Positions 1 through 64,000 of a DNA stretch of 64,000 nucleotides are shown here, in pieces. How positions within the stretch are numbered: position 1 is the first letter of the stretch; each line of letters starts with the position of its first letter. The DNA is from Sinomonas notoginsengisoli. Its GTDB lineage: Bacteria; Actinomycetota; Actinomycetes; Actinomycetales; Micrococcaceae. The notes under the pieces were generated by a model. The model made no database searches and was not told the DNA's origin. It saw nothing but the letters and a program-made list of their open reading frames with translations. The stretch lies in the NCBI RefSeq assembly GCF_021554725.1, contig NZ_JAIZDP010000014.1, forward strand, positions 1-64,000. Direction: 5' to 3'. The position numbers and the translations under genes are program-made.

Positions 1-2
1 TG

Positions 3-413
3 CTCGGTGGCCCGGGATGCCCGTGCACGCCGGGGGCCCCGGTCACGCCGATCACCCCGGTGATCCCGGCCACTCCCGGACTCCCGGTGATCCCGGCCAC
101 TCCCGGGCTCCCGGCCCACACCCTCGTTCCGACCGCTCCCGGGCTCCCGGTCCACGCGCTCGTTCCGACGGCTTGGACCGACCACGCGGCTGCCACGACG
201 GGCCGGTCAGGAGGACGCGGAACCGCCATGGCCGCGGGCCGGAGCCTTGCTTCCACTGAGGCAGGCGACCGGGGGACAGTGTCCCTCCGGGCATCCACCG
301 GCGCTCTGGATTCCACCGGCGCCGACGGCCTAGGGATGTTGCTCCTGGCAGCAGCCGTGCTGCTCACCACCAGCGGACTCCTGATCGCCCGCCGCCGCTC
401 AAGCCGGCGATAA
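3..413 (+). CDS. C-terminal part of a Pro-rich cell-surface protein (partial, open at left edge)
   Basis: The frame is open to the left edge. The visible part begins with Pro/Thr-rich repeats of the type LPVIPATPG followed by LPxHxLVPTA units. It then has a Ser/Thr/Gly linker and ends in a hydrophobic segment (LLLAAAVLLTTSGLLIA) with a basic tail, RRRSSRR. Just before the membrane segment is LDSTG, which has the spacing of a sortase LPxTG/LAxTG sorting signal. This arrangement is typical of wall-anchored or tail-anchored surface proteins. The ligand-binding or enzymatic part lies outside the window, so the function is unknown. Confidence 0.55.
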   Translation, partial: LGGPGCPCTPGAPVTPITPVIPATPGLPVIPATPGLPAHTLVPTAPGLPVHALVPTAWTDHAAATTGRSGGRGTAMAAGRSLASTEAGDRGTVSLRASTGALDSTGADGLGMLLLAAAVLLTTSGLLIARRRSSRR

Positions 414-637
414 CACCGCAACAGGGCCGGCGGTGAAGCAGTCCGCCCCGGCACAGCTCACATTGGAAGACTGAACCACAGAGAGCAGAGCTCCCCAACC
501 TGTCCCCGCTCGAACGTCGAACGGATCCAGGCTGGGGAGCGTCCTGCTGCCCCAGCCCATCGTCCTCATGAGCCGCCGCGGTCGATGGGCACGGCCAGCC
601 GAGTCGCGGAAAACGCTGGAGAAGTCGCCAGCGGACC

Positions 638-775
638 TCAGTGGCGGGTCTTGGACCAGAAGAGGACCCCACTCCCGACCGCGAGGGCGACCACGATGCC
701 CCACGCCAGGGGACCGGCGCCCACGTGGAGGCGGTGGCCGGGGCAGACCGTTCCGCCGGTGTACTCGTGGAGGCC
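638..775 (-). pseudogene. C-terminal fragment of a small membrane protein
   Basis: The minus frame ending at 638 reads CPGHRLHVGAGPLAWGIVV and then LAVGSGVLFWSKTRH before its stop: one plausible membrane helix with a basic end. No credible start lies upstream because the frame runs into IS-like sequence near 780-945. I read it as the tail of a gene cut by an insertion; the family is not recognised. Confidence 0.3.
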
Positions 776-783
776 GGCCAGAA

Positions 784-945
784 GACCGCGAGCACGATGG
801 CCCTGTTCTTCGACATGGCCCATGCTCCGGTCCAAGCAGGCGTGAACGATGTCGCGACTCACCCCTGGAACCGTGAACGATGGCTCGACAGAGGAGAACG
901 TGCGGAGCATGTCCCGACTCAGGCGTGAACGGTGTCCTGAACTCA
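784..945 (-). pseudogene. 5' end remnant of an IS481-like element
   Basis: On the minus strand, a terminal-repeat-like stretch (GTTCAGGACACCGTTCACG, then a second GTTCACG copy) is followed by an ATG at 816 starting MSKNRAIVLAV, the usual beginning of many IS481 transposases. The similarity stops after about 11 residues, where the membrane-protein fragment begins. Only the first few percent of the element would be left. Confidence 0.35.
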
Positions 946-996
946 CACACGGCGAGCACCTCGAGCAGGCAGGCGTGGAGGGCGGAGACGGGTCAA

Positions 997-1132
997 GACG
1001 ACCCGGGCCGATCCCGGCGCGGGGGGGGGGGGGGCCTTCCACAGCTTGCGGACCCCGTAGACGACCCGGGCCGATCCCGGCGCGGGGGGGGGGGGGGGGG
1101 GCCGCCTTCCACAGCTTGCGGACCCCGTAGAC
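997..1132. repeat. Tandem duplication carrying G14 and G18 homopolymers
   Basis: Two adjacent copies of a unit of about 63-70 bp start at about 997 and 1060. Each holds a GACGACCCGGGCCGATCCC segment, an uninterrupted poly-G tract (14 G at 1021-1034; 18 G at 1084-1101) and a CTTCCACAGCTTGCGG segment. The second half encodes part of the IS3 orfB product on the minus strand, so the duplication interrupts that gene. It could be real slippage or an assembly artefact. Confidence 0.9.
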
Positions 1133-1345
1133 CCGGTAGTTCGCCTCCCAGAGCTCCACCAGCTGCGGGATCAGCTCCCCGTCCCGGACCGCCCGCGCCG
1201 AGGGGGCACCGGTCCTTCGCGCGGCGTAGTAGGTGCTCGGGGCCGCCTGCAGCAGCCTGCAGATGGGCTCGACTCCGAGCGGGCGGCCTTCAACGACGTC
1301 GTTCCTGTTCGCGTCGATGAACGCGACTACTTCTGGTGTTGGCGG
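1130..1345 (-). pseudogene. IS3-family transposase orfB, 5' fragment
   Basis: Reading minus from about 1345 gives VAFIDANRNDVVEGRPLG, then PICRLLQAAPSTYYAARR, and LWEANYRVYGVRKLWK at the downstream end. This is the well-known start of IS3-family orfB before its integrase-type DDE core. The frame breaks into the poly-G duplication after about 70 residues, so the DDE domain is absent. It overlaps the 3' end of orfA, as expected for the orfA/orfB frameshift arrangement. Confidence 0.75.
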
Positions 1346-1707
1346 TCGAGCTCCGCCCCGGGGAAACTCGCGGCCCGCTTGAGGATCTCGTTCGCCCTGC
1401 GCAGCTCGCGGACCTCCTGTTCGAGCTCACGCACCCGGCGGCCCTCCGCGGTGCTCACACCCGGGGCCGCGCCGTCGTCGATGTCGGCCTGACGCGCACC
1501 GGCCCGCACCGATTCGGGGCCGTAGCCCAGCTGCGCAGCGACCCGCTGCACCGTCCCGTGCTCGGTCCCCAGCTCCGCACGCAGGGTCCGCACCATCCGC
1601 ACCGCGGCGGCCTTCTCCTCCGGCGAATACTGATGGGCCGTCGGCTTCCCAGGTCCCCGACCCGCTGCCGTGACTCCATCCTTGTTTCGAAGGTCAGGAG
1701 CCTCCAA
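1327..1707 (-). CDS. IS3-family transposase orfA (helix-turn-helix protein)
   Basis: The coherent part starts at HQYSPEEKAAAVRMVRTL, continues with a helix-turn-helix (GTVQRVAAQLGYGPESVR) and ends in a leucine-zipper-like coiled coil (RVRELEQEVRELRRANEILK), the normal order in IS3 OrfA. The open frame reaches a TTG inside the terminal repeat. An ATG at 1679 lies in another frame, so the N-terminus may carry an indel. Because orfB is truncated, OrfA has no functional partner here. Confidence 0.7.
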   Translation of the reverse strand: MEAPDLRNKDGVTAAGRGPGKPTAHQYSPEEKAAAVRMVRTLRAELGTEHGTVQRVAAQLGYGPESVRAGARQADIDDGAAPGVSTAEGRRVRELEQEVRELRRANEILKRAASFPGAELDRQHQK

Positions 1708-1725
1708 CAGACCCAGGGCGCTTCA
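1698..1725 (-). repeat. IS3 terminal inverted repeat (orfA-proximal end)
   Basis: On the minus strand the element begins TGAAGCGCCCTGGGTCTGTT, closely resembling the TGAACCGCCCCGG-type ends of actinobacterial IS3 elements, and runs directly into orfA. The matching other end is not visible, so no target duplication can be assessed. Confidence 0.55.
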
Positions 1726-1755
1726 GTAGCGCCCGGTAGCCGAGTCCTGGGCGAT

Positions 1756-2016
1756 CTAGACCCCGAATTCGTTCGGGTCGTGCTCGCGGTCGAGTGGGCT
1801 GAGCTTGGACTGCTCGTGGTGCCACGCCCGCAAGGCGCTGTTCCCGGCGCAAGGTTCGATCGGCTTCCCGTTGAACCGTTCCCGGTCGACGGCGTCGGCG
1901 TAGAGGCCGGCGAGCAGCTTCGCGTCGGCGAGGCCGCGGGCGGGATCCATCATCTCGCGCACGGCAGCCTCCTGGATGGTGTCACGCACCTCTGAACTCA
2001 CTGACGGGCTGACCAC
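1756..2016 (-). CDS. Small hypothetical ORF
   Basis: From a possible GTG at 2016 this encodes 86 residues (SSEVRDTIQEAAVREMM to the C-terminal DPNEFGV) with a protein-like composition. It has no clear ribosome-binding site and begins immediately beyond the DUF805 terminator, 31 bp from the IS3 end at its other side. It may be the tail of an older gene; no family recognised. Confidence 0.25.
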   Translation of the reverse strand: MVSPSVSSEVRDTIQEAAVREMMDPARGLADAKLLAGLYADAVDRERFNGKPIEPCAGNSALRAWHHEQSKLSPLDREHDPNEFGV

Positions 2017-2026
2017 CCAAAAAGGT

Positions 2027-2070
2027 GAGAGCCCCGGCACCGCCGAGGATGGCGACGTGCCGGGGCTCTC
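2027..2070 (-). terminator. Rho-independent terminator of the DUF805 gene
   Basis: A perfect 14-bp inverted repeat (GAGAGCCCCGGCAC / GTGCCGGGGCTCTC) with a 16-nt loop lies 21 bp beyond the DUF805 stop. On the minus strand it is followed by ACCTTTTTGGG, giving a T5 tract. Confidence 0.75.
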
Positions 2071-2090
2071 AGCCCAGAGGCTTCTTGGAA

Positions 2091-2618
2091 TCAGGCCGTA
2101 GGCGGGCCTAGTGGGACGTCGAAGCGCTGGCCTTCCGGCTTCGGGGGCAGCAGGGTGAAGGCGAGGACGATGATGCCGCCGATGAACGGGATGAGGCCGA
2201 GCAGGACCATCCAGCCGCTCATGTTCACGTCGTGGAGGCGACGGATGGTCAGGGCCAGGCTCGGGACGATGATGGCAAGGCCCCAGACGATCAGCAGGAT
2301 GTAGCCGACGATCGAGACCGGCCCCGGAGTCGGGGCCGAGTAGCCGTAAGCGTCCGTGGAGTTCACCATGCCCGCGCCGGTGATGATGTTCAGCACGATG
2401 CCGACGACACCGCTGACGAGCGCCCACCACCAGTACTCGGCGCGGCTGGCCCGTCCGGAGAACGTGGCGTACTTCTTGAAGACGCGCTGGACGGCGGCCT
2501 TGAACGGTGCGCCGTAGTAGGGCGCCCACAGCGGCGGCTCGCCCTGGTAGCCGTATTGGGTCCGGGACGGGTACTGCGGAGCCTGGTAGTTCGGGTTCGG
2601 GTCCTGCTGTGATGACAT
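2091..2618 (-). CDS. DUF805 family membrane protein
   Basis: 175 residues. A Pro/Tyr/Gln-rich cytoplasmic N-terminus of about 40 residues (repeated P-x-Y) is followed by the DUF805 hallmark FSGRASRAEYWWWALV at about residues 53-68, then about four membrane segments with the conserved loop RRLHDVNMSGWMVLLGLIPF. Family members are small inner-membrane proteins of unknown biochemical role. The start is supported by GAGGGGG just upstream. It stands alone, with its own terminator, next to IS remnants. Confidence 0.87.
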   Translation of the reverse strand: MSSQQDPNPNYQAPQYPSRTQYGYQGEPPLWAPYYGAPFKAAVQRVFKKYATFSGRASRAEYWWWALVSGVVGIVLNIITGAGMVNSTDAYGYSAPTPGPVSIVGYILLIVWGLAIIVPSLALTIRRLHDVNMSGWMVLLGLIPFIGGIIVLAFTLLPPKPEGQRFDVPLGPPTA

Positions 2619-2699
2619 GGTGCCCCCTCGTGTCGTTGCGATGGCGAGCTGATTCTACAGTTCGGTTGACCTGTCCAACCAGAGATATGCCCTCGCCGC

Positions 2700-3081
2700 A
2701 CCACGATGACGGCAACTGTTCATCCGCTTCATCTATGCCATCATGAAAGGCCGCCTGGACGTGTGCGAGATCGGGGACATCGGCGGGCCCGTGCCTCTCG
2801 TGGCCGAGGTGCTCGGTGAGCTCTGCCTCGAGGGCGGCCGAGGACTGCGTGATGGTCACGTCGTTGAGCACACCCAAGCCGGAGATGACGAGCCCAGCCC
2901 AACCGCGGACGACCACTGCCCACATCTCATTCTGCGGATAGGGCGCCACCAGACGCGCGGCCGCCAGGAGCCCCTCGAGCGCCTCGCCCGCCCGGCGCGG
3001 AATCTGCGCCGCCTCGAATGCCTGAGCGTTGGCCTGGAACTGGTCCATCTCCCGTCCGATGCGCTCGCTCTCGCGGGCCAT
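2700..3081 (-). pseudogene. Hypothetical protein with a YibE/F-like fragment, 3' end unclear
   Basis: An ATG at 3081 has a good AGGAG site 6 nt upstream. The product starts MARESERIGREMDQFQANAQ, a hydrophilic helical segment, then has a short hydrophobic stretch and GLGVLNDVTITQSSA, which resembles the conserved GVLDDVTVTQ segment of YibE/F membrane proteins. The frame stays open to 1756 but crosses the whole DUF805 gene in another frame, which is implausible. I read it as a truncated or chimeric gene whose true end lies near 2700-2830. Confidence 0.35.
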
Positions 3082-3309
3082 CGTGAACTCCTAGGTCTCT
3101 TCCCGGCATCCCCGGCACTTTCAATCGCCGGCGGCCGGGCAGGCCGCGTCGTTGGGCGCTTCACGGTCTGGTTGCAGGTCCAACTCTTGACGCGGTCCCT
3201 AGCTCCAGGGAGCCTGCGGGGAACGTCCTCCAGAGGCCGTTCCCCAAGGTTCACGGCGCGTTCATCCCTGCCAGGGTTTCCCCAGTGCCAGCGAGGGAAT
3301 CTGAATGAC

Positions 3310-3564
3310 ATGGCAAGAATGAGACGGAACCGGCCGGCAGTGGCAGGCGAGAGCGCAGGAGGCTGGCAGCAGCAGCCGCCGCACGGCTCGTGGCACACAG
3401 TAGGGGCCGGGGACCGGGTCCTCGTAGCGTTCCCCGACGGCCGTCGCGTCCTCGGGCGAGTCGATGGGATGACCAGCGACCTCGGCGTCGTGTGGGTGGT
3501 CGCGGACGGCGACCACCGGCGGATGCTGTACCCGGCGGAGGGACTCACCGTCGCCCACGCGTGA
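3310..3564 (+). CDS. Small hypothetical protein
   Basis: 84 residues beginning MARMRRNRPAVAG. After a basic, Gln/Gly-rich start comes a beta-rich segment GDRVLVAFPDGRRVLGRV, then VVWVVADGDHRRMLYPAEG, resembling a small barrel fold. A GAGGGA 11 nt before the ATG is a moderate ribosome-binding site. No family is recognised with confidence. Confidence 0.45.
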   Translation: MARMRRNRPAVAGESAGGWQQQPPHGSWHTVGAGDRVLVAFPDGRRVLGRVDGMTSDLGVVWVVADGDHRRMLYPAEGLTVAHA

Positions 3565-3610
3565 CCCACCTCGCCGGCATATCGGTTGCGGGGCGATCCG
3601 TGCCACTGTC

Positions 3611-3749
3611 TCAGTCGCCGCCCGGCAGGAGTTCGGCGATGTGGGTCGATCCGGGCTTTGATGTCGTCGCGGATGGGGCGGGCGGGGTCGACGCCCTTGC
3701 CGGCCGGGTCCTCGAGTTCCCAGTCCTCGTAGCGCTTGCCGGGGAAGTG
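3611..3749 (-). pseudogene. arsC: arsC (arsenate-mycothiol transferase) C-terminal fragment
   Basis: Minus-strand translation gives FPGKRYEDWELEDPAGKG followed by RPIRDDIKARI, the diagnostic C-terminal part of actinobacterial LMW-phosphatase-fold ArsC. A one-base frame change is then needed to reach the normal end IAELLPGGD and its TGA at 3611. The catalytic Cys loop and everything N-terminal are missing; upstream sequence is unrelated. A dead fragment. Confidence 0.65.
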
Positions 3750-3917
3750 ACTTCGACCATCGACAGAGTTTTCACGGAACTCGCCGATGTGAGGGAGAGG
3801 CCGTCCCGAGCGGAGTCTCGTTAGAAGGCGCCAATAACGGGACATCCGCCAGCCGTTGGGCGTGACGATCATCGACGTGCGGCAGGCTCCTCTGCTTCGG
3901 GCCGCGTCCCGCCGGGC

Positions 3918-4188
3918 CTACGGCAGGGGCCAGTGCCTCGGGCCGTGCCCGTCGTGCTCCCGGGCGTAGCGGGTGAGGGCGGCCCCGTTCCAGGCGCTGG
4001 AAGGAGGAGGGGGCGGGGAGGCCAGGGCGTGGCTGGGCGTCCAGGGCCTCGGGGTGCCGGCTGAACTCGGCGGCGCCCTCGGCCCTATCCCAGAGGTTGA
4101 TCACGACGATCCCGTCCGGGGTGGGGGCGGTGATGGGCAGCACCGTTCCGTGGGAGGGGGCGAGCTTTTCCGCGACGGGGTCCATCAC
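3918..4188 (-). pseudogene. Relic of a small dimeric alpha/beta-barrel-like protein
   Basis: Minus translation shows GTVLPITAPTPDGIVVINLWD then AEGAAEFSRHPEA, like small actinobacterial barrel proteins carrying 'VVNLWxSAEDAxxF'. After that the frame shifts at a G-rich run, and a coherent end (RYAREHDGHGPRHWPLP, stop at 3918) appears in another frame. The N-terminal strand is absent. The family assignment is by pattern only. Confidence 0.35.
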
Positions 4189-4315
4189 GGCGCGCTTGCG
4201 CGCCAGCAGTTCTTGGGGCTCTCGTCCATGGTGTGGATCGATGTGGATATGCGCTTGTCTTCCTCTCGGCCTTGCCTTGGCTGCTGTCTCTGGTGAGCGG
4301 TGCTGGGAGGGCGGG

Positions 4316-5476
4316 TCAGCCGGCCGGCTCCTGTCCCGGTGCCTGCCGGGTGGCGGGCTTGAGGGGGACGTCGTTGGGCGGAGGCAGGGTGCCTCCGCCG
4401 CGCAGAACGACGGGGCCCACCGGGCTCGAGGAGGGTGCCGGGGGAGGGGGGAGCGGCTTGGGCGCGGGCGTGGGGTGCGGCGGAGGGGGGAGGGTGACGC
4501 TGCTGCCGAAGGGCGGCGGGGCGGGGTTGTGGACCGTGTCGTCCACGAGGTCGGCCAGACCAGGGTCCCGGTCCACCCGGTCGACCCCGAGCGGGGGCAG
4601 TCCGAGCAGTTGCATGACGGTCTTGGGGACGGTGGCGTGGTTGGACCAGCGGCTGTCGATCCCGGCCCTGACCGGGCCTCCGAACATCAGCAGCGGGACT
4701 CTGGGCCCGTAGGCCAGCTGCACGCCGTCGGGGGTGTGCTCGATGTTGGGGGTGGCCACGTGGTCGTCCCAGCCGCCCCAGTCGTCCCAGGTCAGCAGGA
4801 AGACGGTTTCGTCCCATCCGCCGGAGCGCACGACGGCGTCCACGCTCTGCCAGATCCTCTGCATTCCGACTGTTATGTCCGCGGGCGGGTGCTCGTCGGC
4901 CGGGGAGTCGTGCCAGAGGTAGGCCAGCGCCGGGAGCCTGCCGGCGGCGGCGTCGGGGATGAAGGCGGAGTTGGGGACGAGGTTCGCCGAGCCGTGCAGT
5001 TGGGCGTAGAACCCTGCCGGGTAGTTCTGGCTCCCGGTGTAGCAGCGCCATCCCAGGCCGGCGTCCTGGGCCAGCCCTGGAACGGAGGGCATGTCCCACA
5101 GTGGCGGGGGCTGAGTTCGGGAGGGGTTGCGCAGGGTCGGGGACTGGCCGCCGAGGATGAGCAGGTGGTTCGGGGTGGAGTTCGTGCCGAAGCCGCTGCA
5201 GTGGTTCTCCAGGAACGCCCCGGTCAGGGCCAGGTGGGCATAGAAGGGCAGCACTGCCGCGGTGTCGAACTGGGCCCGGGTCGCGTTGTGCTGCCCGGTG
5301 AGCCAGCGGTAGTAGGCGTGCCTGTCGTGCGGCTGGTCGGCCGCGGGGGGATTGGGCTGGATGGGCCAGTCGCGGGCGACGTTGGCCCCGTAGGGGGCCA
5401 GGCCCCGGAAGTAGTTGTCAGTGGTGTGGTTCTCCTGCACCATCACCACCACGTGCTTGACACGGCTATTCGCCAC
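4316..5476 (-). CDS. Phosphoesterase family protein (phospholipase C / acid phosphatase type)
   Basis: 386 residues from a GTG at 5476 preceded by GAAGGACAG. The N-terminal VQENHTTDNYF carries the metal and nucleophile region of the PF04185 phosphoesterases, and TWDDWGGWDDHV near residue 235 holds the second metal site. The family hydrolyses phosphate esters, including phospholipids. The last 70 or so residues are a Pro-rich tail. No signal peptide is evident, unusual for the family. Its larger relative lies immediately upstream in the same orientation, separated by about 430 bp without a recognisable gene. Confidence 0.85.
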   Translation of the reverse strand: MANSRVKHVVVMVQENHTTDNYFRGLAPYGANVARDWPIQPNPPAADQPHDRHAYYRWLTGQHNATRAQFDTAAVLPFYAHLALTGAFLENHCSGFGTNSTPNHLLILGGQSPTLRNPSRTQPPPLWDMPSVPGLAQDAGLGWRCYTGSQNYPAGFYAQLHGSANLVPNSAFIPDAAAGRLPALAYLWHDSPADEHPPADITVGMQRIWQSVDAVVRSGGWDETVFLLTWDDWGGWDDHVATPNIEHTPDGVQLAYGPRVPLLMFGGPVRAGIDSRWSNHATVPKTVMQLLGLPPLGVDRVDRDPGLADLVDDTVHNPAPPPFGSSVTLPPPPHPTPAPKPLPPPPAPSSSPVGPVVLRGGGTLPPPNDVPLKPATRQAPGQEPAG

Positions 5477-5903
5477 TGCACTGTCCTTCCGTCTCGTTGG
5501 TCTCTTGCTGCCTGCTCTCGCCGCCGATTATTCCGGCAGCCAGCACCCCTGGTCACCGCCCAGGAGGGAAGCTTCCGATAGAGTTCACCAACCCGCCCAC
5601 CTGCCGGTGGAATGTCGGGGCAGGCTGGGATGATCGCCGACTGAAGGAACGAGCGCACCAGCTAGCGGAGGGGGAGCCCGGTCTCCGACCAGCCCAAGCC
5701 AGACGCCAAGAGGGAACCGAGCTTGCCCTGGTGGGGTCCACGCGGGCTGCGGCCCAAAGGTTTGGCCTCGCAGCGCCCGTCGACCGGGACGAGCGGATCG
5801 AGGTCACCGTCGTGCGCAGGCGTGCCCCGCTGCCGCAACCAGGGCGGGCCCTGCTCCCGGGGTCTGGGAGCAGCGCCCGCCGTGTCGTCAGGTGTTCTGG
5901 CGG

Positions 5904-8597
5904 TCAGTCGTCGGTGTCGGTACTCGCGGACTTCACGGGTGCCCGGCTGGTTCCGGCGCCGGGGACCTGATCGGGGGTGAGGATCTTGTCGTCGCCGGGG
6001 TAGGGCCGGGTGTAGTTGTGGGCGGCGTACCAGTCGGCCCGGTTCAGCTGGGCGGGGTTGACCCGGTCGGGGCCCTTCCAGTCCTGCTTCTTGGACCAGT
6101 CGGACCAGGCCTGCGCCGCGGACTGGGCGGCCGCGGGGGCGGCCGCGATGGCGGCGCCGTTGAGGGTGTCCAGGGGGATCTGGTTGGGACGGGCGGTGTA
6201 GGGGGTGGTGTCGGCCTTGTCGGTGAACGCGTCGAACATGGGTTCGGCGGCCAAGTCCATCTGGGTCATCGGGGGCAGGGCGAGGATCTGCTCGATGGTG
6301 CGCACGATGTTCAGCTGGGTGTAGTACGTGTTGACGACGGCGCCCTTCTTGGCGAAGGGGCTCCAGACCAGGGCCGGCTGGCGGTGCCCGTCGACGTGGT
6401 CCACGCCGCCCTGGCTGTCATCCTCCATGACGAACACAGCAGAGTCCTTGCCGTACTTCGAGTGGGAGACGGCATCGATGATGCGGCCGACGGCGAGGTC
6501 GTTGTCCGCGACCATGGCCGAGGGCGTGGGCTCGGACGGGTCAGTCCCCGCGGTGTGGTCGGCCGGGAGGGTGAGGATGTTCAGCTGCGGCAGGCTGTCG
6601 TCCTTCTCCGCCTGCCTGAGGTCGTTCACGAAAAGGTCCGCCCGGTACTGGTCCGGGACCTGCAGCTGGAACCCGGGGAACTGCGGGTGCAGGATCTTGG
6701 ACAGCGAGGGCACGTCGGTGGAGGCGTGGTACTGGTCGGCAGGGATGGTCGCCGGTTTGCCGGCCTCGATGGCCTGGGAGTTCTGGTACCACTGGGACCA
6801 GGTGTGGGTGTCGCCGTTGCCCGCGGCGTCGGTCCAGTTGTCGGTGTACTCGCCCCAGTCCTTCGCGGTCACGCCGTGGCGGGCGGCGTTGTCCCAGAGG
6901 AACCCGGTGGCGCTGTACGCCAGGGCGTCGCCGCCGTTGTAGGGGTAGCTGCGGTCGTAGTTGCCGATCGAGCGTGTGAGGTACTCGTCGACGGTGGCCT
7001 GGGTGAGCCACTGGTGTCCGTCGGCGGACATCGTCCCGGAGGAGTAGGTGTTGTCCAGCAGGGGCCCGGCGGCGGAGGCGAGGGCGTGGTGGTTGGGGGT
7101 CACGGCGCCGCCGAACTCGGCCAGGGCCGGGTCGCCGCTGCCGCGGGAGTCGTCGCCGAGGACTTGGTCGTAGGTGCGGTTCTCCTTGACGACCATGAAC
7201 ACGTGCTTGATCGTCGACTGGTCCCCGTCCCGGCGCGGGATCGCGGCCTTCGCCTGGGAGGGGTTCTTCTTCAGCTCGGCCAGGGCAGTCGTCCACTGGT
7301 TGTTGTCCCAGACCTGCTTGGTCAGCTCGGACAACTGATCACCGCTCGGGACGGGGACGGTGCTGACTGTGCCCAGGTCCGATTTGACGTTGTGCCCGCC
7401 GTTCGCACCCGGGGCGCCGAGGGAGCCGACGCCCTTCTCGGAGGCGACCACCATCTGGGACAGGGCCTTGTCGTAGGCGATGGTGCCGGGGTACCAGCCG
7501 GTGGGAACCAGACCCTGGAACGAGGCCGGTGTCCCTTCTCCCTCGTACTCGTAGACGGCGACGGCGTTGGCCTGGCCGAGGCTGACGGCAAGGTGGTCAC
7601 CGTCGAGCATCGCCAAGGAGGTGGGGGAGCTGCTGGCCGGGGCGCCCGGGAGGGGGTTGACGTTGATCGTCTGCCCGACCTTGCCCGTCTTGGTGTCCAG
7701 CACGGAGATCGTGTCCGAGTTGGAGTTGGCCACGAGCACCTCGTCGCCGCGGACCAGCAGCGCCGAGGGTGCCAGGCCGGTCTGGTAGGTGCGCACCACC
7801 GTGCCGGTGGCTGGGTCGACCTCGGAGACTGTGCCGGTGGAGGGCGAGCCGTCCTCATTGTCGGTCACGATGGCCGTGCCGTAGGAGTCATTGGTCGTGT
7901 CGCCGGGCTGGGCGGGCCGGCCGCCCTGGTTGGCGACGAAGGCGTGCCCGCCGAGCACGACGACGTCGCGGGGGGCGTTGCCGACCGGGATCTGCCGTAT
8001 CACTGCACCGGTGGACCCGTCCAGGACGGCGAGGGTGTTGGTGCCGTTGAAGGTGGCCAGGATCTGCTGGCCGCCGGGTGCCCAGGCCAGGCCCGAGGGG
8101 ATCGGGTCCTTCCCGTCGGTGGAGGGCATTGGGATTGTGACGGGGCTGGCGAGGGTGCCGTCAGGATTGACGGTGAACTTCTGCAGGTTCCCGGGCTGGG
8201 CGGCCCAGAGGGTCTTCCCGTCGGGCGAGTACAGCAGGCCCCCGTAGGAGGACCCCCAGCCCTGGGAGGGGCTGATCTGCTGGAGGACCTTGTGGTTGAC
8301 CAGGTCGGTGACGGTGAACTGGCCCTTGCCGTGCCAGGTCTCGTTCACGGCGGTCTTCCCGTCCGGGGCCACGGCCATCGTGATCGGCCGGCCGCTCTGC
8401 TCCACGGCGGTGCCGGCGGGGGTGATGCGCTGGTTGGTGGCGGTCAGGACCGACCCGTCGGGCTGGCGCCCGATCAGGGCATCGCCCCAGCCGTTCGCCA
8501 CCGCGATCGCGGTGCCAGCGGCCAAGGCAACGGCGATACCGGCGGCGGGGACCGCTACGGCCCGGCGCAGGCGTCTTCTGGAGGGATTCTTTCCCAC
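5904..8597 (-). CDS. Exported YncE-like beta-propeller / alkaline-phosphatase-superfamily phosphoesterase
   Basis: About 897 residues. The N-terminus is basic (KNPSRRRLRRA) followed by a hydrophobic export signal. Residues of about 50-400 contain repeated propeller strands (VAPDGKTAV, YSPDGKTLW, SVLDTKTGKV). The second half is a phosphoesterase domain with MVVKENRTYDQVLGDDSRG and DDSQGGVDHVDGHR metal-site motifs. This two-domain architecture is a recognised family of secreted phosphatases. I place the start at the GTG at 8597, with AAGAGGAG 8 nt upstream; a GTG at 8615 in the same frame is possible. The distal C-terminus is Asp/Ser-rich. Confidence 0.9.
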   Translation of the reverse strand: MGKNPSRRRLRRAVAVPAAGIAVALAAGTAIAVANGWGDALIGRQPDGSVLTATNQRITPAGTAVEQSGRPITMAVAPDGKTAVNETWHGKGQFTVTDLVNHKVLQQISPSQGWGSSYGGLLYSPDGKTLWAAQPGNLQKFTVNPDGTLASPVTIPMPSTDGKDPIPSGLAWAPGGQQILATFNGTNTLAVLDGSTGAVIRQIPVGNAPRDVVVLGGHAFVANQGGRPAQPGDTTNDSYGTAIVTDNEDGSPSTGTVSEVDPATGTVVRTYQTGLAPSALLVRGDEVLVANSNSDTISVLDTKTGKVGQTINVNPLPGAPASSSPTSLAMLDGDHLAVSLGQANAVAVYEYEGEGTPASFQGLVPTGWYPGTIAYDKALSQMVVASEKGVGSLGAPGANGGHNVKSDLGTVSTVPVPSGDQLSELTKQVWDNNQWTTALAELKKNPSQAKAAIPRRDGDQSTIKHVFMVVKENRTYDQVLGDDSRGSGDPALAEFGGAVTPNHHALASAAGPLLDNTYSSGTMSADGHQWLTQATVDEYLTRSIGNYDRSYPYNGGDALAYSATGFLWDNAARHGVTAKDWGEYTDNWTDAAGNGDTHTWSQWYQNSQAIEAGKPATIPADQYHASTDVPSLSKILHPQFPGFQLQVPDQYRADLFVNDLRQAEKDDSLPQLNILTLPADHTAGTDPSEPTPSAMVADNDLAVGRIIDAVSHSKYGKDSAVFVMEDDSQGGVDHVDGHRQPALVWSPFAKKGAVVNTYYTQLNIVRTIEQILALPPMTQMDLAAEPMFDAFTDKADTTPYTARPNQIPLDTLNGAAIAAAPAAAQSAAQAWSDWSKKQDWKGPDRVNPAQLNRADWYAAHNYTRPYPGDDKILTPDQVPGAGTSRAPVKSASTDTDD

Positions 8598-9332
8598 TGC
8601 TGTTCTCCTCTTCACCGCCCGCCCGCGCGCACAGTGCGAGGGCGAGGCGTCCTTTGGTTGCGCCGGGGGAGGGACTTCCCCGGTGGCTTGAGGAACGCGA
8701 TGCGTGAAGGCCGGACCCCGGCACCGGCCACTCTTGTGGTCAGACCTTACATTCCTGTGAACGGCGTGCGACGCCGCGCCTAACCTGTAGGGAAGGAAGC
8801 TTCATGCGAGCGGTCAGGGGCCTGGGCGCTCTCGACCGGGCAGGGGTCCTCCCGGCTCATCCACTGGATGCGGCCCGGCCAGCACAGGGGAGGGCTGTGC
8901 TGGCCGGCGGCATGGGCTGCTGCGTGCCCGCGCGGGTTCTCTCGGCTCCCCAGCTTCTGGGGCTCGGGGGACCCGACAGGCCGCGGGAGCCTCATCCCAA
9001 TGCCCGCCATAGCCGCTCGCATCGGCTGTCGACCAGGGCGCCGTGCATCTGACCGCTGCCGGTCCTGGCGATGTAGCGGCCCTGCAGCGGCTTAGGACCT
9101 AATCGCCTTCCGCGTGATTTCGGCGATGTAGCGGCGTAGCGGTGTAGCGGGCGAACGCAGGACGTGGGCCGTCCTGTTCTGGAACAGCTCTGGGTTCTCA
9201 CGCTCACTTCGTACGCACCTCTCGCTCGGGGGTGGCCGGCGTGGGCACGAAATGGACACAATCTGAGCCCGGATGCGTGATCTGTGATCGCAGATCCCGT
9301 CTTCGTCCGCGGATACCGGGGATTGTGGTCCC
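8598..9332. other. Intergenic stretch without recognisable gene
   Basis: Only short overlapping frames on both strands, none with family features. It contains a small cluster of GATGTAGCGGC-type repeats near 9070-9150. No hairpin with a T tract is evident. Confidence 0.5.
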
Positions 9333-9408
9333 GGTGACGTGGTGTGGAGGTCGCCTCGTTCGACTGAAAATCGAAAGGTCACCGGATCGACGCCGGTCGG
9401 CGCCACCA
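9333..9408 (+). pseudogene. tRNA-Phe-like relic
   Basis: The 3' half is a complete tRNA: anticodon stem TTCGA/TCGAA with loop CTGAAAA (anticodon GAA, Phe), 5-nt variable loop, T stem ACCGG/CCGGT, acceptor strand CGGCGCC, A, and encoded CCA. The 5' part pairs six of seven acceptor positions (one A-G mismatch, one wobble), but its D arm does not fold and the T loop starts with A. I read it as a degenerate tRNA, possibly an old integration site beside the conjugative-element remains. Confidence 0.5.
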
Positions 9409-9780
9409 GGGAGAACCCCCTGCATCCCGCGGAATCGCTGGGAAGCATGGGGTTCTTGTGTTGAGCGACCCAACCAGCAGATTCAGTCTGGATCAGCCTA
9501 GAACTGCCAAGATCTGGTACGCAGCCTTGGTATGGCCTTGGTAAAGGTGGCCCTACGCCGCCCGGACCGTCAGTATGGAGACCAACCGGATCGTAAACGG
9601 GCTGCCAAACCTTGGGATCTAGGGACACAGAGCAAGTACGTCGGTGAGCCGGGGCTGCCAGCGATTGGGCGGCGGTCACGGGCTGCTCGTAGCCTGGGCG
9701 CAACCGGTGAACAGGGCCGGGTCTAGGTTCGCCGCTTCAAATCGAAGCGCAGCCGGGTCAATGACGCCGGGCTCTTCTGC

Positions 9781-9867
9781 CCTCCACGACCGACTCGACG
9801 GCCGGCTCAACGTCAACGCTCATCGGGTACCTCCTGTGTCAGAGTTACACCGTTGAAAGTACAGTCC
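9781..9867 (-). repeat. Detached IS256 end (solo terminal fragment)
   Basis: 87 bp nearly identical to 63606-63692, the promoter-side end of the IS256 element at the right of this window. It includes the start-codon region (CAT within CGCTCATCGGGTACCTCC) and the terminal GTTGAAAGTACAGTCC. One substitution is seen (CTCGACGG versus CTCGGCGG). No transposase remains. Confidence 0.9.
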
Positions 9868-10195
9868 CCCGGTCACCCCCCGCGCGCCCGGCGAGGCGCC
9901 TTGTGAGCCGAGGGTTGAGAGACGGTTCGGAGTGTAGCTTTTAGGGCACTTTCACTGGGTATTTTCGGGCACGGTGTCTGCGCAGCGTGGTGGGCGCCTG
10001 ATGGTGAGGTTGAGCCGCCGGGCGGCGCCTGGTGGAGTGCCGTCTAACGGCACAGCTGGAGTGAATGAGCAGTTCTGTGGGCGCGTTGGGCGAGGCTCCG
10101 TCGGTCGCCTTCTCGGGGGGGACGCGCGGATGATCGTGGTCGGGTAGTGCGATCGCGCGATGCGCGGCCGGGACCTTGAGCAGGATGCTGGATCC

Positions 10196-10651
10196 ATGAA
10201 CGGCATTGTGGGTGCAGTCGAATTCGATCTGGAGACAACCGCGAGTCCGGAGAAGGTGCGCACCGCGCTGATCGACTTCTCTGAACGCCGCACCCAGTTG
10301 TGGCCGGGACGAGCCTTGTACGAGGTCTACTCGGTCGGCGAGACCACTGCGGACGTGCGCGAGGGCAGCAAGGTCCCGGGCGGGAAGGTCTGGGCGCGCG
10401 AGCGCTATGACTGGTCCGGCCTGCATACCGTGCGGTGGACGGTCCAGGAGAGCAACTTCTCCGCCCCGGGCAGCTACGTCGCGGCCACCATCCGGGCCGG
10501 TCGTGACGGTGGCAGCGTCGTCCACGTGACCTGGGACCGCACGGGCAGCACTGTTTTCGGGCGGCTGATCTGCAGGGTGATCCGGACGTCGAAGGGCAAG
10601 CCGGTCGCCGCATCATTCAAGGGGGCTCTTGCGGTCCTGGAGAGCGCGTAA
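10196..10651 (+). CDS. SRPBCC (START/Bet v1-like) family protein
   Basis: About 151 residues. It begins with a beta strand and helix (VEFDLETTASPEKVRTALID) and has WTVQESNF and SVVHVTWDRTG strands and a long C-terminal helix, the SRPBCC helix-grip order. Such proteins bind hydrophobic ligands; the ligand here is unknown. The ATG at 10196 is chosen because the homologous fold begins there, although an upstream ATG at 10160 is in frame. Ribosome-binding signal is weak. It is isolated between mobile-element remains. Confidence 0.68.
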   Translation: MNGIVGAVEFDLETTASPEKVRTALIDFSERRTQLWPGRALYEVYSVGETTADVREGSKVPGGKVWARERYDWSGLHTVRWTVQESNFSAPGSYVAATIRAGRDGGSVVHVTWDRTGSTVFGRLICRVIRTSKGKPVAASFKGALAVLESA

Positions 10652-10705
10652 ATGGAACGGGGCCACGACGTTGGTAGCGGTGGCGGCGAGTTCGGGTGAA
10701 CGAGG

Positions 10706-10763
10706 GAGAACCTCCGAGTGGGATGTGGCTTGTCTAAGGGCCCACTCCGACTCGGAGGTTCTC
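10706..10763. repeat. Long inverted repeat at an IS481 boundary
   Basis: GAGAACCTCCGAG (10706-10718) and CTCGGAGGTTCTC (10751-10763) are perfect reverse complements, with a second nested pair GAGTGGG/CCCACTC inside. The repeat ends exactly where the decayed IS481 transposase begins. Confidence 0.8.
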
Positions 10764-10990
10764 GTGTCCCACGGTAGTGCCCGGGTGACCGTCCATGGTC
10801 GCCCGGCTGATCGTCCAACGCCATCAGGCGGGCTAGGCGCGGGCCCATATCGCTGCTGCGATGGGTGTGTCGCGACAGTGCGTGAAGACCTGAATCGACC
10901 GCCATGCCCTCGAAGGCGGGCCAGGCCTGGCCAGGGGCTCGTCGCGGCCGCACACGATGCCGGCCACGCCCAGCGGGTGTCGGGTCAGCC
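10764..10990 (+). pseudogene. IS481-family transposase remnant
   Basis: A GTG at 10764 starts SHGSARVTVHGR. After one frame change the sequence continues RLIVQRHQAG, stop, ARAHIAAAMGVSRQCVKT, stop, IDRHALEGGPGLARGSS RPHTMPATP. This is the N-terminal helix-turn-helix part of IS481 transposases, with one frameshift and two in-frame stops (TAG and TGA). The DDE catalytic domain is gone. Confidence 0.8.
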
Positions 10991-11093
10991 CTGGCCGGCA
11001 CCGCGGGCAGGCACCGATCGACCAACGGCGTGAGTGTTTTTCCGGAGGGGCCCGTGTGGGGGCCGTGGTCGCTGCCGAGGCATTCCTCCTTCC

Positions 11094-11339
11094 TCAGCGG
11101 CCCTCGACGGGCTCCAGCCTCCCGTCCCTGATGCAGTGCGTCTCGTGCAGCCGGGAGAGTCGTTCCCAGTCCTCGAAGAAGTCCTCGTCGACCTCGAGTT
11201 CATGCAGGTGCTGGCCCTCCTGGGCGACCATCCTCCCCGTCAGGGGAGGACCTTCCCCTGCGGACGCCCGGGAGGGCTCGTGCACGGGGGCGATGCCGAT
11301 CAGGCGTCCTTCGGCGTCGGAGACGATCGAGATCTTCAC
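11094..11339 (-). CDS. Small hypothetical acidic protein
   Basis: 81 residues from a GTG at 11339, preceded by AAAGGAGG. It opens with a beta strand (VKISIVSDAEGRLIGIA) and contains EGQHLHELEVDEDFFED. Short actinobacterial proteins of this pattern are known without function. It is the last of three minus-strand small genes spaced 0-12 bp apart, which suggests one transcript. Confidence 0.55.
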   Translation of the reverse strand: MKISIVSDAEGRLIGIAPVHEPSRASAGEGPPLTGRMVAQEGQHLHELEVDEDFFEDWERLSRLHETHCIRDGRLEPVEGR

Positions 11340-11350
11340 GGCGCCTCCTT

Positions 11351-11626
11351 TCATCGCAGCTGGCTGATGAGAAGCCGGTAGCCGCAGCCTCCGGCCGAGC
11401 TCAGGGTGGTGGTGTAGTGCTTGAGCCCATCGCGGTCCTGGTAGAAGCCGTTGCTGACGGTGGTGACGTCTCCGCCTGCGGTGACGATGGACGGCGGCAT
11501 CGCGACGGCGAGGATCGCCGGCCCGAACGCCGGATCCGGCCACCCGAAGTCCCACCCGACCGTCTTGCCCGGGTAGATGTAGGCCCCGTTGATCCCGTTC
11601 GGGTCCGGGAGGAACCATTGGTTCAT
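11351..11626 (-). CDS. Small hypothetical protein
   Basis: 91 residues, MNQWFLPDPNGINGAYIYPG, rich in aromatic residues and Gly with little charge, ending YRLLISQLR. Its ATG overlaps the stop of the upstream small gene and its stop overlaps an in-frame ATG preceding the downstream gene, consistent with translational coupling. There is no signal peptide and no recognised family. Confidence 0.5.
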   Translation of the reverse strand: MNQWFLPDPNGINGAYIYPGKTVGWDFGWPDPAFGPAILAVAMPPSIVTAGGDVTTVSNGFYQDRDGLKHYTTTLSSAGGCGYRLLISQLR

Positions 11627-11877
11627 CTGCTCATCCTCTCGACTCGCCGGCCGGTGGTCTGGCCGGATGCGGAAAGGTTCGCACGCAGGGGAGCCTTGAG
11701 GAAGGCTCCGCGCAGTCCTGTTCGATCGAGGTCGCAGAGACTGGGTATGCCCGCGCGCGATGCGGCAGGCAGCGCGGGGACGTGCCGACGGTCCGCCCCG
11801 GGCACGGGGAAGATCGCTCCGTTGAGGGGATGGTAGTCGTCGGAAGCCGCAGGGTCCCGACCCTCAGGCCCCCACAT
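11623..11877 (-). CDS. Small hypothetical ORF
   Basis: 84 residues, MWGPEGRDPAASDDYHPLNG, with a basic C-terminal half. The only support is the 4-bp overlap with the next gene; composition is less convincing than its neighbours. No family recognised. Confidence 0.33.
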   Translation of the reverse strand: MWGPEGRDPAASDDYHPLNGAIFPVPGADRRHVPALPAASRAGIPSLCDLDRTGLRGAFLKAPLRANLSASGQTTGRRVERMSR

Positions 11878-12124
11878 GGTGCCGCTCGCCTTCCTTACGG
11901 TGTTTTCGGTGCGGGTCCGGGGCTTCCGTAGGCTTCTGACCGCCCAGGGGTGCGGGTATGGCTTCCTCGTTTTCGCCGTTGCCGTGGCTTAGCCGGAATG
12001 GCCGCCCGCGTCCCACCGACGACTCGACCGCTGATTGAGAGATGCGCATCGATCGCTGTGTAAGGAAATGACGGCGTGGTTGTCCGTGGGCCCTCCAGAA
12101 GGACCGAAAGAGAAAGGCGTACTT

Positions 12125-12975
12125 GTGGCCGAACTGTGGGCCGGAATCGACGCAGGCAAGACCCACCACCACTGCATGGTCATAGACCAGGACGGAGGCC
12201 GGCTGCTCTCCCGGAGGCTGGCCCACACCGAGGACGCGATCCTTGCCCTGATCACCGACGTCCTTGCCCTGGCCGGGGACAGGGAGGTCCACTGGGCCAC
12301 GGACCTGAACCAGGGAGGGGCGGCGCTGCTGATCAGCGCCCTCCTCGCGCATGGCCAGACGGTCTTCTACATCCCGGGACGGGCCGTGCACCATGCCGCA
12401 CGGATCTACAGCGGCGAGGGCAAGACCGACGCGAAGGACGCCGGGATCATCGCAGACCAGGCCAGGATGCGCCGCGACCTGCAGCCGGTCACGGGCCGAG
12501 GACGAGACGATCGTCGAACTGCGCTTGCTCACAGCGCGCCGGGCCGACCTCGTCCACGACCGCACCAGGTCGTACAACAGGCTCCGGGCCACCCTGCTCG
12601 AGTACTTCCCGGCGCTGGAGGCCTCATTCGACTTCTCCCAGCGCAAGGCCGCCGTCATCCTCCTGACCAAGTACCAGACCCCCGAAGGGATCCGCCGGGC
12701 CGGGCACGGACGGATCGAAGCCTGGCTGCGCAAGCAGGGCTGCTACCGCCCCGACAAGACCGCCGAGACCGCCGTGAAGGCCGCCGGACAGCAGTCCACG
12801 ACTGTGGTGGGGCAGACCGCCGCAGCGGCCCTCGTCGCACGGATCGCCAAGGACATCCTGTCCCTCATCGAGCAGATCGCCGAAGTCGATGCAGAGATCG
12901 AGGCTCGACTCCATGCTCACGCCCACTTCGAGATCCTCCAGAGCGTGCCCGGCTTCGGGCCGCAGCTCGCCGCAG
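12125..12975 (+). pseudogene. IS110-family transposase, frameshifted and truncated
   Basis: A GTG at 12125 begins the DEDD RuvC-like domain (WAGIDAGKTHHHCMVIDQDG, later GKTDAKDAGIIADQAR). Near 12495 the reading frame changes and continues with the coiled-coil region (ELRLLTARRADLVHDRTR). The protein stops resembling IS110 at VPGFGPQLAA near 12970, just where the conserved transposase_20 domain should begin. The sequence then changes abruptly into a conjugation gene. Not functional. Confidence 0.9.
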
Positions 12976-14103
12976 GCGGTCGCCCTCGAGGAACCTTCTT
13001 GGTGGTGGAACCCCCTGTCCTATGTCACCGACGAGGTGCGCGCGGCCCGCCTCGCCGACCACTTCGCCTCAGGTTCCCGCGGCCCGGACGCCAAGACGGA
13101 CGCCTACTTCGACCCGGCCGGACAGGACCTCCTCGCCGGCCTCCTCCTCGCGGCCGCCCTCGACCACCGCCCGATCACCCAGGTCCACACCTGGCTGACG
13201 CGCCCGGCGGACGACGAGGCCGTGGACATCCTCCGCGCCCACGACTTCATCCAGACCGCCAACGCGGTCGGCGGCGTCGTCAACGCCCCCGAGAAGCAGC
13301 GAGGCGGCGTGTACGGGACGGCCCTGCAGATGGCCTCCTGCCTCACCAACCGCCAGATCGCCCGCTGGGTGACCCCGCAGGGGGAGAAGGACCCGCGGCC
13401 CCAGTTCGCCCCGGCCGGCTTCGTCCGCTCCAAGGGGGCCCTGTACAGCCTGTCCAAGGAGGGCAAGGGCACCGCCGGCCCCCTCGTCACCGCCCTGACC
13501 GTCGCGGTGGTCGAGGCCGCCGAGGAGCTCGCCGTCCACTCGCCCGGCGGCCGCCTCGCCACTCCGATGGTCGGCGTCCTGGACGAGGCCGCGAACGTGT
13601 GCCGCTGGCGCGAGCTGCCGAACCTCTACAGCCACTACGGCTCCCGGGGCATCGTGCTCATGACGGTCCTGCAGTCCTGGTCCCAGGGCGTGGAGGTCTG
13701 GGGCCGGGACGGGATGCGCAAGCTCTGGTCTGCGGCCAACATCAAGGTCTACGGCGGCGGCGTCGCCGAAGCCGAGTTCCTGGGCGAGCTCGCGCAGCTC
13801 GTCGGCGAGTACCGCTACACCAACACCACCCGGAACCGCTCCAGGCAGGGCACCTCCTACAGCCACGACAACGACCGCAAGGAACGCACCCTCGACGTCT
13901 CAGACCTCGCCGCCCTCCCCAGAGGCAGAGCCGTCATGCTCGCCTCCGGCGCCCCCGCCGCACTGCTGGAGACCGTGCCCTGGATGAACGGCCCGCACGC
14001 CGAGGCAGTACAAGCCTCCATCGTCGCCCACGACCCAGCCAACCAGCCCGCGCCCGCCGCAACTGCTGACCTGCGGACACCCGCCGGAGCGCCCGGTGGG
14101 TGA
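12976..14103 (+). pseudogene. TraG/VirD4-type conjugal transfer ATPase, 5'-truncated
   Basis: From ALEEPSWWWNPLSYVTDE onward about 375 residues match the C-terminal part of type IV coupling-type ATPases of actinobacterial conjugative plasmids. MVGVLDEAANVCRW is a Walker B-like segment and SHYGSRGIVLMTVLQSW follows. The N-terminal membrane anchor and Walker A motif are absent, replaced by the IS110 fragment at about 12975. The stop overlaps the GTG of the DUF4913 gene. As preserved it cannot pump DNA. Confidence 0.8.
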
Positions 14104-14515
14104 GGGCCTGGGCGAGTGGGACGACGAGCCCGACCACACCGCCACCGCCGAGCCGGCCGAGGACAGCACGGACGAGCCCGAGCTGTTCTACCCAAACATC
14201 GCTGAATTCGTGGCCAACAAGCTGGCAGTCACCTATCGCCGCCAGCCCAACGTCCAAGGCGGGACCACGTGGTGCCCGCAGTGGTGGAAGCACGCCGAAG
14301 CCATCAGCCGCCTCGAAGCCCTCTGGCGCGCCTGGGAACACCTCCGCCTGGACGGCGCCACCGGCATGAGCGTCTGGTGGCGCGACCACGCAGACCACCA
14401 CATGAACGTCCTGCTCTCCACCGACGTGCCCTTCAAAGGCTGCAGCCCCGACGACGGCCACCGCACCAAAATCGCACCACTGCCCTGCGACGAACCGCCG
14501 GCGGGCCTGTTCTAG
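14096..14515 (+). CDS. DUF4913 family protein
   Basis: 139 residues. An acidic N-terminus precedes NIAEFVANKLAVTYRR, then WCPQWWKHAEAISRLEALWR and WRDHADHHMNVLLS, the Trp-rich DUF4913 pattern. The family accompanies conjugation genes in actinobacterial plasmids and integrative elements; function unknown. It starts at a GTG overlapping the upstream TraG-like stop by 8 bp, keeping the original operon arrangement. Confidence 0.8.
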   Translation: MGEGLGEWDDEPDHTATAEPAEDSTDEPELFYPNIAEFVANKLAVTYRRQPNVQGGTTWCPQWWKHAEAISRLEALWRAWEHLRLDGATGMSVWWRDHADHHMNVLLSTDVPFKGCSPDDGHRTKIAPLPCDEPPAGLF

Positions 14516-15021
14516 ATCCCCGCAACCATCTCGACGGCCGACTCACTGGGTACAAGATTCAGAAGTCGATGATCTTCGTTGAAGATATGTCGTCTGCCGC
14601 CCTCGAACCTGGCGCGGCGGGGACCGGGCCTCGGCCCTCTGAAACGGGCGAGGGAACTACAGCCCGTGTCGCCTCGCTCCCGAGACCAGCGGCGTCGGTC
14701 CCTACGGGCAGTCGCGCCCGACCCTCGGGCCCCAACGCAGGCGGCATCCATCCCGTCCCTTCGCCGCTTTCCCACCCGCTATGGCCGTGGCGCTTCCGGG
14801 CCTCCGGACAGGCCCCATTGACCACGGCTTCTCCTTAGCGCCAACGGTCTACTCCAGCACGGCCGTGCGCACGCGGGTACAGGCACTCAGCGGTGCGCTG
14901 GGTGGCGCTGCATCGGTGGTCAGCCGAACGGCTTCTGCTCGGAAATCGCCAGCAGGCGGCAGCGGACCCAGACGGCATCGATGTTCGGGCTGAGCTGTCC
15001 CCTGATTGTGCGACCAGTCCG
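14516..15021. other. Intergenic stretch without recognisable gene
   Basis: About 500 bp with only chance frames on both strands. It separates the conjugative-element remains from the regulator at 15022. Confidence 0.5.
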
Positions 15022-15234
15022 TTAAGTCTGTATGAGCCCCATCGCTCGGAGCCTTATGAGGTGCTGATAGACGGTGGCTGGCGACTTGCCGATGCGGCTT
15101 GCCAGTGCAGCGGGCGCGTCAATGCCGTCGGCGATGAGGGCTACGATGGCGCGCGCCGTGGGCCCAAGCCTGGCAAGCCGCCCGGCAAGGAGGGAAGCCG
15201 GCGGTCCTTCGTCAAAGTCCTGTCCGGTTATCAC
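15022..15234 (-). CDS. Small winged-helix DNA-binding protein
   Basis: 70 residues from a GTG at 15234 with AAGGGGA just upstream. The product, LARLGPTARAIVALIADGID then ALASRIGKSPATVYQHLIR, is a helix-turn-helix of the ArsR/MarR winged-helix type and little else. It lies upstream of, and divergent from, the cyclitol operon, about 300 bp from the operators. It may be a local regulator or a truncated one. Confidence 0.6.
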   Translation of the reverse strand: MITGQDFDEGPPASLLAGRLARLGPTARAIVALIADGIDAPAALASRIGKSPATVYQHLIRLRAMGLIQT

Positions 15235-15534
15235 CCAGTCCCCTTGATGCCTGCACGCCCGGTGGCATCGACCGATTTGCGGTGCCGGAATACGAGAACG
15301 TACCCCTCAGAGCGGTGAATGAGCCGCCGAGTCTCGATGCCGCTCCCGGCCAACTAGATGCATTCGTTGTCGGGGGAGACCTCGTCAACGACCCCTCGTG
15401 CGATCGTTCGGCCTTCGAGTATGACTTCTACGCATGCACCGAGAAGGGAGTTCCAACGAGCGGCGTTGGCTCCCGATGTTGAGCTCGTGCGAGCACTGTC
15501 CACGCTCTCCTCCTGATGTGATCCACTTCATCTG

Positions 15535-15608
15535 TGGACCGGTCCAGAATAGGTTGGACCGGTCCATTGACACCAGCGCTGGCGCGGTCTTACGGTTGGA
15601 CCGGTCCA
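15535..15608. promoter_or_regulatory. Three LacI-type operators (TGGACCGGTCCA)
   Basis: Perfect 12-bp palindromes TGGACCGGTCCA occur at 15535-15546, 15555-15566 and 15597-15608. Their centres are 20 and 42 bp apart, close to two and four helical turns. The central CpG palindrome is typical of LacI-family operators, and a LacI-family gene is inside the operon (24210). Confidence 0.9.
15567..15596 (+). promoter_or_regulatory. Promoter of the cyclitol operon
   Basis: TTGACA (15567-15572), an 18-bp spacer and TACGGT (15591-15596) form a sigma70-like promoter. Operator 2 abuts the -35 element and operator 3 abuts the -10, so a bound repressor would cover both sides. Confidence 0.7.
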
Positions 15609-15682
15609 GAACGAGACGGGCGTCACATTGCGCCTCCGTTCGCACTGGAGTCGGGCCGCACAGAACATCAAAGGAGATAGTT

Positions 15683-16681
15683 GTGCTGAAGAAGACCATG
15701 TGGATGAAGGGCCTGGCCGTCCTCGCGCTGGCGCCGGCGCTGGCCCTGAGCGCGTGCTCCAGCCAGGGAGGCAAGCCGGCGGACACCTCCGGGGGAGGGG
15801 GCGGCGGTCAAGCGGCCTCGACTCCGCGTATGAAGGTGGCGATCATCACCCACGCTGAGGCCGGCGACACCTTCTGGGACATCGTCCGCAAGGGCGCCGA
15901 GGAGGCTGCTGCTAAGGACAACGTCGAGGTCCTCTACACGAACGACTCCGACGCGGGCCGTCAGGCCCAACTCGTCCAGCAGGCAATCGACCAGAAGGTC
16001 GACGGGATCGCTGCCACCATCGCGAACCCGGGAGCCATGAAGGACGTCATGAAGAAGGCCAACGACGCGGGCATCCCGCTCGTGAGCTTCAACGCCGGCG
16101 GCGACGTCTCTTCCCAGATGGGAGCGTTCACCCACTTCGGCTCCAATGAGACCCTCGCCGGCCAGGCCGTCGGCGCGAAGCTTGCCCAGGAGGGCTACAA
16201 GCACCCGATCTGCGTGATCATGGCGCAGGGCCAGGTGCAGCTCGAGCAGAGGTGTGCCGGCGTGAAGGAGAAGGTGCCGTCCACGGAGATCCTCTACGTC
16301 GACGGCAAGGACATGACGGCCGTGCAGTCGACCGCCACGGCGAAGCTGCAGGCTTCCAAGGACGCTGACGTAATCATCGGCCTCGGTGCCCCGTACACGG
16401 TCACCATCCTCAAGGCCGTGACGGACGCGAACAGCTCCATCAAGGTGGCCAGCTTCGACCTCAACCCCGCCCTCGCACAGGCGATCAGCGACGGCAAGGT
16501 CCTCTTCACCGTCGACCAGCAGCCCTACCTGCAGGGCTACCTTGCCGTTGATGCGCTCTGGCAGAACAAGCGCGGCGGCTTCAAGGTCGGTGGCGGCCAG
16601 CCCGTGCTGACCGGCCCCGCAATCGTGGACAAGTCCAACATCTCCGACGTGCTCAAGTACGTCCAGCAGGGCATCCGCTAG
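15683..16681 (+). CDS. Sugar/cyclitol ABC transporter substrate-binding lipoprotein
   Basis: 332 residues from a GTG at 15683 with AAGGAG 6 nt upstream. A lipoprotein signal (lipobox LALSACSS, Cys near residue 24) and a Gly-rich linker precede a type 1 periplasmic-binding-protein fold (MKVAIITHAEAGDTFWDIVR; QAIDQKVDGIAATIANPG). It is the RbsB/IbpA-like class for sugars and cyclitols. It heads the operon downstream of the triple operator. A strong hairpin follows it, suggesting higher expression than the permease and ATPase genes. Confidence 0.93.
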   Translation: MLKKTMWMKGLAVLALAPALALSACSSQGGKPADTSGGGGGGQAASTPRMKVAIITHAEAGDTFWDIVRKGAEEAAAKDNVEVLYTNDSDAGRQAQLVQQAIDQKVDGIAATIANPGAMKDVMKKANDAGIPLVSFNAGGDVSSQMGAFTHFGSNETLAGQAVGAKLAQEGYKHPICVIMAQGQVQLEQRCAGVKEKVPSTEILYVDGKDMTAVQSTATAKLQASKDADVIIGLGAPYTVTILKAVTDANSSIKVASFDLNPALAQAISDGKVLFTVDQQPYLQGYLAVDALWQNKRGGFKVGGGQPVLTGPAIVDKSNISDVLKYVQQGIR

Positions 16682-16695
16682 ACCGAATCGGCACC

Positions 16696-16727
16696 GGGCC
16701 GCGCGACGCGCGGGCGTCGCGCGGCCC
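16696..16727 (+). terminator. Intercistronic hairpin after the binding-protein gene
   Basis: A perfect 13-bp GC stem (GGGCCGCGCGACG / CGTCGCGCGGCCC) with a 6-nt loop and no T tract. It is more likely an RNA-stabilising or partial-attenuation structure than a full terminator, since the permease follows 21 bp later. Confidence 0.7.
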
Positions 16728-16748
16728 GACCACCAAGGAGTTTTCCCC

Positions 16749-17798
16749 ATGGCTACTGCAACCGTTCCGGCCCCGGCGCCGGTTTCTGACGAGCGGATCG
16801 GGCGGAGAAACCCAGTCCAGAAGCTCTTGACGCGCCCCGAGGTCGGGGCCCTCGTGGGCGCGATCGTCCTGTTCATCTTCTTCTCGGTCGTCGCTCCGAC
16901 CTTCCTGCAGCCCAGCTCGTTCGCGACCGTGCTGTACGGGTCGTCAACGATCGGGATCATGGCCGTCGGCGTGTCGCTGCTGATGATCGGCGGCGAGTTC
17001 GACCTCTCCGCCGGCGTAGCCGTGATTTCCTCAGCGCTGAGCGCGTCCATGTTCTCGTGGTACTTCTCGATGAACGTATGGATCGGCGTCCTGCTCGCAC
17101 TGGTCGTCTCCCTGGGCATCGGCTTCGTCAACGGCTGGATCCTCGTGCGCACCAAGCTGCCCTCGTTCATCGTCACCCTGGCGACGTTCCTGATGCTCAC
17201 GGGACTCAACCTCGCCCTCACCCGCCTCATCGGCGGGTCCGTCTCCTCGCCCTCGATCGCGGACATGGACGGGTTCTCCGCCGCCCATGCCATCTTCGCC
17301 TCCTCGATCACGATCGCCGGTGTCGAGGTCAAGGTCACCGTCTTCTACTGGGTCGTCCTGGTTCTCATCGCCTCCTGGATCCTGCTGCGCACCCGCGTGG
17401 GGAACTGGATCTTCTCAGTCGGCGGCGACGCGAACGCCGCCCGGGCCGTGGGCGTGCCCGTGACCAAGACCAAGATCGGACTCTTCATGGGCGTGGGCTT
17501 CTGCGGGTGGCTGCTGGGCATGCACAACCTCTTCGCCTTCAACACCGTCCAGTCCGGGGAGGGCGTGGGCAACGAGTTCCTCTACATCATCGCCGCCGTC
17601 ATCGGCGGATGCCTCCTCACCGGCGGCTACGGTTCAGCAATCGGAGGAGCAATCGGGGCATTCATCTTCGGCATGGCCAACAAGGGCATCGTGTACGCGC
17701 AGTGGAACCCCGACTGGTTCAAGTTCTTCCTGGGCCTGATGCTCCTGATGGCCACCATCGTGAACCTCGTCGTCAAGAACCGCGCCGAGCGGAAATGA
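16749..17798 (+). CDS. Sugar ABC transporter permease (RbsC/FrcC type)
   Basis: 349 residues with about 10 hydrophobic segments. It carries the branched-chain/ribose permease signature [17 protein letters not shown], plus [18 protein letters not shown], the usual cytoplasmic coupling region. It would form the membrane channel for the neighbouring binding protein. CAAGGAG lies 10 nt before the ATG. Its TGA overlaps an in-frame ATG upstream of the ATPase gene. Confidence 0.94.
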
Positions 17799-17824
17799 CA
17801 GCCCGGACCAAGGAAGACGGAATC

Positions 17825-18790
17825 ATGGAAACCCAGAACGCATCGACCAGGGCCGAGGCCAGGTCACGCAACATCAGCAACGCCCAGCTGCGCGCCGGGA
17901 GCGCCGAGACGGACCCGCTCACCGACCGAGCCGTGCACCTTCTGCGGCTGGACAAGATCGGCAAGCACTACGGCAACGTCATCGCCCTGCGGGACGTGAC
18001 CATGGCCGTGGACAACGGCCGCGTCACCTGCGTCCTCGGCGACAACGGCGCCGGCAAGTCGACCCTGATCAAGATCATCGCCGGCCTGCACCACCACGAC
18101 GAGGGCATCTTCACCATCATGGGAGAGGAGCGCAAGCTCTCCAGCCCCCGTGAGGCCCTGGACGCGGGCATCGCCGCGGTGTACCAGGACCTGGCGGTGG
18201 TCTCGCTCATGCCGATCTGGCGGAACTTCTTCCTCGGCTCGGAGCTGACCACCGGCGTCGGCCCGTTCCGGCGCATGGACGTGAACAGGATGAAGGAGAT
18301 CACCAAGAAGGAACTGGCGCAGATGGGCATCGACCTGCGCGATGTCGAGCAGCCCATCGGCCAGCTCTCCGGCGGCGAGCGGCAGTGCGTGGCCATCGCC
18401 CGGGCCGTGTACTTCGGGGCCAAGGTCCTGATCCTGGACGAGCCCACCGCCGCCCTGGGTGTGAAGCAGTCCGGGGTGGTCCTGCGGTACATCCTCCAGG
18501 CCCGCGACCGGGGCCTGGGGGTCATCTTCATCACCCACAACCCGCACCACGCCTACCCCGTGGGCGACCGGTTCCTGCTCCTGAAGCGCGGCCGCTCGAT
18601 CGGCTACTACGACAAGAAGGACATCACCCTTGAGGAACTGACTGCACAGATGGCCGGCGGCGCCGAGCTCGCAGAGCTCGCCCACGAGCTCGAACAGCTC
18701 GGCGGCCACACCGAGGCCCTCGAGGAAGTCCAGGCCGAGGCCGCCGCGGTCAACGCTGAGAGCCCTTCCGCCAACCAGGAAAGGAAGTAG
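17825..18790 (+). CDS. Sugar ABC transporter ATP-binding protein, single domain
   Basis: 321 residues. It has Walker [11 protein letters not shown]-loop VYQDLAVV, signature LSGGERQ, Walker [12 protein letters not shown] and H-loop ITHN. Only one nucleotide-binding domain is present (FrcA-like), rather than the duplicated RbsA type. The first 40 and last 60 residues are extensions rich in Ala/Glu. The start at 17825 follows AAGGAAGA; an ATG at 17795 overlapping the permease stop is in frame and would add 10 residues. Confidence 0.93.
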
Positions 18791-18797
18791 AGAAGAG

Positions 18798-20228
18798 ATG
18801 CAGATGCTTGTGTCGGGAACCTGGCAGGAGTCCACCAGCGGCCGGACCGAAGAGGTCACCTCCCCCTTCGACGGGCACGTGGTCGACGTCGTGCCGGTAG
18901 CGACTGCGAAGGATGCACTGGCGGCGCTGGACCGGGCCGAGGTCGGCGCCCGAATCCAGCGCACCCTCCCCGCGCACGCCCGCGCCGACATCCTCCTCAG
19001 GGCCGCAGCCCTCGCGGATGAGCGGGCCGAAGACATCGCCCAGACCATCACCGCCGAGACCGGCAAGCCGATCACGGAAGCGCGGGGCGAAGCAGGACGG
19101 GCAGGCGCGATCATCCGCCTGGCCGCCTATGAAGGGACCCAGCTGTACGGGGACACCCTGCCCCTGGACGCCAACCCCGGCACAGGCCAAGACAAGATCG
19201 GCTTCACCCTGCGCCAGCCCTGCGGCATCATCGTGGCGATCACGCCGTTCAACTACCCCTCGCTGCTGGTCCTGCACAAGATCGCACCGGCCCTCGCGGC
19301 CGGAAATGCGGTCGTGCTCAAGCCCGCCCGCACCACGCCGCTTACTGCGCTGAAGCTCGCAGCATGCTTCGTCGATGCAGGGCTCGCGCCCGAAGCGCTC
19401 TCCGTCGTGACCGGCAGCGGCGGCGAGCTCGGCGACGTGCTGGTGAGCGACCCCCGCGTCCGGAAGGTCTCCTTCACCGGATCGACCGCCACCGGAACCC
19501 GGATCGCCTCGATCGCCGGGGTGAAGAAGCTCTCCCTCGAGCTCGGCGCCTCCTGCCCGGTCATCATCCTGCCGGACGCGGACATCGAACTGGCCGCCAC
19601 CGCCGTCGCCGCCGGCGGCTACATCAACGCCGGACAGGTCTGCATCTCCGTCCAGCGCGTCCTCGTCGACAGGCGCGTGGAGGCCGACTTCCTCGACGCC
19701 CTGGTCCCGATGGTCAAGGCCATCGAAGTCGGCGACCCGACCTCCGCCTCAACCCGTCTGGGATCGCTCATCTCGACGACGGAGGCCGAACGGGTCGAAC
19801 GCTCCATCGCAGCCGCACGCGACAGCGGCGCACGCGTCCTGACCGGAGGCGAACGCTCCGGGGCCGTGCTCCAGCCGGCCGTCCTCGCCGACGTCGATCC
19901 CGCGAGCCCCTTCAGCCAGGACGAGCTGTTCGGCCCTGCCGTGGCCGTCTCCCGGGCCGACGACCTCGGGGCGGCCATCGCGCTGGCCAACGACAGCGCC
20001 TACGGGCTCGGCGCCGGCATCTTCACCTCCGACGTCGCCGGGGCCGTGCGGGCCATGCGCCAGATCGACGCCGGCAACGTCCACATCAACTGGACGCCCC
20101 TGTGGCGCGCCGACCTCATGCCCTACGGCGGGCTCAAGGGCAGCGGCATCGGCAAGGAGGGCATCCGCTCAGCGGTCCAGGAGATGACCGAAGAGAAGAC
20201 CGTCGTCCTCCACGGGCGCCCCTGGTAG
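18798..20228 (+). CDS. NAD(P)-dependent aldehyde dehydrogenase
   Basis: 476 residues. It shows ITPFNYPSLL, KPARTTPL, the glycine motif FTGSTATG, catalytic Glu in LELGAS and catalytic Cys in INAGQVCIS. It is a GapN/lactaldehyde-type ALDH rather than the CoA-acylating IolA, which lies truncated at the end of this operon. Placed between the transporter and IolD, it probably oxidises an aldehyde released from the sugar or cyclitol chain, such as the product of the HpcH/HpaI aldolase two genes on. The substrate is not shown by sequence. Confidence 0.92.
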   Translation: MQMLVSGTWQESTSGRTEEVTSPFDGHVVDVVPVATAKDALAALDRAEVGARIQRTLPAHARADILLRAAALADERAEDIAQTITAETGKPITEARGEAGRAGAIIRLAAYEGTQLYGDTLPLDANPGTGQDKIGFTLRQPCGIIVAITPFNYPSLLVLHKIAPALAAGNAVVLKPARTTPLTALKLAACFVDAGLAPEALSVVTGSGGELGDVLVSDPRVRKVSFTGSTATGTRIASIAGVKKLSLELGASCPVIILPDADIELAATAVAAGGYINAGQVCISVQRVLVDRRVEADFLDALVPMVKAIEVGDPTSASTRLGSLISTTEAERVERSIAAARDSGARVLTGGERSGAVLQPAVLADVDPASPFSQDELFGPAVAVSRADDLGAAIALANDSAYGLGAGIFTSDVAGAVRAMRQIDAGNVHINWTPLWRADLMPYGGLKGSGIGKEGIRSAVQEMTEEKTVVLHGRPW

Positions 20229-20255
20229 CTGGCAGCGAAGAACGACAGGAAGACC

Positions 20256-22196
20256 ATGACCAACACCATCAGGCTCACCGTCGCCCAGGCGATCGTGAAG
20301 TACCTCTCCGTCCAGCACAGCGTCGCAGACGGGGAACGCCGCCGCCTCGTCCCCGCCGCGCTCGGCATCTTCGGCCACGGCAACGTCGCCGGCCTCGGCC
20401 AGGCCCTCGACCAGTACTCCGAGGAGCTGCCGTTCATCCAGGGCCGCCACGAGCAGTACCTGGCCCATATCGCGACCGCCTACGCCAAGGCATCGCGTCG
20501 GCGCTCGGTCCTGGCCGTGACCGCCTCGATCGGTCCAGGCGCCCTCAACCTCGTCACCGCGGCCGGACTGGCGACGGTGAACCGCATCCCGGTGCTCCTC
20601 CTCCCCGGGGACACGTACGCCACCAGGCACCAGGGACCGGTCCTGCAGCAGCTCGAGCACCCTACCGAAGCCGACTCGACGGTCAACGACGCGTTCCGTC
20701 CTGTCTCGCGATTCTTCGACCGGATCACCCGGCCTGAGCAGCTCCTCACCGCCCTGCCCCAGGCCATGCGCGTCCTCACGAGCCCCACCGACGCCGGCGC
20801 CGTCGTCCTCTCGCTCCCGCAGGACATCCAGTCCCACGCCTACGACTACCCGGCCGAGTTCTTCGAGCCCCGCGACTGGAAGGTCCGTCGGCCTCTCCCA
20901 GACCCGCAGGAGATCGCAGAAGTCGCCGACCTGGTCCGCGCCGCCCGGCGGCCGGTCCTCATCGCGGGCGGCGGAATCCACTACTCCGATGCCCATGCTG
21001 CGCTTGAAGCGCTCGCCAACCAGGTCGGGCTGCCCGTGGTGGAGACCTTCGGCGGCAAGGGCGCCGTGACCAAGGATGAATGGTGGCAGGTCGGGGGAGT
21101 GGGCCTTGAAGGGAACTTCGCGTCCAACCGGCTCGTCAAGCAGGCCGACCTCGTCATCAGCGTCGGCACGCGCCTGACCGACTTCGCCACCGGCTCCCAG
21201 TCGATCTTCGAGGCCCCCGACGTCCGGTTCGCCTCGGTCAACATCGTCGACGCCGACGCCCGCAAGCAGGGCGCGACGGGCATCCTCGCCGACGCCCGCC
21301 TGGCGCTCGAGGCACTCGCCGGCGCCCTCCAAGGCCACAGCACTTCCGAGTCGTGGCGGGAGGAGGTGCAGGCAGCGCGCGCCGAGTGGGCGCCGATCCG
21401 GGCACAGTGGCTCGACCCCGACCGGGCGTTCCGCCCCGAGGACCACCCGGACGCACCGGCGACTGGGGCGGTGCTGACCCAGCCGCAGCTGATCGGCCTC
21501 ATGCAGGAGCACGCCCGCTCCGGGGACACCGTCATTGCCGCCGCCGGAGGGCCCCCCGGAGACCTGCAGAAGGTCTGGGACGCGACCGACGGGCGGGCAT
21601 GCCACCTCGAATTCGGGTTCTCCTGCATGGGCTACGAGATCGCCGCCGGCATGGGCGTCCGCCTCGCCGAGGGCGACGCGGACGGACGGATCGTCTCATT
21701 CATCGGTGACGGGACCTACCTCATGGCCCCCACCGAGCTCCTCACGGCAGCGCAGGAGTGCCTGGACATGACAGTCGTGGTCTCCGAGAACCACGGCTAC
21801 CAGGTCATCCACCGGCTCCAGATGAACCGCAGCGGCCGCGAGTTCGGCAACGAGTTCCGCTACCGTGCAGAGCGTGGCCCCGTGACCGGGGCCGACGGCG
21901 CTCCGGCCCGGCTCGAAGGCGACTACCTCCAGGTCGACCTGCGCAAGATCGCCGAGGGCCTCGGCGCCACGGCCCTGCGTGCCACCACCGCCCAAGAGGT
22001 CCGCGAGGCCCTCAACACCACCCGCGACACCCGCGGCCCGGTGGTCATCGTCGTACCCACCGTCCCCCACGTGGACCTCCCCGGCGGCGACGTGTGGTGG
22101 GACGTTGCACCCGCAGAGGTCTCGGAGCAGGAATGGGTCCGAAAGCTGCGCTCCGAATACGAGGACGCCCGAGGCCGCCAGCGGTGGTTCGCATGA
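20256..22196 (+). CDS. iolD: 3D-(3,5/4)-trihydroxycyclohexane-1,2-dione hydrolase (IolD)
   Basis: 646 residues, the usual IolD length. It is a thiamine-diphosphate enzyme. The N-terminal GRHEQYLAHIATAYAKA carries the ThDP-activating Glu, and SFIGDGTYLMAP through VVSENHGYQ is the GDG...N cofactor motif. Insertions typical of IolD are present. The family hydrolytically opens the diketocyclohexane ring made by IolE to 5-deoxy-glucuronate. The stop overlaps the ATG of the aldolase gene. Confidence 0.93.
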   Translation: MTNTIRLTVAQAIVKYLSVQHSVADGERRRLVPAALGIFGHGNVAGLGQALDQYSEELPFIQGRHEQYLAHIATAYAKASRRRSVLAVTASIGPGALNLVTAAGLATVNRIPVLLLPGDTYATRHQGPVLQQLEHPTEADSTVNDAFRPVSRFFDRITRPEQLLTALPQAMRVLTSPTDAGAVVLSLPQDIQSHAYDYPAEFFEPRDWKVRRPLPDPQEIAEVADLVRAARRPVLIAGGGIHYSDAHAALEALANQVGLPVVETFGGKGAVTKDEWWQVGGVGLEGNFASNRLVKQADLVISVGTRLTDFATGSQSIFEAPDVRFASVNIVDADARKQGATGILADARLALEALAGALQGHSTSESWREEVQAARAEWAPIRAQWLDPDRAFRPEDHPDAPATGAVLTQPQLIGLMQEHARSGDTVIAAAGGPPGDLQKVWDATDGRACHLEFGFSCMGYEIAAGMGVRLAEGDADGRIVSFIGDGTYLMAPTELLTAAQECLDMTVVVSENHGYQVIHRLQMNRSGREFGNEFRYRAERGPVTGADGAPARLEGDYLQVDLRKIAEGLGATALRATTAQEVREALNTTRDTRGPVVIVVPTVPHVDLPGGDVWWDVAPAEVSEQEWVRKLRSEYEDARGRQRWFA

Positions 22197-22999
22197 GTGC
22201 CGGCCCGCTGGACCACGGATCCCTCCGGGCGCGCATCCAGGCCGGAGAGACCACCGTCGGCACCTTCGTCGGACTCGGCTCGCAGACCGCCGCGGAGGTC
22301 TGCGCCGCCTCCGGCGCGGACTGGATCCTTGTCGATCTCGAGCACGGAGCGGGATCAGAGGAGACGGTCGGCCCGGCCGTCCTGGCCGCCGGAGCGTACG
22401 GCGTACCCACGCTCGTCCGCGTCGAGACCGACGACCGCATCCGCGTCGGACGCGTCCTCGACCAAGGCGCGGCAGGGATCATGCTGCCGCGCCTGCAGGG
22501 CCATCGCGAGGTGGCCGAGGCCCTTAGCCACCTGCACTACCCGCCCCACGGGGACCGCGGCGTCGCCACCTACAACCGCTCATGCCGCTGGGGCATGGAC
22601 GCCTCGCCGCTGTCCTCCACCGAGCAGCGGAGCCTGGGCATCGTCCAGATCGAGAATCGGAGTGCCCTGGACGAAGTGGAGCAGATCGCGGCCCTGGACG
22701 CCGCGGACGTCCTCTTCGTCGGCCCACTCGACCTCTCCACCGCCCTGGGGGTCCCGTGGATGTTCGACAGCCCCGAGTACCGCGCAGCATTGCACCGGGT
22801 CCTCGAAGCAGCGGAACGACACGGCAAAGCAGCCGGAATCCTCGCCCTCGACGCGCCAGCAGCCGCGCGCTACATCGCAGAGGGATTCCGTTTCGTGGCG
22901 ATCGGGTCCGATTCGACCGTCCTCGCGGCGGCCCTGAGGAGCTCGTTCGACCTCGCCCGGACAACAGCATTCACAGAGACAAGGAAGGCCACGGCATGA
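22193..22999 (+). CDS. HpcH/HpaI family class II aldolase
   Basis: 268 residues from an ATG overlapping the iolD stop. Family motifs are GADWILVDLEHG, GIMLPRLQ, the metal-binding Glu in VQIENRSAL and the Asp in FVGPLDLS. These enzymes cleave 4-hydroxy-2-oxo acids to pyruvate (or a related oxo acid) plus an aldehyde. It occupies the place where inositol operons normally carry IolJ or IolC, suggesting a non-phosphorylated cleavage route. That reading is inference. Confidence 0.92.
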   Translation: MSAGPLDHGSLRARIQAGETTVGTFVGLGSQTAAEVCAASGADWILVDLEHGAGSEETVGPAVLAAGAYGVPTLVRVETDDRIRVGRVLDQGAAGIMLPRLQGHREVAEALSHLHYPPHGDRGVATYNRSCRWGMDASPLSSTEQRSLGIVQIENRSALDEVEQIAALDAADVLFVGPLDLSTALGVPWMFDSPEYRAALHRVLEAAERHGKAAGILALDAPAAARYIAEGFRFVAIGSDSTVLAAALRSSFDLARTTAFTETRKATA

Positions 23000-24207
23000 T
23001 CACCACCTCCCGGAGCATCGGCGTCGGGCTCATCAGCGTCGGATGGATGGGCAAGCTGCACGCCCGCGCCTATTCGAACGTCCCGTACGTCTACCCCGAG
23101 CTGGGGATCGAGCCGCGCCTCGTGATCGCCGCGGACACGGAGCCGAGCCGCATCGACTTCGCCCGCAACGTCCTCGGCTTCGCCGAAGGAACCACCGACT
23201 ACCGCGACGTCCTGGCACACCCCGACGTCGACGTCGTCTCCATCTGCGCGCCGAACTTCCTGCATGCCGAGATCGGCATCGCCGCGGCAAAGGCGGGCAA
23301 GCACTTCTGGATCGAGAAGCCCGTCGGCCGCGGCTTCGAGGAGACCAATGCGGTGCGCGAGGCTGCGGCGGCCGCCGGAGTCGTGACCTCGATCGGCTAC
23401 AACTACCGCCACGCACCGGCCGTCGAACACGCCCGCCGGCTCGTCGCCGAGGGGGCACTGGGACGGATCACCAACGTCAGGGCTGCGTTCTTCTCCGGCT
23501 ACGCCTCCGAGCCGAACGGCGCCCTGTCCTGGCGCTTCGACCGCAAGCTCGCCGGGACCGGCGTCCTGGCCGACCTTTTCAGCCATGCCGCAGACCTGTG
23601 CCAGTATGTTGTCGGCCCAGTAGCCGAGATCACAGCCCTGACGAACACCGTCTACACGCAGCGGCCGAAGCTCCCTATGGGGACCGGAACGCACTTCGCT
23701 GTGATCGAGGACGGGGAGATGGGCGACGTCGAGAACGAGGACTATGCAGCCGCGATCGTGCGCTTCGGGCCCTCCGCGCGCGGCGCCGGAGCGGTGGGGA
23801 CCCTCGAGGCGTCGCGGGTCGCCGTGGGCCCCGAGTGCGGCTACCAGATCGAGGTCTACGGGACCGAGGGGTCCCTCAAATGGGACTTCGAGCGGATGAA
23901 CGAGCTCAAAGTCTGCCTCGGCCGGAACAACGACGAGCAGGGCTACACGACCGTCAACGCCAGCCCCAGACACGGGGACTACGCGCGCTTCCAGCCCGGC
24001 CCCGGGAACTCCATGGGGTTCGACGACCTCAAGGTCATCGAGGCCAAGAAGTTCCTCCTGGCCGTGGCCGGGGGCGAGCAGGCGAACTCGAACATCAACG
24101 ACGCGGCCTCCGCTGCGGCCATCGTCTCCGCTGCGGAGACCTCGGCCGAGACAGGGCAGTGGCAGAAGCTCGAGGACCTCGACGGCACCACCGCGGCAAG
24201 GGCCTGA
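22996..24207 (+). CDS. Gfo/Idh/MocA family oxidoreductase
   Basis: 403 residues, start overlapping the aldolase stop. The N-terminal Rossmann fold (GVGLISVGWMGKLHARAY), the catalytic IEKPVGRG and IGYNYRHAPAV are present. The C-terminal half has a long insertion typical of the larger IolX/IolW-like members, which oxidise or reduce cyclitols and pyranosides with NAD(P). The ring position acted on cannot be read from sequence. Confidence 0.92.
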   Translation: MITTSRSIGVGLISVGWMGKLHARAYSNVPYVYPELGIEPRLVIAADTEPSRIDFARNVLGFAEGTTDYRDVLAHPDVDVVSICAPNFLHAEIGIAAAKAGKHFWIEKPVGRGFEETNAVREAAAAAGVVTSIGYNYRHAPAVEHARRLVAEGALGRITNVRAAFFSGYASEPNGALSWRFDRKLAGTGVLADLFSHAADLCQYVVGPVAEITALTNTVYTQRPKLPMGTGTHFAVIEDGEMGDVENEDYAAAIVRFGPSARGAGAVGTLEASRVAVGPECGYQIEVYGTEGSLKWDFERMNELKVCLGRNNDEQGYTTVNASPRHGDYARFQPGPGNSMGFDDLKVIEAKKFLLAVAGGEQANSNINDAASAAAIVSAAETSAETGQWQKLEDLDGTTAARA

Positions 24208-24209
24208 CG

Positions 24210-25232
24210 ATGACAGCAGCATCCGCGGGACGGCCGACGATCAGGGACGTGGCCGACGCCGCTGGCGTGTCCAAGTCCCTGGTCTCCCTCGTCCTCCGCA
24301 ATTCTCCAGGCGTGAGCGAGGAGCGCCGTTCCCGGGTGCTTGCTGTCATCGATGAGCTGGGCTACGAGATGAACCTCGCCGCCAGGTCTCTGGCCACCCG
24401 TGACAACGGCACGGTGGGGATCCTCGTGAGCGACCTGCACAACCCGTGGGCCTTCGATGTGGCGGACGCCGCCCGGCCCGTCCTCGAGGACGCCGGCCAC
24501 ACCGTGCTCTTCAGCGCGGCGACCTCCTCGAGGCGGGACGGCGTCGACCGTTCGACGCTGCAGGCCTACCGTGACCTGCGGGTCTCGGGACTGCTCGTGA
24601 TCGGGTCGGTGCCGGACGCTGCCGTGTTCCACGAGGCTGTCGGGAAGGGCCCCGTCGTCTTCGCCGGCGGCGGCCCGGACTATGTCGACACCGCCGACAT
24701 AGTCCGCACCGATGACGCCGCAGGCATAGCCATGGTCGTCGACCACCTCGTCTCGCTCGGCCACGAACGCATCGTGCACGTGGGCGGCCAAGGCGGGTCG
24801 GCGGCGACCGAACGTGCCTCGGGGTACCTGGAGGCCATGCGCCGCCACGGTCTCGAACGCCACACAGCCGTGTACCCGGCGGACTTCTGGGAGGGCACTG
24901 GACGGGCCGCAGCGCTGCGGGCCCTGGCCGCCACGGACCGCACGGCGCCCACAGCCCTGGTGTGCCTGAACGACCTGGCGGCCCTCGGAGCCATGACCGC
25001 CGCGGACGTGCGGGGCATCGACGTCGCGATCACGGGATACGACAACATCTCGGTCGCCGCCATGCCCAGACTCTCGCTCACCACCGTCGACCCGGACAGC
25101 AAGGCCATTGGCCTCCGCGGGGCACAGACGCTCCTTGACCGGATCAGCGGGGCCAACCAGAAGCCCTACAGCCAGCAGACCATCGTGCCCCACCTCGTCG
25201 TGCGCGACTCCAGCCGCCACGGCCTGCGCTGA
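24210..25232 (+). CDS. LacI family transcriptional regulator
   Basis: 340 residues. The DNA-binding domain is intact (TIRDVADAAGVSKSLVSLVL at about 10-29, hinge region LAARSLA). It is followed by a sugar-binding core (GTVGILVSDLHNPW; HVGGQGGSAATERASGY). It starts 3 bp after the upstream stop, so it is co-transcribed. It is the natural candidate for the TGGACCGGTCCA sites upstream of the operon and within the next gene; the inducer is probably the transported cyclitol or an early oxidation product. Confidence 0.93.
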   Translation: MTAASAGRPTIRDVADAAGVSKSLVSLVLRNSPGVSEERRSRVLAVIDELGYEMNLAARSLATRDNGTVGILVSDLHNPWAFDVADAARPVLEDAGHTVLFSAATSSRRDGVDRSTLQAYRDLRVSGLLVIGSVPDAAVFHEAVGKGPVVFAGGGPDYVDTADIVRTDDAAGIAMVVDHLVSLGHERIVHVGGQGGSAATERASGYLEAMRRHGLERHTAVYPADFWEGTGRAAALRALAATDRTAPTALVCLNDLAALGAMTAADVRGIDVAITGYDNISVAAMPRLSLTTVDPDSKAIGLRGAQTLLDRISGANQKPYSQQTIVPHLVVRDSSRHGLR

Positions 25233-25250
25233 CACCACACATTCCCCATA

Positions 25251-25368
25251 GCCGGTCCACAGAGCGGCCTTCCCCGATCAGGGGCAGCGACGGAGCCGGT
25301 CACTCGCAGGACGAAGGAAATCCCATGCCTGAATCCATCCAGACAATCGTCGCCCTTGGACCGGTCGA
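25251..25368. promoter_or_regulatory. Secondary operator sites near the hydroxyacid dehydrogenase start
   Basis: TGGACCGGTCGA at 25357-25368 matches the operator in 11 of 12 positions and lies 33 bp inside the next coding region. A half-site (CCGGTCCA) occurs in the upstream gap at about 25253-25260. Both fit a second control point for the distal genes. Confidence 0.55.
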
Positions 25369-26251
25369 GGCCGGCATCGTGGAGCCGCTGCTGATGCCGG
25401 GGCAGCGGTTCGTGCCCGACCCGGACGAGCGCGACCTCGCCGAGGCCCGCGCGGCCATCGTCCGCGCCGCCTACACTGTCGACGCCCCGATGCTCGACCG
25501 CATGCCTGAACTGAGGGTCCTCGCCCGCACGGGCGTCGGCACCGAGCGTGTCGATGTCGCCGAGGCAGGACGCAGGGGCATCCCCGTCGTGATCACACCG
25601 GGCAGCAACACGTCCTCGGTCGCCGAAGGAGTCTTCACCCACCTGCTGGCACTCGTGAAGCGGCTCGGAGACCTCACCTCGCTCGTCCGCTACGGCCAGT
25701 GGGAGGACCGGGCCGAAGTGCACGTCGGAGACCTCGAGGGCCACACCCTGGGCATCATCGGATACGGCCGGATCGGCAAGCGCGTCGAGCGCCTTGCCCG
25801 CGCTTTCGACCTCAACGTCGTCGCATACGATCCCTTCGCGGACATCCCGGAGGACATCCGTCGGGACGACCTGGACCAGCTCCTGCGGGAAAGCGACTTC
25901 GTCACCCTCCACCTGCCCCTCAGCCCGCAGACCCGCGGGATGTTCGATGCCGACCGGTTCACGTCGATGCGGCGTGGATGCATCCTGGTCAACTGCAGCC
26001 GAGGGGGCCTCGTCGACCTGGACGCAGCACTCTCCGCCCTTGAGGACGGCCGGCTTGGCGGCCTGGGCCTCGACGTCTATGACCCTGAGCCTCCCGCCCA
26101 CCACCCGGTGTTCGACCACCCCCGGGTCACCCTCTCGCCCCACGTCATGGGCTTCACCCAGCAGAGCATGGCCAACACCGTCAGGGACGCCGTCCGCGGC
26201 GCCCTCGCGGTCCTGGACGGCCGCGCCCCGACGGCGGTGGCGCAGCCGTGA
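25325..26251 (+). CDS. D-isomer-specific 2-hydroxyacid dehydrogenase
   Basis: 308 residues, AAGGAAAT before the ATG. The NAD site is GIIGYGRIGKR. The catalytic Arg is in VNCSRGGLVD, Glu in DVYDPEPP and His in LSPHVMG. The family interconverts 2-oxo and 2-hydroxy acids; PGDH- and glycerate-type members are near relatives. In this operon it could handle a 2-oxo acid from ring opening or the aldolase. The 92-bp gap before it is the largest inside the operon and carries operator-like sites. Confidence 0.9.
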   Translation: MPESIQTIVALGPVEAGIVEPLLMPGQRFVPDPDERDLAEARAAIVRAAYTVDAPMLDRMPELRVLARTGVGTERVDVAEAGRRGIPVVITPGSNTSSVAEGVFTHLLALVKRLGDLTSLVRYGQWEDRAEVHVGDLEGHTLGIIGYGRIGKRVERLARAFDLNVVAYDPFADIPEDIRRDDLDQLLRESDFVTLHLPLSPQTRGMFDADRFTSMRRGCILVNCSRGGLVDLDAALSALEDGRLGGLGLDVYDPEPPAHHPVFDHPRVTLSPHVMGFTQQSMANTVRDAVRGALAVLDGRAPTAVAQP

Positions 26252-27288
26252 CGCTCGGAATCGGTATCATCGGCCTGGGCGTCATGGGAGCCGACCACGC
26301 GGAGACGCTCGCCTCATGCATCAGCGGCGCCCACATCGCAGCAGTCACCGACCTCGACTCCGAACGCCGCGCAGGAGCAGCCGAAAGGCACCGCGCAAGG
26401 GGCCAGGCGACAGCCGACGACCTCATCGCGGACCCCACTGTGGACGCCGTCATCATCGCCTCCCATGACTCGGCCCACGCAGCCCAGGTCGAGCAATGCA
26501 TCAGGCAGGGCAAGCCCGTCCTCTGCGAGAAGCCCCTCGCGCCGTCGGCCGAGGAGTGCCTCCGCCTCAGGGACATGGAAGCCGACCTCGGGCTCGAACG
26601 ACCACTTGTCTCGGTCGGATTCATGCGCCGGTTCCACGAGCCCTACCGACAGCTGCGCGAAACCCTGCGCTCAGGAGACCTCGGACGCCTCGTCCTCCTC
26701 CACGAAGTGCACCGCAACGTCCGCGCGTACCCGGGAACGAGCGCATCGTCGATCGTCACGAACTCAGCTATCCACGAAATCGACATCACCGCCTGGCTCC
26801 TCGATTCCCCCATCGTCGAGGCGAGCTGGCACGCACCGCGCCTCCCGGACTCGCCCAGCGACTGGCACGCCCCCCAGCTGATCCACCTCCGGACCGCTGC
26901 CGGGACCCTGGCCTCGGTGGAAGTGAGCGTCGACTACCGCGCCGGCTACTACGTCCACTGTGAGGTCGTCGGAGAGAACGGCTCGGCCCGCATGGCCCAG
27001 CCGCCAGCCGCCCACCTCACCTCCAACCTGAAGGAGTCGACCCGACTGGCCCCCGACTGGCGCCCCGTCTTCGCCGACGCATACCGGCGGGAACTGCAGG
27101 AATGGACCGACTCGATCGCAGCCGACCGTAGCACCACCCTCGCCAGCGCCGACGACGCCCTCGACGCCGCCCTCGTCGCAGAAGCCGTCCTCGCCTCCAT
27201 GAACAACGAAGGAGTCCCCACGCCGGTCCGCCGGCCCGAGCTCGCCAACACCAGAGCAACGAAAGGAACGAACTCCGATGTCAAGTGA
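26248..27288 (+). CDS. Gfo/Idh/MocA family dehydrogenase (inositol 2-dehydrogenase-like)
   Basis: 346 residues from a GTG overlapping the preceding stop. Rossmann motif GIGIIGLGVMGADHAE, catalytic LCEKPLAPS, VGFMRRFHEPY and the NSAIHEIDITAWL helix, where the catalytic His normally lies. This pattern is close to IolG-type enzymes that oxidise myo-inositol to scyllo-inosose. Its stop lies 11 bp inside the next gene. Exact stereospecificity is uncertain. Confidence 0.9.
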   Translation: MTLGIGIIGLGVMGADHAETLASCISGAHIAAVTDLDSERRAGAAERHRARGQATADDLIADPTVDAVIIASHDSAHAAQVEQCIRQGKPVLCEKPLAPSAEECLRLRDMEADLGLERPLVSVGFMRRFHEPYRQLRETLRSGDLGRLVLLHEVHRNVRAYPGTSASSIVTNSAIHEIDITAWLLDSPIVEASWHAPRLPDSPSDWHAPQLIHLRTAAGTLASVEVSVDYRAGYYVHCEVVGENGSARMAQPPAAHLTSNLKESTRLAPDWRPVFADAYRRELQEWTDSIAADRSTTLASADDALDAALVAEAVLASMNNEGVPTPVRRPELANTRATKGTNSDVK

Positions 27289-28291
27289 ACGCCTCCGCGT
27301 GGCACTCTTCGGCTCGGGACGGATCGGCCACGTCCACGCCCACAACATCGCCGGCCACCCCGATCTGGACCTGGCAGTCATCGCAGACCCGTTCCTCGAC
27401 GGCGCATCCAGACTCGCAGCTTCCACCGGCACCACCGCAGTGGCCTCAACCGAGGAGGCCCTGGACACCCCCGGGCTCGACGCCGTCGTCATCGGCTCAG
27501 CCACGAGCACCCACGTCGAACTCATCGAGGCCGCAGTCCAGCGCGGACTCGCCGTCGTGTGCGAGAAGCCGATCGACCTCGACCTCGCGACCGTCCGCTC
27601 CTGCCGCGAGCGGATCGCGGGATCGCGGACGCCGATCATGCTCGGCTTCAACCGCCGCTTCGACCCGGCATTCGCGGCAGTACGGCGGCGGGTGGAAGCC
27701 GGAGAAATCGGCACCCTCGAACAGCTGACGATCATCAGCCGCGACCCGCAGCCGGCCCCCGTCGGCTACTTGGCCAGCTCGGGCGGCATCTTCCGGGACA
27801 TGACCATCCACGACCTGGACATGGCGCGCTTCTTCGTCCCGGACATCGTGGAAGTCTCCGCCCAGGGCTCCACCCTCTTCAGCGACGACATCCGCGACCT
27901 TGGCGACTACGACACTGCTGTCGTCACGCTCCGCGGAGCCCGAGGAGAGCTGGTGACAATCACCAACTCCCGGCACTGCGCGTTCGGCTACGACCAGCGG
28001 CTCGAAGCCTTCGGCTCCGCCGGAATGCTCTCGGCCGCGAACCTCGCCGCGGACACCGTCCGCTTCTACAGCGCATCCGGGACGGAGCAGGCAGGCCCCT
28101 ACCTGCCCTTCTTCCTCGAGCGCTACCAGGCCGCATACCGCGCCGAGCTCGACGCGTTCGCGGCCGCGGTCCGCACCGGGACAGCGCCCTCGCCCGGCTT
28201 CGACGATGGGATGGCTGCCCTCGTCCTGGCGGAGGCCGCCACCGAGTCCGCAGCGGCAGGCAAGGCCGTCAACGTCGAAGGGAGCTGGTGA
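27278..28291 (+). CDS. iolG: Inositol 2-dehydrogenase (IolG)
   Basis: 337 residues, GAAAGGAAC before the ATG. GSGRIGHVHAHNIAGHP, VCEKPIDLDL, MLGFNRRFDP and DMTIHDLDMARFF are the classic IolG motifs, with the catalytic Lys in EKP and the His in IHDLD. It performs the first step of inositol catabolism. A very similar paralogue lies at 46905. Next to SDR and IolE genes it completes the upper inositol pathway. Confidence 0.92.
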   Translation: MSSERLRVALFGSGRIGHVHAHNIAGHPDLDLAVIADPFLDGASRLAASTGTTAVASTEEALDTPGLDAVVIGSATSTHVELIEAAVQRGLAVVCEKPIDLDLATVRSCRERIAGSRTPIMLGFNRRFDPAFAAVRRRVEAGEIGTLEQLTIISRDPQPAPVGYLASSGGIFRDMTIHDLDMARFFVPDIVEVSAQGSTLFSDDIRDLGDYDTAVVTLRGARGELVTITNSRHCAFGYDQRLEAFGSAGMLSAANLAADTVRFYSASGTEQAGPYLPFFLERYQAAYRAELDAFAAAVRTGTAPSPGFDDGMAALVLAEAATESAAAGKAVNVEGSW

Positions 28292-29076
28292 TGGACGCAC
28301 CGCAGCTCGCAGGCAAGATCGTCCTGGTCAGCGGAGGAACCCAGGGACTGGGAGAAGCCGTCGCCCGACGCGCCGCCCTGCAGGGCGCCGAAGGCATCGT
28401 AGTGACGGGACGAAACGCCGCGGAGGGCGAGCGGGTGCGCACCGAGCTCGAATCGGCAGGCGCCCGGGCCCTCTACCTCAAGACAGACCTGGCGGACGTC
28501 GACCAGGCCCGGGCCTCGGTCAAGGACACCATCTCCGAGTTCGGGCGCCTCGACGCGGTCGCCAACTGCGCCGGGCTGACCACGCGAGGCACCTTCCTCA
28601 ACACCGAGCAGGAGCTGTTCGACGCGCACATCGCGATCAATCTGAGGGCACCGTTCTTCATCATGGCCGAGACCATCCGGCACCTGGTCAGCCGCGGCGC
28701 ACCGGGCAGCATCCTCAACGTCATCTCGATCGCGGAGCACGGCGGGCAGGACTTCCTTGCGCCCTACGTGGCCGCCAAGGCCGGGCTCGCCGGCGCCACC
28801 CGCAACGCCGCCCATGCCCACCGCTGGGACCGGATCCGGATCAACGGACTCGACATCGGATGGACGGCGACAGCGGGGGAGGCCGCGACCCAGAAGGCCT
28901 TCCACGGCGCCGGCGACGACTGGCTCGAGAAGGCCAGCGCCAGTGTGCCCATGGGCAAGCTCGGACAGCCCGACGAGATCGCCGAATTCATCGTGTTCCT
29001 GCTCTCGGACCGCAGCGGAGTCGTCACCGGGTCCGTCATCGACTGGGACCAGCAAGTCATCGGAGGACAAGAATGA
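28291..29076 (+). CDS. Short-chain dehydrogenase/reductase
   Basis: 261 residues, ATG sharing one base with the upstream stop. Cofactor motif GGTQGLGEAVA, NCAG, and the active site Ser (VISIAEHGG) with YVAAK. The C-terminus DWDQQVIGGQE is of the type seen in sugar- and cyclitol-associated SDRs. It probably oxidises a secondary alcohol of a cyclitol or sugar acid. The intermediate cannot be named from sequence. Confidence 0.9.
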   Translation: MDAPQLAGKIVLVSGGTQGLGEAVARRAALQGAEGIVVTGRNAAEGERVRTELESAGARALYLKTDLADVDQARASVKDTISEFGRLDAVANCAGLTTRGTFLNTEQELFDAHIAINLRAPFFIMAETIRHLVSRGAPGSILNVISIAEHGGQDFLAPYVAAKAGLAGATRNAAHAHRWDRIRINGLDIGWTATAGEAATQKAFHGAGDDWLEKASASVPMGKLGQPDEIAEFIVFLLSDRSGVVTGSVIDWDQQVIGGQE

Positions 29077-29966
29077 CCAGTACATCCATCACCGGCCGCA
29101 TCGCGGCTGCGCCGATCTCCTGGGGAGTCTGCGAGGTGCCCGGCTGGGGCTACCAGCTCGACGCCGAACGCGTCCTCGGCGAGATGTCCGAGCTTGGCGT
29201 CGTGGCCACTGAATTCGGCCCTGCCGGCTTCCTCCCGGCCGAGCCCGCGCCCCGCGCCGCCGTCCTCTCACGGCACGGCCTCCAGGCTATCGGCGGGTTC
29301 TTCCCCGTGATCCTGCACGACCCCGACAAGGACCCCATGGAAGCCGTCGCCCCCGAACTGGACGCCTACGAAGCCGCCGGCGCGGACATCATGGTCCTGG
29401 CCGCTGAGACCGGTGTCGCCGGCTACGACCAGCGCCACGAGCTGGACGAAGCAGGCTGGACCCTGTTCGGCCGGAACCTCGACCGGATCGTCGCGGCGGC
29501 CGCCGACCGCGGCATCACCGTCGTCGTCCATCCCCACGTCGGAACGATGGTGGAGTCCACCGAAGACGTCCAGCGGCTCCTGGAGGGCACGACCGCCAAG
29601 GTCTGCCTCGACACCGGCCACCTCCTCATCGGGGGAACCGATCCGAAGCAGCTCGTCCGAGAGCACGCATCGCGGATCGGGCACACCCACCTCAAGGACG
29701 TCCGGGCAGACCTCGCCCGGCAGGTCCAGAACGGGGAACTGACCTACACCGACGCAGTCAAGGCCGGAATGTACGTCCCCCTCGGGCAGGGCGACGTCGG
29801 CATCCGCGACATCGTCCTGGGCCTCCTCGACGCCGGCTACCAGGGCTGGTTCACCATGGAGCAGGACACCATCCTCGACCAGGCCCCAATCGGCGAAGGA
29901 CCTGTAGCGGACGTGCGCCAGTCCATCGCCTACCTGAAGTCGCTCGAGAAGGCAGCGGTATCGTGA
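29073..29966 (+). CDS. iolE: Inosose dehydratase (IolE)
   Basis: 297 residues. TIM-barrel protein with AAAPISWGVCEVPGWG at the N-terminus, the most characteristic IolE motif. Metal-site residues are in VVHPHVG, CLDTGHLL, HTHLKDV and FTMEQDT. It dehydrates scyllo-inosose to the diketone that IolD opens. Starts overlap the SDR stop by 4 bp. Confidence 0.93.
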   Translation: MTSTSITGRIAAAPISWGVCEVPGWGYQLDAERVLGEMSELGVVATEFGPAGFLPAEPAPRAAVLSRHGLQAIGGFFPVILHDPDKDPMEAVAPELDAYEAAGADIMVLAAETGVAGYDQRHELDEAGWTLFGRNLDRIVAAAADRGITVVVHPHVGTMVESTEDVQRLLEGTTAKVCLDTGHLLIGGTDPKQLVREHASRIGHTHLKDVRADLARQVQNGELTYTDAVKAGMYVPLGQGDVGIRDIVLGLLDAGYQGWFTMEQDTILDQAPIGEGPVADVRQSIAYLKSLEKAAVS

Positions 29967-30979
29967 CGGCCGTGCGCTGGGGCGTGCTCACCACCGCCCG
30001 GATCGCCCAGCATCGGTTCCTGCCCGCAGCAGCGAAGGCCGAGAACGCCGTCGTCGGCGCAATCAGCAGCCCGAGCGGCCGCGCAGAGGAGGTGGCCCGC
30101 AGGTTCGGCATCCCCAAGTCCTACCGCAGCCACGAGGAGCTCCTCGCCGACCCGGACATCGACGCCGTCTACCTCCCCTTCCCGAACAGCCTGCACGCCG
30201 ACTGGGCCGTCCGCTCCGCCGAGGCCGGCAAGCACGTCCTGTGCGAGAAGCCGCTCGTGGCCAGCACCGAAGACCTCCAACGGGTCCTCAGCGCCGCCGA
30301 TGAGGCGGGAGTGCGGATCATGGAGGCCTTCATGTACCGCTTCCACCCCCATCAGGGCAGGGCAAGGGAGCTCATCGCAGCAGGCCGCATCGGGCAGATC
30401 GTCTCAGTCCACGCCCGGTTCCACTTCGTGATGGACCGGCAGCCCCAAGAACCCCGCTTGCTCCCCGGCATGGACGGCGGTGCACTCAACGACGTCGGCA
30501 CCTACGGCGTCGATGCGCTGAACAGCGTCGTCGGCCGCCTGCCCGGCACGGTGTACGGCCGAGGGACCAGCTGGACAGACCCCGTCGACACCACGATGGC
30601 CGCAATCCTGGACTACGACGGAATCCTCGGAACCATCGACTGCGGTTTCGAAGGCCCGCGCAGCCGCAGCCACACCCTCCAGATCATCGGCACCGACGGG
30701 GCGATCACCTTGGACAAGGCCTTCGACCCGGACCCCGACGAAACCGCCACCCTGACGCTCTCCACCCGGGCAGGCGAAACCCAGACGTTCCCACTCGTCC
30801 ACGACAGCTTCAGAACCGAAATCGAAGCGTTCGGCGACCTGATCCGCACCCCGGGCCCCGTCATGCCGTTCCGCGAGCTCACCGAGCAGAACCTCATCGT
30901 GCGGAACGCCCTCCACGAATCCATGGTGACGGGGCTGCCCCAGCAGCTCGCCCTTGCCAGCCCGCTCAACGTCCAGTAG
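29963..30979 (+). CDS. Gfo/Idh/MocA family oxidoreductase
   Basis: 338 residues from a GTG overlapping the iolE stop. WGVLTTARIAQHRFLPAA, LCEKPLVAS and EAFMYRFHPHQ place it with the D-xylose/dihydrodiol dehydrogenase-like subgroup, distinct from the IolG-like enzymes here. GGALNDVGTYGVDAL provides the substrate helix. It is the fourth Gfo/Idh/MocA gene of the operon; such redundancy often reflects several stereoisomers or an oxidation followed by a reduction. Confidence 0.9.
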   Translation: MTAVRWGVLTTARIAQHRFLPAAAKAENAVVGAISSPSGRAEEVARRFGIPKSYRSHEELLADPDIDAVYLPFPNSLHADWAVRSAEAGKHVLCEKPLVASTEDLQRVLSAADEAGVRIMEAFMYRFHPHQGRARELIAAGRIGQIVSVHARFHFVMDRQPQEPRLLPGMDGGALNDVGTYGVDALNSVVGRLPGTVYGRGTSWTDPVDTTMAAILDYDGILGTIDCGFEGPRSRSHTLQIIGTDGAITLDKAFDPDPDETATLTLSTRAGETQTFPLVHDSFRTEIEAFGDLIRTPGPVMPFRELTEQNLIVRNALHESMVTGLPQQLALASPLNVQ

Positions 30980-30992
30980 CAGGAAGGAACCT

Positions 30993-31166
30993 CTGAGCCC
31001 CACCACCACAGCTGTCAAGACCATTCCGCACTTCCTCAATGGCGAGGAGACCCAGGGCGTCGGCGAGCGGACGCAGCCGGTCTTCAACCCGGCCACGGGC
31101 GAGCAGACCGGAGAGCTGCGCCTGGCCGACGCGGCTGACCTGGAGACCGCGGTGGCCCACGCTCTG
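30993..31166 (+). pseudogene. iolA: iolA/mmsA (methylmalonate-semialdehyde dehydrogenase), N-terminal stub
   Basis: After AAGGAAC, a CTG-initiated frame reads TTTAVKTIPHFLNGEETQ then RTQPVFNPATGEQTGELR, the unmistakable IolA/MmsA N-terminus. The similarity ends after about 58 residues near 31166 and the following sequence is unrelated. About 88 percent of the gene, including the catalytic Cys, is missing. The intact parent would have been the last gene of the operon, converting malonate semialdehyde to acetyl-CoA. Confidence 0.85.
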
Positions 31167-31551
31167 ACGACGCTCTTGACCAGCCCGGGCCGGTCCTGTT
31201 CGGACTGCGGTGCGGGCGGGAGCCGCGGTCGGCCATCCCGGCCGATCCCTCGGCCCGGTAGCTCCGCTAACCGAGACCGGGACAACGTCCCCGGACATCA
31301 CACCCAGGCGGTCATGATGGCAGTCGCGCCGATGCTTGGCCGGCAGCGTGCCAACACGGTGGTCTACGGGGCGCCCACCACAGCGATCGGGACTGGCCCG
31401 ACCTTTGAGGACGAGCTTCTGCGTCATGACGACCTCGTCGAGCAGCTCGGCGCCGCCTGCATCCACGAGCTCTGCTACTCCGTTGGTACCTCGGCAGTGC
31501 AGGGAAGATGACCAAGCAGGCCGTCGCGCGGCACTCCCGTTGGTACGCAAT
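31167..31551. other. Replacement DNA after the iolA break, unrecognised
   Basis: The + frame stays open to 31511 and contains a protein-like piece (VMMAVAPMLGRQRANTVVYG; FEDELLRHDDLVEQLG), but it has no start signal and no family I can recognise. It may be a fragment of another gene joined by the deletion. Confidence 0.35.
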
Positions 31552-31596
31552 TCCCGGTTGCGCTCCTATCCGTGAGGGCAACCGGGATCGCTTTTC
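31552..31596 (+). terminator. Terminator of the cyclitol operon
   Basis: TCCCGGTTGC / GCAACCGGGA form a perfect 10-bp stem around a 16-nt loop, followed by TCGCTTTTC. It lies between the operon end and the convergent IclR gene. Confidence 0.75.
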
Positions 31597-31599
31597 GGT

Positions 31600-32385
31600 T
31601 TAGGCAGTTCGGACGTCTTCGCGAAGCTGGGTCTCGATGTCGCGTTTGGCGTCTCGGAGTGCCCGCACCGCGCGGGCCTCGAGGGTGTCGCTGATGCGGA
31701 CGGCGGGGATGGCGACGTTGATCGAGCAGGGAGGGAAGGATGCCGGCAGGTCCAGGGCTGTCCCGATGCCGATGATGCCGGGGGTGTATTCCTCCCGGGA
31801 GTAGGCGATTCCAGTGGACCTCGCCTGCTCGAGCTCGTGGCGCAGGCGGGGAAGGTCGGTGACGGTGTGCGGTGTGACCTTCTCGAACTCCGTTGTGTGC
31901 AGGTAGTGATCGAGCTTGTCGTCGGTCATCTGCGCCAGGATGGCCTTCCCGCCTGAGACCGCGTGGAGGGGCGCGAGGTCGCCCTCGCGTAGGTGCGAGA
32001 CGAGCCGCTGGGTACTGGTGGCGGCGGCGATGACTTCGGTGTGCTGCCCGTGGAGCCTATTCAGGGCCGAGGATTCATTGATAGAGCGGGTCAGTGCCTG
32101 GAGCACGGGGAGAGAGACGTCGATGAGCTGCTGGACCCTCGCGGGCCGGTCCGAGAGCTGGGCGAGGGAGGGACCGAGCGTGTGAGTGCGGGTGGGCTCG
32201 TCGAACGTCAGGTATCCCCGCACGACCAAGGTCTTGAGGAGCTTGGTGAGGCTGCCTTTGGGGATCCGGAGCGAGGTTCCGATTTCGGCGTGTGTGAGCC
32301 CGTGGCCCGCGTCGGCGAGCAGCTCGAAGACGTCCAGGACCCGGTCGGCCGACTTGACCGCGGCAGTCTGCTCGGAGGCTGTCAT
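31600..32385 (-). CDS. IclR family transcriptional regulator
   Basis: 261 residues from the ATG at 32385 (GGAG upstream; an in-frame ATG at 32418 is less well placed). The winged helix is VLDVFELLADAGHGLTHAEI then PKGSLTKLLKTLVVRGYL. The effector domain ends with GIIGIGTALDLPASFPPCSI. IclR proteins commonly control aromatic and sugar catabolism from divergent promoters. The two palindromes in the 33.1-33.2 kb divergent gap are its probable targets. Confidence 0.92.
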   Translation of the reverse strand: MTASEQTAAVKSADRVLDVFELLADAGHGLTHAEIGTSLRIPKGSLTKLLKTLVVRGYLTFDEPTRTHTLGPSLAQLSDRPARVQQLIDVSLPVLQALTRSINESSALNRLHGQHTEVIAAATSTQRLVSHLREGDLAPLHAVSGGKAILAQMTDDKLDHYLHTTEFEKVTPHTVTDLPRLRHELEQARSTGIAYSREEYTPGIIGIGTALDLPASFPPCSINVAIPAVRISDTLEARAVRALRDAKRDIETQLREDVRTA

Positions 32386-32500
32386 CGTTCGCTCCAGACG
32401 GAAGTGCGGCGGCATCAAATCCTCATTCTAGGTGCCGGGTCCAACTTGCGGCCCGGCGAGCGGCCCGGGGGCGCGCCGTAGGGTGCGCCCCAGGGCTTCC

Positions 32501-33094
32501 TCATGACCCGGACAGCCAGCGGCTGCCGCGCTCGTAGAGGCTCTCGACCTCGGGGCCGGTGAGTCCGGGCATGTCCTTCTTCACGGGGTAGCCGATCCTG
32601 GACTGCGCGTAGGCCAGGTGGCGGTAGCCGCTGGGGAATCCCTGGAGCAGCTCGGGGTCCAGGCGCGGTCCCGGCCCCGGGGCGACGGGGGCGAGGCGGT
32701 CGGCCTCGTAGATGGGCTGGCGCAGCACCATCTTCCATTCCCCGTCCTGCTTCTCGAGGAAGTCGTAGAAGCGCCCGGTGCAGACGATGTCGCAGACCAC
32801 TCCCTCCACGTCGGCCCGCTGGGTGATGGTCATCTTCGTCTGGGCCACGGCACGGTCGCCGGCGACGTCGATCGAGCTCCCCCCGAGGAAATGCAGGATG
32901 CTCACGCCGCGGTTCCACCCGTCGATGCTCGCCTGGATGAACGCCTCGGCAGATCCCTGCGTCCAGGTGGCCATCATCTCGCCCTCTGGGGCCCACACCG
33001 TGCGGAACCGGTCCCAGTCCCCGGCGTCGCGCCACACGGCCCAGTTCTCCACAAGCTCGCGGATGCGGATCCGCTCAAGCATCAGATCTTCCAT
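32501..33094 (-). CDS. NTF2-like / SnoaL-like family protein
   Basis: 197 residues, AAGGAGTC before the ATG. IRIRELVENWAVWRDAGDWD opens the cone-shaped NTF2-like fold, followed by beta strands (GVVCDIVCTGRFYDFLEK; EWKMVLRQPIYEADR) and a non-standard C-terminal extension of about 60 residues. Family members include dehydratases, cyclases and isomerases acting on ring compounds. The gene is divergent from the 33.3-37.7 kb catabolic genes and shares their operator region. Confidence 0.82.
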   Translation of the reverse strand: MEDLMLERIRIRELVENWAVWRDAGDWDRFRTVWAPEGEMMATWTQGSAEAFIQASIDGWNRGVSILHFLGGSSIDVAGDRAVAQTKMTITQRADVEGVVCDIVCTGRFYDFLEKQDGEWKMVLRQPIYEADRLAPVAPGPGPRLDPELLQGFPSGYRHLAYAQSRIGYPVKKDMPGLTGPEVESLYERGSRWLSGS

Positions 33095-33115
33095 AGTCAG
33101 ACTCCTTCGTCGATA

Positions 33116-33232
33116 TAGTTTCCATATGAAAACTAGCTCAAGCCCCCGATGGCGGTCAAGACTGCAGAATTAGGCCGACTAGCGGTTGACGTGGGTCACA
33201 TCTTGCGGCAGAGTTGTTCCAGTATGGAAACA
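33116..33232. promoter_or_regulatory. Two matching palindromic operators in a divergent promoter
   Basis: TAGTTTCCATATGAAAACTA at 33116-33135 (2 positions off a perfect palindrome) and TGTTCCAGTATGGAAACA at 33215-33232 share the half-site GTTTCCATA/TATGGAAAC. One lies near the NTF2-like gene start, the other 83 bp before the barrel-protein start, as expected for a regulator of both directions, most likely the IclR at 31600. Confidence 0.65.
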
Positions 33233-33315
33233 GGATCTGTGGTTGGAGTGTCTCCGCCGAGGCGGGCAGGCTCCCTGAATGCCACAGGTCGACGACTGAT
33301 ATGGGAAGCGGAAAG

Positions 33316-33999
33316 ATGACTCTTCGTGGAACCGCCTTCATGGCTGTCTGGCACGACATCAAGGAAGAGGGCGAGACCGAGTACAACCAGTGGCACACGG
33401 TCGAGCACATGCCCGAGCGCGTGAGCACCCCGGGCTTCCTCGCCGGGCGGCGCTTCGTGGACTGGGGCTTGGACCGGTACCGCTACTTCACCCTCTACGA
33501 GGGGCGGGAGCTGGGGACCTTCTCCTCGGAGGAGTACCGCCGCCGGCTGAACAACCCGACCCCGTGGACGTTCCGGATGCAGCCCAACTTCCTGAACTTC
33601 GTCCGGTCCGCGTGCTCGACCGTCTCCACCGCCGGCTCCGGCACGGGCGGGGCCGTCGCCACGATCCGGGTGAACGTCTCGGACGAGGCCCGCTTCGAGG
33701 ACCTCGTGCGGCCGCAGTTGGAGCGGGCGCTCTCGCTCCACGGCATCTGCGGGGTCCACCTGGGGGCCGCACGGCCGGAGACGACCCACATCCGCACCAA
33801 GGAGACGGAGCTGCGGGCCGACACCGGGGAGGACGTCTTCGACGCTGTCGTGATGATCGAGGGCATCGGGCGCCGGGAGGTCGAGGCGGCGGTCAAGGAC
33901 CTCGCACCTGCCATCGGCAGCCTCGGCCCTGTCGGCTCGACCGAGACCGCCACCTACGACCTTGCCTACCTTCTGACCACCGAGGACCTGCAGCCATGA
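33316..33999 (+). CDS. Dimeric alpha/beta-barrel family protein
   Basis: 227 residues, GGAAGCGGAAAG before the ATG. Two ferredoxin-like halves: TAFMAVWHDIKEEGETEYNQW then HTVEHMPERVSTPGFLAGRR, and a weaker second half (GAVATIRVNVSDEARFED). HxxEHMPER with a Trp/Tyr pair resembles EthD- and DUF4286-type barrel proteins. Members act as small cofactor-free enzymes or accessory proteins in aromatic catabolism. The stop overlaps the dehydrogenase ATG. Role unassigned. Confidence 0.78.
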   Translation: MTLRGTAFMAVWHDIKEEGETEYNQWHTVEHMPERVSTPGFLAGRRFVDWGLDRYRYFTLYEGRELGTFSSEEYRRRLNNPTPWTFRMQPNFLNFVRSACSTVSTAGSGTGGAVATIRVNVSDEARFEDLVRPQLERALSLHGICGVHLGAARPETTHIRTKETELRADTGEDVFDAVVMIEGIGRREVEAAVKDLAPAIGSLGPVGSTETATYDLAYLLTTEDLQP

Positions 34000-34826
34000 C
34001 CCGCACACTGACCGGAACCACGAAGTTCTTCGGGATCATCGGCGACCCGATCGCGCAGGTCCGCGCCCCGGAGGTCTGGAACGCCCTGTTCGAACTCAAC
34101 GGCATAGACGCCGTCTGCGTGCCCCTCCAGGTCAGCCCCGAGCGGCTCGGGGACTTCCTCACCGGGTGCAGGGCGCTGAAGAACATGCACGGCCTCATCG
34201 TGACCATCCCGCACAAGCCGGCCGCGCTGGCCTCGGTGCAGCACCCGACGGAGCGGGCGGCCCGGGTCGGCACCGTTAACGTCATCAGGCTCAACGGGAC
34301 CGGAGAGTGGGAAGGGGACATCCTCGACGGGGTCGGCTTCGTCAACGGCCTCACGTCCAAGGGCCACGACCTCCAGGGCATGCGTGCCCTCGTCGTCGGC
34401 TCCGGCGGGGTCGGCTCGGCGATCGCCTTCGCGATAGCCGACGCCGGGGCCAAGGAAGTCGTCGTGGCCGACGTCCTGCCGAGCCGGGCGCAGGACCTCG
34501 CGGACCGGATCAGCGCCACCGGCGTCCCCTCGAGCGTGGGCGCGGCGGCCGCTGCGGCCTTCGACCTCGTCGTCAACGCCAGCCCCATCGGCATGAAGGC
34601 CGATGACCCGCTCCCGATCGACTGCGACGGCCTCTCCCCGGCCACGATCGTGGCCGACGTCGTGGTCCATCCGCGCATGACCAGGCTGCTCACCCTGGCC
34701 GCCGACCGCGGCTGCCCCGTCCAGCCCGGATTCAACATGATGGACTACCAGCTCGCGACCATGGCCGAGTTCTTCGGCTTCGGGCCCGGCGACTGGAGCC
34801 CGGAGACCACCGCACGGCTCGGCTGA
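33996..34826 (+). CDS. Shikimate-dehydrogenase-family oxidoreductase, altered substrate motif
   Basis: 276 residues. It has the AroE fold: catalytic Lys in VTIPHKPAAL, Asp in ILDGVGF, cofactor loop VVGSGGVGSAIAF and C-terminal QPGFNMMDYQLA. The N-terminal substrate motif, normally GxPIxHSxSP, reads GDPIAQVRAPE, so both shikimate-binding Ser residues are replaced. This points to a different cyclic polyol or oxo-acid substrate than shikimate. It is embedded in a catabolic operon, not a biosynthetic one. Confidence 0.9.
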   Translation: MTRTLTGTTKFFGIIGDPIAQVRAPEVWNALFELNGIDAVCVPLQVSPERLGDFLTGCRALKNMHGLIVTIPHKPAALASVQHPTERAARVGTVNVIRLNGTGEWEGDILDGVGFVNGLTSKGHDLQGMRALVVGSGGVGSAIAFAIADAGAKEVVVADVLPSRAQDLADRISATGVPSSVGAAAAAAFDLVVNASPIGMKADDPLPIDCDGLSPATIVADVVVHPRMTRLLTLAADRGCPVQPGFNMMDYQLATMAEFFGFGPGDWSPETTARLG

Positions 34827-34899
34827 GACCCCGCCTTCCCTCCCCCCTGCAGAACCCCGTCACCAAAGCCAGTGCACCCACGTGTCAAGGAGGACACCA

Positions 34900-36273
34900 G
34901 TGACATCGCTATCCACCGCGGCCGCCTCGGCGGTCAGATCGTCCATGAAGAAGGCGACGATCCGGATCGTGCCCTTCATCCTGCTCATGTACATCATGGC
35001 CTTCGTCGACCGGGTCAACCTCGGCTTCGCCACCAACGAGCTCAAGGTCCACGCCGGCGTCTCCACGGCCGCCTACGCCCTGGGCGCCTCGCTGTTCTTC
35101 GTCACGTACTGCTTCCTCGAGGTACCCAGCAACGTCATCATGCACAAGGTCGGCGCCCGCATCTGGATGGCCCGCATCATGATCTCCTGGGGCCTGATCT
35201 CGGCAGCGACCATGTTCGTGAACAACGAGGCCTGGTTCTACGTGCTGCGCCTCCTGCTCGGCGCCGCCGAGGCCGGGTTCTTCCCGGGCATCATCCTCTT
35301 CCTGACCTACTGGTTCCCGGACGAGTACCGCGGCAGGGTCACCGGGCTCTTCTACTTCGGCGCACCCCTGGCGTTCATCTTCGGTGCTCCCGTGTCAGGG
35401 ATGTTCCTGAACATGGACGGCGTCGCCGGCCTGTGGGGCTACCCGTGGATGTTCCTCATGGAGGGCCTGGGCGCCACCGCCGTAGGGATCGCAGCCCTCT
35501 TCGTCCTCTGCGACGCGCCCCGGAAGGCCAAGTGGCTCACCGAGCCCGAGAAGAAGGCCCTCACCGCCGTCCTGGACGCCGAGAACGCGGCGAAGAACCA
35601 GCACGGCCACACCAGCATGCTCAGCGCGATGAAGGACCGCACAGTCCTGTACTTCGGCCTCGTCTTCGCCCTCGTGCAGATGGGCGTCTCCGTCGCCCTG
35701 TTCTTCCTCCCCGCCCAGATCTCGGCCATGATGGGCAAGGGCGCCAACCCCGTCGTCACAGGCTTCGTCGTCGCCATCCCGTGGACGTGCGCGCTCTTGG
35801 CCACCTACTTCGTCCCGCGTTACGCGGAGAAGGTCCGCCGCTACGGCATCATCGGCGGCGCCAGCCTCATCCTCGCCGCCGTGGGCATGCTCGTCTCGGC
35901 CGGAACCACCCCCGTCGTGGCCGTCGTCGCGCTCTGCCTCGCCGTCGCCGGGCTATGGGCGTGCCAGCCGATCTTCTGGACCCTCCTGACGAACTACAAG
36001 ACCGGCGCCGCAGCCGTGACGGGCATCGCGCTGGTGAACACCATCGCCAACATCGGCAACTTCTTCGCCCCCAACGTGAAGGTCTGGGCCGACCAGAGCT
36101 TCAACTCCGGCTTCGGCGGCCTGATCGTCCTGGCCCTTGTCACCGCTCTCGCCGGCCTGATCTACATCCCCCTCGGCAAGCACAAGGGCGTCCGCGCCAC
36201 AGCCGGGGAGGCACCCGTCGTCGTTCCCAACCAGGATGACGTCGCCTCCCACGGAGCAAGCCAGGATGCCTGA
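34900..36273 (+). CDS. MFS transporter, anion:cation symporter (ACS) type
   Basis: 457 residues with 12 predicted membrane segments. FVDRVNLGFATNEL, GAAEAGFFPGIILFLTYWF and a long cytoplasmic loop after helix 6 (APRKAKWLTEPEKKAL) are typical of ACS transporters of aromatic acids, hexuronates and quinate-like anions. The start is the GTG at 34900 with AAGGAGG 5 nt upstream, in preference to the GTG at 34882. It presumably imports the substrate of the neighbouring enzymes. Confidence 0.92.
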   Translation: MTSLSTAAASAVRSSMKKATIRIVPFILLMYIMAFVDRVNLGFATNELKVHAGVSTAAYALGASLFFVTYCFLEVPSNVIMHKVGARIWMARIMISWGLISAATMFVNNEAWFYVLRLLLGAAEAGFFPGIILFLTYWFPDEYRGRVTGLFYFGAPLAFIFGAPVSGMFLNMDGVAGLWGYPWMFLMEGLGATAVGIAALFVLCDAPRKAKWLTEPEKKALTAVLDAENAAKNQHGHTSMLSAMKDRTVLYFGLVFALVQMGVSVALFFLPAQISAMMGKGANPVVTGFVVAIPWTCALLATYFVPRYAEKVRRYGIIGGASLILAAVGMLVSAGTTPVVAVVALCLAVAGLWACQPIFWTLLTNYKTGAAAVTGIALVNTIANIGNFFAPNVKVWADQSFNSGFGGLIVLALVTALAGLIYIPLGKHKGVRATAGEAPVVVPNQDDVASHGASQDA

Positions 36274-37123
36274 GCAGGGCAGGGTCCTCTCGCTCGCCCA
36301 CCTCTCGGTCGTGGACGCGCACCCGCTCGAGCTGATCGACGCGGCCGTCGCCGGGGGCTTCAACGCCATCGGCCTGCGGATCGTCCCGCCGATGCCCACC
36401 GACGAGATCATCCCGGTCGTCGGGGACGAGAAGCTGCTCGCCGAGGTCATCCGCAAGAAGGACGACTGCGGCATCATGATCCTGGACACCGAGGCCCTCT
36501 GGCTCACCCCCGAGATCCGGCCGAAGGACCTGGAGCCGGTCCTGGAGACCTCTGCCCGGCTCGGGGCGACCAACATCCTCGTCGTCGGCAACGACCCGGA
36601 CCCCGGACGGCAGCAGGCCAACTACGCGGAACTGTGCGACCTCGCCGCCGCGCACGGACTCACGGCCGCGGTCGAGTTCATCCCCTACTGCGCCACCGGG
36701 ACCCTCGCCGGCGCCCAGGACCTCGTCCTGGGCGCCGGCAGGCCCAACGCCAAGTTCCTCATCGACGTCCTGCACCTGATGCGCTCCGGTGACGGCCCCG
36801 AGGCGCTCTCGGCCCTGGTCCCAGAGGCCTTCGCCTACTGCCAGCTCGCCGACCTCGCCGGCCCCCGGCCGCAGACCACCGCCCTCCTGCGCCAGGAGGC
36901 CCGCACCGACCGCCGCTTCCCCGGAGAGGGCGAGGCGCCCCTGGCGCAGATCCTCGACGCGCTCCCTCCCGGCCTCCCGCTCGGGGTCGAGGCTCCCGTG
37001 CTCAAGCACCGCGACCTGCCCGTCGTCGAACGCGGAAGGCTCTGCGGCGAGGCCACCAGGGCGTTCCTCGATGCCTACGACTCCGGCCGCAGGGCAGCCC
37101 AGACTGCCCCGGCCGACCACTGA
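36266..37123 (+). CDS. TIM-barrel sugar phosphate isomerase/epimerase-like protein
   Basis: 285 residues from the ATG at 36266, overlapping the MFS stop; an in-frame ATG at 36236 is further inside the MFS gene. Xylose-isomerase-like barrel with LSLAHLSVVDAHPLELIDAA, metal-ligand candidates in TAAVEFIPY, KFLIDVLHLMRSG, CQLAD and GVEAP. The family includes dehydratases, epimerases and beta-elimination enzymes. Beside a shikimate-dehydrogenase relative, a dehydratase acting on the oxidised ring is plausible, by analogy with dehydroshikimate dehydratases. Confidence 0.87.
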   Translation: MPEQGRVLSLAHLSVVDAHPLELIDAAVAGGFNAIGLRIVPPMPTDEIIPVVGDEKLLAEVIRKKDDCGIMILDTEALWLTPEIRPKDLEPVLETSARLGATNILVVGNDPDPGRQQANYAELCDLAAAHGLTAAVEFIPYCATGTLAGAQDLVLGAGRPNAKFLIDVLHLMRSGDGPEALSALVPEAFAYCQLADLAGPRPQTTALLRQEARTDRRFPGEGEAPLAQILDALPPGLPLGVEAPVLKHRDLPVVERGRLCGEATRAFLDAYDSGRRAAQTAPADH

Positions 37124-37151
37124 CCAGACCGACCAACCGGGAGAACCCGCC

Positions 37152-37728
37152 ATGGCCACCGACCTCGCCACCGACACCCTGACGGGGGAGGTGATCCGCA
37201 GCTTCGCTGAAACCCCCGACGAGCGGTTCCGGCGCGTCCTGACCAGCCTGACCACCCACCTGCACGCCTTCGTCCGGGAGGTCGCGCCCTCGATCGAGGA
37301 ATGGGAACAGGCGATCGACTTCCTCGCACGCACCGGCAAGACCTGCACCGACGCACGGCAGGAGTTCATCCTCCTCTCCGACGTCCTCGGCGTGTCGATG
37401 CTCGCGGAGACCGTCAACGACGCCGAGACCCACACCGTCGTCCTCCCGCACGCCGTCGCCTACAAAGCCCCGCAGCGCTCCGGGTCATCGCCGCCCTCCA
37501 GAGGGTCACCGGCACCGAGGGCCCCGCCGCGCACCTGCGCGAACTGGGCCTCGAACTCGCCACCCCCCGATCCCCGCGCGACCTCGGCCGACCGAGGAGG
37601 ACGTAGAGGCCGCGGTCGAACTAGCGCCCCGCAACCCATACGGCAACCCGCGGGAAGCCACCCCCGAAGGGATCCTGGGACTCCTCAGCGCAGCGCTCAA
37701 TGGCGAACCCGTCACGTCGAATGAATGA
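37152..37728 (+). pseudogene. Fusion relic: intradiol dioxygenase N-terminus joined to maleylacetate reductase C-terminus
   Basis: Residues 1-89 ([34 protein letters not shown]) match the N-terminal helical domain of hydroxyquinol 1,2-dioxygenases. At residue 90 the frame switches to THTVVLPHAVAYKAP, a hallmark of maleylacetate reductases. Two later frame changes are needed to recover ALRVIAALQRVTGTEGP and NPYGNPREATPEGILGLL before a stop at 37728. An internal deletion of two adjacent genes followed by decay explains this. Intact copies of both lie at 39351 and 41400. Confidence 0.88.
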
Positions 37729-38039
37729 CTGGCCGAAGGGCATGGCCATGCGCCAGGAAATGGCGAAGGCACCTCCTCCCGGTGCACCTGCCACTGGACG
37801 GCTGAGACGTCCGCAGTCTTTTGGGGGCCGGACTCGCCCTTCGTCAGGCCAAGTCCTGCTTAGAAAAGAACCATCCTCGATCATAAGAACCCGCGCTGTG
37901 TAGGGAGACCCACACCCGCGGGATCACAAGTTCCTACGTTGGTCCCGAGAACCAAGATGCGTGGCAATCCAGAGTTGACGCGCGGGGGCCCGCCCAATCG
38001 AAGTGGAGCTCAAGTGAGTGGTGGCTCGAACCGGGAGGA

Positions 38040-38640
38040 TCGCCGTGGCGGCAGACCTGGTCGCTGCGCCTCGACGCGGGCGAAGGCTTTGAACGCGCCG
38101 TGGATCAAGATCGGAACAAGCTTCGGTCCTGCCCTTTCCGCGGTGGACCCGTTGGCTGCCCCCTGCGGAGGCTAGCCGACGAGGCTGCTGCAGCTGGGAC
38201 GAGGGTTGCACTCGAGCCGCTGCGGTTCGCCATGATCGCCTTCCCTGCCCCAGGGCGCGGACCTGATCAGGAAGGCCGACGACAAGGCAGCCGGTCTCAT
38301 CGTCGACTCTTGGCACGTCTTCCGGGCCGGAACTGCCCTTGAGGACTTCGAGGCAGTGGTGGCGCCGCCCCAGATGGTCTTCGGCGTCGAGCTCAGCGAT
38401 GCCGATGCCGAGCCTCGCGGAACGCTCTTCGAAGACACCCGAGACAACCGCCGTTACCCCGGCCAGGGCGAGCGGGACGTTGCAGGCTTCATCACGAGCA
38501 TGCGGCGCCTGGGTTGGGAGGGGTCCAGGGGCGTGGAGATGCTCTCTCGGCCGAGCATCGGAGCATGCCCTTGGGAGAGGGACTGCAGCGGGCGCGACAC
38601 GCAGCGTTGAGCTGCTTCGGCAAGACCGACGCGGCGACGG
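38040..38640 (+). pseudogene. TIM-barrel isomerase/epimerase relic
   Basis: Pieces in different frames read LADEAAAAGTRVALEPLRFA, LIRKADDKAAGLIVDSWHVF, then EDFEAVVAPPQMVFGVELSD and RRYPGQGERDVAGFI, and finally EHRSMPLGEGLQRARHAAL. Together they trace the C-terminal two thirds of a xylose-isomerase-like TIM barrel like the intact gene at 45925. At least three frame changes are needed and the N-terminus is missing. Confidence 0.75.
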
Positions 38641-38695
38641 GTGAACGGAAGCCCCACTGGCGCGGGGCGGGCTCCTTGCCTGCTGGTCCACCTTG

Positions 38696-38739
38696 AAGGG
38701 GAAGGTCCCGGTCTATCCGAGACCGGGTCCTTTCCCTTG
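38696..38739 (+). terminator. Hairpin terminator
   Basis: GGTCCCGGTCT / AGACCGGGTCC with flanking AAGGGGA / TTTCCCTT gives a long stem with one mismatch and a 6-nt loop. It probably ended the transcript of the adjacent TIM-barrel relic. Confidence 0.65.
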
Positions 38740-38909
38740 ATGCCCTCCAGATAGTGGCGGTCTCCACAAGCAACGCCTGGCGCGTGGCCAAGCCGCTTTG
38801 CCCGTGCGCTTGTGGTCGCTGAACTGCTGCTTGAGTACGGCGCCGTCCTTCCAAGAGCACCCCAGCCCGTCCTCGCGTCCTCTGTGTGGGACCGGAGGAG
38901 CATGGCGGC

Positions 38910-39116
38910 CTAGGGTGCCGGGAGCGGGGATGTCCCCTCGCTCTTGAGGGTTGTCCCCACTGCCCACAGTTCGGGGTCGACCTCGTTGGCCAGCACGCGC
39001 ACTGAAGCCAGTGGGACGTCCAGAGTGCTGGAGACCGCCTTGGCGACCTCTCGCAGGCAGTCCTGGACTGCACCTCGATCTCGTCCGGCGACCATGTTGA
39101 TGGTGACTATGGGCAT
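38910..39116 (-). CDS. 4-oxalocrotonate tautomerase family protein
   Basis: 68 residues, starting MPIVTINMVAGRDRGAVQ; Pro-2 becomes the catalytic N-terminal proline after Met removal. The following helix and ASVRVLANEVDPELWAVG strand fit the small tautomerase fold. The C-terminus (SEGTSPLPAP) is slightly longer than usual. It lies downstream of the dioxygenase gene on the same strand and may isomerise an enol in aromatic breakdown. Ribosome-binding signal is weak. Confidence 0.8.
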   Translation of the reverse strand: MPIVTINMVAGRDRGAVQDCLREVAKAVSSTLDVPLASVRVLANEVDPELWAVGTTLKSEGTSPLPAP

Positions 39117-39350
39117 TTTGTCTCGATTCGTTGTGGCCTCGAAGGTCGCGGTGCGGTGTGCTGGCGAGGCGGTGGTCCGGCGGTTGTCCGGGAGGGGCGG
39201 GCTGTCCTAAGACGTCCAGCGGACAACAGACGCGGTGATGGCCGACGTGGCCACCCGGCTGTGACCGGATGCGGGGACCGTGAAGCGCGGACGACCCGGC
39301 GCGGCGGGCGTGGACCGGCCCTGGCCGTCAAGGGGACCGGGTCTGGTGAC

Positions 39351-40283
39351 CTAGGCCGCTGCCGGGGCGAGGACGATGTCGAACCGCGTCCTGGCCCAGG
39401 TGCTGTCGCCAAGATCTCGTCCGTCCGGAGTCGGGGTGCCTGCGGGCTGCTGGACGAAGTCCTTGATGAGCGATTCCTTGACGCCGAAGACGGTGTCGTA
39501 CTTCAGCAGTTCGTCGCCGCGGACGAAGATGTGCGTGACCAGGGTGCGCAGCCCCGGCTTGGTGACCATGAAGTGCAGGTGGGAGGCGCGCATCGGCGAC
39601 CGTCCGACCGCGTCCAGCATCTTGCCGACGGGTCCGTCGTGAGGGATCGGGTAGGGCGTGGGAGTCAGTCCCCAGAACCGGTAGTTCCCGTGTTCGTCGC
39701 TGAACAGGTGTGCGCGGCCGGAGACGCGGTCGTCGGTGTACTGCACGTCGTAGAAGCCGTCCTCGTCGGCTTCCCACACCTCGATGCGGGCCCCCGGCAC
39801 GGGGTTGCCGTCGGTGTCGGTCACGGTGCCCTCCACCCAGCAGGGCTGTCCCGGGGCGCCGCCCGCGATGTCTCCGCCATTGGCGATCTCCGGGGCGTCC
39901 TCGACGAAGAACGGCCCGAACACCGTGGCCTCTGTGGCGTCGCCGTAGGCCTCGTTGTTGACGTTGATGGTCTGCATCGAGGCTCCGAAGACGTCGGAGA
40001 GCAGGATGAACTCCTGGCGCCGGTCGTCGGTGATGTGGCCCACTGCGGTGAGGAACTCGATGGCCTTGTTCCACTCATCCTCGGTCAGCCGCACGTCGCG
40101 GATGAAGGCGTGCAGGTGCTTCACGAGCGACTGCATCAGCTGCTTGAGCCGCGGGTCCTCGCAGTTCTCGAAGGATCGCAGCACGTTCTGAACGAGTCGT
40201 TCTTCGACGGCCTGCTGGGCTTCGGAAACTGGCTGCGAGCCTTGCGCGCCTCCGGTGTGGGGCACTCGAGTCTGCTCAATCAT
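39351..40283 (-). CDS. Hydroxyquinol (intradiol) 1,2-dioxygenase
   Basis: 310 residues from the ATG at 40283 with AAGGAAT upstream (an in-frame ATG at 40355 is extra). The N-terminal helical dimerisation domain ([19 protein letters not shown]) is followed by the beta-sandwich with Fe(III) ligands Tyr in FYDVQY, Tyr in GNYRFWG and two His in ASHLHFMV. Cleaves a 1,2-dihydroxylated ring between the hydroxyls. Pairing with maleylacetate reductase favours hydroxyquinol over catechol. Confidence 0.92.
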
Positions 40284-40335
40284 GGTGGTATTCCTTGCTG
40301 TGGCGTGGGAGTCGGTGTCGTTGGGTCCTGCAGGG

Positions 40336-41274
40336 TCAGGGACGGGATGCGTCATCGAGCTGGCGCATCTGGGCTTCGCTCAACTCAATATCCATCGACT
40401 GCAGGAGGGGCGCCAGCTGATTGGCATTCCTGGCGCTGGCGATGGGGGCGACGACACCGGGCTGAGCGGCCAGCCAGGCCAGGGCAACCGCGGCGGGTTC
40501 GACGGACTGCTCTGCAGCCACCTGCGTGAGGGCACCCAGGATCGCCTCTCCCCGAGGTGTGAGGTACTTGGAGGCGTCGCCGGCGCGGGGGCTGTCGACC
40601 GCCTGGCCCACCGCGTATTTTCCGGTTAGGAATCCGTGGGCGAGGGAGTAGTAGGGCATCACAGCCAGGCCGTGCTCGCGAGCCAGGGGGAGGATGTCGG
40701 CCTCGATTTCGCGTTCTGCGAGGCTGTACTGCGGCTCTACAGCGACGGGGGCGTGGAACTGTTCCCGCTCGGTGATCTTCAGCCACTCGCGGATGCGGTC
40801 GGCGGAGTAGTTGGAGATGCCGATGGTTCGCACCTTGCCCTGATCGACGAGCTCGGACATCGCGGCGATGCTCTCCTCGAGCGGCGTCTCGGGGTCGTCG
40901 AAGTGGGCGTAGTAGACGTCGATGGCATCAACTCCGAGGCGGGTGAGCGAGCCGTCCACGGCCTTGCGGATCGTGGCAGGCGCCATCCCCTGCAGATCAG
41001 GGTGGTGGCTGACCTTGGTGGCGATCACGACGTCGTCCCGGGTACCGCGGCTGGCCAGCCACTTGCCGATGACGGACTCGGATTCGCCTCCGGAGTTGCC
41101 CGGTGCCCAGAACGAGTACGAGTCTGCGGTGTCCAGGAAGTTGCCGCCCCCGGCGATGTAGGCGTCGAGGATTGTGTGGGACGTCCTGGTATCGGCGGTC
41201 CAGCCGAAGACGTTGGTGCCGAGCGCGAGTGGGGACACGTCAATGCCTGGGGTGATGGTTCTATTGGCGGGCAA
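40336..41274 (-). CDS. Aldo/keto reductase
   Basis: 312 residues from a TTG at 41274 with GAAGGTAG upstream. The catalytic tetrad is visible: Asp and Tyr in [11 protein letters not shown], Lys in VIATKVS and His in VYYAHFDD. It belongs to the YajO/general stress AKR branch. It sits between dioxygenase and maleylacetate reductase genes with gaps of 52 and 125 bp, so probably shares their transcript. It may reduce or oxidise a cyclic precursor; substrate not deducible. Confidence 0.9.
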
Positions 41275-41399
41275 GGGTCTACCTTCTGGATGGTGTTCGG
41301 GGTCGAGGGGTGGCAGAGGCGGCGGGGCCGCGCGGGGAAGGGACCGGAGCCCTTCTCCGCGCGGGACCTGCCGGCCGGCTGCCTGTGGTGGCGGGTGCC

Positions 41400-42512
41400 T
41401 CAGGCGCCCGCTGGTGAGTTCTGCTTCTGTCCGGCCCAGACGGGGTTGGCGCTGGGCCGCTGCCCGCCCCAGGCCGCGTACAGGATGCCCGTGACGTCGT
41501 CATAGGCGATGGGCCGGGGGTTGCCGTAGGAGCGGCTGGTCGCCTCTTCGGCGATCCGGGGGATGTCCTCTTCCTTCATGCCGAGTTCGGCCAGGGTGCG
41601 CGGGGCGCCGAGCTCCCCGGCGATCTCCCAGAGCCGGTCCGCGGGGTCTTCCACCCCGCCGAGTGCCCGCGACAGGGCAGCGACAGCGTCGGGGACCGCC
41701 GGCTGGTTGAAGGCAAGGGCGTGGGGGAGAACGACGGTGTGGGTCTGGGCATGCGGGAGGTTGAGCGTGCCGCCTAGGGCGTGGCACAGCTTGTGGTGCA
41801 GCGACATCGTGGTGGCTCCGAGGCAGGCACCGCACAGCCAGGACCCGTACAGGGCGTTGCTGCGGGCCTCGCGGTCGGAGCCGTCGGCGACGATCGCCGG
41901 CAGGGCGGTTGCCAAGGCCCTCACGCCCTCCTCTGCCATCAGGGAGATGATCGGCGTGGCGTCGGGGGCGTAGAGCGCCTCCACCGCATGCGCGATGGCG
42001 TTGATGCCGCTGGTGACCGACATCGGCACGGGCAGGGTGGCCGTGAGCTGGGGGTCGTACACGACGCTGCGCGGCAGCACTCGCGGATCACGGCCGGTTT
42101 CCTTGCGTCCGTCGGTGGTCAGGCCCCACACGGGAGTCATCTCCGAGCCGGCATAGGTGGTGGGGACAGCGACGATGGGGAGCCCGTGCTTGAGTGCGAT
42201 GGCCTTGCCGAGGCCGATGGCCGAGCCGCCGCCGACGGCTACACAGCCGTCGGCGCCGACACGGGCCGCCTCGTCGCTGGCGCGCTGGGCCACCTCGTTG
42301 GGCACGTGCATGACCGCTTCGGCGAGGACGCCGACGCTGCGGTCACCGAGGGCTTCGGCCACCTGCCGGCCTGTGGCCTCCTGCTCAGGGGAACACAGGA
42401 CCAGAACGCGGCGGAGACCGATCTGGTCGAGTTCCTCGGGGAGCGTCGACAGGGAGCCGGCGCCGAACCGCACGCGCATGGGGAGGGCTTCATAGACGAA
42501 CTTACGAGTCAT
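41400..42512 (-). CDS. Maleylacetate reductase
   Basis: 370 residues from the ATG at 42512, AGAAGGAAG upstream. Iron-alcohol-dehydrogenase fold with NAD(P) loop GGGSAIGLGKAIAL, VPTTYAGSEMTPVWG, and the His-rich active site MSLHHKLCHALGG plus THTVVLPHALA. YGNPRPIAYDDV is a family C-terminal signature. Reduces maleylacetate, the hydroxyquinol cleavage product, to 3-oxoadipate, which enters central metabolism. Confidence 0.94.
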   Translation of the reverse strand: MTRKFVYEALPMRVRFGAGSLSTLPEELDQIGLRRVLVLCSPEQEATGRQVAEALGDRSVGVLAEAVMHVPNEVAQRASDEAARVGADGCVAVGGGSAIGLGKAIALKHGLPIVAVPTTYAGSEMTPVWGLTTDGRKETGRDPRVLPRSVVYDPQLTATLPVPMSVTSGINAIAHAVEALYAPDATPIISLMAEEGVRALATALPAIVADGSDREARSNALYGSWLCGACLGATTMSLHHKLCHALGGTLNLPHAQTHTVVLPHALAFNQPAVPDAVAALSRALGGVEDPADRLWEIAGELGAPRTLAELGMKEEDIPRIAEEATSRSYGNPRPIAYDDVTGILYAAWGGQRPSANPVWAGQKQNSPAGA

Positions 42513-43041
42513 GGAATGAGCTTCCTTCTGCAGTTTTTTCTGGTGGTCATCAGGGCAGAGCCGGGGTGGCTCTGCGGTGTGGGGAACGGTCAGGAAAGGA
42601 CCGGCCGGGGACTTGCGGCGGACGCGGGGCGACCGCTGGGGCCGCGAGACACGCATTCTCACGGCCGCCTGCCCGCGCCGACGGCGCCAGCACAGGAGTG
42701 AGGAGGTCGGACCCCTCGGGGACCAATAGCCTGCTGTACACCGTCTTCTCCTTCGAAGCTCGGGGGGTTGACGGGCCGCGCTGGGCTCTTCGGACGCGGT
42801 CCGTATGCGCAGTCTGTTGCCTTAATCCTGCCCTACTACCGTAGAATGGACAACATGTTCGCACAGTACCACGGGGTCGCGCCAGAGATGATCCGCGTTA
42901 CCTCAGGGCCCAGGCCCTGCCCGCCCATCAATCCGGCAGCTCGGCGGCAGGGCAGATGACCGCCGCCACGGCCGGGGCGCCAGCCGCTTCCCCGGCACCC
43001 ATGGAGCGCCGTCCAGCGTGCGGAGAAGGAGGAGGTGGGCA
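42513..43041. other. Divergent control region between maleylacetate reductase and the double IclR gene
   Basis: About 530 bp without a credible gene. TGGACAACATGTTC at 42847-42860 resembles the TGGACAAGTTGTCCA palindrome upstream of the 44846 gene. A TAGAAT hexamer directly before it could serve as a -10 element. Confidence 0.5.
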
Positions 43042-44658
43042 GTGACGACGATCCAGCTGTTGATGAAGGCCGCCCAAGTGGTCGACGAGCTGGCCCGGCT
43101 GGGTCCTTCGACGCCAGCCGAGCTGGCCAAGGCGATCTCTGAGCCCCGGCCGACCGTGTACCGCATCGTTGCGGGGTTGGAGCAGGTCGAGTTGGTCCGG
43201 CCGGCCGGCGAGGGCCGGCTCGAGCTCGGAACTGCGCTGCTGAGGCTGGGGGACGCCGCGGTCGATGCCCTGGTGGACCGGGCCGAGCTGCACAGGCAGC
43301 TGCAGTGGATCCGGGGACAACTGGGCATCAGCGCGTTCTTCTGCGTGCTTCGTGACGATGGCGCGCTGTGCCTGGACCAGGTCGACGGCGCCGACGTCGA
43401 CCTCTTCAACGTCAGCCCTGGCGTGGTCCTGCCCCTGCACGCCGGGGCCCCCTCGCACGCCCTGCTTGCCTTCGCACCCGAGGAAACGCGGAGTTCCATG
43501 CTCGCCAGGGGGACGTACGAACGGCTCGCATCCGGCACATCCCTGGCTGCCCAAGCACTCGGGGACAGGCTCGCCCAGACGGCCGCGAGGGGCTGGAGCC
43601 TCGAGGACAGCTCGATCACCGAGGGCGTGGCGTCGATTGCGATGCCCGTGCGGGACCCCGAGGGGGAGCTGCTGGGGGCGGTTGCCGTGGCGGGGCTACG
43701 GGAAGGCGTACTCGGCCAGGAGGCCGAAGCGGTCCGCGCCCTGGACGCTGCTGCCCGAGCGATCGCCGCCTCCGCCAAGGGGACGCGCCCGTCGGGTCGC
43801 CTCGGACCGCCCACTCTGGGCGGGGAGCCGGAAGGCCCTCGGCCCCGGGCTGTGATCGCCAAGGCCAGCGCCCTCATGGAGGCCCTGGCTGCGGAACGCA
43901 TCGCCACCTCCGGGCGCCTCACTGAGCTGCTCGAGGAGCCGGTGACCTCGGTCTACCGCATGCTTGCCACCTTGGCGGAGGCCGGATGGGTTGAGCAGAT
44001 CGGCCACCGCGGAGCGTACCGCGTCGGCAGCAGGATGCTCGCACTGGCCGGAGAGCTGACCCGTCGCCTCGATGTCCGGAGGGCTGCAGCGCCGATCCTG
44101 AGGGAGATCCATCAGGCGACCGGGGAGACGACGTTCCTCTGCATCCGAAGGGGCACCCGTGCGGTGTGCATCGAGCGCATCGACGGGATACGCGTCAACA
44201 GCCGCGTGCTGAAGCTGGGGGAGTCCCTCCCCCTGCACGTGGGCGCGGCACCCCGCGCCCTGCTGGCGTTCGAAGAACGCGCCGCCTGGGAGGAATACGC
44301 CGCTGTCGTGACGAACAGCGGCGACCCGTGGCGCGACGTGCGCTCACGCTCCGAGTTCTTCGGAGAGCTCGAGGAAATCCGAGCGCAGGGGTTCGTCCGG
44401 AGCGACAACGACGTCACCCCGCGCATCGCAGCCGTCGGCGCCCCGATCTTCGACCATCGCGGGCAAGTAGTGGCCTCCCTTTCGGTCAGTGGACTGCGCG
44501 AGGGCATTCTCGCCACCCCAGAGGACGGACCCTCCGTGACCGACCGCGTGCTCCAAGGGGCCCGGGCGCTCTCTGCCTACCTCGGGTCGGCCGCCCCCCA
44601 GCTGACCTCGGAGGGCGGTGCCCTGGAGGGCCGCGCAGTGTCGCAGCTCATAGTTTGA
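43042..44658 (+). CDS. Tandem (double-length) IclR family regulator
   Basis: 538 residues, about twice the IclR length, from a GTG with AAGGAGGA upstream. The first unit has a winged helix (PSTPAELAKAISEPRPTVYR) and effector domain ending DPEGELLGAVAVAGLREGV near residue 225. After a linker of about 40 residues a second full unit begins near residue 270 (ALMEALAAERIATSGRL; PVTSVYRMLATLAEAGWVEQ) and ends GQVVASLSVSGLREGI. A single protein would carry two DNA-binding and two ligand domains, mimicking a dimer. Confidence 0.92.
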   Translation: MTTIQLLMKAAQVVDELARLGPSTPAELAKAISEPRPTVYRIVAGLEQVELVRPAGEGRLELGTALLRLGDAAVDALVDRAELHRQLQWIRGQLGISAFFCVLRDDGALCLDQVDGADVDLFNVSPGVVLPLHAGAPSHALLAFAPEETRSSMLARGTYERLASGTSLAAQALGDRLAQTAARGWSLEDSSITEGVASIAMPVRDPEGELLGAVAVAGLREGVLGQEAEAVRALDAAARAIAASAKGTRPSGRLGPPTLGGEPEGPRPRAVIAKASALMEALAAERIATSGRLTELLEEPVTSVYRMLATLAEAGWVEQIGHRGAYRVGSRMLALAGELTRRLDVRRAAAPILREIHQATGETTFLCIRRGTRAVCIERIDGIRVNSRVLKLGESLPLHVGAAPRALLAFEERAAWEEYAAVVTNSGDPWRDVRSRSEFFGELEEIRAQGFVRSDNDVTPRIAAVGAPIFDHRGQVVASLSVSGLREGILATPEDGPSVTDRVLQGARALSAYLGSAAPQLTSEGGALEGRAVSQLIV

Positions 44659-44699
44659 CGTGGCGAGCCCCACGTGACATGCTTTGGACAAGTTGTCCA
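44654..44699 (+). promoter_or_regulatory. Promoter and operator of the 44.8-46.8 kb genes
   Basis: TTGACG (44654-44659) is followed about 17-18 bp later by CATGCT, a modest -10. The perfect palindrome TGGACAAGTTGTCCA (7-bp arms, 1-nt centre) at 44685-44699 would overlap the transcription start. Probable target of the double IclR protein encoded just upstream. Confidence 0.65.
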
Positions 44700-44845
44700 T
44701 TACGTGGCACCGCACCCCTCTGGCGCAGATGCCTGAAGTGGAGCAGCGGAGGGCCGACCAGCACAGACAATGTCGAGGCCCCGCCAGCGTGCCGCAAGCC
44801 TCATCACTACCGAGCCCGGTGCTCGCAACGACAGGAGACAATCCG

Positions 44846-45928
44846 ATGGAACCGATCGTCGTAGGACTTCTGGGAATCACCCACCCGCACGCCTCTGCCC
44901 GGGTGCGCGCGCTTCGCGAGATCGAGGGCGTGGAGGTCGTGGCCGCCGCCGACACGGACCCGCGCCTCACGTACTTCACGGACAAGTACGACATGGAGGC
45001 CCGCAGCATCGACGAGGTGCTCCAGGACGACCGCATCAACGCGGTCATGGTGCACTCCAAGAGCAAGGACATGGTCCCGCATGCCGTGCGTGCCCTTGCC
45101 GCCGGCAAGTCCGTGGTCGTGGAGAAGCCCGGCGGTGGAACCGTGGAGGACCTCGAGCACCTCGCCGAGGCAGAGGCCAAGGCCGGGCCCGGGCAGGTCG
45201 TCCAGGTGGGCTACAACGTGCGTCTGGCCCCGTCCATCACCAGGGCGAAGGAGCTGATCGAAGCCGGGCTGATCGGGGAAGTCGTCTCCGTGTCCGCCCG
45301 CGGCGCTGCCCTGGTGGGGGAGCACCGCACCGAGCACCTCAACCAGGCCGCGGACATGGGCGGCGTCCTGTGGATCCTCGGCTGCCACATGCTCGATTCT
45401 CTGGTTCGCGTGTTCGGGGCGCCCGAGTCCGTCAACGCGCGCGTGCACAAGTCCGCCAGGCTCTCGGACGAGTCCAGCCGTGAGGACTCCGCGGCCGTCC
45501 TGCTCAACTACCCCGACATGTCCGCGACGTTCAGCTTCGACGGACACGATCCTCTGGAGTGGTTCGAAACCTCCCGCATCACCGTGTACGGCACCCGCGG
45601 GATGATCGAGGCGGGCGTCCTGCCCCAGACCCTGCGCGTATACGTGGACTCGGACAGGGCCGGATGGCCGGCAGGCTGGACGGAGTGGACCCAGAGCTAC
45701 TTCACACCGCCATTTGCGCGCACCGAGGCCAACAAGTTCTCCGAGCTCCCCGAGCTTGAGAACATCAGCAACTTCCACACCGAGATGCGCGGATGGGTGG
45801 ACAGCATCCGCACCGGCGCCCCGGTCGTGGCCCCTGTCTCCGACGCCCTCGCAGTCGCGCGCATCGTCGACGCCTGCTACCGCTCGGAGAAGGAGCAGGG
45901 CGCCAGCGTCGAGGTGGGCTCCGCATGA
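44846..45928 (+). CDS. Gfo/Idh/MocA family oxidoreductase
   Basis: 360 residues, AGGAGAC before the ATG. GLLGITHPHASARVRAL is an unusual variant of the N-terminal nucleotide loop, lacking the common GxGxxG spacing. VVEKPGGGTVED and VGYNVRLAPSI are standard, and GGVLWILGCHMLDSLVR gives the catalytic helix. Adjacent to a TIM-barrel gene, it fits the oxidise-then-eliminate logic of 3-keto-sugar pathways such as levoglucosan breakdown. Substrate unknown. Confidence 0.88.
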   Translation: MEPIVVGLLGITHPHASARVRALREIEGVEVVAAADTDPRLTYFTDKYDMEARSIDEVLQDDRINAVMVHSKSKDMVPHAVRALAAGKSVVVEKPGGGTVEDLEHLAEAEAKAGPGQVVQVGYNVRLAPSITRAKELIEAGLIGEVVSVSARGAALVGEHRTEHLNQAADMGGVLWILGCHMLDSLVRVFGAPESVNARVHKSARLSDESSREDSAAVLLNYPDMSATFSFDGHDPLEWFETSRITVYGTRGMIEAGVLPQTLRVYVDSDRAGWPAGWTEWTQSYFTPPFARTEANKFSELPELENISNFHTEMRGWVDSIRTGAPVVAPVSDALAVARIVDACYRSEKEQGASVEVGSA

Positions 45929-46815
45929 ACCAGCAGAACGAGGAACACATGAAGCCCCAATTCATCGCCACCTGCTGGGTCAGCGCTGGCGACGCCGCCC
46001 CGATGCGAGGCGACGAGAGCAGCCCGCTCCCCATCGCCGAGCGCATTTCAGCGGTCGCCCAGACAGGGTGGGCCGGCATCGGCCTGGTCCACGCCGACCT
46101 GGTGCAGGCACGCGACACCATCGGCTACGACTCGCTCTCCCGGATGATTCGCGAAGCCGGCCTCAGCTTCGTGGAAGTCGAGTTCCTCAACGACTGGTGG
46201 ACCACCGGCGCGGAGCGGGCAGCCTCCGACGTCATCCGCGCAGACCTGTTCGAGGCGGCCACCGCCCTCGGCGCCCGGCACATCAAGGTCGGGGCGGGCA
46301 TGACGGACAACCCCCTGCCGCTGTCGACGCTGGCCAGCGCCTTCTCCGACCTCGCCGACCAGGCCGCCGACTCCGGCATCCGCCTGGCTCTGGAGGCAAC
46401 CCCCTTCTCGCACCTGCGCACCACGCAGGAGGCGGTGGAAGTCGTCAGCAAGTCCGACAGCCCCGCCGCCGGCCTCATGATCGACATCTGGCACACCTAT
46501 AGGGGCGGGCTCTCCCACGAGGACCTGTACAAGGTCGTGCCGATCGAACGGGTCTACGCCGTCGAGATCGACGATGGCTACCAGCAGGTCGTGGGGACCC
46601 TCTTCGAGGACACGATCAACAACCGTGCCTACTGCGGCGAGGGCGACTTCGACACCGCCACCTTCGTCCAGCGCACAGTCGAAGCCGGCTACCGAGGACC
46701 GTGGGGCGTGGAGATCATCTCCGCCCAGCACCGCCAGAGGCCGCTCCTCGAAGGCCTGCAGTATGCCTACGACACCGCTATGAGCTGCTTCTCCGGGGCG
46801 CTCCAGACAAGCTGA
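45925..46815 (+). CDS. TIM-barrel sugar phosphate isomerase/epimerase-like protein
   Basis: 296 residues if started at the ATG overlapping the previous stop; a second ATG at 45949 has a good GAGGA site and matches the family N-terminus (FIATCWVSAGDAAP) better. Barrel metal ligands are likely in LALEATPFS, GLMIDIWHTYRGG, YAVEIDDGYQ and GVEIISAQHR. Enzymes of this group perform dehydration, epimerisation or beta-elimination on oxidised sugars. It follows its oxidoreductase partner in an overlapping pair. Confidence 0.88.
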   Translation: MNQQNEEHMKPQFIATCWVSAGDAAPMRGDESSPLPIAERISAVAQTGWAGIGLVHADLVQARDTIGYDSLSRMIREAGLSFVEVEFLNDWWTTGAERAASDVIRADLFEAATALGARHIKVGAGMTDNPLPLSTLASAFSDLADQAADSGIRLALEATPFSHLRTTQEAVEVVSKSDSPAAGLMIDIWHTYRGGLSHEDLYKVVPIERVYAVEIDDGYQQVVGTLFEDTINNRAYCGEGDFDTATFVQRTVEAGYRGPWGVEIISAQHRQRPLLEGLQYAYDTAMSCFSGALQTS

Positions 46816-46904
46816 GACAGATCCACCAACAGCTGTCGCACCGGCCTCCTTCGGGAAGTGGTGCCGATTCCCTCCCCATTTTCTCTTCCTCGAAAGGACG
46901 AATC

Positions 46905-47924
46905 ATGTCCACCGAACGTCCTCTGCGCCTGGCACTCTTCGGCTCCGGCCGCATCGGCCAGGTCCACGCCCGGAACATGGCCGCCCACCCCGGCATTGAG
47001 CTGGCCCTGATCGCGGACCCGTTCATCGACGGTGCCCGCCGCCTCGCCGAGGCGACCGGCGCTCGGGCCGTGCAGGACCCCGAGGAGGTCTTCGCCGAGC
47101 CCGGGCTCGACGGGGTCATCATCGGCTCTCCGACCCCCACCCACGTGGACCTCATTTCCCGTTCCGCGGCGCGCGGTCTGGCCGTGCTGTGCGAGAAGCC
47201 CATCGACCTGGACATCAACACGGTCCTGGCCTGCCGCGAACAGATCAGGGGCTACACCGTCCCGATCATGCTCGGCTTCAACCGTCGCTTCGATCCCAGC
47301 TTCGCCGAGGTGCGCAGCCGCGTCGAGGCGGGCGAGATCGGCCGGCTTGAGCAGGTCACGATCATCAGCCGTGATCCCGCCCCGGCCCCACGCGACTACA
47401 TCGCCAGCTCTGGAGGAATCTTCCGGGACATGACCATCCATGATCTGGATATGGCGCGGTTCTTCGTTCCGGACATCGTCGAAGTCTCGGCCGTCGGCTC
47501 CAACGTCTTCAGCGACGAGATCAAGGAACTCGACGACTTCGACTCGGTCACGGTCACCCTCCGCGGCAGCGGCGGGGAACTGATCACCATCACCAACTCG
47601 CGCCACTGCGCGTTCGGCTACGACCAGCGACTTGAGGCATTCGGCGCCACAGGCATGCTCTCCGCAGGGAACGTGACCCCGACCACCGTGCGCAAGTCCG
47701 GTGCCGAAGGCACCGAGGAGTCGGCCCCCTACCTGCCGTTCTTCCTTGAGCGCTACGCCCAGGCCTACATGGCGGAACTGGACGCGTTTGCCCACTCGAT
47801 CCGCACTGGCGCGCCCTGCTCGCCCAGCTTCGAGGACGGCGTCGCCGCTCTGGTCCTCGCCAATGCGGCCGCGGAGTCTGCGCTCACTGGCAAGACTGTG
47901 AGTGTCGCCGGCGCGAACGCCTGA
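46905..47924 (+). CDS. Inositol 2-dehydrogenase-like protein (second IolG)
   Basis: 339 residues, GAAAGGACG before the ATG. LALFGSGRIGQVHARNM, LCEKPIDLDI, MLGFNRRFDPS and TIHDLDMARFF are shared with the iolG product at 27278; by eye about two thirds of residues agree over the full length, with long identical blocks. It is clearly a paralogue recruited to another operon, where it could be the final reductase or a stereoisomer-specific dehydrogenase. Confidence 0.92.
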   Translation: MSTERPLRLALFGSGRIGQVHARNMAAHPGIELALIADPFIDGARRLAEATGARAVQDPEEVFAEPGLDGVIIGSPTPTHVDLISRSAARGLAVLCEKPIDLDINTVLACREQIRGYTVPIMLGFNRRFDPSFAEVRSRVEAGEIGRLEQVTIISRDPAPAPRDYIASSGGIFRDMTIHDLDMARFFVPDIVEVSAVGSNVFSDEIKELDDFDSVTVTLRGSGGELITITNSRHCAFGYDQRLEAFGATGMLSAGNVTPTTVRKSGAEGTEESAPYLPFFLERYAQAYMAELDAFAHSIRTGAPCSPSFEDGVAALVLANAAAESALTGKTVSVAGANA

Positions 47925-47941
47925 TCCGAAGAAACGAATCG

Positions 47942-47978
47942 TGCCCTGAGAGGTCGGCTCGGAGGACCTCTCAGGGCA
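47942..47978 (+). terminator. Terminator hairpin after the second iolG-like gene
   Basis: TGCCCTGAGAGGTC / GACCTCTCAGGGCA is a perfect 14-bp stem with a 9-nt loop, 18 bp beyond the stop. No T tract follows, so termination may be partial. Confidence 0.7.
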
Positions 47979-48376
47979 ACGCCACCCCGCGGGCGCCACG
48001 CCCCCATTCGGGTTGAAGGAACGCTTCCGCGTGGTGACGAGCGGGGATCGCCTGCAACCCCGGCACCCCATGCCAAGATCCGCCAAGAAATCTGGCGGGA
48101 CGAGACGATCCTCACCCCACCGCCGGCTTTGGGCCGGCCAGCCGCCCGGGTGCCAGCATCCGGCAGCGCGTCCAAAGACGCCGTGACTGATCTGTGCTGC
48201 ATCCGCGCCCTTCGTCACCTCTGCCGTGACGCGCGAGGGCCAGCGTGCTCCTCGTTGCCGCCCCTGATGCCGCGCACATAAGAGAACAGCTCCCGGCCTC
48301 GCCCTGACGGCAGCGTCCGCCCTGCCGCTCCGCCCCTGCCGGTCCGAGGCCCACATCCCAAGACAAAGGAGTCACC
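47979..48376. other. Intergenic region before the sugar transporter
   Basis: About 400 bp without a recognisable gene. It should contain the transporter promoter. GGAACGCTTCC at about 48020 is a small imperfect palindrome of unknown significance. Confidence 0.45.
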
Positions 48377-49858
48377 GTGACACACACCGCGAGAGCCGCA
48401 GAAGCCGCTCTGCCGAAACTCGAACCGGGACCGCACACCAGGCGCCTCGGGCTCATCTCAGTCGTCGCCTGCCTCGGCGGTCTGCTGTTCGGCTACGACA
48501 CGGGCGTAGCCAACGGCGCCGAGGGCCCCATGGCCCAAGATCTCGGCCTCGACCTCCTCCAGCTCGGGCTCGTCATCGCATCCCTCTCCTTCGCGGCCGC
48601 GGTGGGCGCCTTCGTCGGTGGCAAGGTCTCGGACGCGATCGGACGCCGCAGGGCGATCATCGTGCTCGCCGTCCTGTTCTTCGTCGGAGTGCTCCTGGTT
48701 GTCTTCTCGCCTGGCGGCGGCGGCAACTTCTCGCCCGTCGGATTCACCATGCTCCTCGCCGGGCGCATCGTGCTCGGCCTCGCGGTCGGTGGCGCGTCCA
48801 CCGTGGTGCCCGTGTTCCTCGCCGAGCTGGCCCCATACGAGATCCGCGGCTCGATCACGGGCCGCAACGAACTCGCCATCGTCTCCGGGCAGCTCGCCGC
48901 GTTCGTCGTCAACGCCGTCATAGCGACGATCTTCGGCTCCGAGGGCCACGTGTGGCGGTTCATGTTCGCCGTGTGCGCGCTCCCGGCTGCCTTCCTGTTC
49001 TTCGGCATGGTGCGGATGCCAGAGTCGCCGCGCTGGCTCGTCGAGAACGGGCGCCCCGAGGAGGGACTGAAGGTCCTTGAGACAGTGCGGTCGGAGGGCC
49101 GCGCCAACGCCGAGCTCGAACAGGTCGAGATCATCGCCGAGGAGGAAAGCCAGGCCAAGGTCGGCTTCCGGGCGCTTCTGAGCAACAAGTGGCTAGTGCG
49201 GATCGTCGCCGTCGGCGCCGGACTCAGCATGATCCAGCAGCTCACGGGCATCAACTCGATCATGTACTTCGGCGCACGCGTGCTCGAGCAGTCAGGCATG
49301 ACCGCCGAGCAGGCCGTCCTCGCGAACATCTCCTTCGGCGTCGTCGCAGTGGTAGGCGGCATCATCGCCCTGCGGAACATGGACCGCATCGACCGCCGCA
49401 AGACCTTCCTCATCGGCCTCTCCCTCACAACAACCTTCCACCTCCTCGTCGGCGCCGCGTCGATCATGTTCCCCGAGGGCAACCCAGCTCGTCCCTTCGT
49501 CGTGCTCGTGCTCGTGGTGGGCTTCGTGTTCTCAATGCAGAGCTTCCTGAACATCGCCGTATGGGTCTGGCTCGCAGAGATCTTCCCCTTGCACATGCGG
49601 GGGCTGGGCTTCGGCATCGCGGCCCTCTGCGGCTGGGCCATGGGCGGGGTGCTCGCGCTGTTCGTCCCGACGCTGATCTCCTCCATCGGAATCACGGGAA
49701 CGTTCTTCATGTTCGCCGTCATCGGCGTGGGAGCCGTCCTGTTCGTGTGGCGGCTCGTGCCCGAGACGCGAGGTCGGTCGCTCGAGGCGCTCGAGATGGA
49801 CGTCACCACCGGTGCGATCAACACCATCACCAGGGGCCAGCGGACCCACGCGTCCTGA
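48377..49858 (+). CDS. Sugar-porter MFS transporter (inositol/xylose type)
   Basis: 493 residues from a GTG preceded by AAAGGAG. Sugar-porter signatures GGLLFGYDTGVANG, GRRRAI, PESPRWLVENGRPEEGL, QQLTGINSIMYF and PETRGRSLEALE are all present over 12 membrane segments. Such proton symporters import hexoses, pentoses or inositols (IolT, XylE). It probably supplies the substrate for the 44.8-47.9 kb enzymes, though it has its own promoter region. Confidence 0.94.
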   Translation: MTHTARAAEAALPKLEPGPHTRRLGLISVVACLGGLLFGYDTGVANGAEGPMAQDLGLDLLQLGLVIASLSFAAAVGAFVGGKVSDAIGRRRAIIVLAVLFFVGVLLVVFSPGGGGNFSPVGFTMLLAGRIVLGLAVGGASTVVPVFLAELAPYEIRGSITGRNELAIVSGQLAAFVVNAVIATIFGSEGHVWRFMFAVCALPAAFLFFGMVRMPESPRWLVENGRPEEGLKVLETVRSEGRANAELEQVEIIAEEESQAKVGFRALLSNKWLVRIVAVGAGLSMIQQLTGINSIMYFGARVLEQSGMTAEQAVLANISFGVVAVVGGIIALRNMDRIDRRKTFLIGLSLTTTFHLLVGAASIMFPEGNPARPFVVLVLVVGFVFSMQSFLNIAVWVWLAEIFPLHMRGLGFGIAALCGWAMGGVLALFVPTLISSIGITGTFFMFAVIGVGAVLFVWRLVPETRGRSLEALEMDVTTGAINTITRGQRTHAS

Positions 49859-49864
49859 TGGGCG

Positions 49865-50205
49865 CTAGCTGAGCTCGGGAACGCTCAACGAAGGCCCAAG
49901 GGACCGCTGCCTCCTGATGCTGTCGTCGACACCGAGCGCTTCGTACTCGCGCAGGCGCGCGATGACCTCGTCGGGTGTTCCGATCATCGCCGTCCTGTGC
50001 AGGGATTCCGGCTCGAACTCCGGCCGCCCTTCGAACGTCGACTCGCGGTTGAGTTCGAGGAATCCGTTCAGCGGGGTGGTCTTGTTGCCGAACGATGCAT
50101 CGAAGGTGCGGTAGTAGCGGTTGATGGCCTCGGCCGCGGGGCGCCACCCGTCCGGGTCCTCTGCAGAATGGACGTGGGTGTGGCGCAGCACCATGAGCTC
50201 GGGGC
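49865..50205 (-). pseudogene. Flavin-dependent (luciferase-like) monooxygenase, C-terminal fragment
   Basis: Minus translation reads ELNRESTFEGRPEFEPESLH then TAMIGTPDEVIARLREYEALGVDD, typical of the C-terminal part of luciferase-like monooxygenases. The frame then shifts into SIRRQRSLGPS before the stop. Upstream it joins abruptly to a GH25 relic near 50205. The FMN-binding N-terminal barrel is missing. Confidence 0.7.
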
Positions 50206-50765
50206 GGGGACGTCTGGGTGGTTGTCCGATAGCCGTCGGGCGTCTCCGGCGACCACAGGCGCACCCAGAGGGTGCCGTCCCCCAGCTGGTAGACCATGTC
50301 CAGGACCCCGTCCTGGTTCCAGTCGACGAAGTAGGACGCGGCAACGTTCTGCCAGGAGGCCCACCACTCCTGGTGGGGCGGTGCTGTCCCGCCGTGTCCG
50401 TCGGGAGGGTGGTCGAAGAGGTGCCCCGCGGTGTCCGCCACGAGCAGGTCCCCGACCGAGACAGGGGCCTTGACCGGTCCATCGCCGCCGGCGAAGCACC
50501 TCAGGGAGTCGTAGCTGCCACTCCACTTGTCCGAGCCGCCAGCGAATGGCCCGGCGCTGCTGTACTGCCAGAAGGAGTACGACTGCCGGCCCGCCCGCAG
50601 GGTGCCCGGGCCAGCCCTGTCGCGCGCGGTGATCCACAGCGGGTTCTCGCGGAACGCTGCGCTGTTGCCCGTGCAGGCGCTCCACCACTCGGATCCTGAA
50701 CGGATGGCAGGCGGGCGGCCGATGCGCTGCTGCACTTCGCGTGAGAAGTCCTGGATCCAAGCCAT
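50206..50765 (-). pseudogene. GH25 muramidase fragment with FG-GAP-like tail
   Basis: Minus translation gives QDFSREVQQRIGRPPAIRSG, WWSACTGNSAAFRENPLWI and SYSFWQYSSAGPFAGGSDKW, the C-terminal half of a GH25 lysozyme. Strands resembling an FG-GAP repeat follow (SYFVDWNQDGVLDMVYQLGD). The catalytic Asp/Glu N-terminal half is absent and the 3' end is fused to the monooxygenase relic. Both breaks suggest deletions. Confidence 0.75.
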
Positions 50766-51009
50766 ACAGGAGGCCGCTCACGGAGATGAGCGTGCCGAAG
50801 GCGGCCAAGGACCCCTTGCGCTCGAACCGGCCAACTGGCCAGCTGGCTGTCCCCTCCACGCCGATCGGCCGGACCAGGTCACGTGCCACTCGGATGCGCA
50901 GCAGGGGCTTCTTCGCCGCGTCCGCCGGCCATGCAGAAGCGTTACGGCCCCGCCGCCTCAGGTAAACCTGGGGAGGCGGAGCCGCCGGTGTGGGCTCGCC
51001 TGCAGGTGG

Positions 51010-51642
51010 TCAGCCCTGAGTGGTGCCGCTGGGCGCGCTCGACGGAGCCGTCCCGTCGTGCCCGTGGCGTCCGCCGCCCTGGCCGAAGCCGGAATCGGCG
51101 GTGGCCGAGGTGTAGTCGGCGCTCACCTCGTACTTGGTCCTTGTGCTTCCCGACGTCACGACGACGTCGAACGAGCCGTCCGCGTCCTTCCAGGAGTCCT
51201 CGACGGTGGCGTTGGCGTCCTTGGCCTTGATCGCGGCGGTTGCCTTGGCGAGCTCATCGCTGGAGAGAGGAGTCCGCTGGCCACCTCCTCGGCCGGCATG
51301 GTCATCGGCCGTGACGGTCTGGTAGTCCGCGCCGACCTCGTAGCGGACAGTGGAACCGTTGGACGTCGCGGTGGCGTCGAAGGAGCCATCGGTGTCCTTC
51401 TCGACCTGGGTGACCTTGGCATTGGCGTCCTTGGCCGCGACCGCGGCCGTGACCTTGGCCGTCTCGTCCGCTGAGGCGGCCGTGTGCTGGCCCCCTAGCT
51501 GCGCGCCGGCGCTGGACGTGCCCGAAGTAGCGGAGGGGTTCGGGGTGGTCGCCGCGTTGGCGACGGCCGCCCCGCCTCCGATGAGGGCGGCCGCAGCGAC
51601 CGCGGATGCGGCCGCGTAGCGCATGCGTCGGGTGACTCTCAT
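51010..51642 (-). CDS. Exported PepSY-like repeat protein
   Basis: 210 residues from the ATG at 51642 (CAGGAG upstream). An Ala-rich Sec signal (YAAASAVAAAALIGGGAAVA, cleavage near VANA-A) precedes two similar units: AAVAAKDANAKVTQVEKDTD then SFDATATSNGSTVRYEV, and AAIKAKDANATVEDSWKDAD then SFDVVVTSGSTRTKYEV. Each resembles a PepSY domain, a fold linked to protease inhibition or metal and redox sensing at the cell surface. The end is Gly/His/Ser-rich. Confidence 0.82.
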   Translation of the reverse strand: MRVTRRMRYAAASAVAAAALIGGGAAVANAATTPNPSATSGTSSAGAQLGGQHTAASADETAKVTAAVAAKDANAKVTQVEKDTDGSFDATATSNGSTVRYEVGADYQTVTADDHAGRGGGQRTPLSSDELAKATAAIKAKDANATVEDSWKDADGSFDVVVTSGSTRTKYEVSADYTSATADSGFGQGGGRHGHDGTAPSSAPSGTTQG

Positions 51643-51830
51643 GGCGTTCTCCTGTCGGTTGGCGGTCCGGCGAATTTCGCCGCACCGTTCTTCCCACAGT
51701 CCGGCCCGAACCTGTCGCTGCCCTGTGGTCCAGCCCTGACCGGATTGAGAACTTCCTTCCCCCGGACGACATTCGGCGCTGGGGGAGGACGCTGGGGGAG
51801 TGCTGCTCTTCGGAAGTGGGGGCACCGGCC

Positions 51831-52133
51831 CTAACCGGCAGCCGCCATGTACTGGTCGACGACGGCCTGGGGGATGCGGCCGCGGGGGTTGACGGCGATT
51901 CCCTGGGCCGCGGCCCACTCGCGGATGACCCGCTGCTGGGGCTTCAGGACGGTCCGGCGCGCCCGGGGCGCCGAGGCCGTGCGGGCCGCCGAGGTGAACT
52001 CGGCAAGGGCCTCCCGCAGGCGGGCAGCGTTGAACGCGCTGAGGTCGATCTCGTAGCGCGTCCCGTCGAGCGCGAAGCGGACGGTTTCCGCGGCAGGCTC
52101 GCCGTCGATGTCGTCGACGAGCTGGGTGATCAC
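51831..52133 (-). CDS. lsr2: Lsr2-family nucleoid-associated protein
   Basis: 100 residues. The N-terminal beta/dimer domain TQLVDDIDGEPAAETVRFAL then GTRYEIDLSAFNAARLREAL and the C-terminal DNA-binding helix region (REWAAAQGIAVNPRGRIPQAVV, AT-hook-like RGR) are both present. Lsr2 bridges AT-rich DNA and silences acquired genes. The GTG at 52133 is the only start; homologues usually have 3-6 more residues. An upstream out-of-frame ATG suggests a possible one-base change. It lies beside relics and a DUF1016 gene, perhaps element-borne. Confidence 0.9.
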   Translation of the reverse strand: MITQLVDDIDGEPAAETVRFALDGTRYEIDLSAFNAARLREALAEFTSAARTASAPRARRTVLKPQQRVIREWAAAQGIAVNPRGRIPQAVVDQYMAAAG

Positions 52134-52192
52134 TGTCCTTGCCCCATGGCCGTGAACCTATCAGCTTGTGAAGAGGCATGGACGGAAGACGT

Positions 52193-52312
52193 TCAGAACA
52201 GCGTCGGCGGCTCCGTGCCATCCGTTGCAGTCCTGACGGCCCAGGGCTCGCCGAGCTCCGCCAGAGCGTCCTCGATGGAGGTCTGGCCCTCGAGTTCCTC
52301 CGCCACGGCCAT
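52193..52312 (-). CDS. Possible 39-residue ORF
   Basis: MAVAEELEGQTSIEDALAEL continues to GTEPPTLF before a stop. The helix is plausible but there is no adequate ribosome-binding site at the ATG. No family recognised; it could be a remnant. Confidence 0.2.
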   Translation of the reverse strand: MAVAEELEGQTSIEDALAELGEPWAVRTATDGTEPPTLF

Positions 52313-52583
52313 GCCATGACCGTAGACGCCTCCGGAACCCGGATCGCTCAGACACGCAGGCGGCCGCAGTTCCCGGGAGGGCCGCGACGGAGGTCTGAGG
52401 CCGCCAGGGAGGGGGCCGAGTCGTGTGGGGACCAAGTCGGCGTCCGCGCGGCTGATGGCTGATCATGGTCGGCCACACCGGTGACGCGCTGAAGTCGGCA
52501 CGGAGCCCGCCACTGCAGCCGAATGCTGCCTCGGCCGTTCGGGATGCTGGGCGAGGGGTTGGAACGGACCGGTTTCCCGGCAG

Positions 52584-52606
52584 GTGTCCAGACAGTGTCT
52601 GGACAC
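52584..52606. promoter_or_regulatory. Palindrome upstream of the DUF1016 gene
   Basis: A perfect inverted repeat with 10-bp arms and AGT centre; its core is GTCCAGACAGTGTCTGGAC (52586-52604). The identical 19-bp core recurs inside the DUF1016 coding region at 52951-52969. It sits 42 bp before the start codon, where an operator is expected. Confidence 0.7.
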
Positions 52607-52647
52607 TCTGCGGCACTACTTGTGCCCGGCGCTCTAGGCTGGGCTCC

Positions 52648-53703
52648 ATGGTGCAGCTCGAAACGGACCTCCCTAGCGGCTACGCCGAGGCCCTTGCCTC
52701 GGTCAAGGAACAGGTCCGGGAGGCCCAGCACCGTGCGCTTCGGATCGTGAACGCGGCGATGATCGAGCTCTACTGGAATATCGGCCGCACCATCCTGGAC
52801 CGGCAGGCGTCCGAGCCCTGGGGGAACAGGGTCATCGACCGGTTCGCCCAAGACCTCAGGGCCGAGTTCCCCAACGTGAAGGGCTTCTCCCGGACCAACG
52901 TCTACAGCATGCGGGCCTTCGCCGCCGCGTGGGCCGGGCCGGAGCCAATTGTCCAGACAGTGTCTGGACGAATCAGCTGGAGCCACAACGTCGTGCTCCT
53001 GAACAAGCTCGACGACCAGGAGCTCCGCCGGTGGTACGCGGCCAAGGCTGTCCAGCATGGCTGGTCGGTGGCCGTGCTCGAGCACCACATCAAGACCGCC
53101 CTGCACACCCGGGCCGGGGCCGCGCCGAACAATCTCGAGGCCCGCCTGCCGGGGGAGGGGACGGACCTGGCACGGGAGGTCGCGAAGGACCCGCTGGTGC
53201 TGGACTTCCTCGGCCTGACCGAGGAGGCGGACGAGCTTGCCATGGAGGAGGCCATGACGCTGCGGATGTCGCAGACGCTGGCCGAGTTCGGGCCGGGGTT
53301 CGCGTTCGTCGGACGGCAGTACCGGCTCAGCATCGAAGGGGACGAGGACTATTTCATCGACCTGCTCCTGTTCCATATCCCTTCCAGCCGCTATGTCGTG
53401 GTGGAGCTGAAGTCGAAGAGGTTCCGTCCTGAGCATCTGGGGCAGCTGAACTTCTACGTCGCGGCAGTCGACGGGATGCTCCGCCTGCCCCAGCACGCCC
53501 CGACCGTGGGGATCCTGGTCTGCGGGTTTAAGAACGACCAGACCGTCCGGTACGCACTCGACGCCTCCGCCGCACCGGTCGCCGTCACGGCCTACACCTA
53601 CGAGACCCTTCCGCCGCAGGAGAAGGCCACGCTGCCCTCTCCGGAGGCAATCACGGCCGCCCTCGAGCAGGGCACTGTGCCAGCGTCCGGAGAAGCAGAA
53701 TGA
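52648..53703 (+). CDS. DUF1016 (YhcG-type) PDDEXK nuclease-fold protein
   Basis: 351 residues. The N-terminal DUF1016_N helical domain (MIELYWNIGRTILDRQASEPWG; FPNVKGFSRTNVYSMRAFAA; ISWSHNVVLLNKLDD) is followed by a PD-(D/E)xK core: EDYFIDLLLFH provides the Asp and YVVVELKSKRFRPEH the ExK. Widespread on mobile elements and in defence-rich regions; a role as a restriction-like nuclease is likely but not proven. The ATG at 52648 has no strong ribosome-binding site. It appears alone, without restriction or methylase subunits. Confidence 0.9.
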   Translation: MVQLETDLPSGYAEALASVKEQVREAQHRALRIVNAAMIELYWNIGRTILDRQASEPWGNRVIDRFAQDLRAEFPNVKGFSRTNVYSMRAFAAAWAGPEPIVQTVSGRISWSHNVVLLNKLDDQELRRWYAAKAVQHGWSVAVLEHHIKTALHTRAGAAPNNLEARLPGEGTDLAREVAKDPLVLDFLGLTEEADELAMEEAMTLRMSQTLAEFGPGFAFVGRQYRLSIEGDEDYFIDLLLFHIPSSRYVVVELKSKRFRPEHLGQLNFYVAAVDGMLRLPQHAPTVGILVCGFKNDQTVRYALDASAAPVAVTAYTYETLPPQEKATLPSPEAITAALEQGTVPASGEAE

Positions 53704-54206
53704 GCATGCCTCCGGCCGCCGACATCGCTGCCCCCAGAGCCAGTTGAGGCCCCGGCAGCGAGGGCCCCGGAGGGACAGCGGGGAGCAGACAGGTCAGATG
53801 GGACAGTCAGCCAGACGTCCCCGGCCGAGAGGCGCAGCACCTGCTCCGGGGCTGTCTGCTCGCTCCCCCCGCACCATCAGGTACGCAGCGGCGGAGCCTG
53901 CTGTCGTCGGCGTCCGGATCCTCCTGGTCCGGGAACAGGGGGGCATCCTCTCCGGGGCGGCCGAGTTGACGATGATCTCCGTTGACCGTCCCCTCGCTTC
54001 GTCTGTGCGCGGCCGTGGACGCACGTACTCGCGCAGGCGGACAGGACGGCTCTGCTTGCTGGAGCCGTGGCCGGGTCTGGGACTGTCAGTGGCGGCGCTG
54101 GCCGTGGCCGTGGCCGCCGAGGAGCTGGCGGGCCGTCCGCTCGCCCCGGCGCCCCGGTTGGCACGCCCGTGGTGCATATTGATGAATCCGGTGTGAGGGC
54201 AGGGAA
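53704..54206. other. Intergenic stretch without recognisable gene
   Basis: About 500 bp with only chance frames. The minus-strand transporter operon terminates at its right boundary. Confidence 0.5.
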
Positions 54207-54233
54207 GCCCCGGACCCTGTGCGGGTCCGGGGC
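54207..54233 (-). terminator. Terminator of the minus-strand transporter operon
   Basis: GCCCCGGACCC / GGGTCCGGGGC, a perfect 11-bp stem with a 5-nt loop, 51 bp beyond the binding-protein stop. Short T-rich tails exist on both sides (TTCCCT on minus, CTTTG on plus). Confidence 0.75.
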
Positions 54234-54283
54234 CTTTGTGCGCTCGAGTGGGAGCGGAAGGAAGGGACTGGTTTCGCCCTGTG

Positions 54284-55297
54284 CTAGCCCTTGATGAGTC
54301 CTGCGTCCTTGTAGAGCTTGACGTACTGGTCGGCGGTGTCCTTGGTGATGAGGGGGTTGCCGATGTCGACGTTGACGCTCTTCTGGGCGCCGCTGAGGAG
54401 GTCGTGGACGGACTTCATGTTCAGCTGGGCCAGTTCCTTGGCGTTCTGCAGCGAGGTCGCGGTCATCTGGCCGTTCTGGATGGCCAAGGTAGCTTCCGGG
54501 GTCCCGTCGACGCCGAAGGCGAGGATCTTCGCGAAGGCGGGCTTGCCCTTGACTGCCTCGAGCGCGCCGGTGGCCATGTTGTCGTTCATGGAGACGATCG
54601 CGTCGATCTTGGGGTTGGCGAGGGACCAGTCCTCCATGAGCCGGAGGGCTTCGTCCTTGCTCCAGTTGGCGATGTTCTCGGCGACGATCTTCACGTCGGG
54701 TCGCTTGGCGAAGAACTCGTCCTGCCAGGCCTTGCGGCGCTGTTCGCTGTGGAAGTTGCCGCCGGGGCCGTTGAGCACGACGACATTGGCGTTCTGGGAG
54801 ATCTTGTCCAGGGCGTACTTGGCGACGACTCCGCCCTGGTCGTAGGGCTTGGCGTCGACGGAGTTGGCGCCGTCGATGCCCTGCACGCGGGGGTTCGTCG
54901 TGATGGTGACGATGCCCTTCTGGACGGCCTGCTCGATGTAGGGCCGCTGGGCCTCGCCGTTGTTGGCCTGGACGATGATGGCGTCGTAGTTGTTGGCCAC
55001 GGCGTTCTCGATCGCCTTGTTCTCGACCTCGTCGTCGGCCTGGCCGTCGAAGACGTCGAGGCTGATGTCCTTGTAGTTGGCTGCGGCCTCGGCCTTCATC
55101 TCGTTCGCGAGCCACGCGGCGAAGGAGTCGACCTGGGCGCGGGCGGTGTAGGCGACGCGGTAGTGGTCCTTGGCCTGGCGGTCTGACGCGTTCTGGGCGG
55201 TCTGGTTCCCGACGGTGACGGAGCAGGCGGCCATGGAGAGGGCGGCGGCTGCTGCGGCGCCGGCGGCGAGGACGCGCTGGGCGAGCTTCTTCTTCAC
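54284..55297 (-). CDS. Sugar ABC transporter substrate-binding lipoprotein
   Basis: 337 residues from a GTG at 55297 with GAAGGAAACC upstream. Lipobox SMAACS (Cys about residue 25). The binding fold contains YRVAYTARAQVDSFAAWLAN, DAIIVQANNGEAQRPYIEQA and VDGTPEATLAIQNGQM, an RbsB/YtfQ-like class for sugars or polyols. Last gene of the minus operon with permease, ATPase and polyol dehydrogenase. With the ATPase broken, uptake through it is doubtful. Confidence 0.93.
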   Translation of the reverse strand: MKKKLAQRVLAAGAAAAAALSMAACSVTVGNQTAQNASDRQAKDHYRVAYTARAQVDSFAAWLANEMKAEAAANYKDISLDVFDGQADDEVENKAIENAVANNYDAIIVQANNGEAQRPYIEQAVQKGIVTITTNPRVQGIDGANSVDAKPYDQGGVVAKYALDKISQNANVVVLNGPGGNFHSEQRRKAWQDEFFAKRPDVKIVAENIANWSKDEALRLMEDWSLANPKIDAIVSMNDNMATGALEAVKGKPAFAKILAFGVDGTPEATLAIQNGQMTATSLQNAKELAQLNMKSVHDLLSGAQKSVNVDIGNPLITKDTADQYVKLYKDAGLIKG

Positions 55298-55337
55298 TGG
55301 TTTCCTTCGTGGGAGGAGGGGAGGGGAGGGGGGTGGG

Positions 55338-56381
55338 TCAGAGGGCGGAGCGGGTGCCGGCGGGGGAGGTTTCCGGGGCCGTTCCGGGCGATGCGGTCGG
55401 GGGCTCTTCCTTGCGGGACTTGAGGATCACGGTCTTGGCCTTGCCGCGCTTGCTCCAGACGTCGTAGGCCACGGCGACGGCGATGATGACGCCCATGACG
55501 ATCTGCTGGATGTAGGAGCCGACGCCGGTGAGGTTCATGATGTTGCCAAGGAGGCCGACGATGAGGGCCCCGGCGAGGGTGCCGGCGGTGGTTCCGACGC
55601 CGCCGGAGAAGCTGGTGCCGCCGATGATGGGGGCGGTGATGGCCTGGAGCTCGTAGCCGACGCCGGCGTTGGGCAGGCCGGCGTTGACGCGGGACATGAA
55701 GATCACGCCTGCGATGCCGACGAGGAGCCCGTTGACGATGTACGCGTTGTACTTCACGCGCTCGACGGCGATGCCTGCGGCGCGGGCGGCTTCCTCGTTG
55801 CCGCCGACGGCGTAGACGGAGCGGCCGTAGCGGGTCTGGTTCATGAGGTACCAGATGAGGACGGTGATGGCGATGAGGAAGATGGTGGGGATGGGCATCC
55901 AGCCGTAGTTGCCCTGGCCGAAGATGACGAAGTCGCCGAGCTGGAGGACGTTCTGGCCGTTGGTGAGCTGGAGGACGGCGCCGCGGGCGACCATCATCAT
56001 GCCGAGGGTGACGATGAACGCCGGGGTCTTCAGTGTTGCGACGAGGAAGGCGTTGATGCGGTTGCAGGCGATCCCGACGAGGATGCCGACGACGAGGGCC
56101 AGGAGCAGGCTCTTGGTGTCCTTGTACACCAGGACCGAGACGACGCCGGCCAGTGCCATGACGGCGCCGGCGGAGAGGTCGATCATGCCGCCGATGATCA
56201 GTGTCATGGCCCCGCAGGCGAGGATCGTGATGACGGCGACCTGGCGCAGCACGTTCAGGAGGTTGTCCCCGCTGAGGAAGTTGGGGCTGAGGAAGCTCGC
56301 GGCGATGAACACGACGGCGAGGATGATGAATATGGAGTAGCGGCTTACTTCGAAGCCCTTCAGCTTGGACAGCATTGTCAT
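55338..56381 (-). CDS. Sugar ABC transporter permease (RbsC type)
   Basis: 347 residues from the ATG at 56381, overlapping the ATPase stop. Signature MTLIIGGMIDLSAGAVMALA, SVYAVGGNEEAARAAGIAVER and about 10 membrane helices. The C-terminal tail after KRGKAKTVILKSRK is cytoplasmic and Pro/Thr/Ser-rich. It would pair with the downstream binding protein and the upstream ATPase. Confidence 0.94.
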   Translation of the reverse strand: MTMLSKLKGFEVSRYSIFIILAVVFIAASFLSPNFLSGDNLLNVLRQVAVITILACGAMTLIIGGMIDLSAGAVMALAGVVSVLVYKDTKSLLLALVVGILVGIACNRINAFLVATLKTPAFIVTLGMMMVARGAVLQLTNGQNVLQLGDFVIFGQGNYGWMPIPTIFLIAITVLIWYLMNQTRYGRSVYAVGGNEEAARAAGIAVERVKYNAYIVNGLLVGIAGVIFMSRVNAGLPNAGVGYELQAITAPIIGGTSFSGGVGTTAGTLAGALIVGLLGNIMNLTGVGSYIQQIVMGVIIAVAVAYDVWSKRGKAKTVILKSRKEEPPTASPGTAPETSPAGTRSAL

Positions 56382-57872
56382 GCCACCTCGATCTCGTTCA
56401 TGGCGTACTGGAGGATGGTTTCCTGGGAGAACTGCTCCCGTGTCAGCTCTGCGGTGACCCGGCCGGCGGACATCACGTAGATGCGGTCGCACATGCCGAT
56501 CAGCTCGGGGAGCTCGGAGGAGATCATGAGGATGCCCCGGCCTTGGCGGGCGAGCTCGGTCATGATCTTGTAGATCTCGAATTTCGCCCCGATGTCGATC
56601 CCGCGGGTGGGCTCGTCCAGGAGCATCACCTTGGGGTCGGCGATCAGCCAGCGGGCGAGCAGGACCTTCTGCTGGTTGCCGCCGCTGAGCGACTCGATCT
56701 TCGTCTCGGTGCTGGGCGCCTTGACGTTCATCTTCCGGAAGTACTCCTTGACGAGCTTCTCTTCCTTCCGAGTACGGGCCCGCCCGCCGTAGACGACCTG
56801 CTTGAGGCTGGCGAGGGTGGCGTTCTTCTTGATGCTGAGCTTGGGGATGATGCCCACGAGGCGGCGGTCCTCGGAGAGCATCGCGACGCCGTTGGCCAGG
56901 GCGGCCTTCGGGCTCGTGAGCTTCACGGGTTTGCCCTCGACCTCGATCTCGCCGGCGTCGAGCGGGTCCAGGCCGAAGACGGAGCGGATGACCTCGCTGC
57001 GTCCGGCACCGATCAGGCCGGCGAATCCGACGATTTCCCCGGCGCGGATCTCGAAGCTGACGTCCTCGAACATCTTCTCTGCCGCCAGGCCGGTGGCCTT
57101 GAACACGGTGGGGCCGATCTCGACGTGCTCCTTGGGGTACTGCTGGTGGTTCAGGTCGCGGCCGACCATCTGGGCGATGACCTGGCTGGAGGTGATCTCG
57201 GAGGCCGGCTGGGAGCTGACGACGGTGCCGTCACGCAGGACGGTGATGTCGTCGGCGAGCTCGAAGACCTCGTCCATCTTGTGGGAGATGTAGATGACGG
57301 ACTTGCCGGCGGCGCGCAGGGCGCGGATCTTGGCGAAGAGGGACTCGACCTCGCGGTGGGCGATGGCCGAGGTCGGCTCGTCCATGATGAGGATGTCGGC
57401 GCTGTGGTAGACCGAGCGCAGGATCTCCAGTGTCTGCACCTCGGAGACGGTGAGGCTGCCCAGGCGCCGGTTGACGGAGTAGTCCAGGCCCTCCTCGCGC
57501 AGGATGCGGGTGGCCTCCCTGCGGATGTAGGGCCAGTCGACGCGGCCCAGCCTGTGGGGCAGCCGTCCCATGAAGAAGCTCTCGGCGATCGTCATGTTCG
57601 GCACGTAGTTCAGTTCCTGGGCGATCATCGCGATCCCGTGGGCGCGGGCCTCGATCGGGTTCTTGATCCGCAGTTCCTCGCCCTTGACCAGGACGGCGCC
57701 GGCGTCGGGCTGGTAGATGCCGTTAATTCATCAGGGTGGACTTGCCGGCGCCGTTCTCGCCGCACAGGGCGTGGACGGTGCCGGGGCGGACGTCGAAGGA
57801 GACGTTGTCGAGGGCCTTGACGCCGGGGAAGGACTTGGCGATGCCGCGCACGGACAGCAGGGCCTCGGTCAT
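56378..57872 (-). pseudogene. Sugar ABC transporter ATPase (RbsA/MglA type), frameshifted after Walker A
   Basis: The ATG at 57872 overlaps the dehydrogenase stop and gives 49 residues through [12 protein letters not shown], then TAA at 57723-57725. The rest, from NGIYQPDAGAVLVKGEELR onward, continues in another frame to 56378. It has signature motifs of the first domain, MDEPTSAIAH, and a complete second domain (GLIGAGRSEV, ESLSGGNQQK, LLDEPTRGID). About five bases appear lost between TLM and NGIY. Unless this is a sequencing error, no full ATPase is made. Confidence 0.88.
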
Positions 57873-58933
57873 GACGCTGCCCCCTTCGCGGCCGCGGCCG
57901 GGTCCTCGACGCGGCTCACCCCGGGCAGGACGACGCGCTTGAGGCTGTCCTTCGCGCCCTCGCCGGTCGGGGCCTGCTCCGCCTGCTCGAGGCCGTAGAC
58001 GTGGGTGACCAGGGAGTCGAGCTCGACCTTGCCGGAGAGCAGCAGCTCGCGGGCGATCGGCCACGTGTTGGTGTAGCGGAAGGTCCCGGTGACGTTGATC
58101 TCGCGCATGGCGATCTCGGGCACCGAGAGCGGGATGACGTCGGCGCTGCCGACCAGGACCACGGTGCCGCCGGCGCGCACGGAGCGGATGCCGTTCAGGA
58201 TCGCGGGAGTGGCGCCGGAGGCGTCGATGAACACGTGCGCGCGCAGATCCTCGGTCGATTCCGCGGCCGGGTCGACGACCCGGGCTCCGTACCTGGCCGC
58301 AAGCGCCCGCCGCGCGGGGCTAATGTCGGCGACGACGACGTCCGCTGCCCCGAACGCGCGGGCGACCTGGGCGGCGATGACGCCGATCGGTCCGCCGCCG
58401 GCGATCAGGACCGTGTCGCCGATGCCGATGCGGCCCTTCTGGGCGGCGGCGATTCCGACGGAGAGAGGCTCCATCAGGGCCGCGGCGTGGTCGCTGATCT
58501 TGTCCGGGACGTCGAAGGCGAAGTCGTCCTGGATCGTGACGTACTCGCAGAAGGCGCCGTCGATCGGCGGGGTGGCGTAGAACTCCATCTTCGGGCACAG
58601 GTTGTACGCCCCCGAGCGGCAGTACTCGCAGGTCCGGCAGGGCCTCTGCGGCTCCACTGCCACCCGACTGCCGACGCGGGCCGGGTCTACGTCGGCGCCG
58701 ACGCCGACGATCACGCCGCTGAGCTCGTGGCCGAGGACCAGAGGCGCCTCGACGACGAAGGGGCCGATGCTGCCGTGCTCGTAGTAGTGCACGTCCGAGC
58801 CGCACACGCCGACGCTGCTGACCTTGACCAGGACCTCGTCCGGGGCGCACTTGGGCACCGGGCGCTCCTCGAGCGCGACGTCGCGGACGCCGCGAAGGAC
58901 ACTGGCCCTCATCGTCGAAGGAATCTCGCTCAC
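57869..58933 (-). CDS. Zinc-dependent polyol (sorbitol/iditol-type) dehydrogenase
   Basis: 354 residues from a GTG at 58933 with GAGGAAG upstream. Medium-chain dehydrogenase: catalytic zinc ligands in [13 protein letters not shown] and LGHELSG, and structural zinc Cys in [16 protein letters not shown]. The NAD loop is [13 protein letters not shown]. Such enzymes oxidise polyols such as sorbitol, xylitol or threitol to ketoses. First gene of the operon, 260 bp downstream of SorC operator-like sites. Confidence 0.92.
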
Positions 58934-59194
58934 CTTGTCTACTTCCTCTCCATCCGCCGCCGCGCGGGGCAACGACCCAAGACTGATGTTCACCGCAGGG
59001 CACGAACCTTGCGCCGGGCGCCGGGGTGTGCGCACCGTTCCATTACCCGTTGCGGCCGACGGCCCGGGCGGTTGCGAGGACGGCTGCGATGGACGGGGAG
59101 GCTTCAATCGCCTGCCTGCGCCGCGGTGCGCTCATCGTCAGACCTTCCTCTTGACTGTGGCATCGGCCACAGCATCAAGTATTGGAAGGAGGAA

Positions 59195-59242
59195 GCTCAT
59201 ATGGCAAACAGTTTGCTCAAACGAGCATCACGCTCAAATGAG
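59195..59242. promoter_or_regulatory. SorC-type operator cluster upstream of the dehydrogenase/transporter operon
   Basis: Three related sites: GCTCATATGGC (59195-59205), GCTCAAACGAGC (59215-59226) and GCTCAAATGAG (59232-59242). The same motif recurs before the sorC-family gene itself. Arms GCTCA...TGAGC form imperfect palindromes. Confidence 0.7.
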
Positions 59243-59272
59243 ATCAGCTTCGCAAGCGCTGCCGGAAGCAGC

Positions 59273-59304
59273 AGCGGCGGGCCCCACTCGTGGGGCCCGC
59301 CGCT
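59273..59304 (-). terminator. Terminator of the SorC-family regulator gene
   Basis: AGCGGCGGGCCCCA / TGGGGCCCGCCGCT, a perfect 14-bp stem with a CTCG loop, 44 bp beyond the regulator stop. It isolates the regulator from the operon downstream of it. Confidence 0.75.
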
Positions 59305-59347
59305 CCTGTGCAGGGGGCAGGGCTTGGCAATGGCGCCGTCGTGGCGC

Positions 59348-60286
59348 TCAGGGCAGGCGCAGGAGTGCCCGGGCCAGCGAGCGGTCGGTGACCAGGGTCG
59401 TGCCCAGCCCCGCCCTGATGGCGGCGCGGATGGCGTTGGCCTTCGTGGCGCCGGCGGCGATGAGGATGAGCTCCGGGATGCGCTTCATGCCCTCGTAGCC
59501 GAGCGCCGTCGTCCGGTCGTCGATGTCGGTGACCACGGAACCGTCCTTGCGGATGAGGGTTGCGAGGATCTCGGCCGCGACGCCGCGCTTCGCCAGCTGC
59601 CCGCGGAGGTCCGCGGGGAGCGCGTCGCGCATCTGGGACTCCGGCGGGTCCCAGCTGCCTACCGCCACCGCGGCGATCGTGATCGACTCGAAGAGGCGCA
59701 TCGCGGCTTCGACGCCGGGCTGGCTCCTCAGCCCGGCCGCCGTCGCGGCGTCGGGCACGACGAGGGGGACGAAGAACGGGTACGCCCGGCCGCCGCCGAC
59801 CTCGCTGACGCGCCGGACGAGCTCGAGGGAGTTCTCGCTCACCGACCCCGCCATCCCGCCCAGCTGGACCACCGGGCAGGGGGCCAGATGGGTCAGCTCC
59901 CTGGCCATCGCGCTCATGGTGCGGCCCCATCCGATCCCCAATACGTCGCGATCGGTGACCAGCTCGCTGAGGACGCTGGCCGCTGCCGCGCCCACGCGCC
60001 GGCGCAGGCGGGCCGGATCCGACTCGTCCTCGGGCGCGTCCACGACGACGACCTGGCGGAACCCGAACCGCTTCCGGACCATCTCCGAGAGCTCGGCGTT
60101 CTGCGCGAGGGGCGCCGTGATGGTGAACCGCACGATCTTCTCCTCGACGGCGATCTCCAGGAGCCGGGCGACCTTGAACCGGGAGATGCCCAGGTCGGCG
60201 GCGATCTTCACCTTCGATTCGCCGTCGATGTAGTACCGCTGGGCGACGGTCGCTGCGAGGATCCCCTCACCGGAGCTGACAGGCAT
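59348..60286 (-). CDS. SorC/DeoR-type sugar-binding transcriptional regulator
   Basis: 312 residues from the ATG at 60286 with GGAAGGAGGG upstream. The N-terminal helix-turn-helix is YYIDGESKVKIAADLGISRF then KVARLLEIAVEE. The C-terminal effector domain has the SorC features LGIGWGRTMSAMARE, VGSWDPPESQM and ATKANAIRAAIRAGL. These proteins respond to phosphorylated sugars or polyols. It reads toward the operon it most likely controls, separated by a terminator and its operators. Confidence 0.93.
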   Translation of the reverse strand: MPVSSGEGILAATVAQRYYIDGESKVKIAADLGISRFKVARLLEIAVEEKIVRFTITAPLAQNAELSEMVRKRFGFRQVVVVDAPEDESDPARLRRRVGAAAASVLSELVTDRDVLGIGWGRTMSAMARELTHLAPCPVVQLGGMAGSVSENSLELVRRVSEVGGGRAYPFFVPLVVPDAATAAGLRSQPGVEAAMRLFESITIAAVAVGSWDPPESQMRDALPADLRGQLAKRGVAAEILATLIRKDGSVVTDIDDRTTALGYEGMKRIPELILIAAGATKANAIRAAIRAGLGTTLVTDRSLARALLRLP

Positions 60287-60330
60287 GCCCTCCTCCTTCC
60301 AGGCTGGAGTCAACTTTGCCAAGCTGCTGC

Positions 60331-60379
60331 GCTCATCTGAGCAGCGCGCTCAAACGAGATAAGTGATTGTCATATGAGC
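60331..60379. promoter_or_regulatory. SorC-type operator cluster upstream of the regulator gene
   Basis: GCTCATCTGAGC (60331-60342, perfect except centre), GCTCAAACGAG (60348-60358) and TCATATGAGC (60370-60379). They lie 45-93 bp before the regulator start, which suggests autoregulation. Confidence 0.7.
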
Positions 60380-60553
60380 CTCAAGTTCCAATACTAGGAC
60401 GTGCGGCGCCGGCACGGCCCGGACCGGACGGAAACCGGCAGGCGCCCGGCAGAAGGTTCATTCGGCGGCCGACCACCAAAGGGCTGTCCGATGGGGGCGG
60501 TGCTGGGGCAGATTTATCGTTGCCAGCGGCGGCGGTGCGGAGGCATGATGCGT

Positions 60554-60688
60554 TCATGAGCGCTGTTCTGGATGGGCCGTGAGCAGCACGGCGAGCAGCG
60601 TCCCCGCGGCCAGCATGGCGAGCAGGGACCGCCGGAACGAGAGCACCAGCGGAGTCCGCCGCACGCCCGAGTGCATGCTGCTGATCAT
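60554..60688 (-). CDS. Possible 44-residue membrane peptide
   Basis: ATG at 60688 to TGA at 60554. The peptide starts MISSMHSGVRRTPLV and has a hydrophobic stretch SLLAMLAAGTLLAVLLTA, enough for one membrane pass. A GGAAGG lies about 12 nt before the ATG. It directly precedes the beta-lactamase-fold lipoprotein's 3' end region; relation to it is unclear. Confidence 0.3.
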   Translation of the reverse strand: MISSMHSGVRRTPLVLSFRRSLLAMLAAGTLLAVLLTAHPEQRS

Positions 60689-60766
60689 ATGCGGGCCGCC
60701 TTCCGCCCGGAATGCACGCTGCCGCGTTGCGATCGCCGGGCGTACGGAGAGGCGCTCCAGGCCTGC

Positions 60767-62083
60767 TCAGGACTTCGGGTTGGGCTTGAACTCGTGCCCG
60801 AGTGCGGCGGAGAGCGAGACGAAGATCCGGCCGGCCGGATCCATGCAGGGCAGCTGCTTCGGGTTGCCGGGCAGGGTGGGCGACTGGGTGCAGTCCCCCG
60901 AGGGGATGTCGCTGTTGACCATGACGGCCACCGTCGTGTCCGAGCGCGTGTCGTAGTAGAGCGCCGCGTTGAAGCCCGGGATCTCGCCTGTGTGCCCGAA
61001 CCAGCCGTCGATGCACCCCACGGCGAGGCCGTACCCGGCGGGGCCCGGGATCGAGGCGAACCTCGCCGTCTGGGTCTTCTCGTCGAGCAGGCCCTGCCCG
61101 GTGCCGAGCGCCCGCCCGTACGTCACCAGGTCGGACGCCGTTGACGTCAGCGCGCCGGCAGACCAGCCCCAGGACGGATTCCAGGCGGTGGCGTCCTGCG
61201 GCGTCGTCTGCCCGTCCGGAAGCCCCTGGAGGGTGAGGCCCGACGGGTGGGGAGAGGGCAGCGCGCCATCGGGCCCGGGCATCGAGGTACCGGTGAGGTG
61301 GAGCGGGTCGATGATCCGCGCCTTGACGGCGTCCGCGTACGAGGTGCCCGTGAGCTTCTCGATGAGGCGGCCGAGGATGAGGGTGTTGGTGTTGGAGTAG
61401 TCGAACTTGGCGCCGGGCTCGAACGGCCGGGGGAGCGCGAGGCCGATCGCGATGAGGTCGTCCGGGTTCCACTGCTTGGTCGGATTCGTGAAGATCTCAT
61501 GCTGGAACGTCTCGTCGAGGGAATAGCTCGCGATCCCGCTCGTCATGTTCATCAGCATCGCGACCGTCACATCGTTGCCCCGGGCGATCTGTGGGAAGTA
61601 CGTGCCGATCGGGTCGTCGAGGGCGAGCCTGCCCTCCTGGACCAGCTGGAGGACGAGCGTTCCCGTGAACGTCTTCGTCACGGAGCCGATGCGCGAGTAC
61701 ATGCCGTCCGTCATCGGCGTCTTCATAGCCTGGTCAGCGAGGCCGAGGGCCTTGATCCAGGTGCCTCGCGGGCTGCGCACCGCCACGATCGCCCCTGCGG
61801 TGGACGCATTGGCGAGCCCGTCCCCGGCGGCCTTCTCAAGCGTGGCGGCGGTCGCCGCGGGCATCGTCCCGGTCGCCGCGGCGGGCAGCTTCCGGCCGAT
61901 CACCCCCGCCGGGTCGGCCACGCACGCCCCGCCGGCGCTGGCTGCGGACGTTGCCGGTACTGCCGCCGCCGATCCAGACGCCCCGTTGTCGGAGCTGGGG
62001 GGCTGCGCCGGGGAGCAGCCGCCCATCGCCAGCGCCAACGCCACAGCTGATGCGCCCGCGAGCCAACCTCGTCCCATGGTCAT
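60767..62083 (-). CDS. Serine hydrolase lipoprotein, class C beta-lactamase / D-Ala-D-Ala carboxypeptidase fold
   Basis: 438 residues with a lipoprotein signal (ALAMGGCS, Cys about residue 23) and an Ala/Ser-rich linker. Catalytic motifs are SVTK (SxxK) at about residue 134, YSN (YxN) and HTG (equivalent of KTG). WNPSWGWSAGALTSTASDL is the usual family segment. Such enzymes hydrolyse D-Ala peptides, esters or beta-lactams at the cell surface. An ATG six bases further on is an alternative start. Stands alone, next to IS256. Confidence 0.9.
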   Translation of the reverse strand: MTMGRGWLAGASAVALALAMGGCSPAQPPSSDNGASGSAAAVPATSAASAGGACVADPAGVIGRKLPAAATGTMPAATAATLEKAAGDGLANASTAGAIVAVRSPRGTWIKALGLADQAMKTPMTDGMYSRIGSVTKTFTGTLVLQLVQEGRLALDDPIGTYFPQIARGNDVTVAMLMNMTSGIASYSLDETFQHEIFTNPTKQWNPDDLIAIGLALPRPFEPGAKFDYSNTNTLILGRLIEKLTGTSYADAVKARIIDPLHLTGTSMPGPDGALPSPHPSGLTLQGLPDGQTTPQDATAWNPSWGWSAGALTSTASDLVTYGRALGTGQGLLDEKTQTARFASIPGPAGYGLAVGCIDGWFGHTGEIPGFNAALYYDTRSDTTVAVMVNSDIPSGDCTQSPTLPGNPKQLPCMDPAGRIFVSLSAALGHEFKPNPKS

Positions 62084-62287
62084 GCCTTCCCCCTGCGTCG
62101 TGTGCGGGTCGCGGCGCGCCCACGGCCCATTCTGCCGGAATCGGGGTGCGGCGACCTAGACCGTCCGTGGAGTCGATCGTCGGACGTGACCGTCTTGCCC
62201 TACCAGTCGATAAGTTCCTTGGATCACGTGGGTCATCGCGGCAGTGGTGGCGGCCGTCGGGATCAAGCCGGCCACCCCGCCGAGGCG

Positions 62288-63692
62288 GGACTGTCAATTT
62301 TTCGGTGTAGGTGGGTTGTGATTGTCGGGTCTGCGGCGGGCTGCGGAGAGCCGGCCGTCGAAGGTGATGTCGAAGGCTTTCAGGCCTGCTTCCATCTCTG
62401 GGTCCATCTGGCCCGGCCCTTCCCTGTGGGGTCCAGGGCCATCACGGCGAGGTAGACGCACTTGAGCGCGGCCTGCTCGTTGGGGAAGTGGACCACGGGC
62501 CTTGACGGCCTTGCGGATCCGGGCGTTGACGGACTCGATCGCGTTTGTCGTGCGCACGATCCGGCGGATCTCCCGGTCGAACTGCAGGAACGGGACGAAC
62601 TCGGCCCAGGCATTCTCCCACAGCCGCGCGATCGCCGGGTACTTGGACCCCCATTGCTCGTCGAACTCCAGGAAGCGCTCCTCGGCCTGCTCCACGGTCG
62701 CGGCCTGGTAGACGGGCCTGAGGCCCCGGGAGATCGCGTCCCAGTCCTGCCGGGCCGCGTAGCGGAAGCTGTTGCGCATCAGGTGCACGATGCAGGTCTG
62801 CACGATCGTGGCCGGCCACACGTTGCCCACCGCGTCGGGCAGCCCCTTCAGGCCGTCGCAGACGAGCATCAGGACGTCCTCGACACCGCGGTTGCGGATC
62901 TCGGCCAGGACCTGCTGCCAGTACTTCGCACCCTCGCCGCCGTCCCCTGCCCACAGGCCCAGGATGTCGCGGTTGCCCTCGGTGGTGACGGCCAGGGCGA
63001 TGTAGATGGGCCGGTTGGCGACCTGCCCGTCGCGGACCTTCACGTGGATGCAGTCCACGAACACGACCGGGTAGACCGGGTCCAGGGGCCGGTTCTGCCA
63101 TTCGGCCATCCCGTCCAGGACCTTGTCGGTGATCGTGGAGATCGTCGTCTTGTACACCTCCGAGCCGTAGACGTCGGCCAGGTGCGCGGAGATGTCCCCA
63201 TGAGTCATCCCCCGGGCCGAGAGCGAGAGGACGATGTCCTCGATCGAGCCCAGACGCCGCTGCCGCTTGGCCACGGCCACGGGCTCGAAGGTCCCCGCCC
63301 GGTCCCTCGGCAGGTCGATCTGCAGCGGGCCGGCCTTGGTCAGCACCGTCTTGGACCGGACCCCGTTCCGGGCGTTCCCGCCCGGCTCCTCGGTGCGCTC
63401 GTGCTTCCCGTAGCCCAGGTGCGCGGTCAGCTCGCCCTCCAGGGCGGACTCGACCACGAGCTTCGTCAGCTGGGCCAGCAGCCCGCCCTCGCCGTCGATC
63501 GCGAGCCCCTGCCGCTGCGCATCGCCCACAAGCTCGCGATCAGCGCCCGGTCCACGACCGCCGGGGCAGGCCGCTCGGCGTCGCCGCCGTCGGCCACGTC
63601 CTGTTCCTCCACGACCGACTCGGCGGCCGGCTCAACGTCAACGCTCATCGGGTACCTCCTGTGTCAGAGTTACACCGTTGAAAGTACAGTCC
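62288..63692 (-). mobile_element. IS256-family insertion sequence
   Basis: 1405 bp bounded by imperfect inverted repeats: left GGACTGT...CGGTGTA, right end reading inward GGACTGTACTTTCAACGGTG. The single transposase gene fills it. No 8-9 bp target duplication is evident (CCGAGGCG before, GACCCGAC after), suggesting a rearrangement. A second copy of its right end lies at 9781-9867. Confidence 0.9.
62294..63648 (-). pseudogene. IS256-family transposase with frame disruptions
   Basis: The ATG at 63648 (GGAGGTACCC upstream) gives MSVDVEPAAESVVEEQDVAD up to ALIASL. A -1 change is needed to continue with VGDAQRQGLAIDGEGGLLAQ. The DDE core (VVFVDCIHVKVRDGQVANRP; LMLVCDGLKGLPDAV; EFVPFLQFDREIRRIVRTTN) is intact. 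Near 62490 the frame changes again so that HFPNEQAALKCVYLAVMALD is in another frame, returning at LKAFDITFDGRLSA. Three breaks indicate an inactive gene or several sequencing errors. Confidence 0.88.
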
Positions 63693-63709
63693 GACCCGAC
63701 GGCAACGTC

Positions 63710-63932
63710 CGAGACATGGGGGAGAGACCGGGGGGAACGGGGCCCCGAATGCCCCCACGTCACCGTCACGCCGCTTCGCGGAGCCATCCGCAACAACCTC
63801 ATTGACCTCGAAGAGGCCTACGGGACAGTCCTGGTCGACGTCGGCGGACACGACTCCCAGGAGTCCCTGAGGCGACACGGCAGAAAGCCGAGCAGAAGCA
63901 GGGCCGATCGCTTCAGTCCGGACCCGCGGTGA
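63710..63932 (+). pseudogene. ParA-like ATPase fragment
   Basis: After the IS256 end the + frame reads AIRNNLIDLEEAYGTVLVDV then GGHDSQE, resembling the Walker B region (VxVDxGGRDS) of plasmid-type ParA proteins. No Walker A and no start are present, and the frame loses similarity after SQE. It may be a plasmid-derived relic cut by the IS. Confidence 0.35.
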
Positions 63933-64000
63933 GGCCCATCTGCGTCATGAAGTCGGCCATGTTCGCGTAGCTTCGGTCATCGACGATGAGGCCCTGGGAG
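63913..64000 (-). CDS. C-terminal end of an unidentified protein (partial, open at right edge)
   Basis: Minus translation from the right edge reads SQGLIVDDRSYANMADFMTQ then MGLTAGPD and a TGA at 63913. The pattern resembles C-terminal ends of NMT1/sulfonate-type ABC binding proteins, but 28 residues are too few for assignment. Confidence 0.4.
   Translation of the reverse strand, partial: SQGLIVDDRSYANMADFMTQMGLTAGPD

Follow-up and report, generated by a model that had tools for sequence, protein, structure and literature searches.

A gene unit of Sinomonas notoginsengisoli that may convert a quinate-type polyol acid to hydroxyquinol through a putative cofactor-free decarboxylase

We analyzed a window of 64,000 nt from Sinomonas notoginsengisoli (GCF_021554725.1, contig NZ_JAIZDP010000014.1, positions 1-64,000, forward strand). 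Checking gene by gene, we found that the IclR regulator, transporter, shikimate-dehydrogenase (SDH) relative, TIM barrel, NTF2-like protein and barrel protein listed in an earlier note are all present, as is the tautomerase that it placed nearby (Table 1). The transporter gave its best matches to the models for HpaX (TIGR02332, 6e-72) and a D-galactonate transporter (1e-65), both under cut-off. Inositol-type genes flank the unit.

Table 1. Features of the unit and of the adjacent genes in the window.
Feature	Position	Strand	Evidence
IclR-family regulator	31600..32418	-	Pfam IclR_C 9e-31; NCBIfam BhcR 2e-35, PcaR/PcaU/PobR 3e-30, both under cut-off
NTF2-fold protein, AGDC1-like putative decarboxylase	32501..33094	-	PDB 6w54 E 4e-33, 7jmr 7.5e-26
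Two-domain alpha+beta-barrel protein (ABM/anthrone-oxidase-like fold)	33316..33999	+	AlphaFold2 pLDDT 90.4
SDH relative, QVRAP motif	33996..34826	+	Pfam Shikimate_dh_N 5e-19; PDB 4k28 6.5e-48
MFS transporter, HpaX / D-galactonate transporter type	34882..36273	+	Pfam MFS_1 4e-36
Xylose-isomerase-like TIM barrel (Lmo2234 / QuiC / IolI fold)	about 36266..37123	+	Profile and fold matches
Pseudogene, HQD N-terminus joined to MAR C-terminus	37152..37710	+	Pfam Dioxygenase_N 7e-27; tblastn junction
4-Oxalocrotonate-tautomerase-like protein	38910..39116	-	Pfam Tautomerase 1.1e-7
Intact hydroxyquinol 1,2-dioxygenase (HQD)	39351..40355	-	PDB 1tmx 3e-148, against 2e-32 for catechol 1,2-dioxygenase
Aldo/keto reductase (AKR)	40336..41274	-	Pfam Aldo_ket_red 2e-71
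Intact maleylacetate reductase (MAR)	41400..42512	-	PDB 3jzd 3e-126, 3w5s 7e-102, 3hl0 2e-99

The genes of the hydroxyquinol lower pathway, HQD and MAR, are present both as an intact copy and as a remnant. Using tblastn we found a stretch of approximately 88 HQD residues that runs in frame into MAR, entering it at about residue 250; beyond a shift of the reading frame, the C-terminal part of MAR continues to near 37.71 kb. By its sequence this pseudogene is the product of a deletion and a frame change, and the unit's own HQD/MAR pair is dead; the fused remnant at 37.15-37.71 kb confirms the earlier proposal that the unit originally ended in these two enzymes. The intact HQD, AKR and MAR form a separate minus-strand operon, whose HQD is of another lineage than the remnant. 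The intact pair is not the continuation of the unit's own pair.

The NTF2-like protein had been taken for a dehydratase/isomerase. We found that it resembles a decarboxylase instead, and it is best read as a putative bacterial relative of AGDC1, a gallate decarboxylase that works without a cofactor. Residues W35, R39, D40, T60, W61, H86, Y150 and Q192 of AGDC1 have been linked to catalysis or binding (PMC7862292). Of nine AGDC1 residues that act in catalysis or touch the substrate, these eight are conserved without change in 92/92 aligned rows (the window and 91 relatives), and likewise in 12/12 rows of a separate alignment (the window and 11 plasmid loci found by tblastn). In all rows of both, the His-Asp pair, the Trp clamp and the carboxylate Arg (AGDC1 W35, R39, D40, W61 and H86) correspond to W18, R22, D23, W44 and H68, of which H68 falls inside a pattern used to find relatives and the other four outside it. 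The contacts to the catechol hydroxyls (T60, Y150 and Q192) are T43, Y129 and Q164 in 92/92 and 12/12 rows, with Y129 inside a search pattern. Two further positions are replaced in every row of both alignments, each time by a residue that lies inside a search pattern: AGDC1 Y146, the ninth of the nine and the contact to the third gallate hydroxyl, is Arg, and the potassium ligand E88 is Leu. An E88A mutant of AGDC1 is dead (PMC7862292), and the loss of this ligand counts against a route from a polyol acid to hydroxyquinol. The bacterial family comprises at least 591 encoding stretches in one scan.

Since the NTF2 protein is decarboxylase-like, the compound before hydroxyquinol would be a ring carboxylic acid. 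Since a carboxylated ring is needed, quinate-like polyol acids are favored as the source over inositol or inosose.

The H-S-x-S-P motif of other SDH members reads Q-V-R-A-P in the window's protein, and this motif comparison bears out the altered substrate motif noticed before. Both S-x-S serines are replaced in 10/10 aligned SDH relatives and also in that of Rhizobium acidisoli (L178), while the conserved Lys and Asp are kept in 10/10 and the late Gln in 9/10 (Ala in L084). In the AroE family the Lys and Asp are catalytic and the serines bind the carboxylate. The TIM barrel matched the profiles of 2g0w (1e-20), 3u0h (3e-14), 1i60 (1e-13) and 5hmq (6e-11). By fold comparison Lmo2234 (Z 29.4), QuiC (5hmq; Z 28.9, rmsd 2.9, 262 aligned) and IolI (Z 28.8) were tied, and the TIM-barrel fold of the AsbF/QuiC family is present. 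Its E133, D163 and E238 (numbered from 36278) are invariant in 14 rows; E133 and D163 align with 5hmq, and E238 lies beyond that alignment. The metal ligands of 3-dehydroshikimate dehydratase are Glu, Asp and Glu (PMC9324987). The remaining protein, whose stop codon overlaps the SDH start (ATGA), had no match in Pfam or NCBIfam at E 0.001, nor among PDB sequences at E 10. Its predicted structure is a two-domain alpha+beta barrel similar to 5f9p (Z 17.0, rmsd 3.1, 206 aligned), and W12, W26, H27, H31, E34 and R35 are invariant in 8 rows.

We found that the unit's families recur together, more than by chance, in Actinomycetota, Alphaproteobacteria and Betaproteobacteria. The SDH relative, TIM barrel and IclR, which make up the front end, adjoin the putative NTF2 decarboxylase in differing gene orders, and in Bradyrhizobium rifense (L062) the order IclR-NTF2-barrel-SDH-MFS-TIM comprises the window's front-end set. 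Among 50 NTF2 loci whose 10 kb flanks are complete, nine have the SDH relative, every time within 3.5 kb. By Fisher tests, which ignore relatedness (4/9 SDH loci come from Bradyrhizobium and share one arrangement), all nine carry the TIM barrel (p 9e-8) and IclR (p 8e-7), and MAR accompanies HQD at NTF2 loci (p 2e-4); association there of SDH with HQD (p 0.09) or MAR (p 0.10) was not significant. An HQD match lies within 10 kb at only 4/9 SDH loci, one copy being frame-broken (L061). Among the other five, two retain HQD and MAR remnants (L087, L096) and one a MAR remnant (L048); at L062 and L069 we found neither remnant. Most NTF2 loci are without these genes, HQD occurring in 12/80 and MAR in 8/80, and in Bosea (L065) HQD is present and the MAR relatives in the genome are distant only (34-36%). 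The NTF2-linked dioxygenase of S. meliloti groups with HQDs (1tmx 2e-84, 3n9t 1e-80, 8r2x 6e-80) rather than catechol enzymes (2e-33). The dehydrogenase, the TIM barrel and the hydroxyquinol lower pathway do form a recurring set, which supports that part of the earlier interpretation.

The relatives carry further genes: an IolG-like dehydrogenase at several NTF2 loci, dehydroquinase II at three (one in Mesorhizobium, the other two in Sinorhizobium), and an FAD protein resembling KstD in Sinorhizobium and Bosea. The S. meliloti FAD protein (L009) matches KstD 7p18 at 4e-80 and a 4-oxocyclohex-2-ene-1-carboxylate dehydrogenase model at 1e-121, under cut-off; its best NCBIfam model is merely 'FAD-dependent oxidoreductase' (3e-239, over cut-off). 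In Rhizobium acidisoli a QuiC-type gene, DHQase II, Gfo/Idh, an SDH relative and pca genes lie together. This SDH relative is 43% identical to the window's, and the Gfo/Idh shares 39-48% identity with its counterparts at five NTF2 loci; the IolG-like and SDH-relative pair of NTF2 loci recurs in this Rhizobium quinate-type cluster. A close copy of the relatives' Gfo/Idh was not found in the window (26-33%), and no KstD/ChcC-type desaturase gene is among the unit's genes. The earlier note had envisaged a quinate- or cyclitol-like carbocycle as the source of hydroxyquinol. The IolG-like, dehydroquinase II and KstD-like genes and the shared dehydrogenase pair favor an alicyclic substrate; inositol or inosose is disfavored since a route through a putative decarboxylase needs a carboxylated ring.

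We tentatively propose that the unit is the upper half of a route by which a quinate/shikimate-type carbocyclic polyol acid is imported and converted to hydroxyquinol. From the families, residues, recurring association and remnants, all read from sequence, we infer the substrate, the order of steps and every reaction. The MFS carrier would import the acid, the SDH relative would oxidize a ring hydroxyl to a ketone, and the metal-dependent TIM barrel would remove water beta to it. A second two-electron oxidation would reach the aromatic level, through the IolG-like dehydrogenase or KstD-like desaturase in relatives and perhaps the alpha+beta-barrel protein in the window. Next, loss of CO2 catalyzed by the NTF2 protein, with no cofactor involved and with a proton supplied to the carboxylate-bearing carbon by the His-Asp pair, would give hydroxyquinol, which HQD and MAR would carry to 3-oxoadipate; the adjacent minus-strand HQD/AKR/MAR operon could replace the unit's lost pair. 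By arithmetic, quinate (C7H12O6) yields hydroxyquinol (C6H6O3), CO2 and H2O by two oxidations, one dehydration and one decarboxylation. Counting against this proposal are the non-significant association of SDH with HQD and MAR, the SDH and NTF2 loci that are without these two genes, the distant MAR relatives of Bosea, the NTF2-MAR-HQD sets that stand among aromatic-looking genes, the general name of the best model for the S. meliloti FAD protein, and the lack of a close Gfo/Idh copy in the window.

The main rival, which we consider unlikely, shares this overall stoichiometry. Here dehydrogenases would oxidize dehydroshikimate to gallate, the NTF2 protein would be a true gallate decarboxylase forming pyrogallol, and the HQD-like enzyme would cleave pyrogallol. 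Gallate to pyrogallol is AGDC1's own reaction (PMC7862292), and the three dehydroquinase II genes fit this route. However, the AGDC1 contact to the third gallate hydroxyl is the one replaced by Arg, the dioxygenase falls in the HQD clade, and MAR, which goes along with it, has no obvious place after pyrogallol.

It is quite unlikely that an aromatic-acid module (NTF2-MAR-HQD) merely stands beside separate sugar or cyclitol genes (SDH/TIM/barrel), joined by IclR and location by accident. Some NTF2-MAR-HQD sets do stand among aromatic-looking genes: in Rhodococcus R138 the company includes P450/ferredoxin and folate genes, and in Agrobacterium it includes genes for an FAD oxidoreductase and a cupin protein as well as some of maleylpyruvate-isomerase type. 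The inositol-type genes around the window's unit would also fit. Against this, the SDH relative lies beside NTF2 in 9/50 loci in several gene orders, with TIM every time, and no hydroxylase gene was seen among the unit's genes.

We regard as improbable a route in which the substrate of the SDH relative, the TIM barrel and the barrel protein is a sugar acid, open-chain or lactone, and no ring is aromatized. SDH relatives adjoin altronate dehydratase, dihydrodipicolinate-synthase-family and FAH genes in Paracoccus, which counts against the polyol-acid proposal, and they do so, together with a barrel-protein gene, in Paraburkholderia sprentiae; the lost S-x-S serines also fit. However, the SDH relative of the Rhizobium quinate-type cluster is without the same serines too, and NTF2, HQD and MAR are left unaccounted for. 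Highly improbable is the ordinary route from quinate or shikimate to protocatechuate, with NTF2 merely decarboxylating this to catechol: SDH, TIM and MFS resemble a Listeria operon, QuiC is a structural neighbor of the TIM barrel and AGDC1 accepts protocatechuate (PMC7862292), but dehydroquinase and PcaGH are absent among the unit's genes, a single DHQase II was found in the genome and lies elsewhere, on contig C31, and HQD/MAR would be unexplained.

Returning to the hydroxyquinol proposal, this gene set, reshuffled in several unrelated soil bacteria, probably aromatizes a cyclic plant acid, for example quinic acid, to hydroxyquinol and then degrades it, judging from the sequences. With somewhat less confidence than for the tentative proposal above, we suggest that it could represent a second way in which bacteria aromatize polyol acids of the quinate/shikimate type, without passing through protocatechuate. 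A trihydroxybenzoate or dienone-carboxylate would arise by dehydrogenation and dehydration, and cofactor-independent NTF2 decarboxylases of a new subfamily that lacks the potassium site would convert it to hydroxyquinol; the front and back halves would be swapped freely between lineages. If true, an exit through hydroxyquinol would add a new branch to microbial recycling, the large bacterial NTF2 family would gain a testable activity, and cofactor-free decarboxylases for making 1,2,4-benzenetriol would be at hand.

The closest known enzymes are the fungal cofactor-free hydroxybenzoate decarboxylases AGDC1 and PPP2 (6w54, 7jmr), which the NTF2 protein resembles in sequence, His-Asp pair, Trp clamp, carboxylate Arg and catechol-binding Thr/Tyr/Gln. 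It differs from AGDC1 at E88 (Leu), R87 (Phe) and Y146 (Arg; PPP2 itself has Val), and in being bacterial and partly linked to HQD and MAR. The QuiC/QsuB-type conversion of quinate or shikimate to protocatechuate, as in R. acidisoli, shares with NTF2 clusters the SDH-relative and IolG-like pair and a related TIM barrel; however, its exit is through protocatechuate and pca genes, and an NTF2 decarboxylase, HQD and MAR are not annotated there. A Listeria operon (SDH, the TIM barrel Lmo2234, OYE-like, MFS; L129), which presumably serves quinate or shikimate, combines an Lmo2234-type barrel, an SDH relative and MFS carriers as in the window, but its SDH keeps the serines, NTF2, HQD and MAR were not seen, and it has an extra flavin reductase (named by eye). 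Aromatization of cyclohexanecarboxylate (ChcC1/ChcC2) ends at 4-hydroxybenzoate; an FAD protein of the S. meliloti cluster is KstD/ChcC2-like (its match to the ChcC2 model is under cut-off), whereas the window's unit is without one. The hydroxyquinol pathway is usually entered by hydroxylation of resorcinol or a phenol, whereas the entry proposed here is decarboxylation of a ring acid. In fungi, the protocatechuate hydroxylase PhyA converts protocatechuate to hydroxyquinol (PMC12388069). The starting acid of this route can likewise be supplied from quinate, and hydroxyquinol is again the product; an FAD hydroxylase was not seen in the window's unit.

The unit consists of two divergent gene groups. 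The left group, on the minus strand, comprises an NTF2-fold protein and an IclR regulator, and the right group, on the plus strand, a two-domain barrel protein, a shikimate dehydrogenase (SDH) relative, whose start is overlapped by the barrel-protein stop codon, an MFS carrier, a TIM barrel and a broken end derived from hydroxyquinol 1,2-dioxygenase (HQD) and maleylacetate reductase (MAR). This remnant contains approximately 88 HQD residues followed in frame by MAR from approximately residue 250, and the MAR C-terminus is reached after a frame change. The earlier note had claimed that the unit originally ended in HQD and MAR, and the fused, frame-changed remnant of both genes bears this out. 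We found that the HQD part of the remnant resembles the NTF2-linked HQDs of other bacteria (GVSML). Unlike it, the intact HQD on the minus strand belongs to the 1tmx type, and the best 15 of its plasmid relatives listed are all actinobacterial (65–77% identity). The intact group reads MAR, aldo-keto reductase, HQD, tautomerase. Another intradiol relative (30% identical) lies on a different contig of the genome.

The unit is flanked by inositol-type genes, and the short reading frame listed below looks like another scar. The window covers nearly the entire contig, which is just 64,170 bases long.

Further features of the window
Feature	Position	Strand	Remark
IS110-like transposase gene	12035-13198		by eye
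Inositol-type catabolic genes	18798-30979		aldehyde dehydrogenase, IolD (over curated cut-off), HpcH/HpaI aldolase, several Gfo/Idh, TIM barrel
Short reading frame	30954-31511		aldehyde-dehydrogenase-like start by eye; Pfam, sub-threshold adenylosuccinate-lyase match only
Second TIM-barrel remnant	38170-38620	+	pieces 41-56% identical to the TIM barrel at 45793-46815
IS256-like transposase gene	62294-63529		by eye

The earlier note had given the NTF2-like protein a dehydratase/isomerase fold; we dropped the dehydratase reading, since a sequence search favours the fungal cofactor-free decarboxylases AGDC1 (4e-33) and PPP2 (7.5e-26), whereas scytalone dehydratases match only at E 0.07–0.09. In the AGDC1 study, residues W35, R39, D40, T60, W61, H86, Y150 and Q192 are linked to catalysis or binding, Y146 contacts the third hydroxyl of gallate, and E88 is a ligand at an essential potassium site (PMC7862292). 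The NTF2 protein has all eight catalysis or binding residues, as W18, R22, D23, T43, W44, H68, Y129 and Q164, none of which varies across the 92 aligned rows (window plus 91 relatives). In contrast, the same 92 rows all carry leucine at the position of E88 and arginine at that of Y146. Since H68, F69, L70, R125 and Y129 fall within the peptide patterns that retrieved 80 of the NTF2 loci, their invariance in those 80 is partly due to selection; 11 plasmid loci found by tblastn carry the same residues. Judged by sequence, the NTF2 protein is best read as working like AGDC1. We do not place it in the AGDC1 family because the potassium site is absent.

At least 591 NTF2 relatives were obtained from one scan; 80 were kept as loci, and association was tested on the 50 with full flanks. 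The neighbourhood gene lists come from a home-made codon score, by which genes may be missed or added. An SDH relative is present in 9 of the 50, in every case no more than 3.5 kb from NTF2, with IclR and a TIM barrel lying within 10 kb in all nine. They belong to Bradyrhizobium (five, four sharing one arrangement), Roseomonas, Bosea, Mesorhizobium and Burkholderia, and their gene order varies; in Bradyrhizobium rifense IclR, NTF2, barrel protein, SDH, MFS and TIM all point in the same direction. Of the 50 loci, 11 have HQD and 7 have MAR, again all within 3.5 kb. In these tests closeness to NTF2 was not significant for the TIM barrel (p 0.085) or the barrel protein (p 0.054), nor was the barrel protein associated with HQD (p 0.73) or MAR (p 1).

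A tblastn search for HQD and MAR remnants covered the window and nine of the 80 loci. Two loci (L087, L096) have remnants of both genes behind NTF2, and another (L048) has a MAR remnant where Bradyrhizobium AUGA SZCCT0283 (L072) carries HQD and MAR intact; in L061 HQD is frame-broken. This looks like repeated decay of HQD and MAR, as in the window. HQD relatives occur in all nine SDH-bearing genomes, as do MAR relatives (at least 48% identical in eight, only 34–36% in Bosea). Since HQD relatives at E 1e-40 are present in 80 of 80 Bradyrhizobium genomes, unit-bearing ones included, such genome-wide relatives are uninformative, and we dropped a second HQD/MAR elsewhere in the genome as support.

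Related sets were found elsewhere. On plasmids of S. meliloti Rm41 and S. americanum, NTF2, HQD, MAR, TIM and the barrel protein are joined by dehydroquinase II and enolase-type genes, and Caballeronia NK8 has NTF2, MAR, HQD, TIM and IclR together. An Embleya locus has NTF2, HQD, MAR and two TIM barrels, but its AroE-type gene is only 27% identical and keeps the S-x-S serines, and the locus was set aside. By eye, an actinomycete bin (L024, 9881-20584) has UbiX-like and UbiD-like decarboxylase genes near its NTF2 gene, and a second Bradyrhizobium HQD/MAR set (L170, 6683-10954) encloses an amidohydrolase and a hydroxyisobutyrate-dehydrogenase-like gene.

The SDH relative keeps the lysine and aspartate, but both S-x-S serines are replaced in 10 of 10 rows. 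Taken by itself, this loss would speak against an acid substrate; however, the SDH relative of a quinate-type cluster in Rhizobium acidisoli lacks them as well. SDH relatives accompanied by altronate dehydratase and FAH genes (L177, L179) look like uses of this family in sugar-acid pathways. The predicted TIM-barrel structure (pLDDT 93.7) is equally near Lmo2234, QuiC and IolI. IolG-like dehydrogenases of one family occur in five SDH loci (L048, L061, L069, L072, L084) and the short L068, with mutual identities of 41–47%, except in two closer pairs (99% and 81%); that of the R. acidisoli cluster is 39–48% identical to five of the six, in a comparison from which rows own_L002 to own_L004 were left out as a nonsense alignment, probably on the wrong strand. 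The window has no close copy, its Gfo/Idh proteins being 26–33% identical. The FAD protein of S. meliloti is related to 3-ketosteroid dehydrogenases. Its best NCBIfam match is an unspecific FAD oxidoreductase, followed, under cut-off, by ketosteroid and oxocyclohexene-carboxylate dehydrogenase models, types that are saturated-ring enzymes, here adjoining the decarboxylase and, in part, HQD. Calystegine catabolism on the S. meliloti plasmid pRM41A was a further lead, which we dropped.

The barrel protein matched no family by sequence in Pfam, NCBIfam or the PDB. The closest structures to its model, which is confident, are sulfur oxygenase reductase (Z 17.4, rmsd 2.9, 211 aligned) and the anthrone-oxidase-like 5f9p (Z 17.0, rmsd 3.1, 206 aligned), with PenE slightly lower (Z 16.1, rmsd 3.1, 197 aligned). 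The modelled fold would be compatible with cofactor-free oxidation, and the protein might supply a second oxidation where the IolG-like enzyme is absent.

HQD-clade membership together with MAR indicates hydroxyquinol, the AGDC1-like decarboxylase indicates a carboxylated precursor, and the front-end enzymes indicate a polyol ring. Quinate fits this balance, with two oxidations, one dehydration and one decarboxylation, provided that the tertiary hydroxyl is kept. The main rival is that this hydroxyl is lost, giving gallate and then pyrogallol, for which the balance is the same. Alternatively, the front (SDH and TIM) and the back (NTF2, MAR and HQD) may form two independent modules that frequently occur together, because the SDH–HQD association by itself is not significant in the NTF2 loci (p 0.09) and the back also occurs in gene sets of aromatic appearance. 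In Rhodococcus R138 (L012, 3598-18443) it lies with P450, ferredoxin, aminomethyltransferase and folate genes, which suggests a methylated substrate, and in Agrobacterium 15-1187 (L014, 2921-12152) beside an FAD oxidoreductase, a cupin protein and maleylpyruvate-isomerase-type genes. Inositol or inosose, a cyclitol option in the earlier note, was set aside because the carboxylate arginine of AGDC1 is kept; the unit does have inositol-type neighbours, but the Gfo/Idh proteins of the window differ from those of the relatives.

The barrel protein was found in 2 of 396 genomes of the phylum and 5 of 295 of the family (best other 33% identical), and NTF2 in 8 of 295 of the family (best other 56%), the window's own genome counted each time. 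Given this rarity, the unit was probably acquired horizontally; its base composition is not distinctive. Four regions around such matches showed no SDH or TIM at E 1e-5. In the mostly non-subscription literature on hydroxyquinol with quinate, shikimate, MAR or trihydroxybenzoate decarboxylase we found no bacterial route from quinate to hydroxyquinol, and nothing on hydroxyquinol, MAR and shikimate dehydrogenase together. Given this scope, the absence is weak evidence that the quinate-to-hydroxyquinol route is novel.

Two known systems resemble parts of the unit. In the Listeria operon a homologue of the Lmo2234 barrel lies approximately 2 kb from an SDH relative with MFS carriers alongside. 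The Listeria NTF2 relative (28–30%) lies outside that operon. In the quinate-type cluster of R. acidisoli, dehydroquinase II and pca genes accompany a QuiC-type gene (1e-200 to the model, under cut-off), and its SDH relative, 43% identical to that of the window, has lost the same S-x-S serines.
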